Assembly (NCBI GenBank): GCA_963575645.1
Contig: OY754475.1
Span: 16,964,509 to 17,028,508 of the forward strand
Source of the DNA: Xanthostigma xanthostigma
Taxonomy: Eukaryota > Arthropoda > Insecta > Raphidioptera > Raphidiidae
Reading direction: 5' to 3'
Length of the DNA: 64,000 nucleotides
The translations under genes were made by a program, and so were the position numbers. Shown in pieces: positions 1 through 64,000 of the stretch (positions are counted from its first letter, which is position 1; each line of letters opens with the position of its first letter). The notes beneath the pieces are model-generated. The model searched no databases. It saw nothing but the letters and a program-made list of their open reading frames with translations, and was not told the origin of the DNA.

Positions 1-186
1 ATACGCCCGATTGATCTGAAATCTATAGTAAGTGAAAAATTCTTTTTGGATAGGATTTGCATAAAATCCGTTCTTAGTGGGTGTCTACGTTAAGAAAAAA
101 CTATGCCAAATAATTGAAACGCATCAGTGTCTCATCTGGGAAAAATGGCATTATTGTTGTTGTTAAACTACAAAAATATTTGACAT

Positions 187-1026
187 TTAAAAGTACCGAT
201 TGCCACCAGAAGTAATTAAATCCGATAAATCTTTTGTGAAGAAATTTTGAAATCCATTTTTTGCGGTCTTTTTGTTTAAACAAAAAACGGCTGAATGGTT
301 TGTGATAAATTTTCTGATGTTTGACGTTAATACATAACTGCGACTTTCTAAATTTGTATGGGTTAATATATGTCTTTTCAAACTATTTTTTTGTTTAAAA
401 TACTGTTTACAAATTTCACATTGGTGCGGTTTCTCTAGTGTATGCAGTATGAGTTAACTGGTGTTGTTTAAAAGTGCCTAGGTATCTAAAAGACTTTGCA
501 CACACTTCACATATATGCGGTTTTTCTCCTGTATGTGTCAGTTTATGTCTCTTAAAAATATCTGAATGTCTGAAACACATTTTACAAACGTCACACTGGT
601 ACGGTTTCTCTCCTGTATGAATTAATGAATGTTTTTTCAAATGTTGTAATTCTCTAAAAGACCGTTTACAAATGTCACACTGGTACGGTTTCTCTCCTGT
701 ATGAATTAATTTGTGTTCCTTTAAAGTTTATATCCTTTGGAAACGCATTTGACAAACGTCACACTGGTGTGGTTTCTCTCCCGTATGTTTAAATTGATGA
801 CTTTTGAAACTTCTGACATCTCTGAAACACATCATACAAACGTCACACTGGTGAGGTTTCTCTCCTGTATGAATTAATTTATGACTTCTTAAACGATCTG
901 AATATCTAAAAGATAATTCACAAACTTCACACTGGTATGGTTTTTCACCTGTATGTATCGATTTATGTCTATTTAAAGTAGCAGCCACTCTGAAACACTT
1001 TGTACAAACTTCACATTGTATCCATT
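187..1026 (-). pseudogene. Broken C2H2 zinc-finger array (8 fingers)
   Basis: Read on the minus strand, this is about eight C2H2 fingers joined by TGEKP linkers, related to the finger exons of genes A-C. It is broken. The first finger at about 1010 is cut off upstream, with no linker or ZAD exon. An in-frame TAA replaces a helix residue in the fourth finger (after FQRI, about 735-745). Near 445-460 a 7-base duplication between the CATAC repeats shifts the frame before the last finger. The last frame runs on to about 187 with non-finger sequence. I infer a 5'-truncated pseudogene of a ZAD zinc-finger gene, the outermost member of the cluster. Confidence 0.85.
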
Positions 1027-1313
1027 CCAGCGGCTTATACCACTATATCGTTAAGTATAACTGTGTTCAGACAACACCTAGATTAAACAATCCGCACTAT
1101 ATGTATTTTTGTAAGTTAGTTAAAACCCATCTATATCTAAAACGGCTGCACCGATTTTTATAAACAGATATCAAAATATAAATAATTGTCTTTATTTCAT
1201 TAGCCAGAGAATGAGTTGTGAAATAAGTCATTACATAGAAGTAAATAATAAAATTACATAAATTACAATTACGTGTTAATTACAAATTCATATAAAATTA
1301 TAGATACATTTAA
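1027..1313. other. Intergenic, start of duplicated unit
   Basis: No gene seen. From about 1140 the sequence (AAACGGCTGCACCGATTTTT and onward) is shared with 4095-4253 and 9940-10122. It marks the downstream edge of the unit that was triplicated with genes A, B and C. Confidence 0.5.
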
Positions 1314-1575
1314 TCTATACTAATATTATAAAGACTCATAAAGAGAGAGTGCGAATTTTGTGAGTTTGTGTGTATGCGGAGAAAAAAACTCCGAAACCAC
1401 TGCAACTAATTGAAAAATTATTTCACCACTATTTAGAATGAACCTTTAGGATGAGCATACGCTATATATTATCGCGTTATAAAAGTGCATTTCGTGGTGA
1501 CCCATTCTGCAACCTAAGTCGACGAAAAAACGGTGGAAATCCACAAATTCGGACCAAGGTGGACGGGGCCACTAG
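1314..1575 (+). mobile_element. Non-autonomous Helitron (copy beside gene A)
   Basis: The element begins TCTATACTAATATTATAAAG and ends CCACTAG. The flanks are A and T, as expected for a Helitron inserted between A and T with no target duplication. No coding sequence is present. Equivalent elements sit at the same place beside genes B and C, so it was inserted before the triplication. This copy lacks the Penelope-derived insert found in the other two. Confidence 0.75.
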
Positions 1576-1793
1576 TCTCTAATCAAACCATGAAGATTGT
1601 GGATTGCAATTAATTACAAACAAATCTACGTTACGTAAAATTAAATAAAATCGCTTAAAATGCACATATATTGTTTGTTTATTTAAATTACAATTCTTGT
1701 TCACTTATGCTACGTTATATTTTACAAATACGTGAAATGCGCTTTTCAAAATATTATTGACATGTTGTTTATCTTTTTGAATTTGAATGGCTA

Positions 1794-1799
1794 TTTATT
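1794..1799 (-). terminator. Poly(A) signal AATAAA of gene A
   Basis: AATAAA on the minus strand, about 20 bases after the TAG of gene A. The same hexamer sits after genes B (5120-5125) and C (10727-10732). Confidence 0.6.
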
Positions 1800-1819
1800 A
1801 ACATCACAGGATGTACTAC

Positions 1820-3577
1820 CTACGGTTTCTCCCCTGTGTGTATTAGCTTATGTCTCTTTAAACTGTATAACTGCCTGAAAGTTTTTTCACAAATATCACA
1901 TCGGTACGGTTTCTCTCCTGTATGAGTAAATTTGTGATGTTTAAAGGTACCCAAATCTCTAAAAGACATTTCACAAACTTCACACTGGTATGGTTTTTCA
2001 CCTGTATGGGTTAGTTTGTGACCCTTCAAGTGATCTGATATTCTGAAACACATTTTGCAAATGTCACACTGGTGAGGTTTCTCCCCTGTATGAATTAATT
2101 TGTGTTTCCTTAAATGTTGCAATTGTCTAAAAGATCGTTTACAAACGTCACAAGAGAATGGCTTCTCTCCAGTGTGAGTTAGTTTATGATTTTTTAAACT
2201 AATATTTTGTGTAAAAGACTTTTTACAAACATCACATTGGTACGGTTTCTCTCCTGTATGAATCAATGTATGCATCTTTAAATCACTTGACTGTCTGAAG
2301 CACGTTCTACAAACTTCACACTGGTATGGTTTCTCTTCTGTATGAGTTAATTTATGTTTGTTTAAGCCAGAAACAACTCTGAAACTCTTTTTACAAATGT
2401 TACATTGGTAAGGTTTCTCATTTGCGGAAGGCATTTTGTTAACCACGCTATATGTACAAGGATTTCCAATTCTGTTTATGCTTCCATCAAAATCGGAACA
2501 TTTGGCCTCAGGAATCATTTCATCGTAACCAATATTCTCGACTTTTATTTTATCTTCGTTACGTGGTGTATTTGTTATGTCATCAGAACATTTTCTATAT
2601 AAATCATCAGTAATCAATTCATCATCATTGTTCGGTTCTTCTTTAATTTCAACGTGACAAAATTCCAAATCTGTAGATGTTTCTTCCTTTATATGGTTTG
2701 TTGTATTTGGAGACCTAGATTGTTTCTCATTCCAGTAACTTACGTCCATGTCATTCATTTCTACGGGTTCACATTTAATAGTAATTTCTGTACCAGAGGT
2801 CTGATCTTTTAAATACTCGGCAGAACCATGCATTAAATGATTGGTTCGTTTCTCAGCACAGTGTAATTGCTGTAAATAGTGGCGCAATGTTTTTTCAGAC
2901 TGTACTACTTGATTTTGGAACTCGTGAATGTCCTCTAGTTTATTACAACATATTAGACAGATGCGGGTCGGCATCTCATCGGGTTCCGTCAGCTATACAA
3001 AATGAAATGCTTTAGACAAAACAATATTTAAAAAGTATATATTGTCAGAGTTAAGGGAGTTCCATTGGTGGGCCAAGAGAAAGAGGGGCAAGGGGGACTT
3101 CCACAGTAAAACATAGGACTAACATTTCATTGCCGAAAAACAGGTAGACAAGAACTTGTTCGAATATGTAGTCAGTATTCTATAGGGTCAATCCCAAAAA
3201 TTTGACATTTTCTGAAACCCCTATCTCCTAGACGCAGATAAAAATACGGGATCTTTGATGAAACGAACCTTAACATTCAATCTTCATGTTACTTATGGGA
3301 ACTGCTGTTACGAGGGTAGTAATAAAACTTTATTTATATCGTAGCCTACATTTTTGGGTAAAAAAGTGGTCTATAGGAGCCAATGGCGTCAAAAATTAGC
3401 AATCTATCTAAAATATCATCGACTTACCTTAACATGAGTACACTCCATTATTTTATCAGCTATTTGTTTCCCTAATTTAGATGAAAATGAGTACATGTCT
3501 GTCATTGTTACATCACATTTTAAACACAATCTGCACATATTACTTAAATCGTGAATAGTTAATTTTAATTCTTCCAT
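1820..3577 (-). CDS. Gene A: ZAD C2H2 zinc-finger protein, 7 fingers
   Basis: Two exons: 3428-3577 (50 codons from ATG) and 1820-2992, giving 440 residues. Exon 1 supplies CRLC and ends ...HVK before GTAAGT. Exon 2 starts after TATAG in phase 0 and supplies CLIC; together the four cysteines form the ZAD zinc site, which in this family mediates dimerisation. An acidic linker with IKCEP and IKEEP motifs (SUMO-acceptor-like) follows, then seven C2H2 fingers with TGEKP-type linkers, and a stop directly after the last TGEKP. It is presumably a nuclear DNA-binding regulator; the target is unknown. It is the least damaged member of the A/B/C set, with C. The intron (2993-3427) is repeat-free compared with B and C. 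Confidence 0.9.
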
Positions 3578-4253
3578 TTTTAGGGTTCCGTACTTCCCTC
3601 AAAAGTAAAAGACGAACCCTTGACTAAGTCACTCATGTCTGTTACAGCCGATTTTCTGTGAAACCAGGTGACGTAGACACTTTACTTTTGTAATTAAAAT
3701 ATTTATATGTATATTTGAATGAGCAAGAGCATGTTACATAAAAAAACATTTTACTTCCTACCACATATGAACGAACATAAGTACCAAACACGTCACAAAA
3801 CAGATTTGTATCCAGGAGCTAACATGCCTTACAGTGTCACTAATAATTTAATAAATATCTAAATCAAGTACCAACCGATATAAAAAGCCTTGAGCTTAAA
3901 AAATACAAAACAGTGGTGTATCAATACCTTGTGAATAATTGCTTTTACAGTGTCAGTGGCTTCATTGCTCAACCCCAACATAAATTATAATTATAATATT
4001 TTATGTGTAAATTTTATTATGATGTACATTGTACAATTTTATGTATGACATATTCAGTGGTTACGGCCTTTTTTTTGAATAAATTCTATCTATCTATCTA
4101 TAAACGGATATCAAAATAATAATAAGTCTTTATTTCATTAGACAGAGAATGAGTGTGTGAAATAAGTCATTACATAGAAGTAAATAATAAAATTACATAA
4201 ATTAGAATTACGTGCTAATTACAAATACATTTAAAATTATAGATACATTTAAT
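3578..4253. other. Upstream of gene A; LINE-like 3' tail
   Basis: 3578-3715 is the conserved 5' flank shared with genes B and C. 3716-4095 is not shared. At about 4060-4101 a T-rich run, GAATAAA and a (TCTA)n microsatellite look like the 3' end of a non-LTR retrotransposon. From about 4103 the next duplicated unit begins. No gene seen. Confidence 0.5.
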
Positions 4254-4904
4254 TTATACCTACTAATATTATAAAGAGAGAGTCCGAATTTTGTGAGTTT
4301 GTGTGTATGCGGAGGGAAATCTCCGGAACCACCTATTTGAAAAATTCTTAACTACTATTTATGAGCAGAACTGAAAACAAGTCTTATAGACTGAATTCAT
4401 ATACCCCTTTTGTAGATTTTTATAAAATAATTTCTGCAATAAATATGTTTATTACTATTATTATTAGAGGTATTTGGAAAGAATTCTGTGGCATAAGGGT
4501 CAAAAGCAAAAGCAATTCTAAATTTTTTAAACTTGCATTTATTCCTGACGTTTTGATACGTTTTGTATCATCTTCAGATGTCAGATGATACAAAACGTAT
4601 CGGAACGTCAGGAATAAATGCAAGATTAAAAAGTTCAGTATTGCTTTTGCTTTTTTTCCTTATGCCACGGAATTCTTTCCAAATACCTCTCATAAACTTC
4701 AATAGATTACAATTACTCTATTTATTAAATAAAGTCAAATTCATATTATTATTATTATTATTTAGAATGAACCTTCAGGATGAACATACGCTATATATTA
4801 TCGCGTTATAAAACTGCTTTTCGTGGAGACCAAATCTGCAACCTAAGTCGACGAAAAAACGGTGGCAATCCTCAAATTCGGACCAAGGTGGACGGGGCCA
4901 CTAG
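4254..4904 (+). mobile_element. Helitron beside gene B, with a nested insert
   Basis: The same element as at 1314-1575: CTAATATTATAAAG start, degraded TC terminus, and CACTAG end followed by T. It is about 390 bases longer because Penelope-derived palindromic DNA is inserted at about 4361-4735. The copy beside gene A is the empty site. Confidence 0.7.
4361..4735. mobile_element. Penelope-like inverted-repeat fragment
   Basis: A foldback: 4460-4575 pairs with 4578-4700 (TTGGAAAGAATTC against GAATTCTTTCCAA at the outer ends). Each arm holds a degenerate form of the hammerhead-like core that is intact at 13473-13502. Both open frames through it follow from the palindrome and are not genes. The same insert sits in the Helitron beside gene C and is absent beside gene A. 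Confidence 0.55.
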
Positions 4905-5094
4905 TCTCTAATCAAACCATGAAGATTGTGGATTCCAATTAATTACAAACAAATCTACGGAGCGTAAAATTAAATAAAATTGCTTAAGATGCATATAACA
5001 TTTTGTTTGTTTATTTAAATTGCAATTCTTGTTCACTTATGTTATTTTTTACAATTCGTGAAGTGCGTTTTTCAAAATATCATTGACACGTTGT

Positions 5095-8000
5095 TTATCT
5101 TTTTGAATTTGAATGGTTATTTATTAACATCACAGGATGTACTACATACGGTTTCTCCCCTGTGTGTATTAGCTTATGTCTCTTTAAACTGTATAGCTGC
5201 CTGTAAGTTTTTTCACAAATATCACATTGGTACGGTTTCTCCCCTGTATGAATTAATTTGTGTTTCTTTAAATGTGGCAATTGTCTAAAAGAGCGTTTAC
5301 AAACGTCACAAGAGAATGGCTTCTTTCCAGTGTGAGTTAGTTTATGACTTTTTAAACTAATATTTTGTGTAAAACACTTTTTACAAACGTCACATTGGTA
5401 CGGTTTCACTCCTGTATGAATCAATGTATGCATCTTTAAATCACTTGACTGTTTGAAGCACGTTTTACAAACTTCACACTGGTATGGTTTCTCATCTGTA
5501 TGACTTAATTTATGTTTGTTTAAACCAGAAGGAACTCTGAAACTCTTTTTACAAATGTTACATTGGTAAGATTTTTCATTTACGGAAGGCATTTTGTTGA
5601 CCACGTCATATGCACAAGGATTTCCAATTTTGTTTAAGCTTCCATCAAAATCGGAACATTTAGCGTCAGGAATCATTTCATCGTATACAATATTCTCGAC
5701 TTTTATTTTATCTTCGTTACGTGGCGTATTTGTTATTTCATCAGAACATTTTCTATATAAATCATCAGTAATTAATTTATCATTGTTCGGTTCTTCTTTA
5801 ATTTCAACGTGACAAAATTCCAACTCTGTAGATGTTTCTTCCTTTATATGGTTTGTTGCATTTGGCGACCTAGATTGTTTCTCATTCCAGTAACTTACGT
5901 CTATGTCTTTTTTTTCTACGGGTTCATATTTTATAGTAATTTCTGTACCAGAGGTCTGATCTTTTAAATACTCGGCAGAACCATGCATTAAATGATTGGT
6001 TCGTTTCTCAGCACAGTGTAATTGCTGTAAATACTGGCGCAATGTTTTTTCAGACTGTACTACTTGATTTTGGAACTCGTGAATGTCCTCTAGTCTATTA
6101 CAACACATTTGGCAGATGCGGGTCGGCATCTCATCGGGTTCCGTCAGCTATACAAAATGAAATGCTTTAGACAAAACAATATTTAAAAAGTATATATTAT
6201 CAGAGTTAAGGGAGTTCCACTGGTAGACAAAGAGAAAGAGGTACAAGGGGAAACTTCCTCAGTAAAACATAGGACTAACATTTCATTGCCAATGTTAAGA
6301 ACAAAAATTTGAGCTGTGAAAAAACAGTAATGTAGTCGTTTTCAAAGGAAGGCGAGTGGCAACGTCTCGGCTTGAAAGTTCATGATTATACAGTTGCTAC
6401 TACTGTGTAAGTGTATTCCTTGTTCTGTTGAATGGTCTGTTTGTGTATATTCATTATTGTAATTACTACGACCATTTTGCTGCTATATTTTTCGAACGTT
6501 TAATAAAATGGATATTGAGATGCATGGAACAAGTTTTGGTCAATATTACACGCTTTATATTAGTTTCACTTGTAATTTTGTATGTATGTATGTTTGTTTG
6601 TAAACTCGTTTGTACTACAGCAAGTGGTTTATTAGTGTAGTATAATATGCCAGCACTGTAAATTCAGTGGGTAGCCGTGCGGTCTAAAGCACGGGTCTTC
6701 GCTGACGTCAACTCTCGGAATCACGGGTCGTGGGTTCTAATCCCGTCCACGCCGAAAAAAAATTGTTTTTTTTTCGGCAAATTTTTGACAATAAATCGAA
6801 CTAAAAAGTGGAAAATAAATATAGTTTAAAAAAACTAAAAAACTCGCTTTATATCAAACTAAAAAGTGAAAAATAAATATAGTTTAAAAAAAAAACTAAA
6901 AAACACGCTTTATATCGAACTAAAAAGTAAAAAATATTTTTTTAAAATAAGCTTAAAACAATAATGAATAAAAATACTAGTATTATTGTGAAAAAAGCGT
7001 GGGGCGCTCAATGTACGAAAATGTGGAACAAAGCGCCCCACGTTTTTTTCACAATAATACTAGTATTTTTTATTCATTATTGTTGTAAGCTTATTTTTGA
7101 AAAAAATATTTTTTACTTTTTAGTTCGATATATAGCGTGTTTTTTAGTTTATTTTAAACTATATTTTATACAACATGTAAACTCTCTCCGGATATATAAA
7201 AATTATCAGAATACAGTGAAATTAATTCTGATATTTGCACAGAGCTCTTTTAAGTAATAATGTACGGTACATATAGAATAATTTTATATAATATCGAAAC
7301 CCTATATACTTTGTTCCTTTTTGTTGTAGGGCATTTCAGTGATTATTATCCCAGCAAAAACAAGAATCTGAATAAAGGAGCCAAGATCCCGTCTAGGCGT
7401 CTAGGGATTAGTTTGTTTGGACATCAAAGAATTACATTTTAAAACTGTACTAGTTCTATTCTAATCTCAAAATCAAAAACTGAGATTTGAAACACAAATT
7501 CCGAAATAAATTTTAGTTTCATCTCTTAAGGCTTTACTCGGGAAGTTTCCAATTTTATTAGAATTTTTTGTTTCTTAGATTTAAAGTTAGTCAAGTCAAA
7601 GTCTGAAGAGAGGACTGCATTAAATTTGTGTAGAATTTCTGTTCTAAATCTCATTTCTCAAGCTTAAGATTAGAATGGAACTTGGACCGTTTCTTTTAAT
7701 GGTCGAAAAACAGATAGACAAGAAATTTTTTGAAAATGTGGAGTCAGTATTCTATAGGGTCAATCCGAAAAATTTGACATTTTCTGAAACCCCTATATCC
7801 TAGACGCAAATAAAAATACGGAATCTTTGACGAAACGAACCTCAACACATTAAATATTCACGTTACTAATGGGAACTGATGTTACGAGGGTAGTAATAAA
7901 ACTTTATTTATATCGTAGCTTACATTTTTGGGTAAAAAAGTGGTCTATAGGCGCCGATAGCGTCAAAAATTAGCAATCTATCTAAAATATCATCGACTTA

Positions 8001-8151
8001 CCTTAACATGAGTACACTCCATTATTTTATCAGCTATTTGTTTCCCTAATTTAGATGAAAATGAGTACATGTCTGTCATTGTCACATCACGTTTTAAACA
8101 TAATCTGCACATATTAGTTAGATCGTGAATAGTTAATTTCAATTCTTCCAT
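5095..8151 (-). CDS. Gene B: ZAD C2H2 zinc-finger protein, 5 fingers, stop-loss tail
   Basis: Exons 8002-8151 (50 codons, CRLC) and 5095-6147 (CQMC, linker, fingers) give about 400 residues. The intron position and phase match genes A and C. Two fingers present in A and C (the ISDHL/LSDHL-type and LGTF-type) are missing in frame, leaving five. The TAG that follows the last TGEKP in A and C is TAT here (base 5146), so the frame runs on 17 residues to a TAA. The poly(A) signal at 5120-5125 lies inside that extension. The intron carries a 1.4 kb insertion (6291-7703). The product may still be made, but it is clearly diverging. Confidence 0.8.
6291..7703. mobile_element. 1.4 kb insertion in gene B intron
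   Basis: Introns A and C run straight through this point (CATTGCC/CGAAAAACAG), whereas B has 1.4 kb between those words. It contains a tRNA-like pol III head (6665-6754), three tandem copies of about 65 bases around 6790-6930, and an inverted repeat from about 6893 to 7165 with a GC-rich apex (GCGTGGGGCGC / GCGCCCCACG). I do not recognise an encoded protein. It is probably a composite of a SINE and a foldback element. Confidence 0.6.
6665..6754 (+). repeat. tRNA-derived SINE head (Leu/Ser-like)
   Basis: It has an A-box-like TAGCCGTGCGG, a B-box-like GGTTCTAATCC and a T-stem GTGGG/CCCGT. A long stretch before the T arm fits a class II tRNA ancestor. The acceptor stem pairs in only 4 of 7 positions, and no CCA or clean anticodon arm is visible. 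It is a retroposed pseudo-tRNA rather than a working tRNA. Confidence 0.5.
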
Positions 8152-8733
8152 CTTTAGGGTTCCGTACTTCCCTCAAAAGTAAAAGACGAACCCCTTACAA
8201 ACTACAAAGTCACTTGTGTCTGTCACAGTCGATTTTCTCATAAACAAGGTGACGTAGACACTTTAATTTTGTAATTAAAATATTTATATAAGAATTAAAG
8301 ACCGGGGAAATTAACTATTCGCAAAGAAATGACTGTATACTTAATACCTATATCATGAAGAATACCTATTACTAAAATTAAAGTGAACAGATTTAAGAGG
8401 AAAATTAGATCATAATCGGAGAAGGGGTTGTAGACATTGATATAGATTTGTTTTCATCGAGTTCGTTGAAATGTGATTAGTTGCGGGCTGCAAAAATTGT
8501 GAACAAAGTTACATTTCGTTCATTTATTTAAAGGAGGTAAAATACGTAAATTACTAAGTATAGTAAACAGCAAATATTGCTCATTTGTCATGACAATTCC
8601 TTTAAAAATGTTTTTTTTTTGTTTTTCTCTTTTTAATATCAGCGTGAGAAATCACGCTTTGACCGTGTGCTGCTGTTTCATTCTATAGCATTTTTTAGGG
8701 GTGGATTTCTGTCAGGTTGCACAATTTGAAAAA
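8152..8733. promoter_or_regulatory. Divergent intergenic region between gene B and the orphan ZAD exon
   Basis: The 5' flank of gene B (8152-8288) matches that of gene A. 8660-8733 matches the 5' flank of gene D. About 370 bases between them (8289-8660) have no match in the C/D pair. It is presumably the ancestral shared promoter region, expanded. No ORF or recognisable element lies within it. Confidence 0.4.
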
Positions 8734-8880
8734 ATGAAGCCTTTTATAACAGGACAAGACTTAAGTAAAATGTGCAGGTTGTATATAACGCCGAGTGTGA
8801 AGATGAATGACGTATTTTGCATTCCACCCCAATCAGAAAAGGAAATAGCTGATTTAATAATGCAATGTGCCCCCGTTCAG
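8734..8880 (+). pseudogene. Orphan ZAD first exon, Cys to Tyr
   Basis: A 49-codon exon (MKPFITGQDLS...CAPVQ) ends at a GTATTA donor and is nearly identical to exon 1 of gene D. The second zinc-ligand cysteine is tyrosine (CRLY for CRLC). No second exon follows before gene C on the other strand; a Penelope-type palindrome begins about 175 bases downstream. It is most likely the stranded remnant of the divergent partner of gene B. Splicing across 5.4 kb to the exon 2 of gene D is phase-compatible but speculative. Confidence 0.75.
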
Positions 8881-9053
8881 GTATTATGATTAAAATTATT
8901 GAAAACACTTTTTTTTGTTTTTGTTAATTTTTGTACCTATCATATAATTGACAGCAATTTACAAGTAGGTGCAGTTTATGTACCTATAACTTAGAAATGT
9001 TTAGAGAAAAGACAGTATCTATTTGTAGTCATTGATGTCGATACATATCCTAT

Positions 9054-9195
9054 TTAATAAATAAAATTATCGACCAATTTTTCAGACAATATATTAACAA
9101 ACAATATAAAATTAATACATTAACGTTAATGTATTAATTTTATATTGTTTGTTAATATATTTTCGGAAAAATTGGTCGATAATTTTATTTATTGA
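9054..9195. repeat. Perfect-centre palindrome, Penelope-type ends
   Basis: Arms of about 65 bases meet at AACGTT (9122-9127) with no spacer. The outer arms carry ATCGACCAATTTTT, the same terminal word (GTCGACCAATTTTT) that bounds the Penelope-like elements at 35358-36169 and 49780. It is therefore two element ends joined head to head. Confidence 0.75.
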
Positions 9196-9389
9196 AGAGT
9201 TCTAATCAGACGTTAATCAAAGATTTGAATATCCTATTTAAATTTCACTTTTGAGAAACCGTAAAAGAGAAGAAACTCTTGCAATGAAACAAATTTAATT
9301 CAAAACTTAGAGGGTTTTAACGTATGGTTTTGATAATATTTCTAAAGTTGTTTTTAAATATTGGTTGAGTTTTTGGACTCTTGATAATT

Positions 9390-9785
9390 TGTTGTCCGAA
9401 AAAAAATTGTTATTGGTTAACTAGATGTATTGAATTTGCAATGCTTGATGTTGGTGAATGTCGACTTGCTTATTGTTGCTGACCATTATTTTGAATGGTG
9501 TTGATTGTTTTGTGGCGATGTCAGACCAGGCTGGCGTTGATTTTCTTGAGACTGCATTTGCTGTTGATTTTCTTCGAGTTGTCTGTTCCATTGTTAATGA
9601 GTGCTGATGATTGAATGATAGATTTTCTGTAGATGACTGTTAGTTGATGATCTATTTTCTTCAGACGTTTGATGTTCTTGAGATCGTTGATTGTCCAAAG
9701 ACTGGATGCTGCTATCGTCTTGAGAACATTGTTGTTGTTGACTTGATGTATGATGGAGACCAGTTAATATCGATTCTTCCATTTT
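9390..9785 (-). other. Gln-rich coding-like relic
   Basis: The minus strand reads as a Gln/Ser/Asn-rich peptide (MEESILTGLHHTSSQQQQ...), with a stop at 9594. A continuation in similar composition follows (QLEENQQQ..., SPQNNQHHSK). No domain, splice signals or paralog in the window. It could be a relic of a transposon ORF or of a host exon; I do not recognise it. Confidence 0.25.
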
Positions 9786-9869
9786 TTTACCCGACTGTGG
9801 AACTTAATGAGCATTTTATGTTTAGCAATCTTATGTACCTGTACTGTACAACAGTATCGTGAAGTTTCT

Positions 9870-10122
9870 GTTGTCGTAGGCAACACCTAGAATAAACGGT
9901 ACGTGCTATATATATTTTTGTAACTTAGTTTAAATCCATCTACAACCAGAACGGCTGCACCGATGTTTATAAACAAATATCAAAATAATAATAATAGTCT
10001 TTATTTCATCAGACAGAAATTAAGTGTGTGAATAAGTCATTACATAGAAGTAAATAATAAAATTACATAAATTACAATTACGTGTTAATTACAAATTCAT
10101 TTAAAATTATAGATACATTTAA
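9870..10122. other. Start of the third duplicated unit
   Basis: From about 9940 the sequence matches the equivalent flank at 1140 and 4103. No gene. Confidence 0.4.
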
Positions 10123-10508
10123 TCTATACTAATTTTATAAAGAGAGAGTCCATTGCATTTATTCCTGACGTCTTGATACGTTTTGTATCATCTTCAGATG
10201 TCAATGATACAAAACGTATCGGAACGTCAGGAATAAATGCAAGTTTAAAAAGTTCAGTATTGCTTTTGCTTTTTTTCCGTATGCCACGGAATTCTTTCCA
10301 AATATCTCTCATAAACTTCAATTAATCTATTTGTTGAATAGAGTCAAATTCATATTATTATTATTATTTAGAATGAACCTTCAGGATGACATACGCTATA
10401 TATTATCGCGTTATAGAAGCGCTTTTCGTGGAGACCAATTCTGCAACCTAAGTCGACGAAAAAACGGTGGCAATCCTCAAATTCGGACCAAATGGACGGG
10501 GCCACTAG
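10123..10508 (+). mobile_element. Helitron beside gene C, internally deleted
   Basis: TCTATACTAATTTTATAAAG start, CCACTAG end, A/T flanks. The left part of the Helitron is deleted up to the Penelope-derived palindrome (about 10150-10375) that it shares with the copy beside gene B. That shared insert groups B with C to the exclusion of A. Confidence 0.7.
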
Positions 10509-10752
10509 TCTCTAATCAAACCATGAAGATTGTGGATTGCAATTAATTACAAATAAATCTACAGAGCGTAAAATTAAATAAAATTGCTTAAAATGCACAT
10601 ATCTTGTTTGTGTATTTAAATTACAATTCTTGTTCACTTATGCTACGTTATTTTTTACAAATACGTGAAGTGCGCTTTTCAAAATATCATTGACACGTTG
10701 TTTATCTTTTTGAATTTGAATGGCTATTTATTAACATCAGAGGATGCACTAC

Positions 10753-12776
10753 CTACGGTTTCTCCCCTGTGTGTATTAGCTTATGTCTCTTTAAACTGTA
10801 TAGCTGCCTGAAAGTTTTTTCACAAATATCACATTGGTACGGTTTCTCCCCTGTATGAGTAAATTTGTGTTTCTTAAAGGTACCCAAATTTCTAAAAGAC
10901 ATTTCACAAACTTCACACTGGTATGGCTTTTCTCCTGTATGGGTTAGTTTGTGACCCTTCAAATGATCTGATAGTCTGAAACACATTTTGCAAATGTCAC
11001 ACTGGTAAGGTTTCTCCCCTGTATGAATTAATTTGTGTTTGTTTAAATGTGGCAATTGTCTAAAAGAGCGTTTACAAACGTCACAAGAGAATGGCTTTAT
11101 TCCAGTGTGAGTTAGTTTATGATTTTTTAAACTAATATTTTGTGTAAAACACTTTTTACAAACGTCACATTGGTACGGTTTCTCTCCTGTATGAATCAAT
11201 GTATGCATCTTTAAATCACTTGACTGTTTGAAGCACGTTCTACAAACTTCACACTGGTATGGTTTCTCATCTGTATGACTTAATTTATGTTTGTTTAAAT
11301 CAGAAAGAAATCTGAAACTCTTTTTACAAATGTTACATTGGTAAGGTTTTTTAATTACGGAAGGTTTTTTGTTAACGATATCATATGCACAAGGATTTCC
11401 AATTTTGTTTAAGCTTCCATCAAAATCGGAACATTTAGCGTCAGGAATCATTTCATCGTAACCAATATTCTCGACTTTTATTTTATCTTCGTTACATGGT
11501 GTATTTGTTATGTCATCAGAACATTTTCTATATAAATCATCAGTAATTAATTTATCATCATTGTTCGGTTCTTCTTTAATTTCAACGTGACAAAATTCCA
11601 ACTCTGTAGACGTTTCTTCCTTTATATGGTTTGTTGCATTTGGAGACCTAGATTGTTTCTCATTCCAGTAACTTACGTCCATGTCATTCATTTCTACGGG
11701 TTCACATTTAAAAGTAACTTCTGTACCAGAGGTCTGATCTTTTAAATATTCGGAAGAACCATGCATTAAATGATTGGTTCGTTTCTCAGCACAGTGTAAT
11801 TGCTGTAAATAGTGGCGCAATGTTTTTTCAGACTGTACTACTTGGATTTGGAACTCGTGAATGTCCTCTAGTCTATTACAACATGTTTGACAGATGCGGG
11901 TCGGCATCTCATCGAGTTCCGTCAGCTATACAAAATGAAATACCAGTACTTTAATAGAATAGAAGAGAACAGTTTATTTGTGAAAAAGTTTTACAACAAA
12001 TTACAAAATCGTCAGTAAAGCATATGCATTAATTAAAAGAAAAATCTTTGTAATTATACAGCGGTTGATTTGTTAATATACGCTTGATTTCTTTTGAATA
12101 ATGATTAATTGATAGGTTTCTTATGGTAACTGAGGGCTGATTATACAATTTAAGTGACAAGTAATTTGGCCCATTTGTCAACTTATTACGTTTGAAAAGT
12201 GGAATAAGTTGACAAAACAATATTTAAAAAGTATATATTATCAAAGTTAAGGGAGTTCCACTGGTACAGCGGGAGAAAGCGGAGCAAGGGGAGACTCCCT
12301 CAGTAAAACATAGGACTAACATTTCATTTCCGAAAATCAGATAGACAAGAACTTTCGCGATATGTAGAGTCAGTATTCTATAGGGTCAATCCCAAAAATT
12401 TGACATTTTCTGAAACCTCTATCTCCTAGACGCTGATAAAAATACGGGATCTTTGATGAAACGAACCTTAACATTCAATCTTCATGTTACTAATGGGAAC
12501 TGATGTTACAAGGGTAGTAATAAAACTTTATTTATATCGTAGCCTACATTTTTGGGTATAAAAAGTTATCTATAGGCGCCGATGGCGTCTAAAATTAGCA
12601 ATCTATCCAAAATATCATCGACTTACCTTAACATGAGTACATTCCATTATTTTATCAGCTATTTGTTTCCCTAATTTAGATGAAAATGAGTACATGTCTG
12701 TCATTGTCACATCACGTTTTAAACACAATCTGCACATATTACTTAAATCGTGAATAGTTAATTTTAATTCTTCCAT
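10753..12776 (-). CDS. Gene C: ZAD C2H2 zinc-finger protein, 7 fingers
   Basis: Exons 12627-12776 (50 codons, CRLC) and 10753-11925 (CQTC, linker, seven fingers) give 440 residues, the same length as A. Linker motifs IKEEP and KCEP are kept. The stop is directly after the last TGEKP, as in A. Finger order and helices match A with small changes; for example, LSDHL replaces ISDHL in finger 5. The intron has about 270 extra bases (11941-12210). The start codon is 133 bases from that of gene D on the other strand. It is presumably a nuclear DNA-binding regulator. Confidence 0.9.
11941..12210. mobile_element. Insertion in gene C intron
   Basis: About 270 bases are absent from introns A and B, between AAATGAAAT and GACAAAACAAT. 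It ends in a 14-base inverted repeat (TTTGTCAACTTATT / AATAAGTTGACAAA). No recognised family. Confidence 0.45.
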
Positions 12777-12909
12777 TTTTAGGGTTCCGTACTTCCCTCA
12801 AAAGTAAAAGACGAACCCCTTACAAAGTCACTCGTAATGACCGTGAGCTGCTCAGTTTCATTCTATAGAATTTTGAGGTTATATCTGTCAGATTGTACAA
12901 TTTGAAAAA
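12777..12909. promoter_or_regulatory. 133-bp bidirectional promoter region of genes C and D
   Basis: Only 133 bases separate the ATGs of C (minus) and D (plus), so both promoters and 5' UTRs must lie or overlap here or start inside a neighbour. The D-side half (GACCGTG...CTGTCAG) matches 8660-8733 and the C-side half matches the flanks of A and B. No TATA box is obvious. Confidence 0.55.
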
Positions 12910-15419
12910 ATGAAGCCTTTTATAATAACAGAACAAGACTTAAGTAAAATCTGCAGGTTGTGTATAACGCCGAGTGTGAAGATGACTGACATATTTTGCA
13001 TTCCACCCCAATCAGAAAAGGAAATAGCTGATTTAATAATGCAATGTGCCCCCGTTCAGGTATTATGATTAAAATATTAATTCTTGAAAACACTTTTTTT
13101 GTTTTTGTTAATTTTTGTACCTATCATATAATTGACAGCAATTTACAAGTAGATTCAGTTTATGTACCTGTAACTTAGATATGTTTTATTGAAGTGGCAG
13201 TATATCCATTTATTGATGTCGATACATAAACAAATGTATTAACCTTTCTAATATTGTGCAGCACAATATTAGAAAGGTTAAAACATTTGTTTTAATTTTG
13301 TGACAATAATTTTATATTTAAAAGAAACTAATAATTTTAAAACATTAACATTAACCAGTATCCACATTAAAAATATATTTAAAAAAAAATAACAATTAAC
13401 AAGTTGAGTGACACCATGTTCTCAATCCATCAACAACAATATACTGATAACATGTGACAGCATTTGAACACTCTGAAGATGATACAAAACGTATCGAAAC
13501 GTTAGTATTAAATGCAAGTTTAAAAAAGTCTCAGTATTGCTTCATTTTCGATCCTTATGCCACGGAATTCTTTCCAAATACCTACTCATCATTAACTTCA
13601 ATGGATCACAGTTACTCTATTTATTGAATAGAGTCAATCTTCATTATTTCTTTTTTTGAAAATTAGTGAAGTCAAGTTGAAATATTATTAGCTTTATAAA
13701 ATAAATTAAATTTTCTCAAAAATTTTTTTTTTAATTTTTTCATGCCTCTAACTGCCCCTAGCCCCTTAAACAATATAAATAATTCGTTCCCCGCCCCAAA
13801 ATGTTTCTGATTTTCAATAATATAAAAAAACTAAATTAAAAAAAATCATCAAAATCGGAGCTGTTTCTGCGGAGTTCAAAGTTTTGCCTGTTTTATGTAT
13901 TCATTGACGCGACTAAATTAATAGCTCATTTGAAAACTGTTACAACTATAGGCACCTATATAAATATATTTTTCCTACAGTGTTTTCAATTAAATATTTA
14001 TTATATTAAAAGAAATTTATTACTTAAAAAAAGTATAAATACTGCTTTTTAACGACAGAAACTTTTGAACGGTAACGCCGATCATTATGAAGTTTGGACA
14101 CAACATAAATCTCGGTAAACTAAGATGAATGTGCGTACTCATGTCCCTTTCTTCCCCATTCGTTTTTTTACTCCCGTGTGAAACCGGGAGGGACCGCTAG
14201 TATAATGTATAGAAATTTTTAGCTCTTCAACGCAAACTTGAAAATTAATGTTACCGCGTTCGAACGTGTTAAAAATCATAGTAGGTATAGATTAATTAAA
14301 TAATAAAGAAAGTTCACCGATTTCTGATGTAGTTATTTGATTTGTTCACAGATAACGAGACACGATAATATGCCAACTTCGATCTGTCGATTGTGTTACA
14401 TCCAACTGAAAAAATTTCATAAGTTTCAAATGCAAATCGTAAAATCTGACAAAACTCTGCGACGCCATCATAAGCAGCAAAATTCATGTCGTCAGCTGAT
14501 TAAGATTGAATGTGTGGCTGAAGAAGAACCGCCTGACGACTCCCAAAGCCAGGCATCTTCTTCTGATATCCTTCTGAAATCTGAACCTTCTGATATTAAT
14601 TATACATTTGACGAGGCTTTCAAATTAGAAAACGTGTTTGTTAAAGAAGAACCAATTGAAGATATTTCGATAAGTCAAATCGAATGTACCGAAGATGCAA
14701 TTATCAACCAATCTAATGCTGATTGCAATGAAAGCAGTAGATCAGCAATAAAATTCGATATTGTTGACATTAAAGTTGGCCTAAACCTCGAAAATCCTTG
14801 TTTTATAGACGATATAAACAATTCTGAATATTCAGATAAATGTGATAACCAAAAAAATAAAAAAGTGTATCAGTGTGAAGCTTGTGAAATGTGCTTCAAA
14901 CAGTTATATCATTTTAAGAAACATAAACTAACACATACAGGGGAAAAACCCCACCAGTGTGGCGTTTGTAAAATGTGTTTTAGACATCCAGGTACTTTAA
15001 ATAGACATAAGTTAACTCATACGGGAGAGAAACCATACCAGTGTGACGTTTGTAAAATGTTTTTCAGACATTTGAATACTTTAAATAGACATAAGTTAAC
15101 GCATACAGGGGAGAAACCACATCAGTGCGCCGTTTGTAAAATGTGTTTCAGGCAACCGGGTACTTTAAATAGACATAAATTAACGCATACAGGGGAGAAA
15201 CCACATCAGTGCGACGTTTGTAAAATGTGTTTCAGGCAACCGGGTACTCTAAATGTACATAAATTAACGCATACAGGGGAGATACCACATCAGTGCGACG
15301 TTTGTAAAATGTATTTCAGGTCACCGGGTACTCTAAATATACATAAATTAACTCATACCGAAGAGAAACCATACCGGGCGACGTTTGTGAAATGTACTCT
15401 AGACAATCAAAACATTTAA
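12910..15419 (+). CDS. Gene D: ZAD C2H2 zinc-finger protein, 6 fingers plus a frameshifted 7th
   Basis: Exons 12910-13059 (50 codons, CRLC, donor GTATTA) and 14352-15419 (acceptor TTCACAG, CRLC) give about 405 residues. The linker holds VKEEP. Six intact fingers follow, most with the helix PGTLNRH or a close variant. Fingers 4 and 5 are almost identical 84-base repeats. In the seventh finger one base is missing after CCGG (about 15376), turning the expected C-D-V-C into out-of-frame residues that end 15 codons later. AATAAA lies at 15434-15439. The intron holds a Penelope fragment and a Helitron end. The product is presumably functional with a shortened array. Confidence 0.88.
13440..13640 (+). 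mobile_element. Penelope-like fragment in gene D intron
   Basis: It shares the sequence around GCCACGGAATTCTTTCCAAA and the hairpin CTCTATTTATTGAATAGAG with the fragments at 4361-4735 and 10150-10375. It carries the best hammerhead-like core of that family. Confidence 0.5.
13473..13502 (+). ncRNA. Hammerhead-ribozyme-like core
   Basis: CTGAAGA, a 5-bp stem II (GATAC/GTATC) closed by AAAAC, then GAAAC. These are the invariant CUGANGA and GAAA boxes of a hammerhead core in the right order. Stems I and III are not clearly resolved, so cleavage activity is uncertain. Such motifs are known from Penelope-like elements. Confidence 0.5.
13903..14200 (+). mobile_element. Helitron 3' part in gene D intron
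   Basis: It ends GGACCGCTAG followed by T. The last 300 bases match the 3' parts of the elements ending at 59504, 60959 and 63289. The 5' end is not clear. Confidence 0.55.
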
Positions 15420-15479
15420 CGGTCATAAATTACAATAAAGCTTAAGTAGAGTTGTATAAAATTTTATTAAGGTGTAAAA

Positions 15480-16440
15480 AAAATGTGAGCCATCATGTGA
15501 AACATAAATTTAACTAAATTTCGCCCCGTTAACTAACAAAATTCTAGTAACAAAATGTCGCCCTGTAAAGCGCGGATCACAGCTTGTCGGCCGCTGCTGA
15601 TCAGCGGCGGACAGTAGTACCAGCAAGCAGCGGCGGTCAGCCCGGTCACACTACGGCTACTACTCGCTAGTCTACCGCGAGTAGTGGCTGTCAATCCGGT
15701 CACTACTGCTCTCCAGTTTGCTACAGTAGTATTGCTGCAACTGCCATTTTGTTGTCGCTTTCAGCAAGCATGTTATCTGTGGGTCCACCTAACTCTGCCA
15801 TTATTAATAAGAATTATAAACTAATTATTATTACACTGACAATATACACTGAAAATTGTTATTAGTAATTGTAGATAGTATTATCACAACATACATCGAA
15901 CATAAACCACGTGGTACGTGATGGTTTACTCGTCTATGATGCACTGCTTCGGTCAGACTGCGCTACTCGCTGGTGGTAGCAGGTGCGAGTGAGTCACGTG
16001 ACCTGCTAGTCGCCGCTGCCTGGCTACCAAAATAGAACATGTTCAATTTTACCAGCCGCTGATAAACACTCGCCGGCTGGCGGCGCCAGCGGCGAATTTT
16101 ATGCTGATTGATGGCTGACACTAGCGGCTTCCACAAATCGCGGCTGGCAACCAGCCTAGTGTGACCCGCGCTTAACTAAATTTTGCTCTGTCATCTAGTT
16201 GTCGCCTTTAACAAAAGCCAAGTTATAATCCAACACATGCACAAAGCAAGCGTCACGCGCTTTCATCTAACGAAATGCTTGGGAAAAAAATCGCCCTGTT
16301 ATCTAGATGCTGCCTTCAACTAAAGCCATGTTTAATCCAACGCACACAAACGTAACGTCTTCCCATAAAAGTGTCGCGTCATTTGCATAATTTTACTCCC
16401 AACCAAACGCGCCAATAGATGTTTCACATAAAAAAATCTA
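15480..16440 (+). repeat. Dispersed repeat interrupted by a MITE
   Basis: The outer parts (AATTTCGCCC..., CAACGCACACAAACGTAACG, ...AACCAAACGCGCCA) recur at about 56980-57230 in the GPCR intron. The middle is the GC-rich insertion at 15569-16172. No coding sequence seen; class unknown. Confidence 0.5.
15569..16172. mobile_element. GC-rich Harbinger-type MITE, TAA target duplication
   Basis: The TIRs are AGCGCGGATCACA at the left and its near complement (AGCGCGGGTCACA) at the right, flanked by TAA on both sides (15566-15568 and 16173-16175). A 3-bp TAA duplication fits PIF/Harbinger. The 604-base body is far richer in GC than its surroundings and has internal inverted blocks. Confidence 0.6.
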
Positions 16441-16975
16441 TAACATAACTACAAATATTCAAAAATTTAAGAGTGTGCAGGAGAAATAAGATAGTAGTAT
16501 CAACTTTGATTGTATAAAAAAAGTTCATATTATATTGTGCCCTTTTTATCTGGATAAGTTAACTGTCAAAAATTTTAATTTGGATTGTAAATATACAAAA
16601 ATATATATATTCCTTCTTGACGGGATATTTGCTTTCAAAGTTCTTATCAAAGCGCCACCCTCTCTAATATTTAAGCATCCGATGCAAAAAAAACCTGACA
16701 AAATTCCTGTAAAATGAACGAGGTAGTTGCATGCGTAAGAAGTTCAAAGTGGTCAAAAAAAGTAGGTAAGTATAAAGAAGAAAAGACAATCTCCCACTGC
16801 TTACGCTGTTTTCGAAATTTGATTTTTGTTATTGTTCAAGATGAAGTCAGGGAACAACGTTTTTTCAATTTTTTATAAATTATAGCTGACTAGAAATTTA
16901 AAAATGCGTTAAACCAGTCAAGATTTAGTATTGTTGGTGCTGAGTTTCTGTATCAGACTGCATAATTTGAAAAAA
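16441..16975. other. Upstream of gene E
   Basis: AT-rich, no gene or clear repeat. 16925-16975 resembles the 5' flanks of gene D and of the orphan exon (CAGACTGCATAATTTGAAAAA) and is probably the 5' UTR or promoter of gene E. Confidence 0.35.
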
Positions 16976-18579
16976 ATGAAGCCTTTTAAAAAACTAGGAG
17001 AAGACTTAAGTAAACTCTGCAGAATATGTTTAACGCCAAATTTGAAAATGACTGGCATATTTCATTTCCCCCCCAAATTGGGAAGAGAAATAGCTGATTT
17101 AATAATGCAATGTGCCCCCGTTCAGGTACAGAGATAAAATGATATGTATGAAAACACTATTTCTTTTTTTTTTGCATTTTTGAAATATTTTATGAATGTT
17201 ATGTGAATTTATTATAGATAAAGAGATACGATAATATGCCAACTTCGATCTGTCGATTATGTTACATTCAACTGAAAAAATTTCATAAGTTTCAAATACA
17301 AATCGTAAAATCTGACAAATCACTGCGATGCTATCAAAAGCAGCAAAATTTATCTGATCAGCCGATCAAACTAGAAAATTCGGCTGAAGAAGAAATGTCT
17401 GACAACCCCGTAAGCCAAACCTTTTCATCTGATGTCATCGTGAAATGTAAATCTTCAGAAGTTAGTTATACATTTGACGAGGCTTACAAATTAGAAAAGG
17501 TCTTTATTAAAGAAGAACCAACTGATGATACCTCATTGAATCAAATCGAATATACTGACGATGTAATTAACAGTTATTCTAATATTGATTGCAAGGAAAG
17601 CAGTAGAGAAGAAAGAAAGTTCGAAATTGGTGACACTAAAGTTGATCAAAACGTCGGATATCCTTGTCTTACAAACGATATAAAAATTTCTGAATGTTCC
17701 GATAAATGCGACATTGAAAAAAATAAAAAACTATATCAATGTCACGCTTGCGAAATGTGTTTTAGAAAATCCAAAATACTAAATGAGCATACATTAATAC
17801 ATACAGGAGAGAAACCGCATCGGTGTGACATTTGTAACAAGTATTATAGAAAATTAGGTCATTTAAAGAGACATAAGTTAAATCATACTGGAGACAAACC
17901 ATATCAGTGTGACGTTTGTAAAATGTGTTTCAAAGAGTCTGGTACCTTAAAGAATCATGCATTAATTCATGCAGGAGAGAAACCATATCAGTGCGATATT
18001 TGTAAAATATATTTCAGGCAGTCAAGTACTTTAAAAAGACATTATTTAACTCATACGAAAGAGAGACCTCACAGATGTGAAGTTTGTAATAGTTGTTTCA
18101 GGCAACCAGCTGCTTTAAACAGACATAAATTAATACATACGGGAGAGAAACCTCACCAGTGCAATATTTGTGAAATGCGTTTCAGTGAATTCAGTGCTTT
18201 AAAGAAACACACGTACATCCATGAAGGAGTGAAACCCTATCAGTGTGACGTTTGTAAAATGTGGTTCAGACAGTCAGATAATTTAAAGAAGCATAAATTA
18301 ACACATACAGGAGAGAAACCGCACCAATGTGATATTTGTAAAATGTGTTTCAGACAACCGGGTACTTTAAATAGACATAAATTAACACATACCGGAGTGA
18401 AACCATACCAGTGTGACGTTTGTAAATTGTTTTTCAGACAATTAGATACGCTGAATAGACATAAATTAACGCATACAGGAGAGAAACCGCACCGGTGTGA
18501 CGTTTGTGAAATGTGTTTCAGACAGTCAAAACATTTAAAAAGTCATAAATTAAAACATACAGTAGAGACGCTGTTCTAG
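16976..18579 (+). CDS. Gene E: ZAD C2H2 zinc-finger protein, 10 fingers
   Basis: Exons 16976-17125 (50 codons, CRIC, donor GTACAG) and 17218-18579 (acceptor TTATAG, CRLC) give about 503 residues; the intron is only 92 bases. Linker with IKEEP. Ten complete C2H2 fingers run from about residue 225 to the end, with mostly TGEKP-type linkers, and the array closes with TVETLF. It is the clear tandem paralog of D (same exon 1 layout, same MPTSICRLCYIQLKKFHKFQ start of exon 2) but has four more fingers and no lesion. It is presumably a nuclear DNA-binding regulator. Confidence 0.92.
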
Positions 18580-18629
18580 TATGACGTAGAAAGTGTTTTT
18601 GAAAATCTACACATATATTTTTTATGTAT

Positions 18630-18732
18630 TGCGATCAAGCTACTTCCCCTTTCAATTGCATAACTCAAAGTTAAATAATAGAATTTTTAAATTTGAATTG
18701 TGCAATTGAAGAGGGGAGGTAGTATACTATAG
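18630..18732. repeat. Short hairpin element
   Basis: GCTACTTCCCCTTTCAATTG pairs with CAATTGAAGAGGGGAGGTAG about 60 bases later. It is probably a small MITE in the 3' flank of gene E. Confidence 0.4.
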
Positions 18733-19084
18733 TTTATGCACAGTACAAAATATCAGTATAAAAATAAAAATAGCAATCTATTATATAATAATAAAAAAAT
18801 AAATTTCGCCGCTTAACAACAATGGATGCAAAGTATATTTACGTACCAGTCACGTGCATAAAAACTGCACCGTTTATATGAATGTGACGTCATTGTAAAT
18901 TATTTTGTAACCGTACTGTAACTATTATTAATTATTATGTGATGTTGCATAAATTTCTTTCTTCTCTATAACGTTTAGAAGCGTAGGACACTCACTTTAT
19001 CAACATTTTATTTAATTCGTCGAATGCCTCACGCCTCTCAACATTACAGAAGAGAATGAAATTTATTTTCTACGATTTACAATA

Positions 19085-19410
19085 ACGTCAGATAGCTTAT
19101 CGTATCCCACTCTTCAAATTCTTTATTTGATACTCATATCAAGAGGGTTGTAATGAAGAAGGTAATCCGCCATATTGGGTTTAAAATGACGGCACAGATC
19201 TTATCATATCTCTCTCTTCAAATTTATTAGTTGGTATCCATATCAACAGAGTTGTAAGAAAAATGTAATCCGCCATAGTGGGTTTAAAATGAGGTCACAG
19301 ACATTATTGTACTCTTCAAATTCTTTATTTGATACCCGTATCAACAAGGTTGTAAAGAAAAAGGTAGTCCGCCATATTGGGTTAAAATGACGTCACATAC
19401 TTTATCGTAT
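19085..19410. repeat. Tandem repeat, three units of about 105 bp
   Basis: Each unit contains CTTCAAATT, TTGATAC..., ATCAA.AGGGTTGTAA, a CGCCATATTGGG word and AAAATGACGTCACA, with slow divergence. A fourth unit is partial. A reverse-strand piece of the same unit occurs at about 29690-29780 inside the intron of the second ZAD unit. Confidence 0.6.
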
Positions 19411-19723
19411 CCCACTCGTCACTCTCATTTGATCCTACGCCATTAAATCCTAATGGGCATTACGCGTTTTTTATCTCTTTTCAATAAAATGATTTCCTAA
19501 ATACCTTGTATGCTACGTCCTTGTCTTACTTTACCTTCCCGATCACAGCGCTGCGTATCCTTAACTAAAATGTTTATTTCGACTCCAAACGATCAATAGT
19601 CAAATCACACTTCACAGTGTAGTTACACCAGAGATAAGGTTACGCTGACTGCAGGCGGGCTTGACACACAAATAATCTGATAGATATCGAATCTTTGTTG
19701 TCAGTTTATCAGAATCTCGAAAA

Positions 19724-20785
19724 ATGCAACATTCTACAGCAACCGGCCAAAGTATACGCGAAATGTGTCGATTGTGTCTAGCATGTGGTGCAACGATAAA
19801 CATATTTAAGATTTCACGCAAATTTGGGAAAGAAATAGCAGACGTAATAACAAAATGTGCCCCCATTCAGGTAAGAAGAACAAGCTTCATTTATTTGTTA
19901 TATTTTCCAGCGGAATAAGTAATTTCACATTTTTTGCCAGTTTGTCTTACTTGCTCAAAGAGTTTTTAAAACTAAAATAATATCACAATTATAAAATTAT
20001 GATTATACAAGTAAAATAACACAAAATATAGAATTTACCGTTAAGAATGCGCCTTGTCCGTTTTTTAATTGCAATGTCTCTTTCCTGGAAGTATTAAAGT
20101 CTAAAATCTATCATTAAGTCATTCCTGCTATGTTTTGAAAAATAAAAATTATGAAAAATACCGAAAGCACACATATTTTCATTCAGAAAAAAGTGTGCAT
20201 GTAATAATATAATAAAAACTGTTTCTCCAATCCCTATTAGATATACTAAATAGTAAATATTATTTTTACTATATGAGTGAAACTTTTAATATGTGATTTT
20301 AATCACAGATAACGAGAAGCGATAAAATGCCAACTTCAATATGTAAATCATGTTTCACTGAACTAGAGAAGGTTCACCAGTTCCAAACGCGAGCCGTAGA
20401 ATCTGACAAAACACTGCAAAGCTATTTGCAAAAACACCAGCTTGAATCTGCTTCTGATGAACTGTCTGATGGTCCTTCAAATCAGAGCTCAGCTACGGAA
20501 ATCACTATAAAATGTGAAATTCCAGAAATTGACGACGTAGATGATGTAGGTTTCCATTGGCCAGAGACGGAACCATCAAATTATAACGAAACAAATAAAG
20601 TTAAGGAGGAAATCAAATCCGATATCAAAGATGAACCGATGGATGATAATTTAACAACAGAATATATGGATGACATAACAGACGTTAATGCCAGTGAAAA
20701 CAGTTGTGAGGACACAGGGATCAAAAATGCCGATCCTGAAGGAATTCCTGATTGTGATTATTCTATGTATAATGAAGGTATGTAA
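19724..20785 (+). CDS. ZAD module F1 (no fingers), first copy
   Basis: Exons 19724-19870 (49 codons, CRLC, donor GTAAGA) and 20309 onward (acceptor AATCACAG, MPTSICKSC) form a complete four-cysteine ZAD, followed by an acidic linker with IKCE and IKDEP. The frame stops at GM* (20785), but AAG|GTATGT at 20777/20778 is a strong donor in phase 1 and is kept in the second copy, so the exon probably ends at 20777 and joins something downstream. No zinc fingers follow; the next coding sequence is the recombinase-like exon at 22530. It could be a ZAD-only protein, a decayed zinc-finger gene, or the 5' part of a fusion. Confidence 0.75.
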
Positions 20786-20834
20786 AGTTGTGGATGCTCA
20801 AGTAAATGTGAGACTAAGAAGTCTTCCATAACAA

Positions 20835-21780
20835 AAATAAGTTCAAAAACTAAAACCCGACTACTGAAAAGTATGAAACTAGAAAATATTCTTATCTAAG
20901 GGTAGCTGTGGTCATATGCCACCTATCCTAACAAAACTTTACATTTTAACAGTAGTAAGCGATCGTAAGCTCTAGGGCAAAGTGCATGACGCTATACATC
21001 TAGAGGGGCCCAGTCGCGTTGGAACGAATTTTTTCATGAGTGGGCTCACGAAAAACAAGTTTAGACATAGTAACATGAAATAGTATGATGTTTATTTTTT
21101 ACCCACGACGGAACGGAGCATGTATATGCGTTTAGGGTGAGAGATTGTTTGCTCGTTTGTATGTGTATTTGTGCACTCGATCAATGTCGCCATTTATCTG
21201 AAAAATGGTTTGATCAATTCAGATGCGGTTTTCTGTAAAGGGTTTATAATTCATCTGAGACGGTTCTTAGATAGATATTACGATGGTGACGCCCCAGGGG
21301 GCGCTGCACTGCACAAAAAAATGAATTGTACAGCAACGTATGCTGGGTTGCCTACACAGCGGGCATTTAATCAGCTTTCTCTGTAACAGTGTCAATTTCT
21401 GTACATAATACATAGGTACTAATAGTTACACTGTGTACGCTAGTTCAGACCATCTGAACTCACTTATACAAAATCTCTAAAACTTTTAAAATAAAACAAA
21501 ATTAAAAATTTACCGAAAACTCGTTTTTTGTCTTCATTTCTTGAAACGAACTCACGCATCAATTAATCATTAGGTTGCGCTCATATGCTGCCGCACTTAT
21601 CTCTCTTTCAAATATGAAAGTTGATATAGAAATCATAAAAGTTAATATATATAAATTTTGATGGGTGGGCTTTAGCTATATATGAGATGGCATATGACCA
21701 CGGCTATCCTCAGATGAGAATATTTTCTTGTTTCATACTTTTCAGTAGTCGGGTTTTAGTTTTTGAACTTATTTTTTATT
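20835..21780. mobile_element. TIR element in F1 unit
   Basis: About 85-base inverted ends (AAAAACTAAAACCCGACTAC at the left, its complement at about 21735-21765). It lies inside the putative intron between the ZAD and recombinase exons of unit 1. The open frame at 21171-21386 does not look like a gene. The element is not seen at this place in unit 2. Confidence 0.55.
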
Positions 21781-22529
21781 TAAGTAAATTATTTTTATTA
21801 ATTTTTTTTTTCAATTTGCTCCCCTCTGGGACCAAAATTCAAAAATAAGTGTAGCTTATGTTACCCGTGCCACAATAACGATTCGATTGACACAATTTAT
21901 TTATTAAAATTGGATGAATAGTTTAGACGCTACGATGGAACATCCGTAAATACAAACATACATACATAGACTGCTAAACTCATAACCCTTCCTTTTGACT
22001 TCGCCGTAGTGGGGTAAAAAAAATATTATAAAAGTGCTATTTCTAAAGAGTTCGTTGAAAGAGAAAACAGCTTAAACCTATAGTAGATTGTGTATCAAAG
22101 GCGAAATGAAGACGATTTTGACGGATGTGAAGTTCACACGAGTCATTCCTTCCTTTAAACACACTGTAGTTTTTTTTCTACACGCTATAAAATGCCGACT
22201 TTAGCGAGTAGGTCTTAGTTTTCAGTATTTGCAACATTTCATCACTCATTTTTTAGGCGCGACCCAAGCTTTAGCTGGAAGCGCCTATATGTACTCGCTT
22301 TGTCTGTGAATCTGTGAGTCACGCTTTTTGTATCCAGCGTACAGCCCAAACGCCTTAACCGATTTTTAAAAACTTTTTTTTGTTCAATTCGTCTCCGGGT
22401 AACTTAATTCCTAACGTCGTTTATGCGGCCCGCGGGCTACCGACCCCTGCTTTCAAGTAATGTTTGTAGCGGTCACAGCTACATTATTGAAGTTTCAATG
22501 TATGTCAAATAGTAGCGAAAACTAAAAAA
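21780..22529. other. Region between F1 ZAD and recombinase exon
   Basis: About 21970-22020 holds a CATAACCCTTCC...CGCCGTAGTGGGGTAAAA tail typical of insect transposons. 22080-22255 is the stretch that matches both sides of the Helitron at 30803-31468 in unit 2. An AG at 22510-22511 precedes an open frame into the recombinase ATG. Confidence 0.4.
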
Positions 22530-23729
22530 ATGAGTGCTGAAAATAAAAAGTTTTTAGAAGACTTCACGCCTCCGGAAATTCACGAAACCGAAGAAAATGT
22601 CAACAGAGACACGTTACCCATTAAATCTAAAGAAAGATACGAAATTGTTTATGCAACCTACAATAAATGGAAGAGTACCAACAAAATTAAACGAACGTCA
22701 GAGAGTGTTTTAAAAGCATATTTCACATTAATGTCGAAGAAATATAAACCACCAACTCTGTGGACCAATTACTCAATGTTAAAGAGCACAATCAGACAAA
22801 AAGAAAACATTTACATCGAGGAATACAAATCTTTGGTACCTTTATTAAAGAGTCAATCCGATGGTTACAAGGGGAAGAAAACTAAAGTTTTATCGGCACA
22901 GGAAATAGAAAAGTTTCTAAATGAAGCCCCAGACGATAAATATTTAGCAACTAAGGTAATTTATTTCCAATTTACTACAATTTTCGATATTCATCAATAC
23001 AAAATATAAACAACAAAAAGCCGGTATAGGCTGTGTGCACGAAGCCTACTAGCGCCGCTAGTGGGTAATAGAGAATTATTGAACTCACTTTTTATGGAAA
23101 TCGCGACATGCTTCTAAGGTGATAAGTCAAAACCTTTAGTGGGGCCATGGTGTGTCAAAAAAAAGACGGGTTGCACTCCGGGAGTGCCGGCAGAAGTGAA
23201 AACTTGAATATTACCTCTACTCTCCATCCGTCTTACGAATTTTCGGTCAGGTCACGTGTCCTGACGCGAGTTTAACATTTTTTACCCATTACAAAAAAAG
23301 TGTACAACGCCGCTAAAGAAGTTTTCACTTCAAAAATGTAATAAGGAAAACTGATGTTAATTTGTCTACACTGACGGCGGAACGTCAAATTAGGGCGCCA
23401 ATGACCTTTATTTTACTTAAATCACCATCAGCGCAACAGCCCGGAACACAACAAGCATTTCCAGATCGCTTAGTTTTCCTATGTTTTCTTTGTAATTAAA
23501 AAACTTCATAAATTTATAACTATTTTCACTTTTAATAAACATTGCTCACTGACATACGGAAAATTTGAGCTTGAAGTTTCCCCTAGTGCTCACCATAAAC
23601 GCTCGCTACGAAAAATTTGTAACTCCGCCTCCCTGCACATAGCCCATACCTACAAAAATTAATTACAAATAGTGGAGTGGATTGGGAATTTCAATCCGGT
23701 GTGTCACGAATCGAAAAATGGTTCCTACA

Positions 23730-24100
23730 AAAATCTCCCCCGACATTTTGATATAGTTTAAAATACAGCTAATTTGGTTGATATGGTAGCTACAGAAATC
23801 ATCAATGCATTACAGAAAATCGTTACATAAAATCCAACATAGCAGGCCAACAAAATGAAGATGATTTGACCCTAAACATTTCCACAAAATCGCAAAAGTG
23901 TGCAAATGTGAGGGAACATATTTTATGTAAGTATGATATACGATATATTCTGTCAAAATTGCACCTTCGTGCGATGGCTGGCAGGAGGTTCGTATACATT
24001 TTATGTGGAACGATTTTCTATATTGCATTAATGATTTCCACAACTACCATGTCAACAAAATAAAATTTGGTGAGATTTTGCCGGACCCCCACCTATTATT
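23730..24100. mobile_element. Foldback MITE in recombinase intron
   Basis: About 100-base imperfect inverted arms (GAAATCATCAATGCATTACA against its complement near 24030). The overlapping short frames on both strands are by-products. Confidence 0.5.
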
Positions 24101-24102
24101 GA

Positions 24103-24360
24103 CTTTTTTGGATCAACTTTCCCGATTTGTTAATCATAAAAATCGAGCCTAAGATGAGAGAATATGACACAATGAATTGGAATACACCATTGATTCTATA
24201 CATAAATATAGATCATCCACATAAACATACCTTGTAAATAATTGTGTTTTGTGTACTTTGAGTTTATTTGTTTTGTTAACATTTTATTTGTCATATTATC
24301 TCATCTTAGGCTCGATTTTTATGATTAACAAATCGGGGAAGTTGATCCAAAAAAGTTAAT
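24103..24360. mobile_element. Foldback MITE
   Basis: Inverted arms of about 70 bases (TTTTTTGGATCAACTT...AGCCTAAGATGAGA and complement ending at about 24358) around a 110-base centre. Adjacent to the previous element. Confidence 0.55.
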
Positions 24361-24429
24361 TAGAATTTATTTAATTTAACAGCATCGGTTCGCGATTTAG
24401 CTAGGCAACCCATGTGCGATTTATCAATG

Positions 24430-24990
24430 TATACGCTAGAAAAGTATCTTTGACATGCGATCTTTGCGCCTTCTCGTGTTTGATTTTTTAAAATCTGGTT
24501 CACTCAAAACTTACAAACCCATGCAAACCAGTGTTATTCTTAATTATAGAAAAATATTATGCACAATGTCAGTAAAAAAACTACATAAATGATATACATT
24601 TTTTATTTCAAAATTTTTTAAAACTTATTTTTGTTAACAAAATAACAATTATGATATTTTTCATGTATTTAATAATGATTACAGACGTAAAATAAAATTT
24701 AATTACCCTTGACGACGTACTGCTGCAGTTCATTTTTTTCCTCTCTAATTCATAAGAAAATCCAGGAAAACAGTGGAATTGTAATTCTGGATGTTTAGTT
24801 GGTGTATTTTTACAATCAGCAACATAGCACTTCCGATTTGATAGCTTTTTATCTATTTTATTCAACAATTAATCCTTATTAAAATGCACGTATAACATAT
24901 GACACTAAGGTTTTGGCTGAACCAGAATTAAATTAAAAAACACGAGAGGGCGCAAATGTTGCTTTTCAAAAGATACTTCCCTAGCGTATA
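24430..24990 (-). mobile_element. THAP-bearing TIR element (P-element-like remnant)
   Basis: The inverted ends begin TATACGCTAG and extend about 54 bases (through TTTGCGCC and CTCGTGTTT). On the minus strand at about 24700-24868 the interior encodes a THAP zinc-finger start: CYVADC, KHPELQFHCFPGF, then a splice donor AGG|GTAATT. THAP domains head P-element transposases, so a shortened P-like element is the simplest reading. No clear 8-bp target duplication was found, and no other transposase exon is present. Confidence 0.6.
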
Positions 24991-25609
24991 TAACATTATC
25001 TAACATATTATAATCTTTCTCATCATCAAATAACAGATGAGGCTATATATTTTAATACGGGATCTCGCACTATCTCGTCCTCTAAGAATCTGGTGAATGA
25101 TCTAAATTTTCATATCCTGATAAAAAAAAATTACAAAACAAAAATTAAAAAAACAAATCTCACAGGTTGCTCTAATCTTCGGCGTAACTGGAGCTTGCCG
25201 CAGAGAAGAATTGACCAAAGTAAAAGTTAAGGATGTTGAGGTTCAAGGAGATATTTTACTAATTAAAATCCCAGATTCGAAGACACAAGTTTCTCGTTCT
25301 ATTGCTATAGAAGGTAAATTTTGCGATCTAGTAAAGAAATACGCGTCCCTGCGGCCACCAAATATGCCTTCAGATCGATTTTTCATAAATTATCAGAATG
25401 GGAAATGTACGACGCAATTTATCGGAATAAATAAGTTTGGCGGAATGCCAAAACAAATTGCAACATACCTTGGACTACCCGAACCCTCGCTGTATACTGG
25501 ACATTTCCGCAGAACTTCTCGATTACTTGTCAATTCTGGAGGTAAAGTTAAGACCAAACTCATGTCAAGTTTGCCCCAAAACGTGTCAAGATTGGTTATG
25601 GGCGAGTAG

Positions 25610-26025
25610 TGTGGCCACTTCAGCATCGGCAATGATCGTGCCGACCAGGTTCCAATTGGAGTGAAAGGAGCCTCCTTGCTTGGCGATCTTCCAATTCGCC
25701 GGGAGATACATTGGTTGAGGATATTTGATTAAAATCCGCGAAATAACTTATATATACATAATAACACAAAAGTATTTTATTTTAATATGCATAATATTTT
25801 GAGAATACGTATTTTAAATGCTTTCTATATTTTGTATTTTTTTTTTTTTGTATTTGAAGTAGAAAACAAGAAATTGTTTTCTTTTTTAAACCGTTTTTAT
25901 TTATATAAGTTCACGTTTCGTATATTTGTTTGTTTGTTTCAAATCTTGCTACCGATTTTACACCCACTTCCTGTTATCCGATTTAGTTGAAATTTTGCAC
26001 ACATGTGTATTATTCATAGATATAT
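25610..26025. other. Downstream of recombinase copy 1
   Basis: No gene. 25545-25740 has no match in unit 2 and is more GC-rich; it may be a fragment of another element that replaced the end of the gene. Confidence 0.3.
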
Positions 26026-26745
26026 ATGTCACCGGGATATTGTCAAACCCGTGATATTATTTCACTTAGTGAAATTACAATATCACGACTCTTTGTCAAT
26101 CGTGATATTGTAATTTCACTAGTGAAATTGTAATATCACGGATTTGACAATATCCCGGTGACATATATATTTAATAGATTGCGGATACACTAGCGCCTCC
26201 TGTACCTTTTAGAAGCGCGCGAGATTCAAAAATATTAATTATTTTATAATATGATTTTATTGAGAAAAACGACAAAACTCACAGTAAACAGTGATATTTT
26301 GCTCCAAAACCTATTTTTATACTGAAACGTTTCAAAAATTACAAAATTGAGCATAAATATAATGTAAAAGCTTAGAACATTTTACATTGTCAATTTGGCA
26401 TCAAGGTTGACAAGCATTGATGCCAATCTGACAATGTAAAATGTTTTAAGCTTTTATATTATATTTATGCTCAGTTTTGTAATTTTTTAAACGTTTCAAT
26501 ATAAAAATAGATTTTGGAGCGAAATATCACTGTTTACTGCGAGTTTTATTGTTTTTCCATTAACATCATATTATAGAATATTTAATCTTTTTGAATCCCG
26601 CGCGCTTTTTACGGCGTTTTCCACGTACAAAATGGCTTCCATATGGCTTCTAATTGGAACTATTCCGCACAACGCGCAAGGATAGGCATCCGCTATCTAT
26701 TAATATATATATATATCTATGGTATTATTATAATATTATGGTAAC
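26025..26745. mobile_element. Large palindromic MITE with a nested MITE
   Basis: A foldback of about 560 bases centred near 26410, with arms covering TTTTGCTCCAAAAC...GAGCATAAATATAAT. The ends are TTTAATAGATTGCGG and CCGCTATCTATTAA next to TA runs. A second palindrome (GTCACCGGGATATTGTCAAA and complement, 26030-26163) sits in one TA-rich end. A near-full copy lies in reverse at 32672-33258 and half a copy at 55737-55920. Confidence 0.65.
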
Positions 26746-27690
26746 TCGCTGATGGGCCCGGCATGCGTCTGGGTGTAAATCGCACTTTTAATGAAGCGCA
26801 CTAAAAAGTTAACATTAAAATAGGTAAAAAATTGGTTTTGTTGTAGGTATTTAAGGAGGTGTAGTAAAAGCTCGAAAATAATTATGCGTCAACAATCTGA
26901 AGCTTTGATAAGACTAACATAAAAGCGTAGAGCGTATTTAGCATAGAGATATAAGTAACTAGAGTTCGCTAGTTCGTATGCTTGCCATAAGTGAAAGTGT
27001 CCTCAGTTGAGAGAGAGAACGCTGCAGAAAACCCAGAAAACCAGATATTTATTTATTAAAATCAGCATTGTTTTGTATCATTAGTTACCATGAAGATAAG
27101 GAACTATTCTCTCTCTCTGAATTGCAGACACTTTCACGGCTCACTCGCGTACTCTATTTTGTTGGGACGTGGAAATAATGTCTGGCTTTCGATCGCCTTC
27201 TTCGACTTTAATTTTGCTAAATGCGCCCCACGATTTTATTTTAGTCAGTAGTCGAATTATTGCTTCAGATAGGTGAATCTTAATTAATTTTTAGCTTTTA
27301 GTGCATCATGGGCTATAAAAAAAACGTTCAAGTTAAAAAAGTTTTTTTACGTATTGTATTTTTATGTATTTAAATAAAATACTTTTAAAACTTACTTCTT
27401 TTGTACATCTTTCTGTGTGTATATATGTACATACTGTTTTGATATAGAAAGATAAATTAATTTGTTCTTTGCTTTGTAATTAACAAACTCTTCAGGTTTG
27501 AAGGCTTTCTTCAGGCATTTACCAGCTTACTCCCTAAGTCAAGCGAGCCTAAAGAAGTTTTACTTCAAAAATAACTGACCAGACAAGCAGTGAATTACTA
27601 TTGTCTAGTTTTACCGCACTAGTTAGTAATGGGTCCCTTTACGTGCCTGTATAAATTAATGTAAAGAATCTATTTTATAGAGGGTAGTGC
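26746..27690. other. No gene seen
   Basis: AT-rich intergenic DNA. GAAGTTTTACTTC near 27550 resembles a word in other repeats here. No ORF of note. Confidence 0.35.
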
Positions 27691-28105
27691 AATAGTATAT
27701 TGTGCAAATAGTGCGGCAAGTTGTCGAATGCCCATGAGGGGGCAATCGACAATGCCGCACGAGTTGCACATACTATTTTTTATTACGAATAAATTAAAAT
27801 TCCCAGAACAAATGTTCAATTTTAAAATACACATTTTTTGCTGTCACATTCAGTATTGGTAACTATGGTAACTCTGAATTTGCGTGCGGCAAACAATAAT
27901 TTCAGTGCGACAATTGTATATTGTGCAACTAGTGCGACAATGCCGCACGAGTTGCACATACTATTTTTTATTACGAATAAATTAAAATTCCCAGAACAAT
28001 TAATGTTCAATTTTAAAATAGACATTTTTGCTGTCACATTCAGTATTGGTAACTATGGTAACTCTGAATTTGCGTGCGGCAAACAATAATTTCAGTGCGA
28101 CAAAT
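27690..28105. repeat. Tandem duplication, about 187 bp unit
   Basis: Two copies of a unit running from ATGCCGCACGAGTTGCACAT to AATAATTTCAGTGCGACA, offset by about 188 bases and nearly identical. The short frames on both strands come from this repeat. Confidence 0.7.
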
Positions 28106-28198
28106 AAAGTTTGCGCACGCAAATGAAAATAGCCACTTTTCAACCGTAACAGCATGCGTAAAGATACCACTTTTCCCGCATGAGTAATAAAAAATTAT

Positions 28199-28314
28199 TT
28201 TTCAGACTGTTAGATACTATAAATAGACACAAATGAACAGGAGACAAACCGTACCAGTGTGAGATTTGTGTTTAATACTGTCAAAACATTTAAAAACTAA
28301 TAAATAAAAACATA
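28199..28314 (+). pseudogene. Relic of a terminal zinc-finger exon
   Basis: With stops, it reads FRLLDTINRHK*TGDKPYQCEICV*..., then QNI*KL and a lysine-rich end. It matches the last two fingers of gene E (FFRQLDTLNRHKLTHTGEKP, CDVC...QSKHLK). It has several stops and indels and is cut by a hAT-type insertion at 28323. It shows that a finger array once lay between the two ZAD-recombinase units. Confidence 0.7.
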
Positions 28315-28322
28315 CCTACATA

Positions 28323-28709
28323 CAGGGGCGCCGGGTTTTTAAAATTCCCGTGGGTGCTCCAGCTTTTTTTTATGTTTGTTCACTCAGAACTCTGTTATTT
28401 ATGAACCGATTTGAAAATTCTTTTTTTGTTTGTAAGGATACACTTCCAGATTGGTCCCATTTTTTTCAAAATCCATTTCCGGTGATGGGATCCTTGAGGA
28501 GTTGAGAAAACTCCTCAAATATTATAGGCATACATATAGCGCGTATTACGTAGGTACTTATATTATTTAGGTATATTATTTAGATCGCGTTTGTTAAAAG
28601 ATGATAATGAGAATTATTTTAGATATTCATAGTCGTGGGTGCTCGGCACCCACTATTTACCTTTCGTGGGTGCTGGAGCACCCGAGCACCCACGGAGTCG
28701 GCGCCCCTG
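28323..28709. mobile_element. hAT-type MITE with 8-bp target duplication
   Basis: The ends CAGGGGCGCCG / CGGCGCCCCTG are flanked by CCTACATA on both sides (28315-28322 and 28710-28717). It is internally GC-rich with GTGGGTGCTC words in both orientations. The 8-bp duplication and CAGGG ends are typical of hAT. No transposase. Confidence 0.8.
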
Positions 28710-29109
28710 CCTACATAGGTATATGTATTTTGAACACTAACTTTTATAAGTTTAATATTTTTATAGTAACCACAGTCCACACACACAACACAAGATTCGG
28801 ATTTTTAATTACTCATAATGTTAACGATTAGCAGAGACAATGGTTTATAGGCAAAACTTACATTGTAGGCTAATTTGTATTTTACATCTATTTTGCTTAG
28901 ACCACTAAATGATATTTCGTTTTTCTGCACATTACCATATTACATACAAATCTTATGCTCAATTTTCAATACTTTTCATTTCTTTGACTTTCTGATCCCA
29001 GCGCCGCATACTATGAACTAAAATGTAAGCGATCCAACCCACCAATTATAATCAATAATCTTCATGTAGGAATCGAATTCTGGTTGTCAGTTTTGCAAAG
29101 TCTTGAAAA

Positions 29110-30622
29110 ATGAAACATTTTACAGCAAGCGGACAAAGTATACGTGAAATGTGTCGATTGTGTCTAGCATGTGGTGCGACGATGAACATATTTAAGATTT
29201 CCGCCAAATTTGGGGAAGAAATAGCAGACGTAATAACGAAATGTGCCCCCATTCAGGTAAATATAAAACTAGTTTATTGTATTTAGCAATAGAATAAGTA
29301 AATCTACCATGTTGTGTGCGTTTGCCTTATTTGCTTAAAGAGTTTTGAAAAATAAAAATAATATTGATTGAACTCCTTTTTTGAACCTCCGTATAACTTC
29401 CTACAATTTATCTGTGTCCGACTTTCATTGAATCAAAGGAGTATAGGATAGAGCACTAGACAGAGCCTAACAAAATTTGAGACGAGTTTTGATTTACTTC
29501 CCGTGGACATATACAGAATTTACTTTTGACAATGTTGACTTTTTAATAAGATTTTAATTAATTTTATGTTTGTCAGTTTGGGTATCTTGCAATTATAATT
29601 TCCACTAGATCAAATTAATCTAGAGCTTTGAAATTTTGTACACGTGTGTAAGTCCGTTGACTACGAAATATAATATTATCTAATATCATTCTAAATTCAA
29701 TATGGCGGGCCTGCAAGATGGCGGACTACCCTCTTGACATGGGTATCGAATGAAAGAGTTTGACGATAAGATATTTGACTTCACTGTAAAAACAAATATG
29801 ACGAAAGTCACATATATTACTTTATTAATAGATTGATTTGATAATGGCAAAACTGAAACGTCGCTTACACATTGGAATCCAATAAATGGTGTTTTTGGAT
29901 CGTAAAGTTATTTCATCATGTGTTATGTCTAATGGTTAATTTTTAATTTCTTAAATATTAAAAAAACAATATGACACTTACGACAGTGGTTCTCAATCCG
30001 TGTTCCGCGAAACCCTGAAGCCGCCTAAGGAAGTTTTCACTTACATACTAAAAAACAAATTGTCCAGCTTTAATATTATACGAAATTCTACTTTTACTAT
30101 ATGAGAGAAATTTTTCATATGTGATTTTTGTCACAGATAACGAGAGACGATAAAATGCCAACTTCAATCTGTAAATCATGTTTCACTGAACTAGAGAAGG
30201 TTCACCAGTTCCAAACGCGAGTCGTAGAATCTGACAGGACACTACAAAACTATCTGCAAAAACACCAGCTTGAATCTGCTACAGAAGAACTGTCTGATGA
30301 TCCTTCAAGTCAGAACTCAACTACCGACATCACTATTAAATGTGAATTTGCAGATATTGAAGACGTAGTTGACGACGCTTTCTATTGGTCAGAGACGGAA
30401 CCAGCAAATTGTAACAAAACAAATAAAATTAACGAAGGAACGTCAATCAGTTCTGCAATAAAAGATGAACCAATGGATGATAATTCATCAATTCCAACAA
30501 CAGAATATATGGATGACATTACAGACGTTAATGTCAATGAAAACAGTTGTGAAGACACTGAGGTTGTTCCTGATTGTGAATATTCTCTTAGCAATGAAGG
30601 TATGAAAAATTCTGGATATTAG
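29110..30622 (+). CDS. ZAD module F2 (no fingers), second copy
   Basis: Exons 29110-29256 (49 codons, CRLC, donor GTAAAT) and 30137 onward (acceptor GTCACAG, CKSC). The linker has IKCE and IKDEP. It is close to F1 along its full length. The open frame ends GMKNSGY* at 30622, but the donor AAG|GTATGA at 30599/30600 is at the same place and phase (1) as in F1. The stop codons just inside the intron differ between copies, which supports the splice reading. No fingers follow. The 880-base intron holds dispersed repeat pieces. Confidence 0.75.
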
Positions 30623-30802
30623 GCTGACATGTCTTCCAAAGGTGATAAATGGGATAAAAGTGATATGTCTAGAGTTCAAAAAAAAGAAACTTAAAAGAAT
30701 AGTTGACTGTGTATCCACGACGGAATGAAGACGATTTTGACGAATAAGTTCACACGACTCAAAATCGCATTCCACCTTTTAAGCACGCTGTATTTTTTGT
30801 CA

Positions 30803-31468
30803 TCCATACTAATATTATAAATACGAAAGCAACTATGTCTGTCTGTCTGTCTGTTACGCTTTTACGGCCAAACCGCTTGGTCGATTGTGATGAAATTTAA
30901 TAGGGAGATAATTTAAACTCTGGGGAAGCACATAATTTACTTGTTTTTTTTTTCAAAAATTGGACCCTAAGGGGGTTAAATAAATTACGGTTAAAAACGG
31001 ATGTTCCAGTACTTTTAATACGAAATCTTGATGCGCCCAAATTGTGTAATGGTACACGTTTACAAGTTTCTCATCTGGGTAGAAATGTTATTAGGGCTAT
31101 TATAATTAGTGGCAAATCTAAAGGAGACAGCGTTTTAATACCAATTATACCAACGTATTTGCCTTTTCAATTTAAAAGATTACAATTACTATTGAAAACT
31201 GATTTCCGAATAACTATAAACAAAGTCCAGGGGCAAACACTTGAGGTAGCTGGCATTCATTTAGAAAAACCATGTTTTTCGCAAGGCCAGCTGTATGTGG
31301 CTTGCTTACGTGTATCGAATCCACAAAATCTATTGTTTTTACAAAAGTTGGTAACACAAAAAACATTGTTTATATGACCGTCGTAAATTATAGTCGCTTG
31401 AATTTATGAACTTTTTAATCAATTATACACATTGATTCCACGCGAACGAAGTTGCGATTATAAGCTAG
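30803..31468 (+). mobile_element. Helitron carrying a helicase remnant
   Basis: TCCATACTAATATTATAAAT start, 3' hairpin region CGCGAACGAAGTTGCG, and AAGCTAG end, between A and T. Removing it rejoins sequence that matches 22180-22200 of unit 1 (CTGTA.TTTTTT...TACACGCTATAAAATG), so unit 1 is a natural empty site. The insertion came after the unit duplication. Confidence 0.85.
30961..31377 (+). pseudogene. Helitron helicase C-terminal fragment
   Basis: An open frame reads VPVLLIRNLDAPKLCNGTRL, then FRITINKVQGQTLEVAGIHL and LYVACLRVS, which match the last motifs of the Pif1-type helicase of Helitron RepHel proteins. The Rep nuclease and the N-terminal helicase motifs are absent, so this is an internally deleted element that cannot act by itself. 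Confidence 0.85.
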
Positions 31469-32585
31469 TACACTCTATAAAATGTTACTTAGCGAGGGAT
31501 CTTATAGTTTTCAGTATTTTCAAAATTCCAGCACTCATTTTAGAATTGTTCGCGACAATTGGGATTTGTGAAATTGTCATATGACATACGGTGGCAGAGA
31601 ATTTTATCCAATTAAGGGACAAATGTTTTTGCTAACTGTATAAGTTCGTTGTGAAATTGTTTTTTTTTACAAAGTGCTTTTGACATGAATAATTGAGCCT
31701 CCAATAATGAGAAGACCGCTGCAAACACGCTCTGTGTTCAAGTACGCCACTGTATTTATTTATGTTTTTTGTTTGTTGTAATGAAGCTTACAGATATGTT
31801 TCAACAGTTGACTGAATTGGTTGACGTGTCACTCTGTTGTTTCGGAAGATCGTGAACTTGGATCCCAGATCAAGAATATCATATATATTAATACGCTAAG
31901 GTTAAAGATGTTTGCCTCCCTTTTTAGAAAAAACCTCACAATTTCTCCACATAAATTATATATCATTTTACAGATAATTGCTTGCTCTACTGACATCGAC
32001 AACTAAAAAATTTATTATTGCTTTTGTTTTTGTAAATAATTAAAATACAGCAACGCTGAACAACGTCTGCCATCTGAATTTTGAAACAACGTCAACACTT
32101 TGATCTGTCATCTGACCTTCATATTGTAATAGGTACAACAGACACAATACTGCATACTGCCATCTGACGGCTTTTATTTTGAAACAGCGAGCAACGCTGA
32201 ACAACGTCACAGCAATGCTGCATGATGCCATCTGACGGCTTAGCTCAACGCTTTTGCTACTTGCGTTTCTATATGACAATTTTAGTAAAATATTTCTTCG
32301 ATCTGTCATCTGAGCTTCATATTGTAATACAACAAAAAGAAGAACGTTATAAGCAGTGTGCAAAATTAAAAACGAATTGAATACCTGCAATCATATTTAA
32401 AAAAATTATTTTGTAAAGTGATAATTATTATACTTATTTAGTGCGAATAATTCGCACAGGTCACTCTAGTAAAATAATTAAATCCGTTAACATAATTTAA
32501 GTTTTCGCCCGATCACGGCTTAAATAATATTATGTTTGTAGCAGCCAAAGTCTCATTATGGAAGTTTCAGTTTATGTTAAATAAG
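31469..32585. other. No gene seen; internal direct repeats
   Basis: 31470-31550 continues homology to unit 1. A pair of direct repeats (GATCTGTCATCTGA.CTTCAT) about 200 bases apart lies at 32096 and 32299. The minus-strand open frame here follows those repeats and resembles no protein I know. Confidence 0.35.
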
Positions 32586-33340
32586 GTATGTTCCAAGCAG
32601 CCAGCAAATGGTAACGAAACCGCCACCCGCATGCGCAGTAGCTAAGACGAAACTGTATTGGTTTTGGACATAGTTATATATATTAATAGATAGCGGATGC
32701 CTATCCTTGAGCATTGTGCGGAATGGTTCCAATTAGAAGCCATATGGAAGCCATTTTGTACGTGAAAAACGCCGTAAAAAGCGCGCGGGAATCAAAAAGA
32801 TTAAGTATTCTATAATATGATGTTGATGGAAAAACAATAAAACTCGCAATAAACAGTGATATTTCGCTCCAAAACCTATTTTTATATTGAAACGTTTAAA
32901 AAATTACAAAACTGAGCATAAATATAATATAAAAGCTTAGAACATTTTACATTGTCAGATTGGCATCAATGCTTGTCAACTTTGATGCCAAATTGACAAT
33001 GTAAAATGTTCTAAGCTTTTACATTATATTTATGCTCAATTTTGTAATATTTGAAACGTTTCAGTATAAAAATAGGTTTTGGAGCGAAATATCACTGTTT
33101 ACTGTGAGTTTTGTCGTTTTTCTCAATAAAATCATATAAAATAATTAACATTTTTGAATCTCGCGCGCTTTTTACGGCGTTTTCCACGTACAAAATGGCT
33201 TCTAAAAGGTACAGGAGGCGCTAGTGTATCCGCAATCTATTAAATATATATATCTATGGTTTTGGAACACATTTTAGCTATCTGCGCATGACGGTGACAG
33301 TTTTGTTACCGTTTACTGGCTGCTTGGAACATATCTATAG
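32586..33340. mobile_element. TIR element with the large palindromic MITE nested inside
   Basis: The outer ends GTATGTTCCAAGCAGCCAG and its near complement (33300-33335) bound a short element. The palindromic MITE described at 26025 is inserted in its middle (32672-33258), in reverse. The whole nest lies just before the recombinase start of unit 2 and is absent from unit 1. Confidence 0.65.
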
Positions 33341-33357
33341 TCGCGAAAAATTCAAAA

Positions 33358-35210
33358 ATGAGTACTGAAAATGAAGAGTTTCTAGTAGATGAAATTGCCA
33401 ATGACATAAACTGCACGCCCACGCCCCAGGAAATTAACGGAACTGAAGAAAATTCCAACAGAGCAATGTCTGTTAAATCCAAGGAAATATACGAAATTGT
33501 TTATGCAACCTACAATAAATGGAAAAATGCAAATAAAATCAAACAAACGTCGGAGCATGTTTTAAAAATATATTTCAAAATCATGTCGAAGAAATTTAAA
33601 CCCCCAACTCTTTGGTCCAAGTACTCAATGCTAAAGAGCACCATCAGACAAAAAGAAAACATTTACATCGAGGAATACAAATCTCTGATACTTTTTTTAA
33701 AGAGTCAATCCAAAGGTTACAAGGGGAAAGAATCTAAAGTTTTGTCGGCAGAGGAAATAGAAAAATTTCTAAAAGAAGCGCCAGACAATAAATATTTAGC
33801 GACTAAGGTAATTTATATTCAGTTAATTATAATTTCCGATATAAATCAATACAAAATATAAATAACAATTAACTGGATATAACTATAAAAATTAAAAATC
33901 AGATTAAACATTGCAAAAAATATAAAATTAAAAAATATGGATTGAAACTGAATTAGAATCAGTTCAGGTTTCGGTTTTGTCAATAACCGTTTGAACTGTG
34001 TTTATGAAATTTAGAGGTCTGTTAATCTAAAGCAGAGGTCCCCAAACTTTTTTGTCTCATAGACCACTTACCATGTTTTTCGGTTTTGGGTAGACCCCCT
34101 GCTTATCTGATATTGATTTTTTGCAAATTCATTAATTTCAAATGTATTTTTGACAACCAGTATAGTGCTTGAACGATTTAAATTTATAACGGTAATGAAA
34201 TGTAGTGTGAAATGTTTAGTTTTATACATTTATTAATTAGATTCAAATTAAACGAATCAAATTAAAATTTACTATCTGTTACATAAAATAACTAAGCAAA
34301 AAATAAATGCTTTTAGTGTGAGGGATGAATCTGATGCTTTAATAATAAATTTTCAACATTTGGCATCAATTTAGTTAGATTTAATCTTAAATCTCTTGGG
34401 TTAACGATGTCCAGTTTGTTTCTTTTTTTGTTAGGAGATTCACTATCGTTGACCCCCATTTTCATTTCATGGACCCCCAATTTTTTTTCCCGCTGACATG
34501 GACCCCTTGCAAGTTGTCGTCGACCCCTGGGGGTCGATATAGACCACTTTGATCTAAAGGGTTTAAATATTATATAAACCAAATTTCATGTGTTTATGTT
34601 AAATATATTTTGAGTTATTAATGGGTCAAAAATGGTTCCAAATGATTCGTGTAATATAACACACGACTGTTGCTTCCTTTTTCTTTGCTTGACACGCTGT
34701 CTAGATCTTGTGAATGAACTAAATAAAAAAATTTTATATCCTGATAATTTTTTTCTATAAAACAAAAATGATTAAAATAAAAAAAATCTTCAGGTTGCTC
34801 TAATTTTCGGTGTAAGTGGGGCCTGTCGCAGGGATGAATTGTATAACATACATATGAATAATGTGGAGACACAAGGAGACATTCTTCTAATCAAAGTTCC
34901 GGACGCGAAGACCAAAATTTCTCGGTCTTTTACCATAGAAGGTAAATTTTGCGAAATTGTAAAGCAGTACGCGGCTCTACGACCACCGAATGTTCCTTCA
35001 GAGAAATTTTTTATAAATTACCAGAATGGAAAATGTACGAGGCAAGTAATCGGAATAAATAAGTTTGGTGGAATGCCAAAACAAATTGCAATGTACCTTG
35101 GACTGCCCGACCCCTCGCTTTATACTGGGCATAGCTTCCGCAGAACTTCTGCGCTTCTTGTAAATGCTGGAGCTAATGTCATGACACTTCAACGCCATGG
35201 TATCTGCTAA
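33358..35210 (+). CDS. Crypton-type tyrosine recombinase-like protein, copy 2
   Basis: Exons 33358-33807 and 34794-35210 (AAG|GTAATT, TCTTCAG|GTTGCT, phase 0) give 288 residues. The N-terminal part has KSKEIYEIVYATYNKWK and PPTLWSKYSMLKSTIRQKEN. The catalytic part has GACRRDEL (Arg I), KTKISR, TGHSFRRTSA (HxxR) and LQRHG (second His). It stops at HGIC*, before the segment that would carry the nucleophilic tyrosine. The frame is otherwise open and similar to copy 1 across both exons. Known insect relatives are Crypton-derived. It may be a domesticated DNA-binding protein without strand-cleaving ability, or an early pseudogene. A hAT remnant sits in its intron. Confidence 0.75.
34033..34551 (-). 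mobile_element. hAT remnant with 8-bp target duplication
   Basis: The ends CAGAGGTCCCC and GGTCGATATAGACCACTTTG are flanked by ATCTAAAG on both sides (34025-34032, 34552-34559). On the minus strand (about 34313-34400) the frame ends with a hAT transposase C-terminus: NPRDLRLNLTKLMPN, LLLKHQIHPSH*. The rest of the transposase is deleted. Confidence 0.85.
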
Positions 35211-35440
35211 ATTAGTAAATGATATGTTGAAAAATTAATTTCAACTAGAAGGAAAATTGGATGAAATAATATGATGTCAGAAGTATCATTGAATTTATCA
35301 ATTCAAATTGAAGAAATGGAAATGTCTGACTCGGAGGAGTAAATGTAAAACCAAGAGAAATAAAATTGTCGACCAATTTTTTTCTGACTATATATTGACA
35401 AAAAATAATATAAAAATATAAATCAATATAACAAAAGATG

Positions 35441-35471
35441 ACGTTTCGATCCGGATTTGGATCTTCTTCAG
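35441..35471 (-). ncRNA. Hammerhead-ribozyme-like core (minus strand)
   Basis: The minus strand reads CTGAAGA, stem II GATCC/GGATC with AAATCC, then GAAAC. A second copy with the same core lies at 49910-49940 (minus). Stems I and III are not resolved. Confidence 0.5.
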
Positions 35472-35547
35472 AAATATCTAAAAAAAATATAAAAATTAAT
35501 TAGTATTAGCTACTTATTTTCTAATAGAACGCAAGATTGAACGATTC

Positions 35548-35754
35548 GGAACCCAAAGGAATGGTGAGACCTCTGGTGAAAAATGCGCCGAACTGTCTTA
35601 AGGGGGGTTTTTGACAGGTAAACTAGGTCTAGCCTCTATCATGCGTTTCTAAATCAATTTTTACCTTATACCTCTATAGTTTACCTGTCAAAAAACCCCC
35701 TTATGGCAGTTCGGCGCATTTTTCACCAGAGGTCTCACCATTCCTTTGGGTTCC
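35548..35754. mobile_element. Foldback MITE inside the Penelope element
   Basis: Inverted arms of about 78 bases start GGAACCCAAAGGAATGGTGA, and the complement ends TTTGGGTTCC. The spacer is about 50 bases. Target duplication unclear. Confidence 0.7.
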
Positions 35755-36334
35755 AAACAGTTTAAAAGATTGAAAATTAATGAAAAATTAATAACAAACA
35801 AATTTTTTTTTAATACGTAGTCATGGATATCTAAGTACCTATAAAGAAAAAAATTATTTACAAAGACAAAATATTATTTCAAAATAATATCATAAATATT
35901 ACTTAAATATTCCGTATCTAATTGAGAATTAAGAGAATTTTTATTAGATTTTATATAATAACATTTCCGAAATACTTCTTTTAAAATAATTAGTTTTATT
36001 ATCTAAAATTTTAACACTATCTCAATTAATTTTATGGTCGTATTCAATATTATGCTTAGTTACGACATTATGCTTATCAGGGAGTAATTTATGATTGCTT
36101 TGGTGTTCTTTTATTGGTCGACAATTTTATTTATTTGAAGAGTTCTATTCAGACGTTAATCAAAGATTTTAAAACCAAGAGAGTTTATTGTCTCGACTTC
36201 GCAGGAAGTAACGTCGAATGCAATGTTTGTATTTATTGTAATAAATAAAATTTTTTAAGTATTAAAAATAAACAGTTTTTATTGTTCCTTAAAATTAAAT
36301 CGATATACATTTATGTTAACACTTCTTTTACCGA

Positions 36335-36600
36335 GCGGGGTGGCGTAGCGGTGAGAGCACTAGACTCGCATTCGGGAGGTACCGGGTTCGAATCCCGGCG
36401 GGAGCAGATGTGACTAGGACTTTTTCCTACTACCTCTCGCTGAGAAACGGTAATTCCTGTACCGACCATCTTGTTGAGGTTTTCAATGGTTTCCCTCAAT
36501 AATTTCAGATAAATATCGAGATGGTTTCTTATCTTCAATGATCCGGCTTCAGCAAAAGATCTGTGGGAGTCATCTTACTCCTTTTTAACCCGACGGCTCA
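36335..36600 (+). repeat. tRNA-Ala-like SINE
   Basis: The head at 36335-36406 has an A-box TGGCGTAGCGG, B-box GGTTCGAATCC, T-stem CCGGG/CCCGG and an anticodon-loop CTCGCAT (CGC, Ala). The tail is unrelated to tRNA. The acceptor stem is imperfect. A retroposon, not a working tRNA. Confidence 0.6.
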
Positions 36601-36922
36601 ACAGATCAGCAACGTCATTCGTTTTGCGGGTCCACGTACAAAAAATTGATTTTAAAGATATCGCAATAATTCTTTCAGAATTTTCAAAGTTATTCTTACT
36701 ATAATGATTTGCCACTATCACTAAATTAGTATTTTCGTTAAAACTGATTAAAGTAATACACGAAATATGTCAAGGGCTCTTTGTGTTGTTTTTTAATGGT
36801 TTTACTAATTTATTTTGTTGCTTACATTTGATGAATTACTTAATATTTCTCAAAATATGCAAAATAAATACTTTAAAACCCACAAAAGTTACTTATAAGT
36901 CACTACCACGTATGTATTAATG
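36600..36922. repeat. Repeat shared with GPCR intron
   Basis: TCCACGTACAAAA, GATTTTAAAGATATCGCAA and TATGTCAAGGGC recur in order at 57870-58310. It lies in the 3' flank of gene G. Class unknown. Confidence 0.45.
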
Positions 36923-39900
36923 TTAATTGACGCGGTTTCTCTGCGTATGAATTAGTTTATGTCTTTTTAAGTCATATGCATGGGTAAAGAATTTCTTGCA
37001 AATGTCGCATGCATACGATTTCTCACCTGTATGTATCAGTTTGTGTTTATTTAAATTGCTTAAATTGGTAAAACACTTACTGCAAACGTCACACTGATAT
37101 GGTTTTTCACCAGTATGTACGCGTTTGTGAACTTTCAGGTTGCTGGAATAGGAGAAAGTCTTATTACAAATGTCACACTGATAATGTTTCACGCCAGTAT
37201 GTGAAAGTTTGTGAGAATTTAAAGTGTCTAATCGATTGTAACACTTTTCACAACTGTCGCACTTATATGGTTTCTCACCCGTATGAATGATTTTATGATT
37301 TTTCAAGTGACTTGGATACGAGAAAGTCTTATTACAAATGTTACACTGAAATGGTTTTTCCCCAGTATGTAGAATCTGATGTTTTTTTGAAATTATCGAA
37401 TTAATGAAATGTTTATTGCAAACGCCACACTGATCCAATTCTTTTTCTGGATGAGGGTGTATTTTTAAACCTTTTAATCGAGGAGAACACATGTGACTAA
37501 GGTCTTTCATTTTGTTTGTAATTTTGGGCTTCTCATGTCTTATCGAGGGATTTTTGTCATCTTTAAAACACTGTTTTATCACATCAACAGACTGAAAATG
37601 TGTGGAGGTATCCGATATGTGACCAATGTCAATTTTTGTGTCTTCGCAATTTATTTCACTGCCACACTCATTAGACGAAGAATTTTGTGTATTTACAATT
37701 GATTCAGTTAGAATTAACGAATTATCATCAGTTGATATATCTTCGATTTCTGATTTTAAAGGGATTTCCTCAATACTTGTGCATGCTGATTTAAAATTTA
37801 TAGGATTTTTTTCTTCCCTGTTGGCGTTTATATTATCTTCATCCAATAGAGTGCCTCTAATACCAATTTCTGAATCCACACAGATGATTTCATTGATATT
37901 AGCTTCGAGTGTGTTTTCAACAAACCCAGCTGGAATTAATGGATTATCATCAATGGGTTCGTTTTTGATTTCGGATTTTAAAGATATTTTCTCGTTATTT
38001 TGGTTTACTGCAGTACATTTTTCAGATTCTCCCTTTTTCCAGTTGTCAAAGACTTCGCGAAGTTCCAAAAACTCACACTTCACGATGTCTGCGCTGGTAT
38101 TACTGATTAATGAATCGTCAGAGCTTTGAATGGGCTCAAGCTTGGGTTGTTTGTTTGAAACATGTAATTGCTGTAAATAACGCCGAAGTGTTTCGTCGGA
38201 CTGTACAACTTGCATCTGGAACTGATGAATTTTCTTCAGTTGAGTGTAACATAACTGACAAATGAATCTCGGCATGTCATCATGTTGTGCTATCTAAAAT
38301 TGAATTACATTATATCAAATGTAACAAATAGGAACAATAACAAGAATTTGGAATAAATCTATTAATATATTATAAAGAGAAAAAAATTGCATTTTTGACG
38401 TGATAACGTCTTATAAATTGATGAATCACCAATCTTATAAATTGATGAATCACCAATCTTATAAATTGATGAAACACCGGCTGCATGCACGAAAAAGTGT
38501 AACGTTCCTAAAATCCTAACGTTCGTAACGCGTAACGTTCCGCCTGACCCTGTGCGTGCTTTTTGCTAATTTCTCGCTCAATTTAAATCAGATCGGTTTG
38601 AAACCAGTCTTAAACGAAAGAGGAGAACTTTTTACATAGATTTCGTATAACAGAATTTGCCTAAACAGTTTTTTTTATACAAATTTATATAGAAAAATAG
38701 CTGTATAAATGCAATGTTGTCTAATGCATGGCGCGACGCGGTCGGTCGTCTTTGTTTGCCGTACATGGAAATTAGAAGACGTATGTCTTGTCTTAACATG
38801 AAAACGGCTGCATTTCTAATGTTTAATTCAATTTTTTGACATTAGTATTTTGTGAAATGCAACGCCTTCTAAGTTAAGTATTGGAATAACTAATTATTAT
38901 TAGAACATAATACTTTGACAGTTGCAAACGTCACTTTTGACATTTCTTATCATTCCGACACCAAGGATAAGCGGATTGAAACCAAATTTTGGGAGGTTTA
39001 GGTTATGTATTACGGAATACGTTATCACGTAAAACTATCGTCCGTAAACCGACTTTACAGACAACCAATTTTTTTGTTTATAATGAATGAACTCAAAAAC
39101 TACTGGACCAATTTTAAAAATTCTTTCACTAATAGAATGCTACATTATCCTTGTTAATCGAGTTAAATTAGGGATCCTTACGAAAACTCCAATAATGTAA
39201 CCCAAGGTGTAAAAAATGTTTAATAAAAAAAACAAAATTTGTCCGTCCGAGAAAAACTTTTGAACGGTAACTCCGATCATCATGAAATTTGGACACAACA
39301 TTCATCTCGGTAAACTAAGATGAACGTACGTACTCATGTACATCCCCCCGCATTCGTTCTTTTGCACCCAGGGGAAACCGGGACGGACCGTTTGTCTATA
39401 CTAATATTATAAAGAGGTAAACTTTGTAAATTGGATATTGGAAGTAATCTCCGAAACTACTAATTAAATTTCAAAAAATTTTTCACCAATATTTAGGATA
39501 GATATATATTAAAATAAAAACGCTTTTCGTGGAGAACAATTTGCAACGTAAGTCAACGAAAAAATTGTGGCAAATTACAAATTCGGGCGAAGCCGAACCG
39601 GGCCGCTAGTATTTGATAATTTTCAAATAACTGACACCGTTTGGTACCTACATTCTAGAGGCTAAAATATTTATTTCCAAAATTTGAAAATGTCTCGAAT
39701 CTAGTCTATTTTTCTGGGTATTAATAGATATTCACGTTTAAACATTCTTGGGACCATTGGAGATCGTGTTTTGATTGATGTGTGTGTGTGAGTGATGTTT
39801 TTTTTCGAAATCGGTTCGGTGAATTCTGAGATATTTACAAAAATGGTCTCAAAGTCACGTATTAATATAGAGGGAAAAATAAATGCGTTCTTGATATTAA

Positions 39901-40416
39901 AATATGATAAGACAGTTTATAAATTATTATTGTTCAAAAATGTACAGATTACGAGGAAAAAAGTGTCTAAAAAAATAGCGCGGAAATCATTTTGTTGGCT
40001 AAATTGTCTTGAATGAGTGATTTTTTACTAGATGGAAAATGGATGCTTAACAGTCGATCGAATTTTTATATGCCGCCAAATATGTTTTTTTCTACCTGTT
40101 TATATCTGTGATTTGAGTGTTAACTTTTTGGAATCAATATTTACGAACCGTTTTATTCCATAATACATAAGAATTAAGTATGAACTGAATAAAAAAATAT
40201 GTTTTAATTTATTTTGCTACGCAGAATACAATTTATTTGTTTCTCGAAAAGAATAAGTAAACTTACCCGAATGGGAGTACATTTCATTACTACATAAGCT
40301 ACTTGATTTTTCAATATAGTTGAAAAACAAAATAAGTCTATTATTGTAGTGCCACTTGATAAACATAACCGACACATTTTACTCATGTCACATCCATTTA
40401 TCGATATTTCTTTCAT
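36923..40416 (-). CDS. Gene G: ZAD C2H2 zinc-finger protein, 6 fingers
   Basis: Exons 40267-40416 (50 codons from ATG, CRLC, donor GTAAGT) and 36923-38293 (acceptor TTTTAG, CQLC) give 506 residues. I chose the ATG at 40416 because it gives the same 50-codon exon as the other ZAD genes. The linker is long and acidic, with two similar blocks (LKSEIKNEP and LKSEIEDIS). Six fingers end the protein, closing with HTQRNRVN. Finger helices (YPSHLKNH, YSSNLKVH, NLSNLNKH) differ from the A-E set, so it is an older paralog. The 1,973-base intron holds a 0.7 kb element and a Helitron. It appears intact. Confidence 0.9.
38392..39070. mobile_element. Element with GACGTGATAACGTC-type ends
   Basis: It starts TTGACGTGATAACGTC and ends TTATCACGTAAAACTATCGT...ACAGACAACCAAT. 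A 220-base relative with the same two ends lies in reverse at 54118-54334. This copy carries two and a half tandem copies of a 24-base unit at 38410-38476 and a 440-base block (38580-39000) also found at 51905-52370. Confidence 0.6.
39080..39609 (+). mobile_element. Two adjacent Helitron-type elements
   Basis: A 3' piece ending in degraded ACCGTTTG (about 39391) is followed at once by a short complete Helitron, 39395-39609 (TCTATACTAATATTATAAAG ... GCCGCTAG, then T). Both lie in the intron of gene G. Confidence 0.65.
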
Positions 40417-41399
40417 TTCGTAAAATTTAACTGTCACAAGATTAAAATCAAAAGGTTAGTGCTTACATAGGCTACCTCGTCCCGTTGAATAGATTCACCC
40501 AGCGGACTTCTCAATTGATGCGTGGGGACGGTTGTTGTCTAAATTGATTTTTTTAAGGTAAGAATGAATGTTTTCTTTGGCAATTTTCAAGTATATTTTT
40601 ATTAAAATAATGGAACTTTGTTACAATCAGTTTTACAAATACGTTTTGTAGAAACAAAATTAGTATTAGTGCATTGTAATACTAATTAAATGATACACAT
40701 TAACTGGCACAAATTAAATATTCAATATTGCAACATTTAACGTATTAAAAACCGATTAGTCCAAACTAAAAACAGTTTCAGACAAAATATGTTTATTTTA
40801 AATCGGAGAAGTCATCAAGCTAATGAAAAATAGGGGATGTCATTTGAAATTTTTTAAAGTTACCCCCTCACCCGCGAGAGGTTGTTTTGTCAGCAAACGA
40901 TCCTTCCTTCGAAACTTTTATCCAAAACGTTTTTTAATTCGAGCCAAAGAAAAAGAGTTATTCCGGGATACCGGGACTTTTTCAACACCCCGTATAAATA
41001 TAGTCGGCGGTCAAGTGGATGTCAATAAAGGCTCAAGTCGCCGTTCTGGACATATTTTACAAATATTTCCTATTGCACTGATTTTAAAATTATCCCCTTT
41101 ATATTACCATTTTGTTTCGTATCCAGTAAACACACCCAATACGCCAAATCTCCACACTCCTCAAATTTATACTGATAACAAAACATCGAGGGAAATTTTG
41201 GTTGAGGAACAATAAAAAAGTTTCACCGATGTTTCGCTTGTTGCCAACGTTTCGAAAATTATATTTCAAGCTGGTTTAATAAAGGTAAATTGTAGAAATC
41301 CTAAAATTGTTTTTGTAATATAAATCACAATCATAATTTATGCAGTGAAATTGAGATCATTGATACCAAATAAAGAATAAAAAAACAGACGAGATCCGG
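40417..41399. other. Between genes G and H
   Basis: No supported gene. A plus-strand open frame at 40823-41215 crosses a repeat-like stretch (CCCCTCACCCGCGAGAGG, AACACCCCGTATAAAT) and has no recognisable domain. The promoter of gene G should be at 40417-40550. Confidence 0.35.
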
Positions 41400-42950
41400 T
41401 TATTCACTATTATGCAGACGTTTATGACTTTTTAAGTTGCCTAACTGGGTGAAACATTTGTTACAAACGTCACACTGATAAGGTTTCTTACCGGTATGTA
41501 TAATTTTATGTCTGTATAAAGCACTTGGACTGGTGAAACATTTGCTACAAATGTCGCACAGATAAGGTTTCTCACCAGTATGTATAAGTCTGTGAGTGTA
41601 CAAAATGTTTGATCGAGTAAAAAATTTGTTACAAACATCACACTGAAACGGTTTCTCACCCGTATGCGTAAGTTTATGATTGTTTAAAGTATTAACGCGG
41701 GTAAAACACATGTTGCAAATATCGCATTGATATGGTTTCTCACCGGTATGTATAAATCGATGTAATTTTAAACTATTAAATTGAGAGAAACATTTATTGC
41801 AAACATCACATTGATACGGTTTCTCACCAGTATGCGTAAGCTTGTGAGTGTTCAATGAGCCCAATTGAGTGAAACATTTATTGCAAACATCACAACGATG
41901 AAGTTTCTCACCAATATGCGTCAACTTGTGAGTTTTTAAACTGTTTGATTGCGTAAAAAATTTATTGCAAATCTCACATTGATACGGTTTCTCACCAGTA
42001 TGCACAAGTTTGTGTCTATTTAAATTTACCGTTCGTGCAAAACGCTTACAACAAACGTCACACTGATATGGTTTCTCGACAGTATGTGTCAGTTTATGAG
42101 TACTTAAAGTATTTGATCGTGTGAAACACTTATTACAAACGTCGCACTGATATGGTTTCTCGCCGGTGTGTATAAGTTTATGTTTAATTAAACTGCTTAA
42201 TTGTTTGTAATACTTATTACACACTTCACACTGGTAACGTTTTTCATCCGTATGGGTAAATTTATGTCTGTGCAAATAGTTTGAATCCGTAAAACACTTA
42301 TTACAAATGTCACACTTATATGGTTTCTCTCCGGTATGTGTTCGTTTGTGAGTATTTAAAAATTTTGACCGCGTAAAACACTTATTACAAATGTCACACC
42401 GATAAGGTTTCTCACCAGTATGTGTGAACTTGTGGCGATTTAAGTCAATAGTTCGAGTAAAAGATTTGCAACAAACGGCGCACTGATACGATTTTTTACT
42501 AAGATGTGTAACTTTGCGTTTTTTTACGGCTGAACTCATGTTCTTGTTTTTATAGGTAGATTTAGGAATCTTGTCATTTATAATATCAGCTGGTTTTTGT
42601 GTCTTGTGAATACCCAACGCGTTTAAGCCCGGCTTAAAATTTACGCTCAAATTCACGCACTTGCGCACAGCTCGGGATTCAGAACAGTCAAAATTATGGT
42701 TTAAATTTTCCTCATTGTCTAAATAATTGTCTAATCGTGGCTCACATTTTATATATACGACATTCGACGAGGTATGACAACTTTCTATGAAGTTTGTCAT
42801 TTTAGAATCCGAATTAGTGCTGACAGAATCTTTATTATTTTCTTCTGTAGTCGTGTCTGTTACACCAATATCCACTAATTCACATTTTATGGTGTCTGTA
42901 AAGCCGACCCTTGATCCTTTACTGGACATATTATCTTGAATCGTCGCCAT
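41400..42950 (-). CDS. Gene H: C2H2 zinc-finger protein, 13 fingers, no ZAD
   Basis: A single open frame of 516 residues. Residues 1-150 are a linker-like region with IKCE and YIKCEP motifs like the ZAD-gene linkers, then a basic stretch (VKKRKV). Thirteen fingers run to the C-terminus with TGEKP-type linkers, several with NKCFT after the second Cys. The protein begins where the linker of a ZAD protein would begin, and no ZAD exon was found upstream to 43620, so it may have lost the ZAD. A distant upstream exon cannot be excluded. Fingers resemble gene G more than A-E. It is presumably a nuclear DNA-binding protein. Confidence 0.88.
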   Translation of the reverse strand: MATIQDNMSSKGSRVGFTDTIKCELVDIGVTDTTTEENNKDSVSTNSDSKMTNFIESCHTSSNVVYIKCEPRLDNYLDNEENLNHNFDCSESRAVRKCVNLSVNFKPGLNALGIHKTQKPADIINDKIPKSTYKNKNMSSAVKKRKVTHLSKKSYQCAVCCKSFTRTIDLNRHKFTHTGEKPYRCDICNKCFTRSKFLNTHKRTHTGEKPYKCDICNKCFTDSNYLHRHKFTHTDEKRYQCEVCNKYYKQLSSLIKHKLIHTGEKPYQCDVCNKCFTRSNTLSTHKLTHTVEKPYQCDVCCKRFARTVNLNRHKLVHTGEKPYQCEICNKFFTQSNSLKTHKLTHIGEKLHRCDVCNKCFTQLGSLNTHKLTHTGEKPYQCDVCNKCFSQFNSLKLHRFIHTGEKPYQCDICNMCFTRVNTLNNHKLTHTGEKPFQCDVCNKFFTRSNILYTHRLIHTGEKPYLCDICSKCFTSPSALYRHKIIHTGKKPYQCDVCNKCFTQLGNLKSHKRLHNSE

Positions 42951-43621
42951 TTTTACGAAACGTATCGAATTTTAGTTCCATAATAGTCTAAAACAATGAT
43001 CTGCTTCGTGATAGCATGCAACCTGTGTAGGCAGTAGCGTAATATTCTGGTGGACTTGGCAACGCTGCAGATGTACTAACATTACCTGTACAAAAATTAA
43101 TTATCTATACTAAATGTAGCTAATATCTGCACTTTTGTTCTCTTAACGTACTTTTTCAAGATTCTAGCCGTTAATAATAATTTTATTTTTAAAACACCGA
43201 CAGACACTTCAAAAAGATTATAAAGAAATTATGGTATACATTAACAGCATAAGAGGTGCCGATTTCTAAAATATTGTTTTTAATTTTATTGTGAAACTAA
43301 ATCCTAAAAGAAAAACACGTTTTATCTCATTATATTGGAAGAGCATTTATAAAAAAATTTAAATGGAAAATATAATATTATGTAGGTACCTCAGAAAATG
43401 AATCCTAAATTATTCACAAAAAAAAAACATTTCTCTGCAATTTTTTGTAAATTGTAATAAAATAATCTATATGTAATACTAATTATTAATAATCAATATG
43501 ATCAGATTCTTTTACCGCAAATACTCGTACTGATTGTTATAAACAATGATGACGTAAATAAATTTCGCATTAATATTAGTAAATAACATAACAAACAAAT
43601 CATGGCCAAAAATATATATAT
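42951..43621. other. Upstream of gene H
   Basis: AT-rich, no gene or repeat recognised. It should include the promoter of gene H. Confidence 0.3.
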
Positions 43622-45126
43622 TGTAACCTCAACTGAGGAGAGCCGCGGCTAGCTTAGTTCAGGCGGCGCGAGGGGCGTGGGCGAAGCCAGTAAGAGAAGA
43701 GAATAACCCTTGATGGGAAAGCCAGAAGGGCTGTAAGTATCCAACCACCGACCACTTACACGAATTAAAATAACGAATGATTAACTTAAATTTAACACGT
43801 AATATACGACGACACAAATAACAAAATAAATAAATAAATAACAACACTGTTGTCACGTGACGAAGATAAAGTAAATAGCGTGGGCCCCACCGACTGAGGT
43901 GAAAAGGGCGCCAGGACACAAGGGCCACACTAAGGAAATGTCTAGGGAGTCCACTCCTAGACCGTCGTACCACGCGGACAACACGGAACTAAATCTAAGC
44001 CCCAAACAATTCCAAAACCCGTAACAATACAACAAACAATACAACCAACGATCCAATAACAACAACAACAATGAAAACAACGTCAACAAATTCAGCCCAA
44101 ATGGGCGACCCCAAAACAATTAATCAAATAATTCAATTGACAACTAAATGTAATTTAATTGCAACTTAAACATCCACAATAGCGGTTATTGAAATGCCAC
44201 GCTACAGCACTGAACCAATTCAGTGCAAACTTTCAACTACAATAGTCGACGCTCGTAAATAATCTACCGTCGAACTCAAATTAATTATCAGTTGAACTTC
44301 AACTATCACAACGGTGAGACGGAGTGTCCGCACCACCTTAGGCCCCCAAATTCTAACACAATTAGGGCTCGCATCAATCATAAAACATCAACAACCATTT
44401 AATTGATTAGCTGGCATCGACGTAAAATAATTGCATTAGGCGTGACAGATACGTGGCGACGTAGTTAACGACAAACTCAATATTTCTGAACAAAGTTAAA
44501 TTCCAGAAATTCCAGGAATGAATCCTGATCCACAACAACTACACCAAACTCTGATCCTAAGCGACAGAAAATCAACACTAATATCCAGAGTGCCAATAGG
44601 CCTGTTAGTTCACGGTTGATTCTATTAGCAATAATGGTGACAACAATCAGAGATATAAAAGAACCTAAAATTTGGGACCGCTCTGCGCGGAACCAAATTT
44701 TCTGTGTTACAAAAGGGTTCACGGAGGGATGCCCTAACTCGCCAACGAAACTAAAACCTTACAACCAATCAAACCTAGCCACAAAACGCCTACGAAGATT
44801 CGCCAAAAATAAGTGATCAGAATGCAATATTAAAATTCACACCAAAATCTGTCTCAACTACAAGATGTTTGCGCGGCGACCGCGCGCCAGCTAATGATCA
44901 ATCCACGACCAGTTCAAACAAAACAGACTATCTCGTCGCAACGTACACACGTCTCTATGCGAAACAGACATAGTGTTGTTCTTTATTAACTTATGGCTTC
45001 CCCGCCTTTCTCGCTCGCACTCATTATAACGTTTCTTTACAGTTTAAATTACGATATAATATTCAAATATTATCTACTATACAAAATTACTAATAACAAA
45101 AAGGCTTAAGGTTGTAAAACGTTACA
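43622..45126. mobile_element. Probable solo LTR (1.5 kb)
   Basis: The segment starts TGTAACCTC and ends AACGTTACA, with 6-base inverted TGTAAC/GTTACA termini of TG...CA type, and is flanked by ATAT on both sides (43618-43621, 45127-45130). The body is less AT-rich than its surroundings and has no long coding frame, primer site or gag-pol. The flanks are AT-rich, so the 4-base duplication is weak evidence by itself. Superfamily not determined. Confidence 0.5.
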
Positions 45127-45755
45127 ATATATTTTAGTAAAATTCTACTGCTGTTAATGCGATGGTGTTTTTGTTGCGCAGTAAAAAGGGAAGGGAGTAT
45201 GAAGGGGAAAAACAATTACGGGATGCTGTTGATGCGAAAAGAATATCATTTTGTTTATAATAAATAAATTGTTATTTCAATTGTTCGTGTAGACAGTTTC
45301 GTGTAAATCGTAGGTGTTCATTCTGTAGAATGTTATCAATTTTTTAAAATAAATATTTTGAATAGGTATAATTATTCATAACCCAGAACTATGGAGGATA
45401 CCCAGAACTTAGACGTGTGTCTTGTGAATGGCTTAGTTACTTTTACATTGTATAACTTACATGAACGGATGCACTCTTCCTTAGTGCCTCTACAGTAATA
45501 CTTTGATTCCCAATGAGACCAAGAACGTATTTTTAAAATATGAACCTAACTGGTTTATAATTTATAAATGCACAATTTTAATTTTTTAGTAAAATATTTA
45601 TCTTGTAATTTGTCTGTCCTTCCCACATGTGTAAAGCAATATTCTTTGACCTTCATTACTTTGTGAGCCGTGGCAAAGTCAAAATAATTAATTTGTAAAA
45701 CCAAAAATGCATATCCCGCTAAGTTTTTTACTGTAAGATAAAAACTGAAAAAATA
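45127..45755. other. No feature seen
   Basis: AT-rich DNA with no gene or recognised element. Confidence 0.3.
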
Positions 45756-45759
45756 AAAT

Positions 45760-46200
45760 TCGACATAAATAGTATATTACACTACAAAGGACGAAAGTGT
45801 GATATCAGAGTCGAAGCCAAGGGTATCATGGCGCGAAGGGCAAGGTATCACACTTTCGGCCAGTGTGGTATATACTATTTTTTTCATACCTCGGTCGTAA
45901 GCACGCTTATTAAATACATTAATTAATTAATTACTTATTAATTACATAAAAACACAGATAAATTCCAAGCAAGAAGCTTTGAGGTTATACGTAAAAACAC
46001 GAATGGCAGCTGTTCGTGACTATTAGCTAATATGTAATAGGGTTGCCATGGAAACGACAGCTAAACAACAGTTGAGAGATTGTTTTAGCTTTACTACCGG
46101 ACCAACGTACGAACTTTCCGCATTGGTGCGAGTAAATGTTAGACTTTTTGCCCTACAGTTGATGCCGAAAGTATGCACTTTCGATCGAGGTATGAAGAAA
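45760..46200. mobile_element. Foldback element with CCGAAAGTGTGATA hairpin
   Basis: A hairpin (CGAAAGTGTGATATC / GGTATCACACTTTCGGCC) at 45795-45865 adjoins a body bounded by CATACCTCGGTCG and CGATCGAGGTATG. The same composite lies in reverse at 54393-55355. Confidence 0.6.
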
Positions 46201-46247
46201 AAATAATTGAAAACTATACAAATTTATTAGCACAGTGTTTTCTTATA

Positions 46248-46720
46248 CAGAGTGTTCTACAAGCTCTATGACAAACTTTGACAGATGGTAGATCACTTGA
46301 TAATAAACATATTTTTTTAATAAACATGGGTCCGATTCGTTTTTATTTATAAGTTACAAGCATTTGAAGAATCAAAAACGTAGGCTGATAAATAGAAATA
46401 TCGGTTGTTAGGACAATAATTATTGTTAGTGTCATTTTAATTATTTATTTATTTATTATTATTAGAGTGACCGAATCTTTAGTTCGTCGATGTTAGGCTT
46501 GCATTCAAGCTGAAGGTGGACATTTCGAACAATTTTTATAGTCTTAAGTTTTGTGATTATCATTTAAATTAAATTTTTATTGTTAATTGTTAATAAAGGT
46601 TAAATGCTTGTAACTTCTAAACAAAAACGAATCGGACACATGTTTATTAAAAAAAATATGTTTAAAATCAAGTGACCTACCATCTGTCAAAGTTTGTCAT
46701 AGAGCTTGTAGAACACCCTG
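46248..46720. mobile_element. mariner-type MITE, TA duplication
   Basis: The ends CAGAGTGTTCTACAAGCTCT and complement (CACCCTG) are flanked by TA. The arms extend about 130 bases, with a 200-base centre. No transposase. Confidence 0.65.
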
Positions 46721-46724
46721 TATA

Positions 46725-47535
46725 TTGATTATCATTATTTAAATATTAGTTAAAACTATATTTACATGCATAGTTCTTGTTTAATTAAAAAAAAAACATT
46801 TTATTTTGATAACATTATGTTATTAAAGACACTTCAACCTATCCGTAGCGTCTTACCCGCACTCACGTATAATAAACACTTTTGACAGACATGTAGACCC
46901 GATCGAAGTTAACGCTAGTGTTAAGTCTCGCGTAAACAAAGTAAGTGGGTTAATGTTTATGGTGGCGGCCCGGGTATAGATGGTGGAAGTGCAGGTACAT
47001 AAAGTACACACAACTTTCGTATAGACTATAGACCTTTGATTATTTAATAGGAATGGACAGTTAGTTGCAATCTCCTTTTCCCATAGTAGCAATGTAAAAC
47101 ATCCATCGGCAACATCTTTCAAGTCTTTTTGGTACACTAGGCGTCATCCAACGTTTCAAAGCAATGGAAGTTTAAAAGTTGTGTAGTCCGCTTTATCTGC
47201 GCGAGATACCCACATCTGGTTATTTTGATTACTGTTTTGTTGTAAATGAGTATTTTCTTGAAAAATCAAATGTACTTTAAAATTGCATCTATCAAAAATG
47301 ACAATAACTTGACGTTTCAAAATTTGATTTAATGTTTTCTTACATTAAGGTTATAAACCCTCGACCGTATTAATAAAGACAGCGTCCGTATTTTGTTGTA
47401 ATAAAAAAATGTTATATTACTTGGTATTTTATTATTTCTTATGGAAATATTACCTATATCCTGTAGACCATAGCTTTATTTTTTAATATTTAAGAAATTA
47501 ATATTTATACATTTGACATATTATCATAAGTTGTG
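46725..47535. other. No gene seen
   Basis: No convincing coding sequence; the minus-strand frame at 46853-47137 has no domain and no splice context. Confidence 0.3.
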
Positions 47536-47536
47536 A

Positions 47537-48120
47537 CTTTAGCAGTATATTTAATTAAGCCCAGTGTACACGAAAGATTTTATATTACGTTTTGTTTTTA
47601 AAAACCTTTGAACCGTTAGACGTATAGTTTTTGAGTTATTGGATATTAAAAATGCCGTTTTTAATACACGGTAAATGTGATAGTATCCAATTTTCAAGTT
47701 TTAGTTATTAGCAACGTCAAAAAAATTATTTAATAAAAACAAAATTTATGAAAAACTTTTCGTGTTATGTAGTTTTCATGGTAATATAATTCAAATCTAG
47801 AAAATAGAGATTTTGAGAGTTGTTAAGAAAATTTTTAATCAATATTTCTCCAAAACTGCACGGGAAAGTTCAGTTTTTTTTAAATTTTTACGTTATCTAA
47901 ACGAGTCAAACTATCGAATAATCAGTTTTTTAAAAATTTGTCTATAGCTAATTTAGTTTAATCTTATTTTTATATACACTTCCGGTCAGTCTTCTCATTT
48001 ATCATTGTGTTAAAATCGCATTTTTAATAATTAATAACTTGAAAACTAGACGGTCAATGTTTTTTTTAAAAAATGCAGTTGAATGTATGACATTTCCATA
48101 ATTAACACTTTAAAATGTCA
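47537..48120. repeat. 600-bp dispersed repeat, copy 1
   Basis: Closely matches 63305-63900 in the same orientation, from TTTAGCAGTATATTTAATTA onward. Not coding; class unknown. Confidence 0.65.
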
Positions 48121-49160
48121 GCGTATTATCTATACATTGCTCTATCGGGCGTATAACCTTAAAAACATATTATAATTATCACCCATTGTTTACATGACGT
48201 TCCCATAGCAACGCCATTATATTTAAATGCTTTAGTTCTTAGTTTGACTGCAACTGGAACATCGTGTCGCTAGAAGTCTTGACAAGTGTGGTTAGCGTTG
48301 CTGGTCCACTTCTAATTAGTCAACGGTATGGACGAAATATTACTATGATATATTGTTTTTGTTGAAATCTTTGTTTGGTTTCTGAACTAGGTACTATAAA
48401 AAACTAGTATTTTTTGTAAAAGCATAATTTATTATTTAAAGAGTGTAAATACATTTTAAAATATTGAAAAAGTAAAACATAGTTTCACAAAAGTTGATAT
48501 GCATTTTTTGCAATTTTGTTTTTGGAACGAAGTTCCTTATGGGACCTTATAGATATGAATGGAGAGGGATAGAAAAAAAAACGTAAAGAAAAAAGCGTAA
48601 AGAAAATCTGTAACGAAAATCTAATCTAATTACTTATTGTATGTCTGTCCGTAGACATAGAAAGTTGAAATTTGGCACACTTATAATATGAAACAACATG
48701 AAAAGAACAAGAAATATGCACATACATTAAAAAATTGTTCGTCGAAATCTATGGAAACATTTGTTTTTGTGGTTATTCTATTAATTAAAACTATTATTTT
48801 GGGGGAAAAAATATCTTATTCATCTTATAATTCATAAAATTTTGTGTAGGGGAGGGTCCATAGATGAGGTCTTGTCCAGGACCTCCAAAAGCTAGTTACG
48901 GCCTATGTAATAAAAAAGTTAACTAGGTGTAAATTACTAATTGAAAATTTTAAAATATTATTTATAATTAAATTTCTATTCATTTATCAACGCTCAGTCA
49001 GACGCTGAACTAATAATACTATAAATTATTGTCTCCGTTGATTAAATTCATTTCAATTTCTTCGCCGCTTTTCATCTTGAATGTCTCCTGAAAATTGTAA
49101 CTCATCAGAAATACAGAAAAAAAATACTTTTCGTAATAAATGATAACTATGGATGAATAT
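48121..49160. other. No gene seen
   Basis: AT-rich DNA without a supported gene or a named repeat. Confidence 0.3.
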
Positions 49161-49164
49161 CTTT

Positions 49165-49563
49165 TAATCCAAATCTTCTTGGTTTCCGGGCTTGTATGCC
49201 GTGGTCCATTGGTATTACTTCCTGCCGTTTCGTCTACAACTGCGGTAGACAGTATCAAAGGCGATGTGGTAGCGGGCGAAGTTTCCTTCTAGGCTGTTCG
49301 TAGGTAAGTGTGTCGACAAGTGTGGTACTTCCGTCTTTTATAGCCAACGTGCTCGTGTTCTCTAACTACGACCGAGTAGAGAACACGAGCACGTTGGCTA
49401 TAAAAGACGGAAGTACCACACTTACCTACGAGCAGCCTAGAAGGAAACTTCGCCCGCTACCACATCGCCTTTGATAATGTCTATCGCAGTTGTAGACGAA
49501 ACGTCAGGTAGTAATACCATTGGACCACGACATACAAGCCCGGAAACCAAGAAGATTTGGATC
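49165..49563. repeat. Snapback palindrome, arms about 190 bp
   Basis: The left arm (about 49165-49364) and right arm (49376-49563) are near-perfect complements with a spacer of about 11 bases. The left arm has an extra 12-base duplication (GTGTGTCGACAAGTGTGG). Both arms encode the same peptide outward (AVVDETxGSNT.GPRHTSPETK), so the sequence was coding or is under copy-correction. It may be the 5' part of the adjacent Penelope-like element. Confidence 0.75.
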
Positions 49564-49689
49564 AACACCGGCCATGAAAGCCTACACACTTGGAGAATAT
49601 CTTTTATTTTAAAATCTCTAAAAAGTCCAAATACATATTATTATGGTCTAAGGTTTGGCTCGATCTCCATCCATCGACTTTTCTATTGA

Positions 49690-50082
49690 AATTTGACTTT
49701 TGATAATATAATGTATTAATAAAGAAAAATTGGTTTGGTTGACATTCAATTTCTTGGCACAGCTATTTTTAATGAAAAAATAAAGTTAAATCTTTGATTA
49801 ACGTCTGAATAGAACTCTTCAAGTAAATAAAATTGTCGACCAATTTTTCTCAGACCATACGATATATTGACAAAAATGATAAAAATACAAATCAATATAA
49901 CATAAAATGACGTTTCGATCCGGATTTGGATCTTCTTCAGAAAAATATAAAAATTAATTAGTATTAAATTATTAATTATTATTTATTTACAACGAATGAT
50001 GAAGTTTGAAAGAATCAAACAAATAACGTCATTTTATGTTATATTGATTTGTATTTTTATCATTTTTGTCAATATGTCGTAT
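49690..50082. mobile_element. Penelope-like inverted repeat, left part
   Basis: Carries GTCGACCAATTTTT, a hammerhead-like core on the minus strand (49910-49940) and an internal foldback (49862-49912 against 50033-50080). It continues beyond the Harbinger insertion at 53283, where the complement (AAAATTGGTCGAC) resumes, and pieces of the outer arm recur to about 53720. Confidence 0.6.
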
Positions 50083-51199
50083 TAGACCGGCAGCTCGTGA
50101 CAGATTTTATCAACCAATCGTATCGCGTATGCCCTTCAAGTTGATGATTATAAAGTAGGTTTAACTAAAAAATGGATCTAAGCGAGATCGTGTGGGCGGG
50201 ACATGTAGCGTGCAATGTCATCTGAAATTGCAAAAAAAAAATTGAATTTTTAATCAATCGTATCGCGTATGCCATTCATGCCTTGATGTAATTTATAAAA
50301 AAACAAATCCAGAGAAGCATCGGCATACGTTTAGGTCGGGGCCTTGTGGCTGAACTCAGTCCTCGAAGTTGCAAAAAAAAACAATAATTTTAACCAATCG
50401 TATTACGTATGCCGTGTCTACTAAATGTTTATATTGATTGTGAAAATAATTTTTAACCAGTCGGCATACGTTTCAACTGGGGCCAAATATTTTTTTTCAA
50501 TGATGGCGTTTGTAAAAAAAAACCTTGTTTTAAATCAATCGTATCGTGTATGCCTTTGAACCCATGGTTAATTCCGATTTTTATATGTTATATATTTTAA
50601 CGGCATACATATTTTCGAGACCTTGTCCAAAGGCATACGTTTTAAAACTGTAAAAAATGTATCCATAATAAACCAATCGTATCGTGTATGCCCTTTTGGA
50701 TTTAACTTCGTAATTATTATTTCTTATCAAATTTAAAAGGGCATACAAATTGTGTGGGACAATAACGAGAATCAACATTTTTTTAAAAAGGAGATGTTTG
50801 GAATTTTTTTTTTCAATCGAATCAAGTATGCCACGAAATACCTATCATTAACTTCAATGGATCACAGTTACTCTATTTATTAAATAGAGTCAAATTTATG
50901 CCCTTTGCAATTTTTCTGCAAAATTATGCTATTCGGCCAAATTTTATGAAGGCATACGGATTCACGTTAGCCGTTATTCGATTGGGACGATGACATGATC
51001 GGTTACCATTTCTCGTGCTACAAAGAGTTCCGATTGAAATAAAAATATTTATCATACGAAAGGTAAGTCAAATAATTATTGCTTCAATTCAATTCACTCG
51101 TACACAAAAATATGCATGTGTGTGTGTGTATTAACTTGATGTAAATCGACAAAAATCGACAGAGACAAACCGTTCAAAGCTTATACACAAACTATATAC

Positions 51200-51691
51200 A
51201 TGAAACATATACCGAAATTTCAAATAGGTACACATTTTAAGGTATGTTCAGATCTACCAGCACGTAACGTAGCAGACACGGCACAGACAATAGTTTTCAC
51301 ATCTATACAGCAACAGCACACCCGGCATGAACAGACGCCATCAGGAAAACTAGAAAGTGCCCGTGCATACCATGTTTCGCAATTTTTCGATAGAACTAGC
51401 CTTGATGGTAATTTTACTAGAACAGGAAGAATCGGGTTGTGTAGAAGTGCAACAAAGAAAAAGGTTTGCAGTGCGTCCCATGAGCTCAAACGAAAAAAAG
51501 AAGGAGAGTTCTACACATTATATAAGAAGCTCTTGGATGACGAGGACAGATTCTTTAAATATTTTAGGATGAGTAAATATGAGTTTGAGACCATTGTAAC
51601 TAGAATTAAACCAATGATAACTAAGCAAGACAAAGTTCAAACCAATAAAAAAATAAATATTTTTTCAAACACTTCAAAAAAATGTCTATGA
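51200..51691 (+). pseudogene. Harbinger-type transposase N-terminal fragment
   Basis: The last 60 residues (GEFYTLYKKLLDDEDRFF, KYFRMSKYEFETIVTRI, MITKQD) match the N-terminal region of PIF/Harbinger DDE nucleases. The first 100 residues are not recognised and may be upstream or unspliced DNA. The catalytic D, D and E are absent because the frame ends where another repeat (about 51712) begins. Confidence 0.65.
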
Positions 51692-51711
51692 GTTTTCCCC
51701 GAAAAATTCAT

Positions 51712-51895
51712 TGTTTTTAGGTTTTCGTACCCGAAGGGTGCTCAACGGGACCCTATTACTAAGCCTCCGCTGTCAGTCCGTCTGTCTGTCAGCGGGTTGT
51801 ATCTCAAAAACCGTGATAGGTAGAGAGTTGAAATTTTCACAGAGTGTGTATTTCTATTGCCGCTAGAACAACAAATAATTAAAAACCCTCCAAAA
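51712..51895 (+). repeat. Common insect dispersed repeat
   Basis: GTTTTCGTACCCGAAGGG..., GGGACCCTATTACTAAG, CCGTCTGTCTGTC and GTTGAAATTTTCACA form a word order I recognise from many insect genomes. Class not certain. It interrupts the transposase. Confidence 0.6.
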
Positions 51896-51904
51896 CTCCC
51901 AAAC

Positions 51905-52370
51905 GAGAAGCAAACTAAGTTTTTTGCTTATAATTCGCTCAATTTAAATCAGTTCGTTTTAAACGAAAAAGGAGAAAATTTTACATAGATTTTGTATAAT
52001 AGAATTCGTCGAAACACTTTTTTTATACAGCTTTATATAGAAAACAAGCTCTATAAATTCAATTTTGTCTAATACATAGCATACACGAATCGTCTGTCTT
52101 CGTTTGTTGCATACTGTACCATGGGAATTTAAAAACAGCGTATGTTCTGTCTTAAAATAAAAATACTGCATTTGTTCAAAAACTAATGTCATTTCAGTCT
52201 TTTGACATCAGTATTTTGTGAAATGCAACGCCTTCTGAGTTAACGATTTGAATAACTAATTAATTATTAGAACATACTTTGACAGATGAAAATGTCAGTT
52301 TTGACATTTTTTACCGTTCCAACATCATGGATGAGCGGAATGAAACCAAATTTTGAGAGGATGTTTGATA
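51905..52370. repeat. Dispersed repeat shared with gene G intron
   Basis: Matches 38575-39000 over most of its length (CGCTCAATTTAAATCAG ... ATGCAACGCCTTCT ... GAAACCAAATTTT). Confidence 0.65.
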
Positions 52371-53802
52371 TACAAATATGAAGAGGCCTATTGTTTTTGA
52401 GAGACGTCGGTGCAAGCGCATAAGAAATATATATTATAATGTTGTTTTTATAAGATAATAGTATAGGTTTTCATTGACAACTTTAAAATAGAGGGTAAGT
52501 AGAACCCACAGCCAAATTTTGGTGCTAATCGGTGCTGTTTGGTAGAATTTCCAGGTTTGGCAGTTTTTTCTGTGCATTGACTGGGCTATTACGCGTTTTT
52601 GCCCCACGGAAATTGTATGCCCTTTTGAATTTGATGAAAAAAGTATGATTACTAGTAAAATCCAGAAGGGAATACGCGATACGATTGAAAAAAATTCATA
52701 TCAAAATTCGCAACTTCTCTGGTTCCTCCAACCACCGGACCCCAAAATTATTGTATGCCAGCTTGTATTTCTTTATTTTACAATGAAAACAGTGTTTTGC
52801 AACAATTTTCAATAACGATACGATTGGTTTAAAACAAGGTTTTTTTTTACAAACGCCATCATTGAAAAAAAATATTTGGCCTCAGTTGAAACGTATGCCG
52901 ACTGGTCAAAAATTATTTTCACAATCAATATAAACATTTAGTAGACACGGCATACGTAATACGATTGGTTAAAATTATTGTTTTTTTTTTGCAACTTCGA
53001 GGACTGAGTTCAGCCACAAGGCCCCGACCTAAACGTATGCCGATGCTTCTCTGGATTTGTTTTTTTATAAATTACATCAAGGCATGAATGGCATACGCGA
53101 TACGATTGATTAAAAATTCAATTTTTTATTGCAATTTCAGATGACATTGCACGCTACATGTCCCGCCCACACGATCTCGCTTAGATCCATTTTTTAGTTA
53201 AACCTACTTTATAATCATCAACTTGAAGGGCATACGCGATACGATTGGTTGATAAAATCTGTCACGAGCTGCCGGTCTATATGGTCTGAGAAAAATTGGT
53301 CGACAATTTTATTTACTTGAAAAAATAAAGTTGTTTATTTTATTTAATTTATTTAGTATTAAATATTATGATATTTGTTATTCGTTGCCATGGTTACCTA
53401 CATATTATAATAGTATGGTCCGCGTGTTCGCAATAAAATTTTCTACAATTTCATATAATATAACAATATCGAAAACCCTGCAAAATACTAATTCGAAGGT
53501 GCCTGTCTACCTGGTTTTATGCCAGGAATCAAAATGTCGACTAAACTTTGACATTTTATATACATATTTTACTTTCGAATGGTAAAAAATTCATCTGAAA
53601 ACTCGATAACTACATTTCAGAAATAAAATTAACAACTTTAATTTTTTATTGAAAATCGCTGTGCTAAGAAATTGAATGGCAACCAATTATCAATTTTTAT
53701 TTATTAATAGATTATATTATCAAGATTCAAATTTCATTAGAAAACTCGTTGGATGAAGATTGAACCAAATCGGGATCGTTTACTAATAAGCTCAGTCTCT
53801 GA

Positions 53803-53808
53803 TTTATT
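53803..53808 (-). terminator. Poly(A) signal AATAAA of the GPCR gene
   Basis: AATAAA on the minus strand about 11 bases past the stop codon at 53819. Confidence 0.5.
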
Positions 53809-53818
53809 TTGTTAATTT

Positions 53819-56800
53819 TTATAAAATTGATTCATTCTTTTTTACCTTGAAAGTTTCTCGAAATTTACTGGACATTAAGCTGTACAAAATGGGATTTATA
53901 CAACAAGAAACGCATATCAAAAAGTCGAAAATGTAACCCAAACAGAACAATTCGATGGCATACTTAAAGTATTTCGTTGCGTCGCGGAAATAAAAAACAA
54001 TCTTTGCAACGTTTAAAGGCAACCAGCAAATGAAAAACGCAATCACTGTAGCTACTATAAAAGAAAACAAAATTAGAATTCCAAGTGAAAAAATTGATAT
54101 TATTTTATTAAAAAAAAATTGGTTGTCTGTAAAGTCGGTTTACGGACGATAGTTTTACGTGATAACGTCATAAAGAAACATTGAAATGCGTACAAGCCGA
54201 CGCTTGGGCCGATCGTGCCTCTCTATCGCTTATACCGCGCTCTCGCTTGCACGCTCAGGCTCAGGCGGAACGTGACACTTTTTCGTGCGTGCAGCCGGTG
54301 TTTCATCAATTTATAAGACGTTATCACCTCAAAACTAAAACGATTAAAATAAAAGAAGATAAGTACATCCCAACATGGGACGATATTTTTTCTTCATACC
54401 TCGATCGAAAGTGCCTATTTTCGGCACAAATTGTAAGGCAGAAAGTCTAACATTTACTCCTTGGTGGGATTACACGCCCAAATACGGAAAGTTTGTACGT
54501 TCGGGCGATCGTAAAGCAAAAACAGCCAATCAACTGTTGTTAAGATGTCGTTTCCATAGCAACTCTATTACATTTTTGCTAATAATCGCGAACAGCTGTC
54601 ATTTGTGTATTTACGTATAAATTCACAGCTTGCTTGGAATTTATCTGTGTTTTTATGTAATTAATATACAGATTGTATCAAATCAAAACGGTCCATAGGA
54701 CATTCTGTGTGTAAGACAGAGACGATATATAAAGATCTAAAGCAGTAAGTAAGAATGAGATAAATGATCGCTAATATAGTTACTGTAGTTACGTAAATAA
54801 ATAATTACGTACACTGTAAATCTTTTTACTAATTTATCAATTAAAACAACTACAAATAAATTTATTATGTTGGCGGTTGAATTACCACCATAAAACCATT
54901 TAATTATTTGGATTTTTTCCCGAACAGTATATTAAATAGCCATTTTATCAATAATTTCACTAGTGAATACTGACATTTGATAAAACTGTGATTTTTACTG
55001 TAGAAAACAAAGACGATACTATCAGATTGTATAACCACAGTAACTATTAGCGATCATTTATCTCATTCTTACTTACTGCTTTAGTCCTTTATATAATATC
55101 GTCTCTGTCTTACACACAGAATGTTCTATGGACTGTTTTGATTTGATACAATCTGTATACGTAATCAATTAATTAATGTATTTAATAAGTGTGCTTACGA
55201 CCGAGGTATAAAGAAAAATAGTATACACCACACTGGCCGAAAGTGTGATAACTTGTCCAGCGCTTCATGATGCCCTCATCTTCGCCTCAGGCATCATGGC
55301 ACGCAGGGCAAGATATCACACTTTCGGCCCTTGTGGTGTAATATATCTATTTATAATTTCATATCAACTGTCGGGAATCTATCGGTATACTAGAGTCCTT
55401 GTCTAAAACTGTTATTTAATATTGTATTTAGTCAACGCCTAAAAATGCCACGAATACTTCACGTGGAAAGTTTAACTGTCACAATCCAAGAGCTATCAAA
55501 CAGTTTTGGGTAGGTATTTGAGACGGTGAAAATTTGCGTTACACTTCTTTTGAAATGTCTAAATACAAAATCGAAGACCTGGCTGAAAGGCAATGAGGCT
55601 TACCCAAGCCGTGAATTTTAAACTTTGCGAAATTTTATTTGCAAAAAAGTCCTTGAGACATTTTAAAATTTTAATACCTTAATGTCTGCGGTTCCAAAAC
55701 TATCTGTTATAGTGAGTGCGAGTAAGTCGCTACCATAGATATATATATTTAATAGATTGCGGATACACTAGCGCCTCCTGTACCTTTTAGAAGCCATTTT
55801 GTACGTGGAAAACGCCGTAAAAAGCGCGCGAGATTAAAAAAATATTAATTATTTATTAATACGATTTTATTGAGAAAAACGACAAAACTCACAGTAAACA
55901 GTGATATTTTGCTCCAAAACTGAGATTTTCCAACTTGTTTTCCTCTTTTTAGTTATTAATTTCGTTCTTGTGTAGTAGGGCTTATTTTTTTTTTAATAAA
56001 TAATAATTGATCTTTATTTAAGAAGAATGAAAAAGGCACTTTAATTAAATGTATAAAAGAATTTAAGTTAACTTTTCTTTTTAATTAACTTACTCAGAAG
56101 TTTTATAGTTTTGGTATGTTGGTCATTAGCTTGTGACGAAGAAGACGATCGCATCATTGCAGACTTTCTCAGATGAATTATTATCAATGCATACAAAACC
56201 GTCAGAACTATAGCTGGGATTATGTAATAACAAATAACGCCAATTATTTGACCGACGTGCGTCTGAAACAAAAGAATAATGAGGAAAGTACTGTCTAGAC
56301 TCTAGAAAGAAAACATATGTCGCATCACACACGATCGAAATGATAATGTACACTAACTTTTGTGATTCATTTAATTTTTATTTTTCATCGTACATACAGG
56401 TGATTTTTAAGTTGATTTTTTCTTTTTAACAGCGTGTAGAAATCAAATAAACGAATAAATATTTTAAGTAACTGTTTTATCAAAACTCAAAAATAAGAGA
56501 GAAGCAGCCTTTCAAAGTTTTATAAACTTTTAAAAATTTTATTTAATTAATTCAAAAGTCCGGTTAACACATGCGAAGAAATGATAGCACGAATCAGAAA
56601 TGCATCCCAAATAATTCGCGGAAGGCCCTTATCGCATGTACATGAAACATGGCTACGACGCACACACCTTTGTGTTCAACAAAACGGGGACAACTTCGAA
56701 CTTTCTGTGAATACTTGATAATGACATAACATATTCCCGTAGTGACATAACATAACGCCAGGACCGACCTCAAAATTTGATAAAATGTAATAAAACCTTG

Positions 56801-59613
56801 AAAGCCCGCTTCACTTTTTGATAATAAAGTTACTTGAAATATTTGTTCGTCTATTTGATTTCTACACGCTGTAACAAAAATAAAGAATCAACTTTAAAAT
56901 CACCTGTATAAACAAAATTTATTTTAGTAACTAATAAATCTCAGTTAGATGTCCTCGTCGACAAAAGGCATATTACAATCAAACGCATACACACAACAAG
57001 CATTACGCGCTGCCATCTAACGAAATACTAGTAACTAAAGAACTAAACTAATAACTAAATTTCGCCCTGTCATTTAAATGTCGCCTCCAACTTAATCCAT
57101 GTTTAATCCAACGCACACAAACGTAACGTCCTCCCATAAAATGTCGTCCTATAAAAGTGACGCGCCAATTACACGATTTTACTCTCAACCAAACGCGCCA
57201 TTAGAGGTTTTACATCAAAATTAAATTGTATGGATTGCAGTCTTCCTTCGATATGGATAAACCTGACTAATCCGTGATCGGTGTGTTCAAGGGCGTAGAT
57301 TTTTTTCCTGAGGGGGGGGGGTAACGCAAAAAATCAATATTTTTTTAAGTTTTATTAATATTATACAAAAATACTCACGAAGGAATGTGTCAAGCAAAAT
57401 ATTAATTCCCAAACCAGTTTTACAATTTTTTTTTTCAAGAAGTATTTCCAAAATGTTATTTTTTAGCCAGGTGTGTGTATTATTTTCAGTTTTATTTTTG
57501 TAAAATTATGATCCTGGGGGGGTTAATTACCCCCTTTACACCACCCTTATCTACGTCCTTGGGTGTGTTTATTCTAGGTGGCTAACCATCACCTTCTAAA
57601 GTAGCAAACTGGTGTACCACAAGGCTCTATTTTAGATATGTTTTCGTTTTCTAGTAAGTTACGAACGCAAGATAGGTAGTAGATCATGTTGGTAATACAG
57701 AATAATTAAGAGTTGAATAGATGTGAAAATTTATGTAATATCAAATAGGAAATTGGACATAATATCTAAATATATTTCACACGCATGACTTACTACATTA
57801 TTACTTATTAGTTAAACTATTAAATTACCGCGTGATGTCATAATAACCGACCAGATGTCGGAAAACCTCGTATTGTGGCTCCACGTACAAAACATTAAAT
57901 ATCTTCGTTGATTTTAAAGATATCGCAAAAATTCTTTCAGAATTTTCAAAGCTATTCTTACTATCAATGACAGTGTCATATGATAATAAAAATAGCTTTG
58001 TACGATATTTCAACGCTAGATGTCTAACGTTGTTTAAATAAAAGTTTTTGTCTTACACATTTTCGATCAGGACACGTGACCCAGACGCGAGTTTACGGTC
58101 ACGTGTCCTGACGCGAGTTTAACATTTTTTACCCATATTACAAAAAAAGTGTACAACGCCGCTAAAGAAGTTTTCACTTCAAAAAAATTAAGAAAATATG
58201 TCAAGGGCGCTTTTTGTCGCATGACAAAATGTTTTTTGTGGTTTTACTAATTAATTTTGTTGCTTATATTTTATGAATACTTAATATTGCACAAAAAATG
58301 CAAAACAAATAAATTATTGATGTGAAATGTCTAGTTTTACATCAGAAACGTAATTTGACTCCTAAAAAATCCTTACCGGTATGCAAATATTTGTCAAACA
58401 AATAAATCCAATACTGAATATCCATATGATAACGATTGATATAATGGCTTTTTTTGGCGATGATATCTTGCGCGCTAAGAATGGACGACATATAGCTAAG
58501 TATCGTTCCATCGTAAACGCCGTCATTGTTAGGATCGATATAAATTGTGACGTTATCGATACAGCATGACTAATAGCTGATGCAAAAGCTGTCACTTCTA
58601 GTATCGACATAGCGGAGTCTAAACTGTGGTGCCATTTAAATAAATATTCAACAAACAAAAGATATATTGTAATCACTGGACAAACGATTATTGCTATCAA
58701 ATCTGAAATTGCCAGTGCGAACAGATAACAATTGGTTGTAGTGTGCATTGTTTTATTTCGGCATATAACAATGCAAACGCAAATGTTTCCAACGGTACCA
58801 ACCACAAGAAATAATAAATTTATCATCGTCACCGGAATTTTATACCATAATGATTTAAATATGTGCTCATACTTTAATAACTCTCTTAAGCCTTCTACGA
58901 CATCAGAGACCTGAAACAAAGAAAATAATGTCATAACCTAATATCGATTTTAAATATGCGTAGGTATAGCTAATCAATACTAATATAATATAGAGCTGAA
59001 GAGTTTGTTTGTTTGTTTGGTTGGTTGAACGCGCTAATCTCAAAAACTACTGGTTCGAATTAAAAACATTTTTTTTTTGTTGGATAGCCCATTTATCGAG
59101 GAAGGCTTTAGGCTATATAATATTACGCTACGACCAATTGGAGCGGAACATCAATGAAAAATGTTGCAAGATGTATCTCAAAATTAGTCCGTCTGACAAA
59201 TATTATCAGGTGAAATGTCTTAACTAAATATTGCAATATTAGCGCGTAAAGTTTACAAGCCCGGATAGCTCAGTTGGTAGAGTGTAAGACTCTTAATGCC
59301 AGGGTCTAGGGTTCAAACCCCACGTCGGCAAATATATTTTTATTTTTTTTTTCATTGCTATAAGGCTTACATTTAAATTTTTTAAAATTAATCTAATTAA
59401 AATTAAATAAATCTAATTAATAGCTCATTTAAAAACTGTTACTCATGTCCCTTCCTTTCCCATTCGTTCTTTTGCACCCGGGTGAAACCGGGCGGGACCG
59501 CTAGTAAATCATAAAGGAACTCTACAGTACTAGCTTTGGAATCAACTAATTAATAAGTTTTCGCGATAAACTTAAAAATTGCTGAAACTTACGCTTTCTA
59601 CGTCACTGTCCAT
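53819..59613 (-). CDS. Class A (rhodopsin-like) peptide-type GPCR
   Basis: Four exons in consistent phases: 59593-59613 (MDSDVES), 58377-58910, 56094-56262 and 53819-54054, giving 319 residues. Exon 2 has TM1 (GN), TM2 (LAISD), TM3 ending in ERY and TM4 (W). Exon 3 has TM5 and a Ser-rich loop 3. Exon 4 joins through a split ATA codon and has TM6 (FFICWLP) and TM7 (NPILY), then FRETFK. TM6/TM7 words resemble the pyrokinin/CAPA/neuromedin U-type receptors; ligand unknown. The usual Cys at the top of TM3 is Ser, and the loop between TM4 and TM5 is almost absent (CIP|THVG). A loop-2 exon may therefore be missed in the 2.1 kb intron, or the receptor is divergent or dying. Introns are full of repeats. 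Confidence 0.75.
54118..54334 (-). mobile_element. Short element with GTGATAACGT ends
   Basis: Reverse-strand relative of 38392-39070: ATTGGTTGTCTGTAAAGTCG at one end and TAAGACGTTATCACC at the other. It has no 24-base tandem and no internal 440-base block. In GPCR intron 3. Confidence 0.6.
54393..55355. mobile_element. Foldback element with nested mariner-type MITE
   Basis: Same composite as 45760-46200, reversed: the CATACCTCGATCG end near 54396, its complement near 55205, and the CCGAAAGTGTGATA hairpin at 55238-55330. A MITE at 54669-55155 (ends CAGATTGTATCAAATC, arms about 110 bases, TA on both sides) interrupts it; the other copy provides the empty site. Confidence 0.65.
55737..55920. 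mobile_element. Half copy of the large palindromic MITE
   Basis: Matches one arm of the element at 26025-26745 from TTTAATAGATTGCGG to TTTTGCTCCAAAAC, then stops at the palindrome arm. In GPCR intron 3. Confidence 0.65.
56570..57230. repeat. Dispersed repeats in GPCR intron 2
   Basis: 56980-57230 matches the outer parts of 15480-16440 (CAACGCACACAAACGTAACG, AACCAAACGCGCCA). No exon-like sequence for extracellular loop 2 was recognised. Confidence 0.5.
57289..57561. mobile_element. MITE-like element with G/C runs
   Basis: The ends AAGGGCGTAGAT and ATCTACGTCCTT are inverted, with poly-G (GGGGGGGGGG) near one end and CCCCC near the other. Confidence 0.45.
57870..58310. repeat. Repeat shared with gene G flank
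   Basis: Same word order as 36640-36880, interrupted at about 58060-58190 by a stretch with TCACGTGTCCTGACGCGAG and ACGCCGCTAAAGAAG that also occurs at 23250-23335. Confidence 0.5.
58974..59504 (+). mobile_element. tRNA-Lys-bearing Helitron-like element, copy 1
   Basis: Starts TCAATACTAATATAATATAG and ends GGACCGCTAG followed by T. At 59259-59330 it carries a tRNA-Lys-like sequence (GCCCGGATAGCTCAG..., anticodon loop CTCTTAA, B-box GGTTCAAACCC) with a decayed acceptor stem. It spans GPCR intron 1. Two further copies lie at 60359 and 62661. Confidence 0.7.
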
Positions 59614-60358
59614 TCCTTGATTTACTTGATAAGTTATTGGCGGACGGCGGTCTGTTATGAATCACAAGTTCAAACAGTTTCAAGATAATTGATTATATAC
59701 AGCAGCTGGACGATAGTATCCAATTTGTATTTAGAATCTTTTTTAGAATTCTTGTAATTTTCGAATTATCTTGAGTATTGGTTATAACATGAACATGTAT
59801 ATCTGTAAATATAATTTGTGTCAAGACTTCAAGAGAGAACCAGAACATATTATATCATTCAACCCTGGATCTACGATTTTTTCGAACCAGGGCAGAATTT
59901 GATTTTTTGTTTTCAATAATTTATTAAGGTTTTAACTTTAATTTAGATAGTTTTTTTTTTAATTTCCACCTACTAGTTTTGGAGAAATCAATGAAAACAT
60001 ATCATCCATCTACCGAAATATAAAAAAAATCAAGCCTTTTATTTAAAGTTGCTTTGGTGCTCGTACTACCTTAAATATGAATATTTACTAAAAAGCTTTA
60101 TACGAAATTTGTATACAATTAATTAATTGTATGAAAAATACTACTATTTTTTTACATAAAATAACAATAGCTTAATATAATAAGAAGACTTACCTTTAAG
60201 TTTTTTGACTTAAATCACTAAAATGTTTTTCAATAATGTGAGGGAAATTGATCCAATGGAATAATCAGAGCTGTCGCAAATTACTTTTAAAGCGGACGTG
60301 TTTAACCGCTAAAGCGAAATTTAAAGGTGAATCCAAAACTGTTGATGCTGATGAGAAC
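59614..60358. other. Upstream of GPCR
   Basis: No other gene seen. It should include the GPCR promoter and any 5' UTR exon. Confidence 0.3.
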
Positions 60359-60959
60359 TCTATACTAATATATAAAGCTGAAGAGTTTGTTTGATTGTTT
60401 GTTTGAACGCGATAATCTCAGAAACTACTGGTTCAAATTGAAAAAAAATTTGTGTTGGATAGCCCATTTATCGAGAAAGGTTATAAGATAATATCACGCT
60501 ACGACCATCAGGAGCGGAGCATTAATGAAAAATGTTGCAAGATGTATTCAGGTGAAATGCACTAACTAAATATACTCATATTAGCGTAGTGATTAAACAA
60601 CACCGGCTAACTCAATCGGTAGGGCATGCGACTGTCAATATCAGGGTCGTGAGTTCGAGCCCCACGTTGGGCGAATATATTTTTATTTTTTTTTTTTATT
60701 TTCTATATTGCTTTCTTCTAAGGCTTACATTTAAATTTATTTTAATTTAATTTTATTAATTAAAGAAAAAAATTATTAGGTAGTTAAAAAAAGTATAAAT
60801 ACTGCTTTTTATCGACAAAAACTTTTGAACGGTACCTCCGATCATCATAAAATTTGGACACAACATTCATCTCGGTAAACTAAGATGAATGTGTGTACTC
60901 ATTTGCTCCCTTCCCCATTCGTTCTTTTACACCCGGGTGAAACCGGACGGGACCGCTAG
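60359..60959 (+). mobile_element. tRNA-bearing Helitron-like element, copy 2
   Basis: TCTATACTAATATATAAAG start and GGACCGCTAG-T end. Its tRNA-like part (60601-60673) keeps the best T arm (GTTCGAGCCCCAC) and a GTTGGGCG 3' end, but the anticodon loop is CTGTCAA and the 5' acceptor strand is lost. Confidence 0.7.
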
Positions 60960-60964
60960 TGAAA

Positions 60965-61230
60965 ATAATAAATGAAAGCTGTATTTGGCATTTTCGAATA
61001 CCAAAAAGGCCAGTTTTGGTCAAAGCTGAACTTCAGTTTTCTTTCACTTTTTTCTAGCGAGTCGACCTAAAAAAGCGAAGGAAAGTACTTATAAGTATTA
61101 TTGGCTGAACGCATTTATTCCATGTAAGTAGAAAAGTACTTTTTTAATTTCTTGTTTCTTTTTTACCCATGACGGAACGGAGCATGCATATGGCATTTTG
61201 GTATTCGAAAATGCCAAATACAGCTTTCAT
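60965..61230. mobile_element. Foldback element
   Basis: ATGAAAGCTGTATTTGGCAT and its complement at 61210-61230 bound the segment. It includes CCCATGACGGAACGGAGCATG, a word also at 21102. Confidence 0.55.
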
Positions 61231-62208
61231 ATTTCTGTTTTTTATTAATTTAGATAAGATTATTCAGAAAATTCAACATTAAACCGAAGATGAATGTTTT
61301 GACGAAAGTATTTTTAACGCCTCTGGAAATAAAATAAATTTGAAATGTTTCAATAAAATTTAATTGGTGGTTTGGATATGATTCGTAAAGATAAAGAAAA
61401 AATGTAAACAAATTAAAATTTCTATAATTGGATTCAAAGGTTTGTATTATAAAAAATAGTTTTTTCCTTATAGGAAGTATTTTTTACTGAGATATTAATT
61501 AATTTATGTTTTACTTACCGACTACCGTAGTAATTTTTTAATGAATATTATAGATTAAAGGTATCATTATATTTCAAACGATACCTGAAATATATTTTTT
61601 GATCATCTCCCTGTAAAATAGCAGCGTAAAGCAATTAATTATTTTTTCAGTAAAGAATATTTACAAATTGTTTATACATTTTTTTCAAAGGAGGGGGGGG
61701 CGGTAGAGGTACCTAATATTTTTTATAAGGGGGGCGTTAATGCACAAAGTTTGGAAACAGCTGACGTACATAACATTCGAGATTCATAAACTGCAATTTT
61801 TGGAGGACCAATAGGTAATGATTTCTGATTGGTTAGTTTAGAGTTTTTCTAGTAAGAGTTCGGAAAAAGACGCCATATTTAGTCGAAAAAAAAATTATGT
61901 GAACATGGATTTCCATGGTCGTCAAGATGTTCGTGTACTTTGGAAAATTTTTCCAAAAGCAACGAAATTTGTTTATTTGTGATATCATGTTTACGTTATA
62001 GATAGATTATAACGTAAACATGATTGGCATAGCCTGGGACTGTGTTGCTGGGTGATTTCAAGTCAAAAATGTCTATTCAGCATATACCCGGAACGCTATC
62101 CTAACTAATAACAACATTCTTGTAATGTTGTTATTAAAATAGCTCTCGCAGGTAGTCGATTCTGCAGCGCATTGTGCTATATATAAGAGAAATCAAAAAT
62201 TAACTGTT
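61231..62208. other. Non-coding, two small hairpins
   Basis: ATCATGTTTACGTTATA/complement at about 61985-62022 and TAATAACAACATT/AATGTTGTTATTA at about 62106-62138. No gene. Confidence 0.4.
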
Positions 62209-62281
62209 GTGGGCACTGTAGAGTAATGTAACTCAGCCAACGCGAAATTGGTTGTTTCGGGTTCAAGTCCTGACAGTGACA
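62209..62281 (+). repeat. Odd tRNA-like cloverleaf
   Basis: GCACTGT/ACAGTGA acceptor-like ends, D-stem GAGT/ACTC, anticodon stem GCCAA/TTGGT with loop CGCGAAA, and T arm TCGGG-TTCAAGT-CCTGA. U33 is replaced, and the anticodon would be CGA without the long variable arm of a serine tRNA. It is flanked by complementary ATATATAAGA and TCTTATATAT. Likely a tRNA-derived repeat. Confidence 0.35.
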
Positions 62282-62660
62282 TTTAAAATTTTTCTTATAT
62301 ATAAAGCCTTCTAAAATATTATGACGATAAAATCGTTTAATATTATGCTTTCACTAATTCAGTGAAAAAATATGCTGTAGTTGGAATTTAATCGTAATGA
62401 TTATCATTAGCCATTGTAAAAATAATACAGTAAATAAAAATCTTTCTCTCGGTTTATTAGGTATAAACATGCTGTACATGCACCTTTGAATTTGAATTTG
62501 TAGTTATAAGGTTATATAAGTTATATAGGGTTATATATTGTCGTATATGAAAATGTAGGTAATTTTATTGCGAAAACGATGGTATTTGGTTGCCTCATCA
62601 AAAACTGGCACAAGTTAGGGTTGACAAGACTTTAAGAAATTAATATTTAAAAATTTGACA

Positions 62661-63289
62661 TCTATACTAATATATAAATCTGAAGAGTTTGTTTGTTTGT
62701 TTGAACGCGCTAATCTCAGAAACTACTGGTACGAAATGAAAAAAAAAATTTTGTTGAATAGCCCATTTATCGAGGAAGGCCATAGGCTAACTAAATATTG
62801 CAATATTAGCGCGCCAAGTATACAAGTCCGGATAGCTTAATCGGTAGAGCGTAAGATTCTTAATGCCAGGGTCTAGGGTTCAAGCCCCACGTCGGCAAAT
62901 ATACTTTTATTTTATTTTTTTTATTTTCTACATTGCTTTCTTCTAAGGCTTACATTTCAATTTTTTAAAATTTTATTACTACCTAATTAAAATTAAATAA
63001 ATCTAATTAATAGCTCATTTGAAAACTGTTACAACTATAGGCACCTATATAAAAATAATTTTCCTAGAATGTTTTCAATTAAATATTTATTATATTAAAA
63101 GAAATTTATTACTTAAAAAAGGTATAAATACTGCTTTTTAACGACAAAAACATTTGAACGGTAACACCGATCATTCTGAAGTTTGGACACAACATTCATC
63201 TCGGTAAACTAAGATAGATGGGCGTACTCATGTCCATTCCTACCCCATTCGTTCTTTTGCACCCGGGTGAAACCGGGCGGGACCGCTAG
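62661..63289 (+). mobile_element. tRNA-Lys-bearing Helitron-like element, copy 3
   Basis: TCTATACTAATATATAAATC start, GGACCGCTAG-T end, A before it. The tRNA-Lys-like part at 62826-62896 has the loop TTCTTAA and B-box GGTTCAAGCCC. Confidence 0.7.
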
Positions 63290-63304
63290 TAATATCATAA
63301 AGTT

Positions 63305-63900
63305 CTTTAGCAGTATATTTAATTAAGCCCAATGTACACGAAAGATATTGTCTTACGGTTTGTTTTTAAAAACCTTTGAACCGTTAGACGTACAGTTTTT
63401 GAGTTATTGGATATTAAAAATGCAGTTTTTAATATACGGTAAAATATGAGATAATATCCAATTTTTAAGTTTTAGTTATTAGCAACGTCAAAAAAATTAT
63501 TTAATAACAACAAAATAAATAAAAAACTTTTCGTGTAATCTGGTTTTCATGTTGATATAATTCAAATCTAGAAAATATAGATTTTGAGAGTTGTTAAGAA
63601 AATTTTTAATTAATATTTCTCCAAAACTGCAAGGTAAAGTTTAGTTTTTTTAATTTTTACGTTATCTAAAAAAGTCAAACTTTCGAATAAGTAGGTATTC
63701 AGTTTTTTTTTAATTTTTCTATAGCCAATTTGGTTTAATTTTATTTTTATATACACGTCCGGTCAGTCTTCTCATTTATCATTGTGTTAAAAATCTCATT
63801 ATTAATAATTAATTACTTGAAAACTAGACGGCTAATGCTTTTAAAAAAAGACAGTTGAATGTATGAGATACCTATCCATAATTAACATATTAAAATTTCA
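63305..63900. repeat. 600-bp dispersed repeat, copy 2
   Basis: Second copy of 47537-48120, same orientation, with small indels. It starts directly after the third tRNA-bearing element. Confidence 0.65.
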
Positions 63901-64000
63901 GCGAAGTACGTGGTGGGGATAGTCAATATGATCGTAGTGCCCGTGGTGACAAAATTGTGAAACAATTATGGATAGCTATGTCAAAGTTTTTTTGACATTT

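Follow-up and report, generated by a model that had tools for sequence, protein, structure and literature searches.

The genome of the snakefly Xanthostigma xanthostigma contains stretches in which a ZAD module without zinc fingers is followed, on the same strand, by a gene resembling a tyrosine recombinase. The question raised by this arrangement is whether the two parts are spliced into one protein or stand side by side as separate products of a ZAD gene and an old transposon. Coordinates below are positions in the window (the whole 64,000-nt stretch of DNA that was analysed) unless prefixed C12. The reading that we favour, and which we judge to have an even chance of being correct, is that the relic of a Crypton has been kept as a protein unable to cut DNA, which probably starts at an ATG of its own and lies next to a ZAD gene that lacks fingers.

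Three units within one ZAD cluster

The initial annotation described two units in which a fingerless ZAD module is followed by a tyrosine recombinase-like gene in the same orientation. This arrangement stood, each unit being composed of ZAD exon 1, ZAD exon 2 and a two-exon tyrosine recombinase on one strand, but a third unit had been overlooked: units 1 and 2 lie inside the window, and unit 3 lies outside it at C12:16540007-16547298. When the 623-Mb genome was searched and 24 candidates were scored, recombinases of this kind gave 17 matches at 10 places, three of which (units 1-3) have a ZAD upstream; the 9.9 kb of sequence examined around each of the remaining seven gave no ZAD. Against the unit 2 recombinase query, identity was 73-99% in the units and 30-49% at these seven places, and the unit recombinase lineage was confined to the three units among the 10 places found. 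All three copies sit in the C12 ZAD cluster, and no dispersed mobile copies of the lineage appeared among the 24 candidates scored. The ZAD family is very large in this genome, with 1,338 first-look ZAD candidates. The duplication of a ZAD and Crypton-recombinase unit exceeds what chance would give.

The ZAD exons end without zinc fingers

ZAD-C2H2 genes are an arthropod zinc-finger family, and their ZAD has two Cys pairs. In unit 1, ZAD exon 1, whose translation contains the first Cys pair, spans 19724-19870 (+), and ZAD exon 2 with an acidic linker spans 20309-20777 (+) and ends at a phase-1 GAAG/GTATG donor; the unspliced frame meets a stop at 20785 and holds no zinc fingers. The translated ZAD exon 1 of unit 2 lies at 29110-29256 (+), and its exon 2 and linker at 30137-30599 (+), with the same phase-1 donor as in unit 1 and a stop at 30622 in the unspliced frame. 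The joined exons match the Pfam zf-AD profile above the curated cut-offs (E=3.1e-16 in unit 1 and 8.6e-16 in unit 2). The phase-1 donor with its nearby stop, as initially annotated, was recovered in both units and recurs in unit 3 in the donor alignment. The description of the module as fingerless also held for the units, whose frames end after 160-166 aa with no C2H2 fingers in frame. When the genome was queried with the ZAD of unit 2, 5 of the 150 scored matches had an open frame below 200 aa, and all five belong to the units (exon 2 of all three and exon 1 of two). Short-frame ZAD matches also occur beyond the units: with the Pfam ZAD profile, 22 of 150 scored matches had a frame below 200 aa, 2 of them in units and 20 elsewhere.

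The fingerless exons might be spliced to a distant zinc-finger exon, leaving the recombinase merely intronic. A decayed zinc-finger remnant, detected by sequence match at 28192-28315 (+), shares the strand of the unit 1 recombinase, lies 2.6 kb past it and would be consistent with such splicing; it was the one trace of fingers behind a recombinase among the matches listed. However, this remnant contains a stop and amounts to roughly one and a half fingers; with one finger gene as blastn query, no finger match appeared in the unit 2 stretch (29101-36900) among the matches listed; and in all nine of the non-unit ZAD paralogs that were read, the fingers lie inside the ZAD exon itself. We consider splicing to a distant finger exon very improbable. 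The nearest AATAAA past the ZAD donor lies at 712, 379 and 382 bases in the three units, but because the sequence is A+T-rich, the presence of such poly(A) signals in the interval up to the recombinase decides nothing.

A Crypton-like recombinase without its Tyr region

Recombinase exon 1 of unit 1 (22530-22955, +) starts at its own ATG and is followed by an intron that opens with GTAATT; exon 2 lies at 25166-25609 (+), and homology stops near 25546. In unit 2, exon 1 (33358-33807, +) likewise starts at its own ATG, and exon 2 (34794-35210, +) retains the R and HSFRR boxes, its frame ending in RHGIC and a stop. The joined exons match the Pfam Phage_integrase profile above the curated cut-offs (E=2.9e-7 in unit 1 and 1.3e-9 in unit 2), the Pfam DUF3504 profile had no match in the units at E<=1, and a sequence search among solved structures yielded no recombinase, the one match being a chance one (E=0.96).

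Judged by its homologies, the unit recombinase is Crypton-like. The related repeated elements of the same genome, at 30-49% identity, we take to be CryptonI. Two of them, L031 and L033, are 96% identical to each other and form one free Crypton family, in which the internal intron lies at the same point as in the units; the match in L029, from another family, reads straight through that point, which shows that not every family has the intron. L033 and L029 both align at their N-termini with the unit recombinase from its start Met, and the start AAAATG is kept in all three units. Within two Crypton families, 469 and 374 bases ahead of the ATG are shared; therefore, shared upstream sequence need not code. 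A match between a free Crypton and the leader ahead of the ATG (TACATTATT) was set aside, being short and A+T-rich, and the apparent element boundary was in fact an insertion in one copy.

On our assumption as to which residues form the catalytic R-H-R-Y set, the set is incomplete in every unit, and its boxes are damaged in all three. Unit 1 has lost the Tyr region and its HxxR box is one residue short; in unit 2 the Tyr region sits behind in-frame stops; unit 3 has the same tail DNA as unit 2 (94% identity), and its R and H are changed. The initial annotation had overlooked this loss of the Tyr region. Searches of 2-4 kb downstream of each unit gave no Tyr exon at E<0.01, in-place matches aside. 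With the Tyr region lost, the recombinase is expected to be incapable of cleaving and rejoining DNA.

This damage favours the view that the recombinase is the dead remains of a Crypton that were copied passively when the ZAD segment was duplicated, and so does the crowding of the interval by transposon and repeat relics. A block that the three units have in common between ZAD and recombinase (22028-22262 in unit 1, +) is mostly a dispersed repeat relic, with 24 matches in the genome, 5 in units and 19 elsewhere. Within this repeat-derived block lies a TATA/Inr-like stretch common to the three units (~22185-22226 in unit 1), which was considered as a private promoter; most of the outside matches cover the portion before the TATA, and because the block is largely dispersed repeat we do not claim the promoter. 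As no other conserved block upstream looked like a promoter, this counts against a separately made recombinase. Unit 2 also holds a helicase-like fragment between ZAD and recombinase (an ORF at 30904-31377, +), presumably Helitron-like by its motif, and an inverted-repeat transposon at 32584-33336, flanked by an ATA target duplication at 32581-32583 and 33337-33339. A shortened copy of this transposon occupies the same site in unit 3.

The proposed junction

The initial annotation proposed a possible fusion gene, in which the ZAD donor would be spliced to an AG shortly before the recombinase ATG. In a wider form of this account the acceptor could also lie up to 31 bases into the recombinase exon, and the product would couple a dimerising ZAD with a recombinase fold that does not cut DNA. 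The proposed acceptor AG of unit 1 lies at 22511-22512 (+), as annotated, with a second phase-compatible AG at 22514-22515; that of unit 2 lies at 33339-33340 (+), a few bases from the annotated "about 33345", and its A doubles as the final base of the target duplication. The Val junction and the six-codon open path were read correctly (VAKTKK and VAKNSK). Several features speak for the fusion: the same phase-1 donor in all three units, with no finger frame after it in the ZAD exon; the phase-compatible open path in units 1 and 2; a phase-1 AG at +31 inside the recombinase exon in all three units; and candidate acceptors that are no worse than the true acceptors here. The earlier reservation that the acceptors are not pyrimidine-rich carries little weight, as the candidates have 50% and 56% pyrimidines, within the range of real acceptors (50-72% in 12 ZAD acceptors, three of them from units, and 33-61% in five recombinase-intron acceptors).

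However, a phase-1 AG with an open upstream path precedes 875 of 2,220 ATGs (39%; window, both strands, first 400 bases omitted). As the sites of units 1 and 2 are homologous and count as one, the junction is no more than chance would give at this base rate. The six-codon path is identical between the two units at 13 of 17 bases, inside the 61-84% range of alignable non-coding stretches, and in unit 3 the junction is lost, since AA stands at the position of the AG and a TAA closes the frame ahead of the ATG. The inverted-repeat transposon, which the initial annotation overlooked, adjoins the proposed acceptor site in units 2 and 3 and replaced the upstream context there, and the recombinase's own ATG is conserved in all three units. 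Positive support for the fusion gene was thus absent, and no ZAD-recombinase fusion appeared among the papers listed in literature searches that covered a minority of subscription papers.

Selection on the recombinase

We estimated dN/dS (w) per branch with a maximum-likelihood codon model; p values are uncorrected for 12 tests. The branch of unit 1 and the stem gave w=0.29 (p=3e-8) for the recombinase. At synonymous sites, units 1 and 2 have diverged further in the recombinase (0.36-0.65) than in the ZAD (0.15-0.34); therefore, this low value may partly date from mobile life. Since its split from unit 3, the unit 2 recombinase has evolved at w=0.135 (p=0.0085; 16 polarised changes, of which 9 are synonymous and 7 nonsynonymous, binomial p=0.002), a signal that is limited to exon 2, exon 1 alone giving w=0.68 (p=0.75), and whose whole-frame p value would not remain significant if the number of tests (12) were strictly corrected for. 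The unit 3 branch is neutral (w=0.94, p=0.90; 7 synonymous and 26 nonsynonymous changes). The unit 2 branch thus points to purifying selection after the loss of transposition, albeit from few substitutions and in exon 2 only, and the recombinase protein seems to have been kept by selection in at least one copy, unit 2, after loss of the Tyr region.

For a dead relic, the low dN/dS would be a leftover of the active element or a small-sample effect. The recombinase is indeed older than the ZAD by synonymous divergence, no correction has been applied to the p value of unit 2, and the unit 3 frame is still open despite neutral evolution, so that an open frame alone proves nothing. Against this account, the low w of unit 2 belongs to the time after unit 3 had split off, by which point the common Tyr lesion already existed, and we regard a dead relic as a serious but unlikely alternative. 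For the fusion, unit 2 ZAD (p=0.051) and recombinase both look constrained, and the loss of the junction in unit 3 coincides with neutral drift of its recombinase; yet the unit 3 ZAD is still constrained (w=0.27, p=0.027) without the proposed junction. We find splicing of ZAD to recombinase improbable, and slightly more doubtful still is the particular form in which a new architecture, a ZAD spliced to a non-cutting Crypton fold by way of an acceptor at the recombinase exon or slightly within it, would function in unit 2 but have disappeared from unit 3.

Discussion

For a retained, separately translated recombinase, we propose that a Crypton-type DNA transposon, with one tyrosine-recombinase gene, its own ATG and one intron, may have inserted behind a ZAD gene, and that the block of ZAD exon 1, ZAD exon 2 and recombinase would then have been copied to three places within the ZAD array. 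The Tyr region would have been lost through a broken tail that units 2 and 3 have in common and through truncation in unit 1, with at least the unit 2 reading frame apparently still under purifying selection afterwards, which makes it probable that the recombinase was co-opted to bind DNA or protein without cutting, its translation beginning at its own ATG. A fingerless ZAD protein would be encoded separately by the ZAD exons. This proposal builds on the homology, the shared intron, the aligned ATG, the three copies, the Tyr-region loss and the dN/dS values; the unit 2 recombinase would accordingly be expressed from a separate transcript, and may bind DNA and benefit the host.

If the host does use the unit 2 recombinase, the locus offers a fresh Crypton co-option in which the neutral unit 3 is a built-in control. 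If the recombinase were fused to the ZAD, a transposon-derived DNA-binding part would have been captured by a regulator family, and within this large family of arthropod regulators the recombinase core would bind DNA in place of zinc fingers. If neither holds, the locus warns that open paths leading in matching phase to an ATG occur often and cannot be taken as evidence for a fusion gene.

The units resemble ZAD-C2H2 genes in having a ZAD with two Cys pairs, one intron splitting the ZAD and an acidic linker, and differ from them in that the unit frames lack zinc fingers. Like the CryptonI elements of insects, the units have a recombinase gene that carries no additional domain at its C-terminus (PMC3212892); unlike CryptonI, the lineage was found only as three ZAD-linked copies, with the Tyr region lost. 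Crypton-derived DUF3504 genes include KCTD1, KIAA1958 and WOC/ZMYM2-4/QRICH1, and, like the units, possess a tyrosine-recombinase core that falls short of the full catalytic tetrad; these genes are conserved in many animals, whereas the units have no DUF3504 Pfam match (PMC3212892). Another known Crypton case also has a recombinase frame kept by selection in a host regulatory gene; its fusion was predicted without mRNA support, some copies are frameshifted, the frame is intact in one species, and the argument is built on orthologs. The argument made here is built instead on three paralogous units of one genome, in which the Tyr region has been lost.

Results

The window lies among many ZAD zinc-finger genes in a genome of 623 Mb (28 contigs). 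The duplicated ZAD and Crypton-recombinase unit reported in the initial annotation is real, and is present in three copies, not two. In unit 1, the ZAD exons lie at 19724-19870 and 20309-20777 and the recombinase exons at 22530-22955 and 25166-25609; in unit 2, they lie at 29110-29256 and 30137-30599, and at 33358-33807 and 34794-35210. Pfam zf-AD (E=3.1e-16 and 8.6e-16 in units 1 and 2) and Phage_integrase (E=2.9e-7 and 1.3e-9) all scored above cut-offs. Unit 3, on the minus strand of the same contig (OY754475.1: 16540007-16547298), was found by a genome search with the unit 2 recombinase and then read in sequence. In that one whole-genome search (24 candidates scored), the recombinase matched 10 places (17 rows), three of which are ZAD-linked units; for the remaining seven (30-49% identical), the 9.9 kb of surrounding sequence retrieved per place contained no ZAD. 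A sequence search for the recombinase among solved structures found none. The window also contains a tandem repeat of ~104 bases (3.4 copies; 19076-19421) directly 5' of the unit 1 ZAD gene, a 190-base repeat between units 1 and 2 (1.9 copies, 97% matched; 27747-28103), and minus-strand open frames at 53819-54139 and 58362-58937, which we take to resemble exons of a neuropeptide-type GPCR.

Judged by its sequence, the recombinase appears to be a Crypton relative with a gene structure of its own. L031 and L033, stretches round two free copies of one family (96% identical over matched stretches), have an intron at the same point as the units (AAG|GTAAT...AG|GTT); in the family of L029, another such stretch, this intron is absent and the match passes straight across the point. 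The N-termini in L033 and L029 can be aligned to the unit recombinase from Met on, and 469 and 374 bases of sequence before the ATG are shared in the two free families. The ATG, in an A-rich context, is conserved in all three units. Near free copies, long polyprotein frames (L033, 1-2676; L034, a further free-copy stretch, 2907-5093) are presumably retroelement-like.

The ZAD of the units proved to be fingerless, as first described: their exons have open frames of <200 aa, whereas fingers follow in-frame in nine of the 12 hits read, the other three being the units. With the unit 2 ZAD as query (1,896 candidates), such short frames were found in 5 of 150 scored hits, namely exon 2 of all three units and exon 1 of two of them. 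A Pfam-profile search gave 22 among 150 scored zf-AD hits, only two of them in units, which argues against short-frame ZADs being unique to the units; the genome may contain other ZAD genes that are split or lack fingers. The fingers lost by unit 1 may survive as a decayed zinc-finger tail at 28192-28315, which is similar to the final part of the finger gene at 17218-18579.

Recombinases of this family use R, H and Tyr residues in catalysis, and the units have probably lost the ability to cut DNA. The unit 2 frame retains the R and HSFRR boxes but ends in RHGIC*, and the Tyr region lies after in-frame stops; this tail DNA is common to unit 3 (94% identity). Unit 1 is truncated ahead of the Tyr region and lacks one residue of the HxxR box, and in unit 3 R is changed to G and H to L.

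Purifying constraint on the unit 2 recombinase is our main positive finding, although few substitutions lie behind the estimates. Pairwise dN/dS of the recombinase was 0.27 (0.19-0.38) for units 1-2, 0.34 (0.23-0.48) for 1-3 and 0.57 (0.33-1.07) for 2-3; for the ZAD, it was 0.49, 0.50 and 0.30, respectively. Polarised recombinase changes comprised nine synonymous and seven nonsynonymous in unit 2 versus 7 and 26 in unit 3 (Fisher p=0.023; unit 2 versus neutrality, p=0.002). In a purpose-written three-taxon maximum-likelihood codon model (12 tests, p values uncorrected), the recombinase dN/dS was 0.29 on unit 1 plus stem (p=3e-8), 0.135 on unit 2 (p=0.0085) and 0.94 on unit 3 (p=0.90), where the frame is still open despite neutral drift. 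By exon, unit 2 gave 0.68 (exon 1, p=0.75) and 0.002 (exon 2, p=0.002). On the same three branches, the ZAD values were 0.59 (p=0.12), 0.295 (p=0.051) and 0.27 (p=0.027). Because the Tyr lesion is common to units 2 and 3, selection that acted on unit 2 once the two had diverged is not expected to serve transposition; retention of a non-cutting recombinase in unit 2 is likely but unproven.

Synonymous divergence between units 1 (19724-25609) and 2 (29110-35210) climbs along the block, from 0.23 (0.15-0.34) in the ZAD to 0.37 (0.26-0.55) in recombinase exon 1 and 0.63 (0.41-0.93) in exon 2. One possible cause of this gradient is gene conversion between the neighbouring units in their 5' part; an earlier split of the two recombinases would also account for it. 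With the older split, the unit 1 plus stem estimate may contain mobile-element selection; that of unit 2 would not.

Discussion

It had been proposed that the ZAD is spliced to the recombinase as a fusion gene. The phase-1 donor (GAAG|GTATG) is indeed seen in all three units. The AG opening a stop-free path into the recombinase is present in units 1 (two AGs) and 2 (one), but not in unit 3, in which AA replaces AG and TAA stands two codons ahead of the ATG. Such phase-1 paths precede 875 of the 2,220 ATGs tested (39%) on both strands of the window and 110 of the 266 (41%) in A-rich contexts, and the junctions of units 1 and 2 count once because they are homologous at that site. An inverted-repeat transposon in unit 2 (32584-33336; ATA target duplication), with a shortened copy in unit 3, adjoins the proposed acceptor, so the splicing-relevant sequence just 5' of the AG in units 2 and 3 is not common with unit 1. 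Given this base rate, the single homologous site and the junction missing in unit 3, the putative fusion is not supported. The candidate acceptors are, as noted initially, not pyrimidine-rich (50% and 56%), but they fall inside the range of true acceptors (12 ZAD, 50-72%; five recombinase-intron, 33-61%), and an alternative phase-1 AG lies at +31 within the recombinase exon of all three units; therefore, the fusion is unproven, and too quick a rejection would be unwarranted.

No ZAD-Crypton protein appeared among the papers listed by our literature searches. Domains co-occurring with transposon domains have been screened in 10 million eukaryotic proteins (PMC12062965), and the words zf-AD and Crypton are absent from the main text of that report. 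Kojima and Jurka (2011; PMC3212892) describe Crypton recombinases captured by host genes (KCTD1, KIAA1958 and WOC/ZMYM/QRICH1) and, in an ATF7IP intron, a Crypton frame conserved in birds, for which a fusion was predicted with no mRNA. Among these cases, the ZAD and Crypton units are closest to the intronic Crypton frame of ATF7IP.
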